Made by a program: the position numbers and the translations under genes. DNA of 32,683 bases from Candidatus Parcubacteria bacterium (lineage in GTDB: Bacteria; Patescibacteriota; Minisyncoccia; UBA6257; 2-01-FULL-56-20), in assembly GCA_027449645.1 (NCBI GenBank), contig DAIDLF010000030.1, positions 1 through 32,683 on the forward strand, written 5' to 3'. Position 1 is the first letter of the stretch. The number at the start of each line of letters is the position of its first letter. This document shows, piece by piece, positions 1 through 32,683 of the stretch. A model generated the notes under the pieces. The model had not been told where the DNA came from and did no database searches. It saw only the letters and a list, made by a program, of their open reading frames with translations.

Positions 1-26
1 AGCCCGCCAAAAAACGACTCTACGAT

Positions 27-293
27 TCATTTCCTGGAATACGGCCATTGGAGCGGCCCATTTTGGATCTTCCACGCAAAGTACGTCATGCATGCCATCG
101 CACAGGGAAATGCGATGATCGGGCCGCAGTACCACAGCGCCTGCGTCCACCAGGCGCCACGGAAGCACCATAGCGGATGTTCCGCATAGCATGGGATCCA
201 CCACACGGCCCACAGGAATGGGGCAACGAGAAAGACCGCCACAGAAACAAAAAGCAGGCGGCCGGCGGTTATTTTTGGCAACATCAACCTCAC
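27..293 (-). CDS. small hypothetical membrane protein (about 89 aa, two hydrophobic segments)
   Basis: Minus-strand ORF. GTG start at 293 is preceded by GGAGGT (complement at 300-305) with a 6-nt spacer. Two hydrophobic stretches (LLFVSVAVFLVAPFLWAVWW and ALWYCGPIIAFPCAMACMTYFAW). Confidence 0.5.
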   Translation of the reverse strand: MRLMLPKITAGRLLFVSVAVFLVAPFLWAVWWIPCYAEHPLWCFRGAWWTQALWYCGPIIAFPCAMACMTYFAWKIQNGPLQWPYSRK

Positions 294-460
294 GGGAAGA
301 CCTCCAGGATGTTTCTCCATCAATTGCGATCCTACGCGTGGAGAAAGCCCCTTGAAAAACGAACGACGCCGTCCCTCCTTTCACAAAAGGCTGTCTCCAC
401 AGGAATACGCAAGATGAAAATGCTGAAATTATTGTATCCCCTCCCGCGGCGCTGTCAATG

Positions 461-1789
461 CTATTTCGCCGCCATCCTCCGCTTGATCTCATCCGGCAGC
501 TTGTCCACCGGCACCGCTTCCTGGGCGCCGCTCGTAAGGTCGCGGACGATCACGGTATTCTCGTAAATCTCCTTCTGCCCCAAGATGAGCGCAAGGCCGA
601 TCCCCTCCTTGTCGGCGGTCTTCAGCTGGGCCTTCAGCGAATCTTTGGCGAGCGACTCCACGACAATGATGCCCTTGTTGCGAAGGCTCTTGAGGAGCGA
701 GAACGATTTTTTCTTGGCAAGTTCTCCGGCATGCGCGAGGAATACCCGCGAGGCGCGCGTCTTGCTCGCAAATACGATCTCCTTGGCGCGCAGGGCGGCG
801 ATCAGGCGTTCCGCACCGGCCGCACCCCCGACGGCAGGCGTGAGATGGCCGCCGATCGTCTCCATGAGGTAATCGTAACGGCCGCCGGCCGCAAGGGCGC
901 CAAGCTCGGCTTCCCCGCCGTCGGCATAGATCTCGAATACGGTGCGGCTGTAGTAATCCAAGCCGCGCACCAGGTGATGGTCCAACGCATACGGGATCTT
1001 CACCTCGTCCAGATACTCCAGCACGCCTTTGAAGTGCGTGCTGCACATCGAGCAGATCTTGTCGAGGAAATTCGGCGCGCCGTCCTTGAGCGCGATGCAC
1101 TTCGGCTCTTTGCAGTCGAGGAGGCGCAGGGGGTTCGTATCCAGGCGCCGCGCGCAATCCTCGCACAATTCCTTCGCGTGCCCTTTATAGTAGGCAGTAA
1201 GCTGTTTCTTGTAGATCGGGCGGCATACGCGGCATCCGATGGAATTCACCTTCACGGTCGGATTCTTGATCTTGATCTCATTCAGAAGGTCGAAGAAGAT
1301 GGCGATGATCTCGGCGTCGTAGATGGGATCGTTCACGCCGCCCAGGGTCTCAAAATCTATCTGCGTAAACTGGCGCAGGCGTCCGAGCTGGGGGCGCTCG
1401 TGGCGGAAGATCGGCCCCATGGTGAAAAGCTTCTGCGGCTGGCCGAGCCGGGACATGCCGTTCTGGAGATAGGCCCTGCAGATGCCCGGCGTATACTCCG
1501 GCCGGAGCGCGAGGAGGTCCCCGCCTTTGGTGCGCAGGGTGTACATCTCCTTCTGCACCACATCGCTCTCCTCCCCCGAGGTCTTGTTGTAAAGATCCGC
1601 AAACTCCATCACGGGGGGTTCAAGGCGCGAGAACCCGTACGCGGCGGAGATCGACTTCACGGTCCCGGCGATCTTTTCCCAATACGGCTCGTCCACAGGC
1701 AGGATATCGTGCATCCCTTTCACGGATTGGAACGTGCGCGTCTGGGTCTCTTTGGGCTTCTCGTTCTCCTGTTTTGCCTGTGATGGCAT
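461..1789 (-). CDS. hisS: histidyl-tRNA synthetase
   Basis: Translation contains VKGMHDILP, RPEYTPGICRAY, GPIFRHERPQLGRLRQFTQID, HHLVRGLDYYSRTVFEI and GGRYDYLMETIGG, the class II HisRS motifs. Start taken at MPSQAKQ. Confidence 0.96.
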   Translation of the reverse strand: MPSQAKQENEKPKETQTRTFQSVKGMHDILPVDEPYWEKIAGTVKSISAAYGFSRLEPPVMEFADLYNKTSGEESDVVQKEMYTLRTKGGDLLALRPEYTPGICRAYLQNGMSRLGQPQKLFTMGPIFRHERPQLGRLRQFTQIDFETLGGVNDPIYDAEIIAIFFDLLNEIKIKNPTVKVNSIGCRVCRPIYKKQLTAYYKGHAKELCEDCARRLDTNPLRLLDCKEPKCIALKDGAPNFLDKICSMCSTHFKGVLEYLDEVKIPYALDHHLVRGLDYYSRTVFEIYADGGEAELGALAAGGRYDYLMETIGGHLTPAVGGAAGAERLIAALRAKEIVFASKTRASRVFLAHAGELAKKKSFSLLKSLRNKGIIVVESLAKDSLKAQLKTADKEGIGLALILGQKEIYENTVIVRDLTSGAQEAVPVDKLPDEIKRRMAAK

Positions 1790-1803
1790 GGTGATGATAA
1801 AGA

Positions 1804-2358
1804 TTAAGTGGTATAGGACGGCGTACCGAAGAGCTTCAGCGCCGAGAGCGGCCAAAGCCTGACCCGCACGATGCCCACAATGTCCTTGGCCGGGAGCGGC
1901 CCCCACATGCGGGAATCGTAGCTCACGCTGCGGTTGTCGCCAAGCATCATGTAGGAGCTGGACGAGAGGGTCCAGGTGCCGTCGTCGCCCGTCACCGTAC
2001 CGGCAGGCAGATAGCCCTCGTTGAGCACGAAACCGTCGGGATGCTGGGCATTCTTGATGGTGATCGTATCGTTCTTGATGATGACCGTCTCGCCCGGAAG
2101 GCCGATGATGCGCTTGATGAGGTAGGTGGAGTAGTCGCTCACGTCATGGAATACCACCACCTCGCCGCGCTCCGGCGGACGGATATGATAGGTGAGCTCG
2201 TCAGTGAGCACATAGTCCCCGTTCGAGAACGTGGGATACATGCTGCTGCCATCCACGAGGAACGGCTGGACGAGGAATGTCCGCACGACGAACACCACGC
2301 CAATGGCAATCACCGCAATTTCCAGGACTTCCAGCAGGGAGGCGAAAAATTTTCTCAT
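1804..2358 (-). CDS. lepB: signal peptidase I
   Basis: N-terminal TM segment, then VDGSSMYPTF (Ser), YLIKRIIGLPGE (Lys) and MLGDNRSVSYDSR: S26 family boxes. Confidence 0.95.
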   Translation of the reverse strand: MRKFFASLLEVLEIAVIAIGVVFVVRTFLVQPFLVDGSSMYPTFSNGDYVLTDELTYHIRPPERGEVVVFHDVSDYSTYLIKRIIGLPGETVIIKNDTITIKNAQHPDGFVLNEGYLPAGTVTGDDGTWTLSSSSYMMLGDNRSVSYDSRMWGPLPAKDIVGIVRVRLWPLSALKLFGTPSYTT

Positions 2359-2389
2359 AGATGGCTTGTGCGGACGCAAATGTCTCCTC

Positions 2390-2419
2390 ATTATAGAGAA
2401 AATGGCATACAATAATCAA
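2390..2419 (-). promoter_or_regulatory. sigma70-like promoter of lepB (TTGATT-N18-TATAAT)
   Basis: Minus strand: TTGATT (2414-2419 complement), 18-nt spacer, TATAAT (2390-2395 complement). Confidence 0.6.
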
Positions 2420-2421
2420 GT

Positions 2422-2955
2422 ATGGACCAGACGCTCGTCATAGGACTCGGCAATCCCGACCCGGCGCTTGAGCGCACGTACCACAATGTGGGGGCGCTCG
2501 CCGTGGCATGGATCGCGGAACATCGCACGGCACACGGCGCCAGGCCGGAGTTCCGTCCCTACAAGAACCTCTTTGCCTCCTGCACCATCGAGGGGATCAT
2601 CCTCATGCGGCCGCTCGTCTACATGAACGAATCCGGCAGGGCGGTCAAAGAGGCATTGAAGGTGTTTTCCCTCGGCCCGGCGGATATCGCGGTCATCCAC
2701 GATGACAGCGACCTTGCGATCGGCAGCTGGAAACGGACCCTCAAGGGCCGCTCGGGAGGGCATAAGGGCATCCAATCGATCATCGATCACCTTGGCACCG
2801 ACGAATTCGCGCGCGTGAAGATCGGCATCCGCGAGCAGGAGGAATCCCCCAGGAAAAAAGCCGGCGAATTTGTGCTCTCCCCGGTGAAGGCCCGGGACCT
2901 GGATGCGCTTGAAGGCGTATTCAAAGCTATTGCGGAAAGCCTGAAACCCGTTTAG
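2422..2955 (+). CDS. pth: peptidyl-tRNA hydrolase
   Basis: VIGLGNPDPALERTYHNVG, MRPLVYMNESGRAV, VIHDDSDLAIG, SGGHKGIQSIIDHLGTDEFARVKIGI: Pth family motifs. Confidence 0.94.
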   Translation: MDQTLVIGLGNPDPALERTYHNVGALAVAWIAEHRTAHGARPEFRPYKNLFASCTIEGIILMRPLVYMNESGRAVKEALKVFSLGPADIAVIHDDSDLAIGSWKRTLKGRSGGHKGIQSIIDHLGTDEFARVKIGIREQEESPRKKAGEFVLSPVKARDLDALEGVFKAIAESLKPV

Positions 2956-4472
2956 AACTTCACCTCCGAGAGCGGAAGTGAAAGGGAGAACGTATATCCC
3001 CCGGCATTGTCCGGCTGGATATCCGCGAGCGAAAGGACCACGGCCCCGAAATGGCTGTCGCCCTGGAGCGCGTTTTTGAAAGCGACAATGCTCGCGGCCG
3101 ACCGCGCGTCCCCAGAGACCACGACCGGAGCGCCGGCGGCCTGGAAGGCAATATGGTTCACGGTGATGGCGTTCGCCGCGGCAAGCCCGTTCACGTCGGC
3201 GATGAGACGATACGAGGTGCTGATCTCGCCCTCTGCGGCGGCGATCAGCGAGACCTGCTGGTTGAATGCGGTAGATGACGCCTCGAGCGCGGCGGCCTCC
3301 TGCATGGCCGCGCCATGCTGGACGAATGCCGGCTGGGACTCGATGCTCTTTTTGGTGTCCACCAGGAAATAATCGGCGACCACAAGCACCGCGACCAGGA
3401 GAAGGAGTACGGCAGGGACAAGCACCTGCCACAACATAAGGAAGCCCACCATCTGCTCCTCATAGAACGTATCCATCGCGCTGGAGCCGGAAAGATTGAT
3501 CTCGCCGCCCTTCCCGCCCATGCCCCGCAGGCCGCAGCCGAACGCCACGAACCATTCGGGCAAGATCTCCTGCGTGCCCACCGCGAAGGTAAGCGGACTC
3601 ACCGGAAGCGCGAGCACATCCGCCACGGCGGCAGTAGCCTCGTCGCCAAACGCGGCGGCGGAAAGGACCACGCCGGACAGCGCGTCCGACCAGTGCTGGG
3701 CATAGAAATTCGCCACCTGGCGCAAACTCGATTCCAGCATCGCCCGGAAACGCTCCGCGGAAACCTCCCCTTTCTCGTCCGCAACCTCGGTCCACAGGTT
3801 GGCATATTCAAAATACAGCTTTCCGTTGCGGACAATAAGGAAATCGATGCCGATATTGTCGATATTGAGGAGGAGCAGGGGCTTCGCCGTATCAATGCCG
3901 GAGCCTTCTTCCCGCAGGATGCGCGCGAGCGCGAGCGCCCGGGATTCGACGCTCACCGTCACGAACCCGGCGGCATAGAGCGCCTGGGTCATCTCGTCCA
4001 CCGTGGCCTTGTCCACGAATGCCGCAGAGACCTCGGAGCGCAGATTGACCTCATCCCGCCCAAGGACCTGCCATCCGAAATAAGCCTGCTTGATATCCAC
4101 CGGCGACGCCATCTGGACATTGAGGTCGATGGCCTTGTCGAGGTCCTTCCCCTCCATCATCGGGAGCGTGAAGGTCTGGCTGTAAATGCTCACCGAAGAA
4201 AGCGACACCGCCACATTGATCATTTTTTTCTTGCGGCGCATCCCGGAAATCCGCATCCTGAGCTCTTCCAGGGCCGCAGCGAAGGCCGCCGCATCCTTGA
4301 TCCTCCCCTTCTCCAAAACCCCGGGCGCGAGGCGGACCGCCTCCATGCGCCATCCCTTTTTGTCGGCGCGCGCCATGCGCAATACCTGGTCGCTCACCTC
4401 AAGCCCTGCCGCGGTCGCGCGGATGCGGAGCAGGGAGAGAAACTTTTGAAAATATGCCTTAAGGATCGCCAT
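2952..4472 (-). CDS. PilM-PilN fusion-like (GspL-like) type IV pilus/type II secretion inner-membrane assembly protein
   Basis: N-terminal actin-like PilM-type region (VSDQVLRMARADKKGW, LLLLNIDNIGIDFLIVRNGKLYFEY, SLRQVANFYAQHW), then EINLSG and one TM helix (LMLWQVLVPAVLLLLVAVLVVADYFLV), then a PilN-like periplasmic region. ATG at 4472 overlaps the upstream stop (TAATG). Confidence 0.75.
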   Translation of the reverse strand: MAILKAYFQKFLSLLRIRATAAGLEVSDQVLRMARADKKGWRMEAVRLAPGVLEKGRIKDAAAFAAALEELRMRISGMRRKKKMINVAVSLSSVSIYSQTFTLPMMEGKDLDKAIDLNVQMASPVDIKQAYFGWQVLGRDEVNLRSEVSAAFVDKATVDEMTQALYAAGFVTVSVESRALALARILREEGSGIDTAKPLLLLNIDNIGIDFLIVRNGKLYFEYANLWTEVADEKGEVSAERFRAMLESSLRQVANFYAQHWSDALSGVVLSAAAFGDEATAAVADVLALPVSPLTFAVGTQEILPEWFVAFGCGLRGMGGKGGEINLSGSSAMDTFYEEQMVGFLMLWQVLVPAVLLLLVAVLVVADYFLVDTKKSIESQPAFVQHGAAMQEAAALEASSTAFNQQVSLIAAAEGEISTSYRLIADVNGLAAANAITVNHIAFQAAGAPVVVSGDARSAASIVAFKNALQGDSHFGAVVLSLADIQPDNAGGYTFSLSLPLSEVKF

Positions 4473-4897
4473 TATTGGATTTGGTTCCATGACACCACGT
4501 TTATCTGGCCCGTATTCGGATCCTCCGAAACCACGACCTGGATCTTCTTGGTATGCCCGAGGAACGTGGAGACCGAGACGATGGTCGCCTGGCCCGCCGA
4601 AGGCAGGCCTTGCGTCACCGTCACTGTGGCCGTCGCGCTCCCCGTGGATACCGTATAGGGGTTGCTCATGGTGCTGTTCTGCGGAAATTGCGCGTTGCGG
4701 TTCAGTTCAAGAAGGGCGTCCTCCACCCCTGCGGTCGCCGCCGACTGGGCGGTGAAGGCCGACGACGTCCCATAGCCCGTATCCGCAGAGGAAAGCGCGA
4801 AGAATGCGATCAAAAGCCCGATAATGGCGACAATGCCGCCGATGAAGAATACCAGCGTCAGAAACACCTGTCCTTGCCGGGTGATGCGTCGTGCCAC
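4472..4897 (-). CDS. PilX-like/prepilin-like pilus assembly membrane protein
   Basis: QGQVFLTLVFFIGGIVAIIGLLIAFFALSSADTGYG N-terminal helix, then AATAGVEDALLELNRN. GTG start proposed at 4897. Coupled to the downstream PilM-PilN gene by 1-nt overlap. Confidence 0.6.
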   Translation of the reverse strand: MARRITRQGQVFLTLVFFIGGIVAIIGLLIAFFALSSADTGYGTSSAFTAQSAATAGVEDALLELNRNAQFPQNSTMSNPYTVSTGSATATVTVTQGLPSAGQATIVSVSTFLGHTKKIQVVVSEDPNTGQINVVSWNQIQ

Positions 4898-4973
4898 TTT
4901 ATCAGTATACCTTTTTTCTGCCCTGCCCGCCAAAGACGGCGGCGGCAGGGCGACTGCAGGACGGCGGGAAAAA

Positions 4974-5002
4974 TTGACTTAACCCTCAAAAAATAGTATA
5001 AC
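4974..5002 (+). promoter_or_regulatory. sigma70-like promoter (TTGACT-N17-TATAAC)
   Basis: TTGACT 4974-4979, 17-nt spacer, TATAAC 4997-5002. Confidence 0.75.
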
Positions 5003-5107
5003 ATAGCCAGCAAGACCGCATTGATATTCAAGGCGAGCCGGACAAATGATCGTTCGACAGCCCACCATAAGAGGCCAGCTAAAGGGCGTTGGCCACGGAG
5101 AGCAACC

Positions 5108-6295
5108 ATGAAATACGAACGTTTCGTGGCCAGGTTTATTCCCCTGGCCTTTGTCGCGTGTCTCGCCGCCTGCGGCGGGACGGGAGGCTCCAACAACCCC
5201 AACCCCACGCCTACTCCCACACCCACGCCGGGAAAGGTCACGGTGACCTGTCCCGCACGGGTCCACGTCGGCGTGGATCCCAAGGTCGTCACCATGGCGC
5301 AAACAAGCTACCAGTGCACCGCCTCCGAGGCGGTCACGTGGAGCGTGAGCGATGCCTCGCTTGCCGCCATTGGTTCCACCGGGATCATCACCCCAACCAG
5401 CAACCCCGTATCGGATAGCGCAAGCGTCACCGTCACGGCAACGCCGACCTCCGGCAATGATACCGCCGGGACGGCCACGGTGAAGGTGGTGGACTGGATC
5501 GCCTACAACCAGTTCGCCCGCGACGCGCAGAACAACAGCATCGTGTACAACCGCATCATCAACGCGGATGGCAACGGCGGCGCCACCGTCCTCACCGACG
5601 GCTCGGCGTTTCCCACCTGGCTTCCGGACCATCTCTCGCTGATCTCAGAACCTGATTCGAAAGATTCGGAATTTGAGATCTTCACCACGGGGGGCGGCGC
5701 GAATGACGGGAAGGTGATTTCCACCATCCACATCCCGAGCGTCTCCGGCGCAAGCGGCTTCACCGTCTCGCCGGACGGCAAAACGGTGCTTTTCAGGGCC
5801 ATGAACCCCACCACGCGGGGATTTGGGTACTACACCATCCACGTGGACGGCACAGGGCTCGTGGGACCGCTCTACGAAGCGGCACCCGTGCTGGGGGGCA
5901 GCGAGATCCTGATCGGCAAGCCGCATTGGTCGCCGGACGGGAAACGCATTGTCCACGTTCGCCTCACCTTCACCGGCACGGGCGGACAGACCACTGAAAT
6001 ATGGACCATGAACGCGGATGGCAGCAATGCCCTCCAAGTCACGTCCGATGGAGGTACGGACAACGACCCGGCCTACCTCAATGCAAACACCATCATTTTT
6101 GATGGGAGCCAGGGAATCTGCACTATTCCGACAGCCGGCGGCGCAGAGACGTTCCTGGTGAACGGCCTGATCCCAACCCCCGCGCCAAGCGGGACATGGT
6201 TCGCTTACCTCACGAGTTCAGGCACCGTCCGCGCCATGCAGGCCAACGGCGCCGGCGACCATCTCGTGGATTCGGGCAGCAACCCTTCGTGGTAG
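5108..6295 (+). CDS. lipoprotein with Ig-like region and TolB-type beta-propeller repeats
   Basis: Signal MKYERFVARFIPLAFVACLAACGG with lipobox, Pro/Thr-rich linker, and TolB/WD40-like repeats (FTVSPDGKTVLFRA, PHWSPDGKRIVHVR, IWTMNADGSNALQVTSDGGTDNDPAY). SD-like ggag upstream. Confidence 0.85.
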   Translation: MKYERFVARFIPLAFVACLAACGGTGGSNNPNPTPTPTPTPGKVTVTCPARVHVGVDPKVVTMAQTSYQCTASEAVTWSVSDASLAAIGSTGIITPTSNPVSDSASVTVTATPTSGNDTAGTATVKVVDWIAYNQFARDAQNNSIVYNRIINADGNGGATVLTDGSAFPTWLPDHLSLISEPDSKDSEFEIFTTGGGANDGKVISTIHIPSVSGASGFTVSPDGKTVLFRAMNPTTRGFGYYTIHVDGTGLVGPLYEAAPVLGGSEILIGKPHWSPDGKRIVHVRLTFTGTGGQTTEIWTMNADGSNALQVTSDGGTDNDPAYLNANTIIFDGSQGICTIPTAGGAETFLVNGLIPTPAPSGTWFAYLTSSGTVRAMQANGAGDHLVDSGSNPSW

Positions 6296-6318
6296 GCCGC
6301 CCTGGGTCCGCAATCACA

Positions 6319-6358
6319 CAGCCCATCTTTCCGCAAGGAGAGATGGGCTGGATTTTTT
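6319..6358 (+). terminator. intrinsic terminator of the TolB-like lipoprotein gene
   Basis: CAGCCCATCTTTCC-GCAA-GGAGAGATGGGCTG: 14-bp stem with one T-G wobble and a GCAA (GNRA) loop, followed by GATTTTTTAT. Confidence 0.9.
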
Positions 6359-6382
6359 ATCCTATTTTCCGGCGCGGAAACC

Positions 6383-8344
6383 TCAGTTCACCGTGATACT
6401 CTGCGAGATCGTGCTGTTGGTGATCGCGCCGAGGGAGACGGAGTTCGGATCGGACACCGTCCATTTTTCCGTATAGGTGCCGGGCGAAACCGGTGCCGTC
6501 ATTGCGGGAAGTGCAAAGACGGCGGAACTGCCCGCAGCAATACTGCCTACGGTCTGATTGTAGGAGACGGAGCTATAAGGCAAGACAGGGCGAATAGTGC
6601 AACCACCAATAGAGACCGCATGTGCCACGGGGATCAAAGCAAAGAACTGGTGGGAAGGCGCCATGGCCGTACAGCCTGTGCCAATCTCGGTTGAATATCC
6701 GCCCCGATAGCTTGTGGTCTTGGTAACGCCTGCCACTACCAGAGGAATGGGCGTGCTCTCACTGAACGATCCCACGTGGGTCAGATAGATGCCATTATCC
6801 GTCACGTTCCCCGTGATGGTACAGGTCACCGTCGGCGGGATGTCACCGTAAACCCCGTCCCATACGCTATCGGATGTAGAGGGAGCGTCATACACTCCGT
6901 CGCCGTCAGTATCCGTATCGCACGTACCCGTGCCGGCTCCCGTCGCCGCGAAGCCGATACTGGTCGCAACCACGGGAACATTGCCGTTATTGACCGCGGT
7001 GATGGTCGCCCCGCTCACCGCAGACCCATGGGTGATGGACGAAGGGATGCCCGAGGAAGAAAGCGAAACCTGGCGGGTGGAAACGACCCCCGTGAGCGCC
7101 ACCCGGAATACATCAGGTGTGGCGCTGGGGCCGCCGCAAGTTTGTTCATAAGTATAGGAATATACCTCCGGGCCAGAGCCGCCGCCGATCGGCGAGAAGC
7201 TCTGTTTGGTGCAGGAAGTTTCATCAGGAAGATTATAATTACTGCCTACATTGCTCCCGCCGTTGTCTTCAGCGAGCTCTATGCCAAGCTGGAGATTGGT
7301 GAGCGCCTGGTCCCCCGCAGGCAATGCCTGGGTTGCCACAATGGATGCCGAAACGCTGGACAATCCATCAGCACCGCCGGGCCAGTTCCATCCCGACCAC
7401 GAGCCCGTTATATAAAAAGTGCCATTGGAAGGGTTGGTGTCGGTCCAGGTCCCGGAACCGGTTATCGCCGTACTCGCCCATGGCGAGGTCACACACGCCG
7501 TGCCCCGTCCGCCATAGAAGCACACCTGAACCTTGAAGTCCTGCGTCACCGGGCCGGATGCCGAAAGCGTCGCGTAGGCCCCGGTGCCGTCAAAGGTGAT
7601 GCCTGGCACGGGCGCCGCGATGGTCGGACGCACGTTTGCCACCGTCGTCTTGCTGATGCTCGCGCCGGAAGCCATGGCAAGCGCCCCACCGGTCCCGATG
7701 TTCAACTGATAGCCCGGACTGAACGAAAGGTTCACGTTGGGATCCACCGTGAGCGTCACGCCGTTCACGGCAATATTGCCGTTCTGTACCGTGGAATTCT
7801 GGCTCATCTCGCAGGCGCTGCCTCCTACGCTCGCCGTGGAGACCAGATACGTTCCTCCGCCGGCATCCTGCCATGGATTGCAGTACGGATCGGACCAGTC
7901 GAGCGATAGGGAGCTTTGATGCCCGCTCGCATCCTTCGCAGTGAATGCCGTCCCGTAATTCCCCTCGTGCGTGTCGCGCACCACCCACTGCCCGGTGAAC
8001 ACCTGCTGGCTCCCGCTCGAACTCGCCTGATCAAGCGCAAGCGTCACGGTGGTAGTCGCATGATCCGTCGCCGTCACCGCCTCCACGGAAGTCACCGTAT
8101 CGGGATCTTCCATGACCACGGTGAATTTTTGCGTATTGCCCGGCAAGACCTTCATCGGATCTATGGTGACGCTCGTGATGGCCGGCAAGGTTCCCGGAGC
8201 CTGGGAGATGCGATAGGTCTCAGGTCCGGATCCCGCCACGCGATTGCCGGAACGGGAGAGCAAGAACATCTCCACGCCGAGCAGTACGACGATGACCGCC
8301 ATGAAGGCGATGAAGATCGGGATGAAGTATTTTTTCATGAACAT
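6383..8344 (-). CDS. large membrane-anchored exported protein
   Basis: N-terminal TM anchor MFMKKYFIPIFIAFMAVIVVLLGVEMFLL, followed by a Ser/Thr/Gly-rich extracellular-type region. Contains DTDTDGDGVYD (TSP3/Ca-binding-like) and a C-terminal SPGTYTEKWTVSDPNSVSLGA segment. ATG is 2 nt downstream of the preceding stop. Confidence 0.8.
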   Translation of the reverse strand: MFMKKYFIPIFIAFMAVIVVLLGVEMFLLSRSGNRVAGSGPETYRISQAPGTLPAITSVTIDPMKVLPGNTQKFTVVMEDPDTVTSVEAVTATDHATTTVTLALDQASSSGSQQVFTGQWVVRDTHEGNYGTAFTAKDASGHQSSLSLDWSDPYCNPWQDAGGGTYLVSTASVGGSACEMSQNSTVQNGNIAVNGVTLTVDPNVNLSFSPGYQLNIGTGGALAMASGASISKTTVANVRPTIAAPVPGITFDGTGAYATLSASGPVTQDFKVQVCFYGGRGTACVTSPWASTAITGSGTWTDTNPSNGTFYITGSWSGWNWPGGADGLSSVSASIVATQALPAGDQALTNLQLGIELAEDNGGSNVGSNYNLPDETSCTKQSFSPIGGGSGPEVYSYTYEQTCGGPSATPDVFRVALTGVVSTRQVSLSSSGIPSSITHGSAVSGATITAVNNGNVPVVATSIGFAATGAGTGTCDTDTDGDGVYDAPSTSDSVWDGVYGDIPPTVTCTITGNVTDNGIYLTHVGSFSESTPIPLVVAGVTKTTSYRGGYSTEIGTGCTAMAPSHQFFALIPVAHAVSIGGCTIRPVLPYSSVSYNQTVGSIAAGSSAVFALPAMTAPVSPGTYTEKWTVSDPNSVSLGAITNSTISQSITVN

Positions 8345-8346
8345 GG

Positions 8347-10551
8347 TTAGGGGGTGATCAAAAGGCCTTTTGCCGACGGGTCGCCGTAATTTGTCCATTT
8401 GGCCGCATCGAAGCGGGGTGCGGTGAGGCGGTAGGAAACCTCATAGCCGCCAGCCGCGGCGCCTGCGGCCATGCTCCCCGGCGCGGAGGCACCGTAGATG
8501 GTGAGCGTCCCTGCGGCGGTATCCTTGCGGTACCACACGTTCCCGTCAAAGGAAGGCGTGAGGAGTACCGCGAGCTGGTCCATGGCAGACGGCATTTCCG
8601 TGGCTTTGGCAAAGAGCCAGAGATCGCTTCCCGTGGGCTCCTTCGCGAAGTTGATCGTCGCTTGGTAGGTGCCGTCCATCCCCTTCTGCAGCATGATCGT
8701 GCCTGCCGTCTCCTCTTTTACGCCCGTCATGCCCGAAAGGTACGTGGCATAGTTCGTACCGCCGATGGCATACACCGGGTCGAAGGTATTGGCCGTCACC
8801 TTGTTGGCGGTGACAGTGCCTTTAAGAGAGAGATTTCCGTTCACGTCCACCGACATGCTGGGCTGGGATCCATAGGCACCCCACGTAAAACCGCGACCGC
8901 TATCTTCGGCGTCCATGGTAAAGTGAATGGCATAGTCCTGAACGCTGCCATAGAAATAGGTACTGTTGTTGTCCATCCAAGTACGATAAGGAGTGTTGCC
9001 TCCCCAGTAATCCAATTCATTGTTAGGATTGAGGAATATCCCACTAGTAAAGGTCGTCGGTACATACACCGTCGCGGCGCTCGGAGTGATGTTCACGGTG
9101 TGCGCCGTATTATTATAGAAATCCGTGACGCCATCCGACGGCGAGAACATGCCCGTATCATATCCGCCATCGCCGACAAACGAATATCCTCCCGTTCCCC
9201 ACGTCCCCTCATTCGCAAGGATCTCGCCGTTCACCTGAAGCTTTGTTCCCGGGCTTGTGGTGCCGATGCCGACGTTGCCGCCCGTAGTAAATGCCATAGC
9301 CGGCGTCCCTTGAGTACCAGAAAAATTCCACGGAAAGATGCCGAAGGTATTGGAGTTTTGAACATATCCCATTTGCCATACATAAATCCCGGTTCGAATG
9401 AAGGCGATATCTGCCTTAGTGGTGTCAGCGGCGCGCGATAAATTAACCATTCCGTATGCCGGCCCATTATCAATGCCGGAGCCATCCTGAATCGATAAAG
9501 CCGGAGCGCTTGTATTTCCATCTATTTCCAGCTTTGCTCCCGGGCCCGATGTCCCGATCCCCACGTTGCCGCCATTATAATAGATGAGCCCAGATCCTGT
9601 CGTCCACTGGCCTGAGGCACCTGCCACCGCCGAATCTACATAGGCCTTCGTTGCCGCATTGGAAGCGGAAGTCGGAGTGCCCACGTTCACTACGCCGGTG
9701 AAATTGCCGGTGCCGGACACATCAAGGGTATAGCCGGGTGCGGAATTCCCGATGCCCACGTAGCCGTTAGTAGTACTGAACCACAACGGGAAATAATCGA
9801 CACCGTTTGCTGTTCTTGCAGCATTATAAGTGGTGAATCCAAAACCGTCACCCAGACCACCCAAAGCAACCACATTGCCACTTGCGGTTGTTTGCCGAAG
9901 AATGGGGGTATATGCACTGGCAGTCTGTGCACTTGCCGCAGTGATGCCATTTGTCCCTGTTTTTCCACTCAACCACGCCCCTCCTGGAGAGGATACATAA
10001 AGATTGCCGTCAATCGAGGTATTTCCATTTACTTCAAGCTTCTGGCCTGGGCTCGTTGTCCCGATGCCCACATTGCCAGCATCATTCACAATCATTGTAG
10101 AGGGGTAGGTATTGGTACCAAGAATATCTGCCGCCGCACCATGCAACGCCACTACATCCGAGACTGAACCCATGCCGTCGTTCTGAGTGCCTATGACCAA
10201 TGCACTATTTTCAGCCGATGTCCCCCAATAGGCATATGTGGTATTTTCGTCGCTATAGGTGATATAGCCGTAATCACTGCCATAGTTGCTGCGTGATGGA
10301 AAAATAATGGAGCTGGCTCCCCCGGAAGTGGGATGTTCCAATGTCAGATCGCCTGCAGTGGCGCTCGCGAGGTTGTCCGCATAAATATCCACCTTTCCAT
10401 TAGGCCCCGTCGTCCCAATGCCCACATTGCCGCTCGTGTTGATGATGCCATTCGGGAAATTCAGCGTGGTCACTGCAAAAACCTGCCCGGCGAACAACGT
10501 CGCAGCGAGCACGGCTACCATCGCCATCAAAGAGAACAATTTGCCTTTCAT
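8347..10551 (-). CDS. secreted tail-fibre-like repeat protein (adhesin candidate 1)
   Basis: Signal peptide MKGKLFSLMAMVAVLAATLFAGQVFA. Five GNVGIGTTSPxxxLxVNG-type repeats and GVVNVGTPTSASNAATKAYVDSAV. Confidence 0.85.
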   Translation of the reverse strand: MKGKLFSLMAMVAVLAATLFAGQVFAVTTLNFPNGIINTSGNVGIGTTGPNGKVDIYADNLASATAGDLTLEHPTSGGASSIIFPSRSNYGSDYGYITYSDENTTYAYWGTSAENSALVIGTQNDGMGSVSDVVALHGAAADILGTNTYPSTMIVNDAGNVGIGTTSPGQKLEVNGNTSIDGNLYVSSPGGAWLSGKTGTNGITAASAQTASAYTPILRQTTASGNVVALGGLGDGFGFTTYNAARTANGVDYFPLWFSTTNGYVGIGNSAPGYTLDVSGTGNFTGVVNVGTPTSASNAATKAYVDSAVAGASGQWTTGSGLIYYNGGNVGIGTSGPGAKLEIDGNTSAPALSIQDGSGIDNGPAYGMVNLSRAADTTKADIAFIRTGIYVWQMGYVQNSNTFGIFPWNFSGTQGTPAMAFTTGGNVGIGTTSPGTKLQVNGEILANEGTWGTGGYSFVGDGGYDTGMFSPSDGVTDFYNNTAHTVNITPSAATVYVPTTFTSGIFLNPNNELDYWGGNTPYRTWMDNNSTYFYGSVQDYAIHFTMDAEDSGRGFTWGAYGSQPSMSVDVNGNLSLKGTVTANKVTANTFDPVYAIGGTNYATYLSGMTGVKEETAGTIMLQKGMDGTYQATINFAKEPTGSDLWLFAKATEMPSAMDQLAVLLTPSFDGNVWYRKDTAAGTLTIYGASAPGSMAAGAAAGGYEVSYRLTAPRFDAAKWTNYGDPSAKGLLITP

Positions 10552-10565
10552 GGAAGCTTGACTTC

Positions 10566-10594
10566 ATTATAGAAAACTGCCCGCATAAGAGCAA
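10566..10594 (-). promoter_or_regulatory. promoter of tail-fibre-like gene 1 (TTGCTC-N17-TATAAT)
   Basis: Minus strand: TTGCTC complement 10589-10594, 17-nt spacer, TATAAT complement 10566-10571. ATG lies 14 nt past the -10. Confidence 0.7.
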
Positions 10595-10623
10595 CTAACG
10601 CCTGTGCACATGGCAACCGCCCG

Positions 10624-11862
10624 CTACAATCCCGCGCGTTGCACCCAGTAGGCAAGGCGCACCGTCCCCACCCAGGGCGTGGCATAGGGATCGGCGGAAT
10701 CGGAGACCAGCAAGGCCTTGTAGCGGAAGTCGCTGCCCGCCGTGACGAACGTGACCGGGCTGCCGGGATCCGCAGCGAACCAGGTGAGTCCCCCATTGTT
10801 GGAAAGGAAGTACTCCACGGTGCCGCTCGCATCCGCGCTCGTGATCTCGCCCATCGTGACATTCCCGCTCCACTGATTGAGGTCGGACGACACCCATTGC
10901 GCCGGGCCGGATTTGAATCCCTGGTCGGTGAAAAGATACGATCCGGCATTGCTCTTTACATAGATCTCGTGCGGCGCCGGACCGGGCGCGGCGCGGAGCA
11001 GGGAGGCGCCGGAGAACGCCGTCTGGGTGTAATCGATCACCGCCCCGCGCTGGATCTTGATGAGCCGCGGGCGGGCGCTTCCGGCTCCCGAGAATATCCA
11101 CCAAGCCCCGTCCTGCGCGAAGATCACCGGGTCCACGCCGCGGGAACCGAAGGTGTCGCCCGCAAAGGCGCGCGAGCCGAAGCGCGGCGAATAGTCCGCG
11201 ATGAGGCCCACCCCGCCGCCGTTGCCCGTGGGCCCCATCTCCAGCACGCGGCTTTCGTATGCCGCGTACACCACGAGCGTCCGCCCGGTCGCCACGTCAT
11301 AGCCGAAACGCAAAACGCCGGGATAGGTGGATGTCACCACAAGGCCCGGGAATGCGGGAATGGTGGCAGTGTAAGTGCCGTCCGCCTGCTCCGTCACGCC
11401 TGCCCCCGCGGCAGCGGGGCCTCCCGCCGAGGACGAAGGCGGGGTAAATGCCGCCGACGTGGACGTCACCGCGAACTCGGGCACGAACGAAATGGCGGTT
11501 GCCACATAATCCTCATAGACGGTCGTATCATGGGCATCCTCAAACCCCGTACCGGAAAAAAGTTCGGTGTAGGTGGCGGAGGAAAGCGACGAGGTCGCCG
11601 CAAGCGGCAACGTCTGCGCGGCCTGCGGTGTGGAAAGATTGCTCTTGGGGATGGCGGACATCACCGTGGAGGTCGCCGTCTCGCTCGGCACTGCGGCGAT
11701 GGGCGCCTGCCGCAAAAGCCACGCAAGCACTCCCTCCGCCATGCCCGATGAATAATACAAAACGGCGCGGATGCCAAGGATGAGCAAGAGGCCGACGGCG
11801 ACCCCGCCCAGCAGGGCGAGTAGCATGCGTGCTCTTTTCTCTTCTTTGGACAGCCGCGCCAT
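10624..11862 (-). CDS. membrane-anchored exported protein of unknown function
   Basis: N-terminal anchor RMLLALLGGVAVGLLLILGIRAVLYY, Ser/Thr linker, C-terminal YFLSNNGGLTWFAADPGSPVTFVTAGSDFRYKALL module typical of extracellular beta domains. Confidence 0.8.
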   Translation of the reverse strand: MARLSKEEKRARMLLALLGGVAVGLLLILGIRAVLYYSSGMAEGVLAWLLRQAPIAAVPSETATSTVMSAIPKSNLSTPQAAQTLPLAATSSLSSATYTELFSGTGFEDAHDTTVYEDYVATAISFVPEFAVTSTSAAFTPPSSSAGGPAAAGAGVTEQADGTYTATIPAFPGLVVTSTYPGVLRFGYDVATGRTLVVYAAYESRVLEMGPTGNGGGVGLIADYSPRFGSRAFAGDTFGSRGVDPVIFAQDGAWWIFSGAGSARPRLIKIQRGAVIDYTQTAFSGASLLRAAPGPAPHEIYVKSNAGSYLFTDQGFKSGPAQWVSSDLNQWSGNVTMGEITSADASGTVEYFLSNNGGLTWFAADPGSPVTFVTAGSDFRYKALLVSDSADPYATPWVGTVRLAYWVQRAGL

Positions 11863-11873
11863 AAATGTGGCTT

Positions 11874-12464
11874 CTACTTCACGGTCATCACTCCTGCTTC
11901 CCCGGACTGGCCGGGAATATTGCTGTAGAAATCATACGTCCCTGCCTTCGTGGGCGCATTGAACGTGATCGCCCGGGTCTCCCCCGGACCGACTCCCACG
12001 GCCACTGCCGAGAGCGAAGGATCCTTGAAGGCGAACACGTGCGAATAAGCGTCGCCGGAGGTCACGGAGATCGTGACCGGCGCGCCCGCGGACACCGTGA
12101 ACGCGTTCGGCGTGAAGCCGCCCGTCACGGAAACCGTGAGTTTGATCGCGCTCGCAGGCACCGAGGAAGGATTCGCGATCGGCGCCGATTGCTGAGGCGC
12201 AGTCGGGGCTCCCGGCGCCACGTTGTTCTGCGCAGCCTGGCCCGTAGGCGCCACGACGACGCCGCTCGAGGCGATGGCGCTCGTGCCGGTCGCCGCCACC
12301 ACGCCCGAAGGCGTCACGGTGCCCAAATCGGTCTGGGTTCCCACCGGCTGGCTTGCGACGTTCTTGACCGACGAATTCGGCTGTGTGCCAGTGAATACGA
12401 AATACCCCGCCACCACGATCACTACCACGACCACTCCGATGATAATCTCTTTGTTCTTGTCCAT
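11874..12464 (-). CDS. membrane-anchored cupredoxin-like protein (ligand-depleted)
   Basis: N-terminal TM helix, linker, then VSVTGGFTPNAFTVSAGAPVTISVTSGDAYSHVFAF...GTYDFYSNIPGQSGEAGVMTV. Confidence 0.75.
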   Translation of the reverse strand: MDKNKEIIIGVVVVVIVVAGYFVFTGTQPNSSVKNVASQPVGTQTDLGTVTPSGVVAATGTSAIASSGVVVAPTGQAAQNNVAPGAPTAPQQSAPIANPSSVPASAIKLTVSVTGGFTPNAFTVSAGAPVTISVTSGDAYSHVFAFKDPSLSAVAVGVGPGETRAITFNAPTKAGTYDFYSNIPGQSGEAGVMTVK

Positions 12465-12501
12465 ATATCTGGGTAAAGGAATTTTTCTCTCGACCTTTCT
12501 T

Positions 12502-14895
12502 TTACTCTTTCACCGGCAATACGAAGCCCGGTGTCCTCCCCTGCTCTGCGGCCGTGGTCGGCCACTTCTGCCAATCGAACCGCTTGCCGGTGAGCCGGAA
12601 CGAGAACTGTGCCGGGGCGTTGCCGTGGAATGTGAGCGTGGATCCGTCAATCGTATAGTAGATCTCCGCGAACTGGCCGTACGGCGTCGCCACGGCGTTC
12701 ACGGTATCCTTGCTGAAGTCCACGGTCTGGTACCATACCCAGAGATCCGATCCGTGCGCGAGCTGGGGGAAATTGACGGCGTACTCGTAATCCGATCCTT
12801 GCTTGACGAGCGTGCCGTTCCCCGTCACTTCCTCGTTCACGCCGACCATCGTAGGCGCGAAGGTCTCATAATCCGTGCCGCCGATCCGGTACAGCGGGTC
12901 GATGGTGGTGACGCCGAGGGTGCCGACCCCGGTGATGTTATAGCCGTTCATGTTGAGCCCTCCCTGCGCCGCGCCGGAGATGTTCCAATTGCCCGTCACC
13001 GTGAGCGTGGAGAAGACGCCGGCCCCGCCGCCGCCCACTGCACTGTCCACATAGCTCTTTGTCGCCGCCATGTTCCCCGCCGTCGGCGTACCGACGACGA
13101 CCGGCTGGGTGAAGCTTGCCGTGCCGGACACGGTGAGTCCTGCGAAAGTCGGGCTGTCCGTGGTGCGCACGTACTGGTTCATATTGGAAGGATACGGATC
13201 TGCACCGGTATTGAGCAGGCGGTTCCACGCGGTCCATCCTCCCGTGCCTCCCGTGGCGCTCGCGCGGCTCCTGAACCACATGCCGGTGGTGTTAGGCTTG
13301 ATGACGATCTGCGATTGCCACATATTGGTGGCGCTATAAGGATAGCTCAGGTTGATGAAGTGATACCACGTCGTGCCGCTCGGACCGTCTGAGGCGTTGT
13401 CCATGCCCGCCGAGTTGCCGAGCGTGCCCAAGGTATCAAAGGTATAGCTGGTATTCGGATAAGTATCTACATAGTTCGCCGATCCGGAACTGATCGCCGA
13501 TACCGCGGAGTCCACGTAGGATTTCGTTGCGGCGTTGGAGGCGGAAGTCGGCGTGCCTACGTTCACCACCCCAGTAAAATTGCCAGTACCCTGAACATCA
13601 AGCTTGTAAGCGGGAGCTGTCGTACCGATGCCGACACTGCCGCCACTCACTGCCAACACTGCTCCGTTCGAGGCCGTGGAAATCGTGAAAAGATTGTTCC
13701 CTGCATTTTGGAGACGCACATTAAAATCTTGGGCCGCGCCAGTCCCATAATGGAAATCTAAATATGGCACGCCTGCGCTTATTGGATTTGCAATCGTATT
13801 CGTACCGCCAAGCTCAATAGAACCTCCTTGATCGGCGTTTAATTGGTCGTTTGCCCCATTCCAACTAAGGCTCCCATCCACTTTCGCAGCCCCATTCACT
13901 TCAAGCACCGCACTCGGGCTCGTCGTCCCGATCCCCACATTGCCGCCATTATAATAGATGGCGGTGCCGCTGGAGGTCCACTGGCCAAGCGACGCCCAGC
14001 TCGTCTGGCACACGCCGCCGAGACAGAGCCCCGTGGAGCTCACATTGCCTGCCACTTCCAACTTTTGCCCCGGGCTTGCCACCCCCACGCCGAAGTTGCC
14101 GTTATTGAGGATGGTCGCCACATTCGCCGCCCCTGCATATGAGCTTGCACTGCCGCTCGGGCCGGTGCCGAAATAGATATTGCCGCTCTGCAGATACATA
14201 TAACTGAGCGCCGCCGCCTGGTCGCGGGTAATGCCATTGCCGCCGGTGTTCCGGGTGTAGGCATTGTTCAAGATGAAGGTGCCGCCATAGAAATTATCGA
14301 AATAGCTGTTGGGCGATCCCCCGCCGTCCTGCTTGATCTCCGACCAGTTGCTGCCGCCGACTTCAAGCGTAGTACCGGGGTTGGACACTCCAATCCCCAC
14401 GTTGCCGGCGAAGCTGTAATTCCCTCCTCCGGTATTGGAGCCGAACTGGCCCGACGAGACGTTGCCGGCGCTTACCGTCCCGGTAAGCGTGCTCGCCACG
14501 AACGTGCCGCCCACGGTGAGATTCCCGCCGATCACCGTATTTCCCGCAGAGACCGTGCTCGTGGAGATGGATACCGAACCGTCGCTCCGCAGGAGGAAGA
14601 TCGGCGTCTTGTTGTTGGCCCAGAACTGCGCGGCGTACGTGGTATTGTCGCTCGAGGCGCCCACCACGAGCAGCTTCGTTCCGGACACCGTCGTGGAAGT
14701 GCCGACGCTCACGTTATTGGAGGCATCGCTCCCGATCGCGCCATAGCCGTTCGGCGGCGCTTGGAGCGGTCCCGTGAAGGCCCGGGCAACGAAAGGTCCG
14801 CCGAACATCGCGAATGCAAAAACCATTCCGGAAAGCATGGCTCCGGCTACGATGGCAACGATGCCGCGCTTAGCAAGGAATGGTTTTTGCCTCAT
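12502..14895 (-). CDS. secreted tail-fibre-like repeat protein (adhesin candidate 2)
   Basis: Signal/anchor KRGIVAIVAGAMLSGMVFAFAMFGGPFVARAF. Several NVGIGTTxPxxxLxVxG repeats, two GTPTxxxxAATKSYVDSAV modules, C-terminal region paralogous to that of the 8347-10551 protein. Confidence 0.85.
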   Translation of the reverse strand: MRQKPFLAKRGIVAIVAGAMLSGMVFAFAMFGGPFVARAFTGPLQAPPNGYGAIGSDASNNVSVGTSTTVSGTKLLVVGASSDNTTYAAQFWANNKTPIFLLRSDGSVSISTSTVSAGNTVIGGNLTVGGTFVASTLTGTVSAGNVSSGQFGSNTGGGNYSFAGNVGIGVSNPGTTLEVGGSNWSEIKQDGGGSPNSYFDNFYGGTFILNNAYTRNTGGNGITRDQAAALSYMYLQSGNIYFGTGPSGSASSYAGAANVATILNNGNFGVGVASPGQKLEVAGNVSSTGLCLGGVCQTSWASLGQWTSSGTAIYYNGGNVGIGTTSPSAVLEVNGAAKVDGSLSWNGANDQLNADQGGSIELGGTNTIANPISAGVPYLDFHYGTGAAQDFNVRLQNAGNNLFTISTASNGAVLAVSGGSVGIGTTAPAYKLDVQGTGNFTGVVNVGTPTSASNAATKSYVDSAVSAISSGSANYVDTYPNTSYTFDTLGTLGNSAGMDNASDGPSGTTWYHFINLSYPYSATNMWQSQIVIKPNTTGMWFRSRASATGGTGGWTAWNRLLNTGADPYPSNMNQYVRTTDSPTFAGLTVSGTASFTQPVVVGTPTAGNMAATKSYVDSAVGGGGAGVFSTLTVTGNWNISGAAQGGLNMNGYNITGVGTLGVTTIDPLYRIGGTDYETFAPTMVGVNEEVTGNGTLVKQGSDYEYAVNFPQLAHGSDLWVWYQTVDFSKDTVNAVATPYGQFAEIYYTIDGSTLTFHGNAPAQFSFRLTGKRFDWQKWPTTAAEQGRTPGFVLPVKE

Positions 14896-14908
14896 TACCC
14901 GGAAGGTA

Positions 14909-15394
14909 TTAGTGGGAAGGAGTCGTGGAGCTCGCGGAAGAAGGGCCGGTGGCCGACGGGACACCCTGCTGGGCCTCGGCTGCCGCGGCGCTCTGCTGGG
15001 CTGCGGTTGCCGCGGCAGGATTCGCGATCAGCTGGGCAATGCTCGAAGTGGCAGAGAGGCGGGTCCAGAAGATGATCTGCTGGGAGTTGAAGTAGACGTC
15101 GCCCGACGGACCCCACGTCACCTGGCTGAACGGATACACACCGACGGTCGGATTGCCCTTGCTGTCCGTGCCGCGCTGGAGGAACCAGGCGTCTTCCATA
15201 TGCGGCGCCGGCGACCAGTCAAGCTTGCCAAAATAGATGTCGCCCGTGGAAAGATATACTGCCGAGTACGGCGAGATCGCCGGCTGGGATGCTCCCCCGG
15301 TGATCAGGCTGACCCCCGCCCACACGCCGATCGCGATGGCGAGCAATACGATGACTACAATAAGCGTAACAATGAGACCTTTCGAAACTTTCAT
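14909..15394 (-). CDS. membrane-anchored YSAVYLSTGDIYFGKL-type protein
   Basis: N-terminal TM helix GLIVTLIVVIVLLAIAIGVWAGVSLI, internally similar segments YLSTGDIYFGKLDW and GPSGDVYFNSQQIIFW, low-complexity Ala/Gln/Ser tail. Confidence 0.7.
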   Translation of the reverse strand: MKVSKGLIVTLIVVIVLLAIAIGVWAGVSLITGGASQPAISPYSAVYLSTGDIYFGKLDWSPAPHMEDAWFLQRGTDSKGNPTVGVYPFSQVTWGPSGDVYFNSQQIIFWTRLSATSSIAQLIANPAAATAAQQSAAAAEAQQGVPSATGPSSASSTTPSH

Positions 15395-15421
15395 GATGCT
15401 TTTTGGATTTGGTTTTATTTT

Positions 15422-15979
15422 TTATTTCGCGGCGACGATGAGGTGTCCCACAGGGCCTTTCGAGGGGCCGCCGCAGGATGCACAGTAAAAAGTGAAATCT
15501 CCGGTGGTGAGTGCCTGGAACTGGATGCGCTGGGTCTTCCCTTTCAGGATGGTCGCATTGAATCCGTAATCGGGCTGGGTGAATCCATAGTTCGCATCCA
15601 CTGCCGTGATCTCAAGGTCCACCGTATCGCCCTGGTGCACCGCAACGATGTCCGGTGAGTAGGCGCCATTCGCCACGTTGATGGCAAAACTGCGATAGCT
15701 CACGTTGCCCGACACATCGCCCGCGCCCTGCACCACAGGCACCGCAAGGCCTGCCGGCGTGCTCGTAGCTCCCTTGTCCGGCACCACCACATTCGCAGGC
15801 ACCGCACTGCGCGTGGTCGAGGTCGCCGCACCGCTCACTGCCTGCGGAGTTCCGTTGTTGCCCGCATTGCCCGACCCCGGAGCGGAACCGCTCCTGGTCC
15901 ACCACCATCCCGCCGCGATTGCCGCAGCAATGACCACAATCACCCCCGCCGCGATCGACGCTTTTTTAGCCATGCTCAT
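15422..15979 (-). CDS. membrane-anchored cupredoxin-like protein (CxxC variant)
   Basis: N-terminal TM helix, linker, C-terminal VHQGDTVDLEITAVDANYGFTQPDYGFNATILKGKTQRIQFQALTTGDFTFYCASCGGPSKGPVGHLIV. Confidence 0.8.
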   Translation of the reverse strand: MSMAKKASIAAGVIVVIAAAIAAGWWWTRSGSAPGSGNAGNNGTPQAVSGAATSTTRSAVPANVVVPDKGATSTPAGLAVPVVQGAGDVSGNVSYRSFAINVANGAYSPDIVAVHQGDTVDLEITAVDANYGFTQPDYGFNATILKGKTQRIQFQALTTGDFTFYCASCGGPSKGPVGHLIVAAK

Positions 15980-16058
15980 AGAGGTATTGTATCACTTCCC
16001 TGCATCCCGCGGCATCAGTTATCCACAGGAACCCGGGAAATCCGCGGCAGACAAGGAA

Positions 16059-16874
16059 TCAGTACGTGACCACCTGGTGCCATCCGTACGTGCCTGAGGC
16101 ATTGGTGGTGCAAAGATAGAGCAGTCCGGCACCGCTGCCGCCGGGAGAGAACCAGAGCTCGCCGAGCGCATTGCTCCCCGACGTGCACGAAGGCTGGCTG
16201 GCCGATGTCGGATTGAGGCGGACGCCGCCGTTCACGTCCAAAGGCTGGGATGGTGCCGACTGATTGATGCCGACATTCGCGCCGCTCGTATAGATGACGC
16301 CATTGATCGGGCTCCACAGGTTGCTGCTGTTCCCCAGCTGCTGGGTGGAGGCCGAAGGATAGAGTCCCGTGTCGAACGTCGCCGCGGACACATGGACCAC
16401 CGACGACTGGAACAGCTGGCTGAACACCTGCGTGGCATTCAAAGAATTGTATTTCATATTGAACGAGACGTTCACCACGTCGTGTCCCGGCGGATTTGCC
16501 TGGCGCGCGAACGCGAGTCCCGAAACAAAGACGCGGCCGGAGGTCAGCGGCTGCGGCTGTCCGCTCCCCTGCTGGATATACACGACCCCGGTGGAAGAGG
16601 CATAAATAAGCGTGGGATCCGCCGTGGAACTCGGCATGCGGAGCGTGAGCTCGGCAGGAAGCGTGCTGGTCGCGATGAGGCTCGCGGTGCCTACGTAGTA
16701 TTGCACCTTCTGCAGAAGCGCCTGGCTTTCCTGCTGGACCACCGATGCGGAGGACTGCTGGACGCCGATATTCGTAACCGCCACCAGCATGCCGATGAAG
16801 GCCACGATGATGACCGTAAAAATGGAAATGGAAACGAGAAGCTCTATAAGCGTGAAGCCGCGCGAGTGGTGCAT
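16059..16874 (-). CDS. type IV prepilin-like protein with C-terminal tail-fibre-like domain
   Basis: MHHSRGFTLIELLVSISIFTVIIVAFIGMLVAV (class III signal), then GANVGINQSAPSQPLDVNGGVRL and SCTSGSNALGELWFSPGGSGAGLLYLCTTNASGTYGWHQVV. Start at 16874 is supported by a TGCTACAAT box 7 nt upstream. Confidence 0.88.
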   Translation of the reverse strand: MHHSRGFTLIELLVSISIFTVIIVAFIGMLVAVTNIGVQQSSASVVQQESQALLQKVQYYVGTASLIATSTLPAELTLRMPSSTADPTLIYASSTGVVYIQQGSGQPQPLTSGRVFVSGLAFARQANPPGHDVVNVSFNMKYNSLNATQVFSQLFQSSVVHVSAATFDTGLYPSASTQQLGNSSNLWSPINGVIYTSGANVGINQSAPSQPLDVNGGVRLNPTSASQPSCTSGSNALGELWFSPGGSGAGLLYLCTTNASGTYGWHQVVTY

Positions 16875-16899
16875 CATCTCCATTGTAGCACGCAGGCGC

Positions 16900-17835
16900 C
16901 TACGGGCTCCAGTTCACGATGACGTCGTCGACCCTCGGACTCACGGTCTGCGCCTTGTTGGTGGTGAGCGTGATGCGGTAGCGGAAATAGCGGCCGTCGA
17001 GCGAGGAATAGTCAGTGAGCGGCAACGGGATCCCGGGACCGAGCGGCGTGTAGACCGTCCCGTAGTTCCATGGGCCGCTCGAGCTGTTGCTCACGGCGAA
17101 CTGGAATGTCACCGCCGTATTGGAAAGCCCGTTCAGGCTCCCCTTCCACATAAGGGAGTTGATCTGCGCGCCGTTCACGACGCCGGTATCAAAGGTTTGC
17201 GAATCCAGCGTGCCGGTGGTCGAGGTGGCGAACCACGTGGTCGCCACTTCCCACGGCGACCCGCAGATGGCGTCCTGCGGATTGTCGCAGTTGAAATCGA
17301 TCCATCCGATCTCGTCGTTCCATGCCCATCCTTGGAAATTGCCGTACCCGTCAACGAACACGCCGCAATCCGGTGCGGTGTAATAGGTCGCCTCATACGT
17401 GGCGCAGAGCGAGGTCACCGTAGAGGAAGGATTCGCCGCCGCGTTGCCCCAAAAAAAGGAGATCCATCCGATCTCGTCGTTCCACGCATAGCCTCCGAGG
17501 TTGCCGAAGCCGTCGTTCGTCACCTTGTAATCGCTTCTCCCGCAGATGCTCACGCCCGAAGGATTGCTGCTGTCGCAGTTCAGGGAAATGGGCCCCGCGG
17601 AGGAGCTCGCATAGCCCTCTACCACTGAGGCGGCCACATTCACATTCCCCGCGCCGCCAGGATTGAAATCGATCCATCCGATCTCGTCGTTCCATGCCCA
17701 ATGCGAGGTCGCCGACGAACTGACGTTCGTGGCCGCAAACGCATGCGGCGCGGAAGCCAGCGCAACGCCGAAGCACGCCGCGAAGACGGCGGCGGCAAAC
17801 GCGAGAGATTTGAAATGAGAGGGAAGGTGCGACAT
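16900..17835 (-). CDS. secreted protein with three AWNDEIGWI repeats
   Basis: Signal peptide SLAFAAAVFAACFGVALASAPHAFA. Repeats WAWNDEIGWIDFN, YAWNDEIGWISFF, WAWNDEIGWIDFN, each in a roughly 60-aa unit. C-terminal beta-rich domain. Confidence 0.85.
   Translation of the reverse strand: MSHLPSHFKSLAFAAAVFAACFGVALASAPHAFAATNVSSSATSHWAWNDEIGWIDFNPGGAGNVNVAASVVEGYASSSAGPISLNCDSSNPSGVSICGRSDYKVTNDGFGNLGGYAWNDEIGWISFFWGNAAANPSSTVTSLCATYEATYYTAPDCGVFVDGYGNFQGWAWNDEIGWIDFNCDNPQDAICGSPWEVATTWFATSTTGTLDSQTFDTGVVNGAQINSLMWKGSLNGLSNTAVTFQFAVSNSSSGPWNYGTVYTPLGPGIPLPLTDYSSLDGRYFRYRITLTTNKAQTVSPRVDDVIVNWSP
17291..17700 (-). repeat. three direct repeats encoding AWNDEIGWI, two of them identical over 38 bp
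   Basis: ttgaaatcgatccatccgatctcgtcgttccatgccca at 17291-17328 and 17663-17700; gatccatccgatctcgtcgttcca again at 17461-17484. Confidence 0.95.
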
Positions 17836-17860
17836 GAAATAGAGAATGAAATAAGGAGGT

Positions 17861-18478
17861 TCAGTATCCCGGTATGGCGACATAGATGGACCCGGTGGTC
17901 GTGGCATAGTCGATATTGGAGGAAGACCCGAATTGGCTCGTCACCGTGGTGGCCACGCTTGAAGTGGCGCCGCCTGCCCAGTTCGTCTGGTCGAATGCGG
18001 CATTGTTGTTGCGGGTGATGAACAGGGAAATCGTGCCCGGCTTCCCTCCTGCCCAATTATACACCGCCGTCACAAGCTTGGTGGAAGGGTCGTAGGACGG
18101 CGTGACCGTGGTCGTCGGATTCCCCGAACTGTCGCGATACGCGTCGGAAACGTAAAAATAGCGGGTGTAGGTGCTCGTGCCGACCGAAATGGACTCTATG
18201 CCGGACGTGGCGACATAGGGCGTCGAAGAGGTGATGAGGTAATACTGGTAGGACGTCCCGGTGGCGAGCGAAGCGATGTTCTGCCAGCCGGCCTCGGACC
18301 ACACTAGCACATTGTTGAGGAGGCTCTGTGCGTTCGTGGTGGCCGTCTGGATCTTCGCGGCCTGGCCGTTCGTCGTGAGGGACGGCGCAATGATCATGGC
18401 CGCGCCCACCATGAAAATGGCGCCGATGGAGATGGCAATGAGGAGCTCGACAAAGGACTGTCCGCCGCGGGAATCCAT
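17861..18478 (-). CDS. type IV prepilin-like protein (non-canonical GQSFVELLIAI motif)
   Basis: MDSRGGQSFVELLIAISIGAIFMVGAAMIIAPSL N-terminus, pseudopilin-like body. Confidence 0.78.
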   Translation of the reverse strand: MDSRGGQSFVELLIAISIGAIFMVGAAMIIAPSLTTNGQAAKIQTATTNAQSLLNNVLVWSEAGWQNIASLATGTSYQYYLITSSTPYVATSGIESISVGTSTYTRYFYVSDAYRDSSGNPTTTVTPSYDPSTKLVTAVYNWAGGKPGTISLFITRNNNAAFDQTNWAGGATSSVATTVTSQFGSSSNIDYATTTGSIYVAIPGY

Positions 18479-18523
18479 GAATATAGTGTATCACAAAAGC
18501 GGCCCCGTTCCCGCCGCCGCGAA

Positions 18524-18991
18524 TCAGTAACTCACCGTCCCCGATGACGCAATGGAGATGGTGGAGGAAAATGCCGCGCTCTCCTTCGGCATATAGAGGC
18601 CGATCGAGGTGGAGACGGAGGCCGTACCGGAAAGCGGCGAGAAAATAATGTCCTGCGTGGCGCCCGCGGCGAGCGTGGAGGTTTGATAGGCCACGGTGGC
18701 AGGCAGCTGATACTGCCCGACCACGGTAGAGGTGCTATAGGCCGTGGTGAACAGCGCATAAAACGGCGGGGTGTTCGTGGAGTTCGCGAAATGCACGCCC
18801 CAGGCGGCGTCCTGCTCTTCCTGCATGGAATCGCTCTGGGCGCGATGCAACAGGGTCACCATCTGCTGGACGGTGGAGGTGAGATCGGTATTGTTTTTCC
18901 GTCCTCCGAGCGTCGCGAACATCACGGCGGCGATCGCGAGCATGAGACCGATCACAATGACCAATTCCACGAGCGTGAATCCCCTTTTCAT
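18524..18991 (-). CDS. type IV prepilin / GspH-like pseudopilin
   Basis: MKRGFTLVELVIVIGLMLAIAAVMFATLGGRKN class III signal. ATG at 18991 overlaps the gspF-like stop (TGATG). Confidence 0.88.
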   Translation of the reverse strand: MKRGFTLVELVIVIGLMLAIAAVMFATLGGRKNNTDLTSTVQQMVTLLHRAQSDSMQEEQDAAWGVHFANSTNTPPFYALFTTAYSTSTVVGQYQLPATVAYQTSTLAAGATQDIIFSPLSGTASVSTSIGLYMPKESAAFSSTISIASSGTVSY

Positions 18992-20199
18992 CAGAATTGC
19001 GTGGTGAGCTGGTAGATGGGAACGATGATGGAAAGCGCGATCACGCCGACCATGACGCCCATCACGAGCAGCATCGCCGGCTCAAGGAGCGACACGAGGG
19101 CCTTGATGTTCCCGTCAACGTTCGCCTGATAGAAATCGGCCAGCGTGGCGAGCACTTCGTCGAGATGGCCGGCGCGCTCCGAGATGGCGATGAGGTTGGT
19201 GACCATTTTGGGAAATGCCGTCTCCCGCCGGAAGGCCTCGCCGATGGTGAGCCCCTTGCTCAGCCCCTCGTTCGCGACGCGCAGGAGGGCGTCGCGGTAT
19301 TCCCCTACGCCCACCGTGTCCGCGGCGACCGTGATGGTCTGCACGATCGGCAGGCCGGCGCGCATGAGCAGGCTCATCGTGGATGCCATGCGCTGGATGG
19401 CCAGCTCGTGATAGGTCGTCCTGATCACAGGAAGGCTGGTAAGTACGCGGTCAAACAGTTTCTTTCCCGTCTCCGTCTTGATCACGACCCAGACAAGCGC
19501 GGCAATCCCGATGAGGAGAGAAGGAAGAATGATATAGATGTTCGCACCAAGAAAAAGGCCCACCGTGAAGACAATTTGCGAGAACCACGGCGGTTTGATG
19601 CCGCTCTGCGTAAAGACTCCCGCCACCTTTGGCAGGGCGAAGGTGACCAGGAAGGTGAGGATTGCCGCGGCAATGACAAGCAGGATGATCGGGTAGATCA
19701 TCGCGGATCTGATCTTGCTCTGGATTTCGGCATCCTTTTCAAGCGATACGCTGAGGTCCTCGAAGGTCTTCTGGAGGTTGCCGGACGACTCGGCGGCCTT
19801 GATCAGGCTGATCATCGTCGGCGAGAACACGCGCGGATAGTGGGCGAACGCCTCGTAGAACGGCTTGCCTTTGCCCAGGTTGTCGCGCACCTCCAGGAGG
19901 AAGTTGCGCACCGCCGGCTTGTCGAAGTCGTCGAGAAGGATATTGACAGCGGAAAGCAGGTCCGTGCCCACGCGGAGCATGAGCGCGAGATATTTGGTGA
20001 GGAAAACCTTGTCGGACGTGTTGATGCCGCCGCCGAAATAGCCCCGGATGCCAAGGTCCACCTTTTCGATCGGCTTCACCGAAACGGGGCTCAATTGCTT
20101 GCTCCCCAAAAAGCGCAGTACGTCTGACAAGGCGTCCGCCTCGTAGTCGCCTTCCGTCATCGCTCCCTGCACGTCGGCCGCAACATAATGGAACAGCAT
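18991..20199 (-). CDS. type II secretion/type IV pilus platform protein (GspF/PilC family)
   Basis: Duplicated GspF domain: FLTKYLALMLRVGTDLLSAVNIL...SGNLQKTFEDLS and ASTMSLLMRAGLPIVQTITVAADTVG...ISERAGHLDEVLATLADFY. Three TM helices. Confidence 0.93.
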   Translation of the reverse strand: MLFHYVAADVQGAMTEGDYEADALSDVLRFLGSKQLSPVSVKPIEKVDLGIRGYFGGGINTSDKVFLTKYLALMLRVGTDLLSAVNILLDDFDKPAVRNFLLEVRDNLGKGKPFYEAFAHYPRVFSPTMISLIKAAESSGNLQKTFEDLSVSLEKDAEIQSKIRSAMIYPIILLVIAAAILTFLVTFALPKVAGVFTQSGIKPPWFSQIVFTVGLFLGANIYIILPSLLIGIAALVWVVIKTETGKKLFDRVLTSLPVIRTTYHELAIQRMASTMSLLMRAGLPIVQTITVAADTVGVGEYRDALLRVANEGLSKGLTIGEAFRRETAFPKMVTNLIAISERAGHLDEVLATLADFYQANVDGNIKALVSLLEPAMLLVMGVMVGVIALSIIVPIYQLTTQF

Positions 20200-20262
20200 G
20201 ACTTCATCATACCATAAGGGAACGATGTTTCCGACGCATGGGGCATATGCTACACTGGGGAT

Positions 20263-21246
20263 ATGGATACGTTGGTTTCCGGCATCCAGCCGACGGGGCG
20301 GCTTCATATCGGCAATTATCTCGGCGCGCTCCGCAACCTTGTGGACCTTCAGGACTCCGGCGAGCACGCCTGCTACTATTTCATCGCCGACCTCCACTCG
20401 CTCACGGAGCCGTTCGACCCGAAGGAAAAACATCGGCAGGTACTTGAGCTTGCGGCAGACCTGCTCGCCGCCGGCGTGGACCCGGAGCGCGCCGTCGTCT
20501 TCCCGCAATCGCTCGTCCCCGCGCACAGCGAGCTTGCCTGGATCCTCAACACGATCACGCCCATGGGAGAGCTTGAACGCATGACGCAGTTCAAGGACAA
20601 ATCCGCGCGGCAGGCGGAGCACATCAATGCCGGGCTGTTTGATTATCCGGTGCTTATGGCCGCCGACATCCTCCTCTACGAACCGAAGTTCGTGCCGGTG
20701 GGCGACGACCAGCTCCAGCATCTTGAGCTCACGCGCACCCTGGCCCGCCGGTTCAACGCGAAATATGGCAAGACGTTTGTAGAACCAAAAGCCCTGCTCA
20801 CGAAAACTTCGCGCGTGATGAGCCTCAAAGACCCTTCCAAAAAAATGTCCAAGTCCGTGCCCGACGGCTGCCTTTTCATCGACGATGAGCCTGAAACTAT
20901 TATGCGCAAGATCGCCCGCGCCGTCACCGACTCCGATGCGACCCTCGTCTATGACCCCGAACGCAAGCCCGGCCTCGCCAATCTCCTGGAAATCTACGGC
21001 GCACTCACCCACCTGGCGCCAAAGGCGGTCGCAGGGGAGTTCGCAGGCACGTCATATGCCACATTCAAGGAGAAGCTCGCCGTGCTGGCAAGCCGGCATT
21101 TCGCGGCATTCCGCACCCGCAAGAAGGAACTGCTCGCCGATCCGGAATCGCTCCGCAAGATCCTCGCCGCAGGGGCGGAGAAGGCCGGAACTATAGCGCA
21201 AAAGAAGATCGATGAGGTCAAGCGCCAAGTGGGGCTTATCGGCTGA
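20263..21246 (+). CDS. trpS: tryptophanyl-tRNA synthetase
   Basis: VSGIQPTGRLHIGNYLGALRN (HIGH), FNAKYGKTFVEPKALL, DPSKKMSKSVPDG (KMSKS). Confidence 0.96.
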   Translation: MDTLVSGIQPTGRLHIGNYLGALRNLVDLQDSGEHACYYFIADLHSLTEPFDPKEKHRQVLELAADLLAAGVDPERAVVFPQSLVPAHSELAWILNTITPMGELERMTQFKDKSARQAEHINAGLFDYPVLMAADILLYEPKFVPVGDDQLQHLELTRTLARRFNAKYGKTFVEPKALLTKTSRVMSLKDPSKKMSKSVPDGCLFIDDEPETIMRKIARAVTDSDATLVYDPERKPGLANLLEIYGALTHLAPKAVAGEFAGTSYATFKEKLAVLASRHFAAFRTRKKELLADPESLRKILAAGAEKAGTIAQKKIDEVKRQVGLIG

Positions 21247-21306
21247 AGATTAAAAATTCGTTAAGGGTTGCTTGTCGCTCCCGCCGGAACGGCTATGCTG
21301 AGGTGG

Positions 21307-21783
21307 ATGCAGAATGAAAATTCCTTCACTCAGGTCATGGATGCCATCGCGCATCTTTCGCACCAGTTCCAGGACGGCCTCGCCAAGGTCGATGCCCGCG
21401 TGGGTGACCTTGTCCAGCAATTAGGTGCCACAAATGAAAATCTGGATGCCATGGGCCACCGGCTGGATGCCATGGATCGTCGGCTGGACGCCGGCATCGC
21501 GGCGCTCAATCAGCGGATTGATGCCAGCATAGAAACATGGTCATCCCTCATGTGGGAAGGCTTCGAGGCAATCGGCAAGCGATTCGACCGCCTGGAAGAA
21601 ACGGTCCGCGCGCTCACTGAACGCGTTGACCGCATGGAATATGCAATCTACGAGATACAACACTGGTTAGAGGACCACAATAAGGAAACGCATGTCGTCC
21701 ATCGCGTCATAGACAGCCTGAACGCCCGGCTTATGGCCATGGAAGATTTCCTGGGTTTCCCCCGCCCTAATCCAGAGTCCTGA
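21307..21783 (+). CDS. coiled-coil hypothetical protein
   Basis: MQNENSFTQVMDAIAHLSHQFQ... with heptad-like LDAMGHRLDAMDRRLDAGIAALNQRIDASIE. 3' end overlaps ileS by 17 bp. The ORF track starts further upstream. Confidence 0.65.
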   Translation: MQNENSFTQVMDAIAHLSHQFQDGLAKVDARVGDLVQQLGATNENLDAMGHRLDAMDRRLDAGIAALNQRIDASIETWSSLMWEGFEAIGKRFDRLEETVRALTERVDRMEYAIYEIQHWLEDHNKETHVVHRVIDSLNARLMAMEDFLGFPRPNPES

Positions 21784-24700
21784 GCGCGATCCACGCAGGC
21801 TTGCCATCGAGCGTGGTGGATTCCTCGGCTTTATATTTGTCCGCGCGGCGATAGGAAACTTCCTTTGCGCCGACCTCCGCCTTGAATGCCGCTTCATGGT
21901 TTTCCACTGCCGCACGCGCAATGTCCGGGAGTTCCATCATCGCCGCAATGCGGTCCTTGGGCGAAAGCCCCGCCTTTTGGCGCAGCTCCTGAAACATGCG
22001 CACCACGTCGCGCAACAGCCCTTCTTCGCGGAGCGCTTCGGTGATGACCGTATCGAGCAAAGCTTCTTTTTGTTTGGCGTTTACGATGATCTTTTTCACG
22101 TTCACTTCTTCAGCCACGATCGCCTGAAGGGCGGAAGGGAGTTTGGTACTCACCGTCATAGAAGCTAAAGGCTGGCGCACTTTGATCCCCGCGGCGGCAC
22201 GCTTTGCAAGGCCTTGCGCGGCAAACTCCCGGGCCATCGTCATGGCGCTAATCAGCTTCTTGTCCAACTTCTTCGCGGAGGAACGCGGCCACGCATCCAG
22301 ATGCACGGAATCCTCGGCCCCGCCGAGCGGACCGTAAAGGGCCTCGCTCATGAACGGCGTAAACGGCGCCATCATGAGGACAAGGGAACGGAGGACATGC
22401 CCCAGCGTCGCCGATGCCGCTTTGTAGTCCGCAACATTCGCCGCCTTCTGGAGGCGCCGGCGCGAGCGGCGGATATACCAGCGCGAGAGATCGTCCACAA
22501 ACGCTTCGATGGCGAGCGCCGCCTCGCGGATCTCGTAATGATCGAGTTTTGCGGTGGCGGCCATGACCAGCTCGTCGAGCCGCGCAAGGATCCACTGATC
22601 GAGCACATGCTTCGGCGTTGCGGGCAGCTTCGCTTTGGGATCGGCATATGTCTTCCAGAACAGGAACGAGTTGTAGGCGATAAGATGCATCCGGCGGAAC
22701 GATTTTGCGATCTCCGCCTCGTCGAAGTTTTTGGGTTCGCCGAACGGCGATCCGGTGAAGAAATACCAGCGCAGGGCATCCACCCCATATTTATCGATGA
22801 TCGCGAACGGCTCCACGGTGTTCCCTTTGGACTTGGACATCTTCTGCCCGAACTTGTCGTTGATGAGCCCAAGCGCGATCACGTTTTTATACGGCGTCTT
22901 GTAACCGAGCGCCGTGGCGATCGCCATCATGGTGTAAAACCAGCCCCGCGTCTGATCCATGCCTTCCGAAATGAAATCGGCAGGATAGGCCAACCCGGAA
23001 GGCGCCTTGCCTCCGGCCTTCGCGCCGCCGGCGAACGGATAGTGCGCCTGTGCGTACGGCATAGAGCCCGAGTCGTACCACACGTCCGCAACCTCGGGCA
23101 CGCGGCGCATCGGCGCCGCGCATTTCGGGCACGGCAGGACGATATCGTCCACAAAGGGACGGTGGAGGTCCGGAGCCCCGGTGTCATCGCGCGGCAAGAT
23201 CTTCAGGGAAAGTTCCCTCACTTCCGCGAAGCCGATGAACCCTTTGGCGCCGCGCTGCTTTGCGCCGCGGCGCTCGCATGCCTCGATCTCCTCGATGGCG
23301 CGCTTCTCGGTCCATCCTTCGGCGGCCTGAAAGAAGGCCCAGATGGGATATTCATGGCTCACAATGAGGATGCGCTTCCCCTCGTATTTTTCCTCGCACT
23401 CCTGGAGGAACTTCCACACGCGGGCGCGCACGTCGCGCACCGACTCGCCGCCCTCCGGCCGCTTTTCGAAGCGCGAGGCATACGTGGGGAAGAACCTTGC
23501 ATATGCCTCGTCGCGGAGGCCGGAAAGCGAAGGGCCGAGATGGATCTCCTCGATGCGCGCATCGGCGGAGCATTGTGCCGGCGCGAGGCCAAGCTCCTTT
23601 GCAGCGATATCCGCCGTCTCCGAGGTCCGCTCGATGTCCGAGTGGATAAGCACATCGATCGCTTCTCCGCGCTTCTTGAGGGCCGCGGCGAAGGCCTTTG
23701 CAGACCGCTCCGCCTCCTTTCTCCCGCGCGGCGTAAGTTTGAGGTATTTCCGCTGGCCGGAATCGATGATGTCGAAGATATTGCTCTCCGCTTCGCCGTG
23801 GCGCATCACCCAGTAGCGGTTGCGCGAGCCGCCGGCAAGGCGGTCAAGTTCCTGCAGGCTGCCAACCACTTCGGTATGCCCGCACGGCGCGCATTCCCAG
23901 ATCGGAAGCGGCGCACCCCAGTAGCGTTCGCGCGAAAGGTTCCAATCTTTCACCTCGCGCAGCCATTCGCCGAAACGGCCGTCCTTCACGTGCGAAGGCA
24001 CCCAGTCCACCATAGCGTTGTTCTTGAGCAATTCCGCACGAAGCTTGGACATCCCGATGAACCACGACATGCGGGCGTAATACAAAATGGGCGTGCCGCA
24101 GCGCCAGCAATGCGGGTATTCGTGCGTATAGGATTCCACGCGGAGCAGGTTGCCGTGCGCCTGGAGATTGGTGAAGATCTTTTCCTCGGTGTCCTTCGCC
24201 TTCACGTACTGTCCGCCGAATCCATTCACTTCGTTCGTGAACTTCCCCTCCTCGTTCACCGTGTGCACCTGCGGCAACCCGAGCTTTTTGCCGAGCGCAT
24301 AGTCGTCCTCGCCGTACATCACCGCCGTATGCACCACGCCCGTGCCGTCCGTCGTCGTGACGAAGCTCGCAGGATAGACGCGGTAGGAGATCTCCGACTT
24401 GAGCGACGGCACGTCGAAAAGCGGCGCATATTCCAGGCCGACCAGATCCTTGCCCTTGATGTCGTCATAGACCACCTGCAGCTCCTCGCCGTCCTTGAAC
24501 ACCTCCTTCACGCGCGCACTGGCGAGAATATAAAGTTCCTTCGTCCCCTTCACGCGCAGCGCCGTATAGGATATCTTTTCCCCCACCGCAAGCGCCACGT
24601 TGCCCGGCAGGGTCCACGGCGTGGTGGTCCAGGAAAGGATGTACGTCGGCGGCTTCACGGCGTGCGCGCCGATTTTCTGCCCCGGTTTCAAGGGAAATTT

Positions 24701-25345
24701 CACATAGACCGACGTATCGGTGACCTCTTTGTAGCCCTGTGCGAGCTCATGCGACGAAAGCGCCGTGCCGCAGCGCGTGCACCAGGGCACCACCTTATGC
24801 CCCTTATACAGCAGTTTCCGTGCGGCGATCTCCGAAAGCGTCCACCAGATGGATTCTATGAACTCCGGCTCGTACGTGACGTAGGCATCCTTGAGGTCCA
24901 GCCAGTAGCCGATGCGCCGCGTCATCCGCTCCCACTCATCCTTGTAGATCCACACCTGCTCCTTCGCCTTCTCATTGAACTGCTTCACGCCATACTGTTC
25001 GATGTCGCGCTTGCTCTTGAGGCCAAGCGCCTTCTCGGCGGCCATCTCCACCGGGAGGCCGTGCGTGTCCCATCCCGCGCGGCGCGGCACGCGGAAACCC
25101 TGCATCGCCTTGTAGCGCAGGACGACGTCCTTCACCACGCGCGCGAGCACGTGGTGGATCCCCGGCCTGCCGTTCGCATAGGGAGGCCCTTCATAGAACA
25201 CGAAGGTCTTCGCACTCGGCTTTTTGGCAAGCGACCGCTCAAAGACATGCTGCTCATCCCAAAAGCGAAGGATCTGTTCCTCAGATTCGGGAAGATTGAA
25301 CTGTGCCCCAAGAAAATCCTTCTTGCCGCCGCGTGATGATGCCAT
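21767..25345 (-). CDS. ileS: isoleucyl-tRNA synthetase with an internal histidine phosphatase domain
   Basis: PYANGRPGIHHVLARVVKDV, GWDTHGLPVEM, WGAPLPIWECAPCGH, DVWYDSGSMPYAQ, GQKMSKSKGN. Insert YWVMRHGEAESN...IERTSETAD...ILIVSHEYPIW. Start at 25345 is supported by the promoter position. Confidence 0.95.
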   Translation of the reverse strand: MASSRGGKKDFLGAQFNLPESEEQILRFWDEQHVFERSLAKKPSAKTFVFYEGPPYANGRPGIHHVLARVVKDVVLRYKAMQGFRVPRRAGWDTHGLPVEMAAEKALGLKSKRDIEQYGVKQFNEKAKEQVWIYKDEWERMTRRIGYWLDLKDAYVTYEPEFIESIWWTLSEIAARKLLYKGHKVVPWCTRCGTALSSHELAQGYKEVTDTSVYVKFPLKPGQKIGAHAVKPPTYILSWTTTPWTLPGNVALAVGEKISYTALRVKGTKELYILASARVKEVFKDGEELQVVYDDIKGKDLVGLEYAPLFDVPSLKSEISYRVYPASFVTTTDGTGVVHTAVMYGEDDYALGKKLGLPQVHTVNEEGKFTNEVNGFGGQYVKAKDTEEKIFTNLQAHGNLLRVESYTHEYPHCWRCGTPILYYARMSWFIGMSKLRAELLKNNAMVDWVPSHVKDGRFGEWLREVKDWNLSRERYWGAPLPIWECAPCGHTEVVGSLQELDRLAGGSRNRYWVMRHGEAESNIFDIIDSGQRKYLKLTPRGRKEAERSAKAFAAALKKRGEAIDVLIHSDIERTSETADIAAKELGLAPAQCSADARIEEIHLGPSLSGLRDEAYARFFPTYASRFEKRPEGGESVRDVRARVWKFLQECEEKYEGKRILIVSHEYPIWAFFQAAEGWTEKRAIEEIEACERRGAKQRGAKGFIGFAEVRELSLKILPRDDTGAPDLHRPFVDDIVLPCPKCAAPMRRVPEVADVWYDSGSMPYAQAHYPFAGGAKAGGKAPSGLAYPADFISEGMDQTRGWFYTMMAIATALGYKTPYKNVIALGLINDKFGQKMSKSKGNTVEPFAIIDKYGVDALRWYFFTGSPFGEPKNFDEAEIAKSFRRMHLIAYNSFLFWKTYADPKAKLPATPKHVLDQWILARLDELVMAATAKLDHYEIREAALAIEAFVDDLSRWYIRRSRRRLQKAANVADYKAASATLGHVLRSLVLMMAPFTPFMSEALYGPLGGAEDSVHLDAWPRSSAKKLDKKLISAMTMAREFAAQGLAKRAAAGIKVRQPLASMTVSTKLPSALQAIVAEEVNVKKIIVNAKQKEALLDTVITEALREEGLLRDVVRMFQELRQKAGLSPKDRIAAMMELPDIARAAVENHEAAFKAEVGAKEVSYRRADKYKAEESTTLDGKPAWIALRTLD

Positions 25346-25352
25346 GTCTCTT

Positions 25353-25381
25353 AAAATAGCAGGTTTTGCGGGAAGTTTCAA
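25353..25381 (-). promoter_or_regulatory. ileS promoter (TTGAAA-N17-TGC-TATTTT)
   Basis: Minus strand: TTGAAA (complement 25376-25381), 17-nt spacer ending in TGC, TATTTT (complement 25353-25358), 7 nt before ATG. Confidence 0.75.
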
Positions 25382-25422
25382 AAAAGAAAAGGTCCCGCGC
25401 GCATGATGCGTTGCGCAGGACC
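25381..25422 (-). terminator. intrinsic terminator of the 25437-25805 gene
   Basis: Minus strand GGTCCTGCGC-loop-GCGCGGGACC stem (one wobble), followed by TTTTCTTTTT. Confidence 0.8.
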
Positions 25423-25436
25423 CTCGGTATGGTTCC

Positions 25437-25805
25437 TCAGCGTACCACGCTGAGGATATTGGCGTTCTCTATTCTGACCACGGCATCGAGCGGAAGCCGG
25501 ATCTTCGCTTCATGCTCAACCCCTTTGCTCGATGCTGCGCTGCCCCTGAGGACCCAGTGATAGGTCTTGCGCAGCGGCCATAGCGAAAAAGGGCTGAGAT
25601 AATAGCTCCAACATCCGTTGATGATGAACGTCCTTCTGTCCACCGTGGCAGTAAGCGCCGCATGCGGAATCTTCACGCCCTTCACGAACCATGCATCCAC
25701 TTCACGGTCCAGGACGGGAGCTGAAGCAAAGACGATCCTGCGCACATGTGCGGCGACGACCGTCAGCTCACGATCCCCGGCTTTGCATTTCACGAGAATG
25801 CCCAC
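25437..25805 (-). CDS. hypothetical protein (about 123 aa)
   Basis: ORF with GTG start at 25805, preceded by AGGAGG (complement 25811-25816) at 5-nt spacing. It has its own promoter and terminator. Confidence 0.65.
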   Translation of the reverse strand: MGILVKCKAGDRELTVVAAHVRRIVFASAPVLDREVDAWFVKGVKIPHAALTATVDRRTFIINGCWSYYLSPFSLWPLRKTYHWVLRGSAASSKGVEHEAKIRLPLDAVVRIENANILSVVR

Positions 25806-25861
25806 GATATCCTCCTGCATCCCGCCTGTTTCCGGCGGAACACCCATAGATTGCTTCCGGC

Positions 25862-25891
25862 AGTATATACCCCGACGTCAGATCCTTTCAA
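25862..25891 (-). promoter_or_regulatory. promoter of the 25437-25805 gene (TTGAAA-N18-TATACT)
   Basis: Minus strand TTGAAA complement 25886-25891, 18-nt spacer, TATACT complement 25862-25867; overlaps the 3' end of argS. Confidence 0.65.
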
Positions 25892-27644
25892 GCGCCCGGA
25901 TGCCGAGCAGGCGCAATCCTGAGGCAAGCACGTGGGCGGTGACCTCAATAAGCCTGAGCCGCGCCTCGCGGCGCATGGCATCCTCATCCTTCAGGATGGG
26001 CGTCGTCTCATAGAACTTGTTCGCGGCCACGGCAAGCCGGTAGCAATACGCCGCGAGGCCGCTCGGCGCCAGGCGCTCGGCCGCACGGGCAGCCGCATCC
26101 GGGAATTCCGCAAGCCGGCGGACAAGGGCAAGTTCGGCATCGGTCGCGATGAAAGCCTGAAGGCCCTCGGGCGCCGCACCACCGGTCGCGGAAACCTTGC
26201 CCGCGCCCGCTTCCTCGGCTTTGCGGCGCACGCTTTGCAGGCGGGCATAGGCATACTGGAGATACGGTCCCGCATCGCCATCGAACGAAAGGGATTTCTC
26301 AAAATCGAACACGATATCCTGCCCCGGGTTCTGTTTGAGAATGGAATACCGCACCGCACCGAGCGCGATGGCTTCGGTCGCCTCATCCCGATCGGCGTCA
26401 GCGAGCATGCTCCGCTCGCTCACCTTCCCGCGCAGCCGCTCCGAGACCTGCGCAAGCAAAGCTTCCGCAGTGATGACATTCCCCTTGCGCGAGGACATCT
26501 TGCCCGAGGCGAAACGCAGCATGCCATGGCTCACGTGGGTCGTCTTCCCGGCAAGGTCGGGGATCAGCAGGTCCACCACCTTGAGGAGCACCTTGAAATA
26601 ATCGTTCTGCTCGTTGCCCGTGAGAACAATGGAAGCATCAAAGGCGAAATCGCGCCGCTTGCGCACGGTGAGGCCGAGTTCCTTCGCTTCATAGGTCGGC
26701 ACGCCGCGCGAATTCACGAACACCCTCGTGTGGAGCCCGTAGGATTCGCCTTTGAACACCACGGCTCCCTCGCTGTGCTCAAGGATGCCTTTCGCAATGC
26801 CTTCCTCCACGGCCTTCAGGCCGTCTTCCACCACTTCGCTCTCCCAATAGTTCCTCACGAAATCCGTATCCAGGCGGAGGAAAAGCTCCTTGAATTTGGC
26901 GATGCTCACTTCCCTGCCCCACGCGTAGAGCGCTTCGATTTCGGGATCGGCATGGTCAAAGATGGTGCGGTTCAATACGTCGATCTCCTCGCGCGCCCGG
27001 GGATCTTCTTCATAGCGCGCAGACCCATCCACATAGGCCGCCGCCCAAAAGGCAAGCTGTGCCGACTCGCTCTCCTCGCGCACGGCGGGGATGTCGTTCC
27101 TTCTCTGCAGCGCGCCGAACATGGCCTTGGCCACATGCAGGCCCACGTCGCCCCCATAGGAAAGCCGCTTCACCTCGGCGCCCTGGAACTCGATGAGCCG
27201 GGCCATGGATTCGCCGATGGCATTGCTCATAAGATGGCCAATATGGAATTCCTTGAACGGGTTCGGATCGGTGAACTCCACGAGCACCGTGGCGCCGGCA
27301 CGGGCATTGCCCCGGCCAAAACGTTTCCCGAGATCATCTTTGGCGATACGGGCGAAAGCCTGTTGGATCGCCCGTGGGCTCATCCAGAAGTTCACGAATC
27401 CCGGAGTGGCAGGCTCCACCTTTTCAAAGAGCCCTTCCGGCGCGCGGTGCAGGGCCTCCCGCGCGATGTCCTCCGCGAGCGCCATCGGCGTCACGCCTTT
27501 CGGTTTCGCGAGCCGCATGGCGATATTCGTGGAAAAATGCCCGAATGCCGGCTCATCCGGCACGGAAAGTTCCACAGGAATACCCGCATCGGCGGCTTCT
27601 TTGCCGAGGATGCCGTGCAGTATCGCAATGATGTCGTCTTTCAT
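25878..27644 (-). CDS. argS: arginyl-tRNA synthetase
   Basis: VEFTDPNPFKEFHIGHLMSNAIGESMARLIEFQG, LSYGGDVGLHVAK, SSRKGNVITAEALL, C-terminal ALRVLG-type anticodon domain. Confidence 0.96.
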   Translation of the reverse strand: MKDDIIAILHGILGKEAADAGIPVELSVPDEPAFGHFSTNIAMRLAKPKGVTPMALAEDIAREALHRAPEGLFEKVEPATPGFVNFWMSPRAIQQAFARIAKDDLGKRFGRGNARAGATVLVEFTDPNPFKEFHIGHLMSNAIGESMARLIEFQGAEVKRLSYGGDVGLHVAKAMFGALQRRNDIPAVREESESAQLAFWAAAYVDGSARYEEDPRAREEIDVLNRTIFDHADPEIEALYAWGREVSIAKFKELFLRLDTDFVRNYWESEVVEDGLKAVEEGIAKGILEHSEGAVVFKGESYGLHTRVFVNSRGVPTYEAKELGLTVRKRRDFAFDASIVLTGNEQNDYFKVLLKVVDLLIPDLAGKTTHVSHGMLRFASGKMSSRKGNVITAEALLAQVSERLRGKVSERSMLADADRDEATEAIALGAVRYSILKQNPGQDIVFDFEKSLSFDGDAGPYLQYAYARLQSVRRKAEEAGAGKVSATGGAAPEGLQAFIATDAELALVRRLAEFPDAAARAAERLAPSGLAAYCYRLAVAANKFYETTPILKDEDAMRREARLRLIEVTAHVLASGLRLLGIRALERI

Positions 27645-27708
27645 GGTCGTGGTGATGGCGGCGATATAAAGGTCGCGTTCTTTTCGCCTTTGATAATATA
27701 ATAGAGGG

Positions 27709-28194
27709 ATGGCAGACCACAAGCAAAGCAGCAAGGGCAAGGCGCGCCCGCATACGGAACCCGTCACCATCGCAGAGAACCGGCGGGCGCGTTTTGATTA
27801 TGAGATCAAAGAGACCTACGAGGCCTGCATTGAGCTCGTCGGCCATGAAGTGAAAAGCGCCAAGCACGGCATGATGCAGCTCGCAGGGACGCACGTGCTC
27901 GTCCGCGGCGGGGAGGTATGGCTCGTGAATGCGCAGATCCCGCCTTACCAGCCCGGCAACACGCCAAGCGACTACGAGCCTGACCGCGTGCGGCGGCTCC
28001 TGCTCTCCCGCAATGAGATCGCGGCGCTCGGCGCGATGCTCAAGGAAAAGACCGCGCACGTGATCCCCCTGCGCGCCTATGTGGCGCACGGACTCATCAA
28101 GATAGCGCTGGGCGTGGGACGGTCGCGCAAAAAAGCCGACAAGCGCGACGTGCTCAAAAAGCGCTCGCACCTGCGCGAGATGCGGGAACGTTAG
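27709..28194 (+). CDS. smpB: SsrA-binding protein
   Basis: NRRARFDYEIKETYEACIELVGHEVKSAKHG...REGEVWLVNAQIPPY-type block, C-terminal GRSRKKADKRDVLKKRSHLREM. Confidence 0.96.
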   Translation: MADHKQSSKGKARPHTEPVTIAENRRARFDYEIKETYEACIELVGHEVKSAKHGMMQLAGTHVLVRGGEVWLVNAQIPPYQPGNTPSDYEPDRVRRLLLSRNEIAALGAMLKEKTAHVIPLRAYVAHGLIKIALGVGRSRKKADKRDVLKKRSHLREMRER

Positions 28195-28203
28195 CGCGGC
28201 GCG

Positions 28204-28941
28204 TCAGCCCGTAGAAGAGGACGCAAGGGCGGCATCCAACACTGCCTTGAATTCCGCATAGCTCGTCGGGTTGGGAATCTGCTTCAAGTTCACAAAAAAC
28301 GTGGGGGTATGGTCCACGCTCGCCGCATTGCCGCTCGCCACGTCGGCGGCGATCTTGCTCGTCACCTTCGGGGCATTGATGTCGGCGTCGAACTTTGCCA
28401 CATCAAGGCCGAGCGACTGCGCATAGCCGTTGAAATATTTTGCGACGACCTGCGTGGGATCCGTGGTCACCCAGTCGTTCTGCTTCGCATAGAGCAGGTC
28501 ATGCATCTGCCAGAACGCCGACGCGCCGCCCTCCATGCCCGCCGCTTCGGCGGCCTGCGCACTGATGCCCGCATCAGGATGGATGGAATACAGCGGGAAT
28601 TCGCGGAACACGAAGTTCACGCGGGCGCCATAATCCTTGAAAAGCTGCTGCATCAGCGGCTGGTACTCGCCGCATGCCGGACACTCGAAATCGCCGTACT
28701 CAATGAGCGAGACGGAGGAGCTTGCATCGCCTTTCGCCCAATCCGCGCCGCTCACAGGCGGCACGGTGGTCGCCACGAAGCCCGCGGGCGCCACCGGCGT
28801 GCCGTTCGCGTTGACGCCGGATGAGTTGGAATATGCCGCGGCGGCAATGACACCCCCCACTACGAGAACCAGAAAACCGGAGATGAACCAAAGCGTGGCC
28901 TTGCTGGTCTCGCCGCGCCGGTCGCGAAGGAAAATATGCAT
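28204..28941 (-). CDS. DsbA-family thiol:disulfide oxidoreductase (thioredoxin-fold, membrane-anchored)
   Basis: TM anchor, VSLIEYGDFECPACGEYQPLMQQLFKDYG (CPAC), REFPLYSIHPDAGISAQAAEAAG, VDHTPTFFVNLKQIPNPTSYAEFKAVLD. Confidence 0.92.
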   Translation of the reverse strand: MHIFLRDRRGETSKATLWFISGFLVLVVGGVIAAAAYSNSSGVNANGTPVAPAGFVATTVPPVSGADWAKGDASSSVSLIEYGDFECPACGEYQPLMQQLFKDYGARVNFVFREFPLYSIHPDAGISAQAAEAAGMEGGASAFWQMHDLLYAKQNDWVTTDPTQVVAKYFNGYAQSLGLDVAKFDADINAPKVTSKIAADVASGNAASVDHTPTFFVNLKQIPNPTSYAEFKAVLDAALASSSTG

Positions 28942-29020
28942 AGTTTTTTTATTCTACCTATTTTTCGGGAAAAAGCTAACAAGCCGCACGGACCTGCGGC
29001 GCGGATGCGCATGCGGCAAT

Positions 29021-29860
29021 CTACCGCTTGAACTGGAGCTCGGTCTTGTTGTCCACAATCGTGTCGGGCTCCTTCGTGGGACCGATCTTCCGGACGATCA
29101 CGAACGGCGTCATTTTGTTGCCCTGCCCCAGCGGATTGTCGAGCAGCACGAGGCGCACCGTGCGCTTGTCGAGTCCCACGCCCGAACTCACGCCAAGCAC
29201 TTCCACATTGATGAAGTTCGCGTCCGCGGTGATGCACGGAACTCCCGTGCTTTTTTCGAACCGCTCGCAATCGGCCTGCGGATCCTTCGGCGGAAGCACG
29301 GCCCATTCGGTATAGGGATACATGTCTTCGGGAATGAACCCGTCGATTTCCGACACGCGGTGCCCGGCAACGATCCAGAACCATCCGCGCTTGCCGAAGA
29401 GCCTGCCCACGGCGCCGATCGCCATCGCAAGGATGATGCGCCACGCGCCGGCGATCTCGATCGCGAGCTGAAGCTTCTCCGGATTGTTCCACGCCGTCAT
29501 ATGCTTGTGCTTGGTCACGCCTTTTTGCACCAGCCGCGCAAGCCAGGTGACCTTCACGCTCGAGATATGCCGCACCAGCTTCTGCGAGATGGACACCATC
29601 TTCTCGGAGATCGCGATCCAATCCCCCGGCTGTACGTGCGGCTTCACATATTCGCCGATGAGCGATTCCATGCTCTCCCCGAACTCGATGAGGCGCGGCA
29701 CGCGCACGGGAAAGCGCTCGTACTCGATCCCATCGACGACGATCTTCCTTCCCGGCTGGATGCCGGGCGCAAGGCCGGCCGCCCGGACCTTCTCCACGGT
29801 CGCGGCCATTTTTTCAGGATCGAGATGGATCACCGGATCCGCAGTTGATGAGGTGTTCAT
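29021..29860 (-). CDS. coenzyme F420:L-glutamate ligase (CofE)-like protein
   Basis: RVPRLIEFGESMESLIGEYVKPHVQPGDWIAISEKMVSISQ...CITADANFINVEVLGVSSGVGLDKRTVRLVLLDNPLGQGNKMTPFVIVRKIG. Confidence 0.65.
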   Translation of the reverse strand: MNTSSTADPVIHLDPEKMAATVEKVRAAGLAPGIQPGRKIVVDGIEYERFPVRVPRLIEFGESMESLIGEYVKPHVQPGDWIAISEKMVSISQKLVRHISSVKVTWLARLVQKGVTKHKHMTAWNNPEKLQLAIEIAGAWRIILAMAIGAVGRLFGKRGWFWIVAGHRVSEIDGFIPEDMYPYTEWAVLPPKDPQADCERFEKSTGVPCITADANFINVEVLGVSSGVGLDKRTVRLVLLDNPLGQGNKMTPFVIVRKIGPTKEPDTIVDNKTELQFKR

Positions 29861-29900
29861 GGTTTTTTTATGATAAATCATTTCGCCGTTTCGCACCATA

Positions 29901-29938
29901 AAAAAGAAAGGCCGCCGCGCAAGGGAATCGCGCGGCGG
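29901..29938 (-). terminator. intrinsic terminator of the PLP-enzyme gene
   Basis: Minus strand CCGCCGCGC-loop-GCGCGGCGG, followed by CCTTTCTTTTTT. Confidence 0.85.
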
Positions 29939-29952
29939 GCAAGGAAAACAGG

Positions 29953-31002
29953 TTATTTTGCGCCAGAAAGGATCTTTCGATAGTCCTCGTCGTCGTAGGC
30001 GTAGTACGAGTCCATCCAGATCAGTACGATGTTATGGACCCGTGCAAGCATCCCCTGCAGTTCGTCGCTTGCGTGGCGATCCTCCAGGAACTGATACAAG
30101 CCCGCGGTCAACAGCGCACCCGTCGGTCCCACGGGATAGTGGTATCCGAAGAGTTCGGCGTTCATCGCGAAGGCTTGGCCCTTTGACACATTGGTGACGA
30201 TCGGGAAATCAAGGACGTCGTTCCATTCGTCGCGGAACATGAAACCGCGTTCGCCGTGCATGTCGCGCAATTCCTCAAAATCCTGGACTGCGCGGCTTGC
30301 CGGAACCTTGTTCTCGCGATTATCATGGGAAGCCACCGCAAAGACCTTCACGGAACCCGTGGAGACCTGCGATCGATAGCGGTGTATGGCGGTTACCGTC
30401 CCACACGTTCCGGTGACGGCGCCGACCAAAACATCCTCGTCATGCCACCCGAGCCGTTTCGATTCTGCGCCAATATGCTCCACGAGCCGTCCCTGGCCCA
30501 CGATCGTCGCATCTTCGATGTACTGGTTCATCACCTTGCGGTTAGGACCCTCGGATTCGAGCTGATAGGCATACTCCACCGTGGACATCCCTTTTGGGGT
30601 CACCATGGGGGTCACGCCAACGGCTTCCACCTGCTTCAGCTTGCCGGCAGATATGCTCGCAGGCAGTACGCCCAAGACCGCTTCCACGTCATAGCCCCTG
30701 GCTACCGCACCGGCGTCCTTCAAAAAATTGCCGGAGCTCGGGATGATGAGCGTGGGGCGCGTGGCGAACACTCCCCTCCGCTCGAATTCCTTGAAGTTGG
30801 CGACCACGCTGGGCAACTTGGCCGAACATTTCTCGATCCGGTTGCCTTCGAATGCCCACACCGTGGCACGGGCGTCGAAATCCGACTCCTGGTACCAGGA
30901 TTTACTCCGGACCGAAGCCGGAGTCTCAACCCTCACTAACTCGGGTAAGTGGGCAAGGATATACTCCACCCTCTTTCGGGAAATTGCTTGATCTTCAGTC
31001 AT
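29953..31002 (-). CDS. fold-type II PLP-dependent enzyme, cysteine synthase/threonine synthase-like, diverged
   Basis: CSAKLPSVVANFKEFERRG (candidate PLP lysine), LIIPSSGNFLKDAGAVARGYDVEAVL (SGN phosphate loop), LVGAVTGTCGTVTAIHRY (Gly-rich loop). SD AGGAG before ATG at 31002. Confidence 0.65.
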   Translation of the reverse strand: MTEDQAISRKRVEYILAHLPELVRVETPASVRSKSWYQESDFDARATVWAFEGNRIEKCSAKLPSVVANFKEFERRGVFATRPTLIIPSSGNFLKDAGAVARGYDVEAVLGVLPASISAGKLKQVEAVGVTPMVTPKGMSTVEYAYQLESEGPNRKVMNQYIEDATIVGQGRLVEHIGAESKRLGWHDEDVLVGAVTGTCGTVTAIHRYRSQVSTGSVKVFAVASHDNRENKVPASRAVQDFEELRDMHGERGFMFRDEWNDVLDFPIVTNVSKGQAFAMNAELFGYHYPVGPTGALLTAGLYQFLEDRHASDELQGMLARVHNIVLIWMDSYYAYDDEDYRKILSGAK

Positions 31003-31089
31003 GGATTTTCTCCTGGGTAGATTTGTTGGTACTATCACTACTATTCCCCTAAAGTGCGTTTTGTGTCAAGAAAATCCGGAATTCCTCCC

Positions 31090-31866
31090 TTATTTTCTCA
31101 CGGTCACGAACTTCAATGTGCCAAGGCCAGGGATCTCCGGCCGACGCGACAGACCGAGCTCATCGCGCCAGAAGGCGTCGTCGCGGAGGAGCGCGATGAT
31201 CCATGGGAAGTGCGCGTCCTGCGAGACGATGATGCCGCCCGGCGAAAGGAGCGGATAGAGATAATGGAAACAGTCGCGCGTGGACTGTACGAGGTCCACG
31301 TTCACGCACGCTGCGGCGACGGGCTCGCGGAAGTGCGGCATGGTATCGCTGAAGAATCCTTTGTGGAATTCCGTGCGCGAAACGTCGCCGTACTTCGCCA
31401 CGTTCCCGCGCACCTCATCAAGTCCGACGGCATGGCTCCCCTTCGGGAAATGGTGCTCGCGGCCATAGATGCTTTTGCCGTGCGCCTCGCGGTTCTCCGG
31501 CATGCCTTCGAACGAATCGAACACATGGAGCGGGCGGTCGCACAGCTTTGCCACAAGGGAAAGCTTGGTGGTGCTGCCGCCGTGGAAAGACCCCGCCTCC
31601 ACGATCGCGCCCGGCACGCCCGCACCAAGGTCCAATATCTGCCGCCCGATCGCAATGAGTTCATGTTCGGCATGCGGACAATCCACGCGGTACGAGATCT
31701 TATAGAAGGCCGCTACCAGACCGAGGCGCTGACCGAACGTGGTCGGCGATTTTGTCCCATGGAAAATGAAACCAAGCGCAGCCGGGACGTCCTTGGGCGC
31801 GTAATACAGCTTCCGATAAATATAGAGCAGGGGCCACTTGCCCTTGAGATAGCGGCGAAGGTTCAT
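31090..31866 (-). CDS. TylF/macrocin O-methyltransferase-like SAM-dependent methyltransferase
   Basis: GAIVEAGSFHGGSTTKLSLVAKLC (SAM motif I), LHVFDSFEGMPENREAHG, NVDLVQSTRDCFHYLYPLLSPGGIIVSQDAHF. Confidence 0.8.
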   Translation of the reverse strand: MNLRRYLKGKWPLLYIYRKLYYAPKDVPAALGFIFHGTKSPTTFGQRLGLVAAFYKISYRVDCPHAEHELIAIGRQILDLGAGVPGAIVEAGSFHGGSTTKLSLVAKLCDRPLHVFDSFEGMPENREAHGKSIYGREHHFPKGSHAVGLDEVRGNVAKYGDVSRTEFHKGFFSDTMPHFREPVAAACVNVDLVQSTRDCFHYLYPLLSPGGIIVSQDAHFPWIIALLRDDAFWRDELGLSRRPEIPGLGTLKFVTVRK

Positions 31867-31875
31867 TGAGCCCTT

Positions 31876-31905
31876 ATTGTAAGGCCTTCCGTTATTCCTG
31901 TGCAA
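31876..31905 (-). promoter_or_regulatory. promoter of the TylF-like gene (TTGCAC-N18-TACAAT)
   Basis: Minus strand TTGCAC complement 31900-31905, 18-nt spacer, TACAAT complement 31876-31881; overlaps the 3' end of the AI-2E gene. Confidence 0.65.
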
Positions 31906-32683
31906 GCAGAGGCGATATCTCGAGAAGGGCAAGGAAAAGGCCGAGGGCGAGCGGACCGAGCAGGAGGCCGATGGGGCCGAAGAACGCCAGGCCGCCAAGG
32001 ACGCTGAACAGGATGAGCAATGGATGGATGCCGGCGCCGCGCCCTACGAACCAGGGCCGCAGGAAGTTCTCAATGACCACCGTGATGAGCACCATCCAGA
32101 TGAAAAGCCCGATGGCCTGCGGGAAGCTGCCAAGCGCGAGAAGCCAAAGCACGCCGGGTATTGCCACCATCCATACGCCGATCATCGGGATGAACGCGGC
32201 AATGGCGGCAATGGCGCCCCACAGCACCGCGCTCGGAATGCCGAAGATGAAGAACCCGAGGCCGATCAGGACGCCGTACAGGGCCGCGCCGAGGAGCGAG
32301 CCGCGAATAATGGAGGCCATCACAAGGTGCAGCTTGTCCACAAGCACCTCGGTGTGCTCTCGGGAAAACGGGCTCCTCTTGAGCACGATGGCGTAGAACT
32401 TTCCGCCGTCCTTCAGGAAATAAAAGAGCGCGAAGAGCGAAAGGAAGAAGGTGATGATCACCGAGAGGATGCCGGAAAAGATCGCGCCCACATTGTTCAC
32501 AAAGCTCCCCGAGACCTGCTGGATATAAAAATTAAGATTGAGGCCGAGCGATGGCGATACCTTTTGCAGCTCTGCGCTCAGATACTGCACGACCTGCGGC
32601 ATCCTTCCGGAGGCGATATGCGCATAGAAGCTCTGTGCCTCGGCCACAAGCTGGAATCCGAAGAACACAAAGGGCCCCAGGAT
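31892..32683 (-). CDS. AI-2E family transporter (PerM/YdiK-like), truncated at window edge (5' end missing)
   Basis: Multiple TM helices; SVIITFFLSLFALFYFLKDGGKF, GIPSAVLWGAIAAIAAFIPMIGVWMVAIP, ENFLRPWFVGRGAGIHPLLILFSVLGGLAFFGPIGLLLGPL. Frame continues through the right edge. Confidence 0.92.
   Translation of the reverse strand: MLGPFVFFGFQLVAEAQSFYAHIASGRMPQVVQYLSAELQKVSPSLGLNLNFYIQQVSGSFVNNVGAIFSGILSVIITFFLSLFALFYFLKDGGKFYAIVLKRSPFSREHTEVLVDKLHLVMASIIRGSLLGAALYGVLIGLGFFIFGIPSAVLWGAIAAIAAFIPMIGVWMVAIPGVLWLLALGSFPQAIGLFIWMVLITVVIENFLRPWFVGRGAGIHPLLILFSVLGGLAFFGPIGLLLGPLALGLFLALLEISPLLAQE

Follow-up and report, generated by a model that had tools for sequence, protein, structure and literature searches.

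A candidate second type IV pilus with a modular pilin and MAT-like fibre proteins in a Parcubacteria genome

The second type IV pilus (T4P-2) of the Saccharibacteria member TM7x is encoded without pilT, and its thin pilus has a part in host binding (PMC12206443). For modular pilins, such as PilB and PilC of S. sanguinis and those of the N_methyl-S74 architecture, a position at the tip of the pilus has been proposed, while in the type IVb pilus of ETEC a trimeric CofB, predicted at the tip, is said to act as adapter for the secreted CofJ (both as described in PMC8179133). The mosaic adhesive trimer (MAT) proteins of Bdellovibrio are described as trimeric fibres whose adhesive tips can be exchanged and bind the surface of prey, and are not reported as pilus-borne (PMC10769870). 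No paper linking tail fibres and pili in Patescibacteria was found among the open-access literature; MAT-like proteins in Parcubacteria as such may already have been listed, for example in the supplementary tables of the MAT paper that cover other bacteria.

The window analysed here is a complete contig of 32,683 nt (C30, DAIDLF010000030.1) from a 665.6-kb genome in 40 contigs (85% complete), with Liptonbacteria, Wolfebacteria, Jorgensenbacteria and further Parcubacteria as named relatives. The source organism is a tiny, host-dependent-looking member of the Parcubacteria group. Twelve genes follow each other on the minus strand from position 20199 to 6383, spaced -1 to 79 nt apart, and each of the twelve products has a hydrophobic segment, either N-terminal or transmembrane; all were found where the original prediction had them, in the same order and on the same strand, and its description of all twelve as membrane or exported proteins holds. 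Start positions were corrected for the AWNDEIGWI-repeat gene (~17835), TF1 (~14895) and anchBig (~8338). The unit is listed in order of transcription, followed by three further features of the window:

18991..20199, minus strand: pilC2, pilus inner-membrane platform protein (GspF/PilC; Pfam T2SSF 1e-52, NCBIfam GspF 1e-84)
18524..18991, minus strand: pilinA, prepilin with class III signal RGFTLVELVIV (N_methyl 20.9 bits, cut-off 21.2 bits)
17861..18478, minus strand: pilinB, prepilin (N_methyl 5e-5, above the cut-off)
16900..17835, minus strand: exported AWNDEIGWI-repeat protein (AWNDE) with a Sec-type signal and three 54-nt DNA repeats
16059..16883, minus strand: pilinTF, modular prepilin with a pilin module (N_methyl 8e-8), one MAT-type capping repeat (motif VGINQSAPSQPL) and a two-cysteine end
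15422..15979, minus strand: membrane-anchored cupredoxin-fold protein with CxxCGGP (Pfam Cupredoxin_1 5e-10)
14909..15394, minus strand: YLSTGD protein, N-terminal transmembrane helix and Sm-fold domain (AF2 pLDDT 87.6; Foldseek 3by7, Sm/LSm-like)
12502..14895, minus strand: TF1, secreted MAT-like fibre protein with C-terminal tip domain (three strict and one loose capping motifs; tip against L111 2e-22)
11874..12464, minus strand: second anchored cupredoxin, which lacks two of the four copper ligands (Pfam 1.4e-9)
10624..11862, minus strand: anchored protein whose exported part is beta-rich (one transmembrane segment near the N-terminus)
8347..10551, minus strand: TF2, secreted MAT-like fibre protein (five capping motifs; PHROG tail fibre 5e-12; tip against L111 4e-23)
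6383..8338, minus strand: anchBig, large anchored protein with Ig-like stretches (one N-terminal transmembrane segment)
6319..6350, no strand assigned: intrinsic-terminator-like site, 14-pair stem and then TTTTTT on the plus strand, between two convergent units
4472..4933, minus strand: PilX-like pilus component (among relatives it follows the YLSTGD gene in Wolfebacteria, pilC2 in L041)
2952..4490, minus strand: PilM/PilN-like fusion (weak PilN Pfam matches; kept beside PilX, pilC2 or the YLSTGD gene)

None of the AWNDE, YLSTGD, TF1, anchored beta-rich, TF2 and anchBig proteins reached a curated cut-off in Pfam or NCBIfam, and the anchored beta-rich protein lacked any meaningful match in Pfam, PHROG or NCBIfam. 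The neighbour across the terminator-like site is a convergent gene for a propeller-like lipoprotein. Shufflon-type switching, as for PilV, was rejected, as no inverted repeats were found in positions 6300-20300 at the settings used.

The Pfam and NCBIfam matches of pilC2 bear out its identification as GspF/PilC, and two of the three prepilins score above the N_methyl cut-off, with pilinA just below. The genome contains the PilC platform, the extension ATPase PilB, prepilins with class III signals and a prepilin peptidase, distributed over several contigs. Contig C31 carries a type IV pilus operon with PilM, PilN, PilO, PilB, PilT, PilC, a pilin, the prepilin peptidase and more prepilins (gene names beyond the Pfam matches were read from order and sequence), and contig C10 carries another PilB, prepilins, two of which have long LamG-like C-terminal parts, and PilO/P-like genes. 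The expectation that the assembly ATPase and peptidase would be encoded outside the window was thus correct, with PilB2 on C10 and PilB, PilT and the prepilin peptidase on C31. The window pilC2 product shares only 28% identity with PilC of the C31 operon, and in the relative L041 the pilC2 gene is directly preceded by a pilB gene whose product is 71% identical to PilB of C10 versus 39% to PilB of C31; hence the window PilC and the C10 PilB most likely belong to one second system, to judge by these sequence relations. The pilC2 orthologs lie directly 3′ of pilB2 in both L041 and Wolfebacteria, where the PilB, PilC and PilM/N genes are together (in L041 as pilB2-pilC2-pilX-pilMN), and this set is split over C10 and C30 in our genome. 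The PilX-like and PilM/N-like genes, which stand beyond the convergent gene in the window, are in relatives part of this pilus system, and the PilM/PilN-like gene adjoins pth-lepB-hisS in L041 and L096.

A compact version of the locus is present in five Wolfebacteria-type loci, one of them on a complete chromosome (L086), as a single-strand operon of prepilin-pilB2-pilC2-pilinA-pilinB/AWNDE-YLSTGD-pilX-pilMN. In L084 the protein at the PilX position fell below the blast cut-off, and in L083 pilC2 is divided over two frames. The pilinA gene occupies the same slot after pilC2 in all of them (L083, L084, L086, L089 and L091), and the AWNDE module, which is the C-terminal module of prepilin B in relatives, is mostly joined to the prepilin: pilinB and the AWNDE repeats are one protein in L083, L086, L089 and L041, with a same-sized frame in L084. 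In the window these genes keep their order, with pilinTF and the cupredoxin inserted ahead of YLSTGD and TF1 to anchBig behind it; judged by gene order, the window locus is the compact operon expanded by a cassette of pilinTF, CxxC cupredoxin, YLSTGD and secreted fibre. The succession of pilinTF and CxxC cupredoxin recurs in 19 of 23 loci of the family, with YLSTGD next and a tail-fibre-like gene downstream in most; as these loci were selected for holding a YLSTGD gene, its presence was not counted as evidence. Within the genus (L049 and L055), pilinB-AWNDE-TF2-anchBig and the convergent propeller gene are kept, and homologs of anchBig close the cassette in L046, L055, L060 and L061. Gene order is therefore conserved across genera and families (Wolfebacteria, L041 and the 23 family loci), and since the capping motifs described below also occur far above the level in shuffled sequence, chance assembly of the locus is excluded.

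The pilinTF protein and its orthologs combine an N-terminal pilin module with a non-pilin module. The original prediction of a prepilin with a tail-fibre domain was right as to the prepilin, with the domain reduced to one capping repeat and an end with two conserved cysteines, at residues 233 and 258, near the C-terminus. Its AF2 model (pLDDT 76.9, a modest value) gave weak Foldseek matches, the best to avidin-like beta barrels (E 0.017), and a weak match at rank 23 to the modular minor pilin PilB of S. sanguinis (7ba2, prob 0.91). In a profile search, the pilin module was present at E<=1e-30 in ~150 of the 245 genomes of the order by our count, with weaker matches probably representing other prepilins, and the frames that carry it range order-wide from <200 to ~2,040 aa. 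We read the C-terminal modules in twenty loci with this pilin module, picked mostly for length, and found up to 19 capping motifs, or S74 chaperone, phage collar, LamG, kelch or F5/8-C domains. In L111, from another family, the pilin module (1e-62) and 13 capping motifs stand in a single protein of 1,932 aa, whose tip is homologous to those of TF1 and TF2, and a cupredoxin gene directly follows the pilin-module gene in L110, L111 and L115. Such fusion in one polypeptide is strong evidence, at the level of sequence, that pilin and fibre parts would act together. Since the parts fused in L111 stand split over pilinTF, TF1 and TF2 in the window, the comparison suggests by analogy that here the secreted fibre may dock on the stub of the pilin.

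The VGIG-x-x-x-P-x-x-x-L capping repeat occurs once in pilinTF, three times in TF1 and five times in TF2, versus 0.002-0.008 occurrences in shuffled sequence, and TF1 and TF2 end in a common tip domain (1e-19). A repeat profile built from ten segments of the window alone was compared with all PDB chains, and gave five significant matches, all to Bdellovibrio fibre structures: 8ond (Bd2133; 3e-13), 8oml (1e-8), 8ojn/8onb/8onc (4.5e-6), 8on4 (4e-5) and 8ol4/8onf (2e-4), with the next match at E 0.41. The entries other than 8ond bear the label 'cell wall surface anchor family protein', and are taken to be from the Bdellovibrio MAT study because this label is the MAT annotation used there and the entry codes form one series. 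With TF2 as a whole, 8ond was also the best PDB match (E 0.019). Description of these proteins as tail-fibre-like stood as far as the PHROG match of TF2 goes, but their likeness is closer to Bdellovibrio MAT fibres than to any phage protein, the PDB matches being to MAT structures only and TF2 having no match in 50,697 phage records. A prophage remnant, in which phage-derived tail-fibre genes would stand outside host biology, could draw on the PHROG matches, but with that lack of phage matches, no phage gene seen nearby and the same place kept across genera it was rejected as very improbable. There was no PF13884 match for the S74 chaperone in the genome, so autoproteolysis by S74 was rejected for this genome, which places the window fibres among those without S74.

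Both cupredoxin assignments were upheld, with CxxC in the first protein and a ligand-poor second. In the first (15422..15979), the His ligand position is a Tyr throughout the orthologous group, with only the CxxC cysteines kept of the ligands; the second (11874..12464) is without the Cys and the second His, whereas its homolog beside L111 retains His, Cys, His and Met. Neither has the full ligand set of a type 1 (His/Cys/His/Met) or CuA (Cys2His2Met) site, and a copper-binding role was therefore rejected. Because the adjacent pilinTF has two conserved cysteines and the cupredoxin kept only its CxxC, a role in disulphide formation is plausible. The YLSTGD family is present in 168 of the 245 genomes of the order, and sequence searches against the PDB gave nothing significant, the match coming from fold comparison alone: the AF2 model has five strands, as in the five-stranded Sm barrel, and the top Foldseek matches were Sm/LSm proteins, with 3by7 at E 5.5e-4 and prob 1.00. 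The modelled likeness is to the Sm fold only and does not imply RNA binding, and by the positive-inside rule the domain is predicted to be outside the membrane.

Taken together, the operon and its order, the fusions of pilin with AWNDE and with fibre, the swappable modules, PDB matches to MAT structures only and the Sm fold lead us to favour, with some confidence, a second, T4P-2-like type IV pilus in which a modular pilin would display MAT-like fibres or act as their dock. The pilus-like assembly of the original prediction is retained, with the label of pseudopilus giving way to that of a second type IV pilus, and its suggestion that the fibre presents or works with adhesins gains support from the conserved order and from the pilin and fibre of L111 being one polypeptide. 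Two of the outcomes that it named as refuting, a gene order kept in no relative and a genome lacking pilus ATPases or prepilin peptidase, did not occur. The locus would be the displayed half of this pilus, distinct from the PilT-bearing pilus of C31, with the filament assembled by PilC2, PilM/N2 and PilX from the window and the cognate ATPase PilB2 from C10, and its prepilins processed by the peptidase of C31. The pilinTF protein, bearing its MAT-type capping repeat, would be located at or near the tip, and the exported TF1 and TF2, possibly as trimers, would dock on its stub or stand beside it, so that their tip domains could recognise a partner cell; attachment to a host cell may be the outcome. 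Anchored at the external side of the membrane, the CxxC cupredoxin and Sm-fold YLSTGD protein would assist in folding or oxidising the adhesins, or in guiding the fibre. Since pilC2 is away from the pilinTF cassette in most relatives of the family, the cassette could serve either pilus, and we infer from gene order only that it serves the second rather than that of C31.

Rather unlikely, though to be taken seriously, is a surface adhesin operon that merely lies beside pilus genes, with TF1, TF2 and the anchored proteins decorating the cell surface and the pilins acting independently. It would explain the ordinary, cleavable-looking Sec signals of TF1 and TF2, which in this genome have no pilin helix that would tie them to the pilus, as well as the separation of the cassette from pilC2 in many relatives and the Bdellovibrio MAT fibres not being reported as pilus-borne (PMC10769870); it is countered by the prepilin that begins the cassette in 19 of the 23 loci and by the L111 fibre being covalently part of a pilin. 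Improbable is also a type II secretion-like pseudopilus that would expel TF1, TF2 and further proteins instead of being displayed, for which GspF as the best-scoring family of the window PilC and the exported proteins of the twelve-gene unit could speak. The PilM/N and PilX genes accompany the pilus genes, the large adhesive modules on orthologous prepilins misfit a short piston, and a type II system was rejected as no secretin (GspD, PF00263) was found in the 85% complete genome.

For the favoured second pilus, a bolder version, which we put forward as speculation and consider doubtful, is that of a secretin-less pilus in which a ring of anchored extracytoplasmic YLSTGD Sm-fold subunits guides or gates the fibre, and a pilus-borne MAT fibre is folded by the copper-less CxxC cupredoxin; if true, the order would share an organelle dedicated to recognising partner cells. 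More generally, one pilin module with exchanged fibre, lectin-like or propeller modules is an order-wide candidate for partner-cell recognition in Parcubacteria, accompanied by two partner proteins of unsuspected fold, and recombinant tip domains make host recognition testable. It also joins three literatures, on the second pili of Saccharibacteria, modular pilins and the MAT fibres of predators.

Like T4P-2 of TM7x, for which a role in host binding has been demonstrated (PMC12206443), the system adds to a first pilus with PilT a second set of PilB2, PilC2 and PilM2N2 that has no PilT of its own, and it has prepilins with large C-terminal modules; the adhesin candidate in TM7x is the beta-propeller pilin PilX2, whereas here it is MAT-like fibres with cupredoxin and Sm-fold partners. 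The CofB/CofJ pair is a parallel in that a minor pilin serves as adapter for a secreted protein, as the proposed docking would have it here. With the MAT proteins of Bdellovibrio (PMC10769870), the window fibres share VGIGxxxPxxxL-type capping repeats, export and mosaic C-terminal tips with or without S74. In the MAT family a beta-rich domain of ~130 aa is conserved immediately past the signal peptide; in TF2 a capping motif lies ~20 residues or less past the signal, and it is by their repeats that the window fibres are likened to MAT proteins. They differ in that the repeats are also grafted onto a prepilin and in having another tip domain. The grafting of an adhesive module onto a pilin module is shared with modular type IV pilins (PMC8179133), from which the present system is distinguished by one orthologous pilin module on which modules are swapped across the order, and by a partner cassette that stays fixed.

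A membrane glycosyltransferase resembling family GT2 (about 500-600 aa, QxxRW-type) lies directly upstream of the cassette headed by the modular prepilin pilinTF in seven loci (L039, L040, L044, L050, L054, L060 and L061), and might serve pilin glycosylation or surface polysaccharide synthesis; unlike in many relatives, no such gene directly precedes the cassette in the window. The hisS-lepB-pth genes adjoin PilM/N-PilX in the window (461-2955), L041 and L096, an arrangement kept across families.

Related components were also found elsewhere:

L111:25-573, minus strand, cupredoxin of the type of cup2, the window's second anchored cupredoxin, immediately following the gene for the pilin-fibre fusion of 1,932 aa
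C28:24434-24769, same genome as the window, second, divergent, membrane-anchored YLSTGD-type (Sm-fold) protein
C21:10169-10840, same genome, a further gene for a MAT-like fibre, located away from the cluster

The L111 cupredoxin [sequence of L111:25-573] keeps all type 1 copper ligands (H, C, H, M), two of which are lost in its window homolog. In the prepilins of L120 and L055:559-2019, the C-terminal part resembles a formylglycine-generating/sulfatase-modifying (C-type-lectin-like) domain and ends in GFRCAR; Pfam did not confirm this domain in the L120 prepilin.

Two further window genes were noted:

29021-29899, minus strand, marginal match to F420-0:gamma-glutamyl ligase (24.9 bits, cut-off 25)
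5021-6295, plus strand, propeller-like lipoprotein with the lipobox LAAC, its gene transcribed towards the cluster

Such a ligase would be unusual given such genome reduction. The lipoprotein gene occupies the same position in two same-genus genomes (L049, L055), and its product is to be compared with PilX2, the beta-propeller pilin of the second pilus of TM7x (Saccharibacteria).
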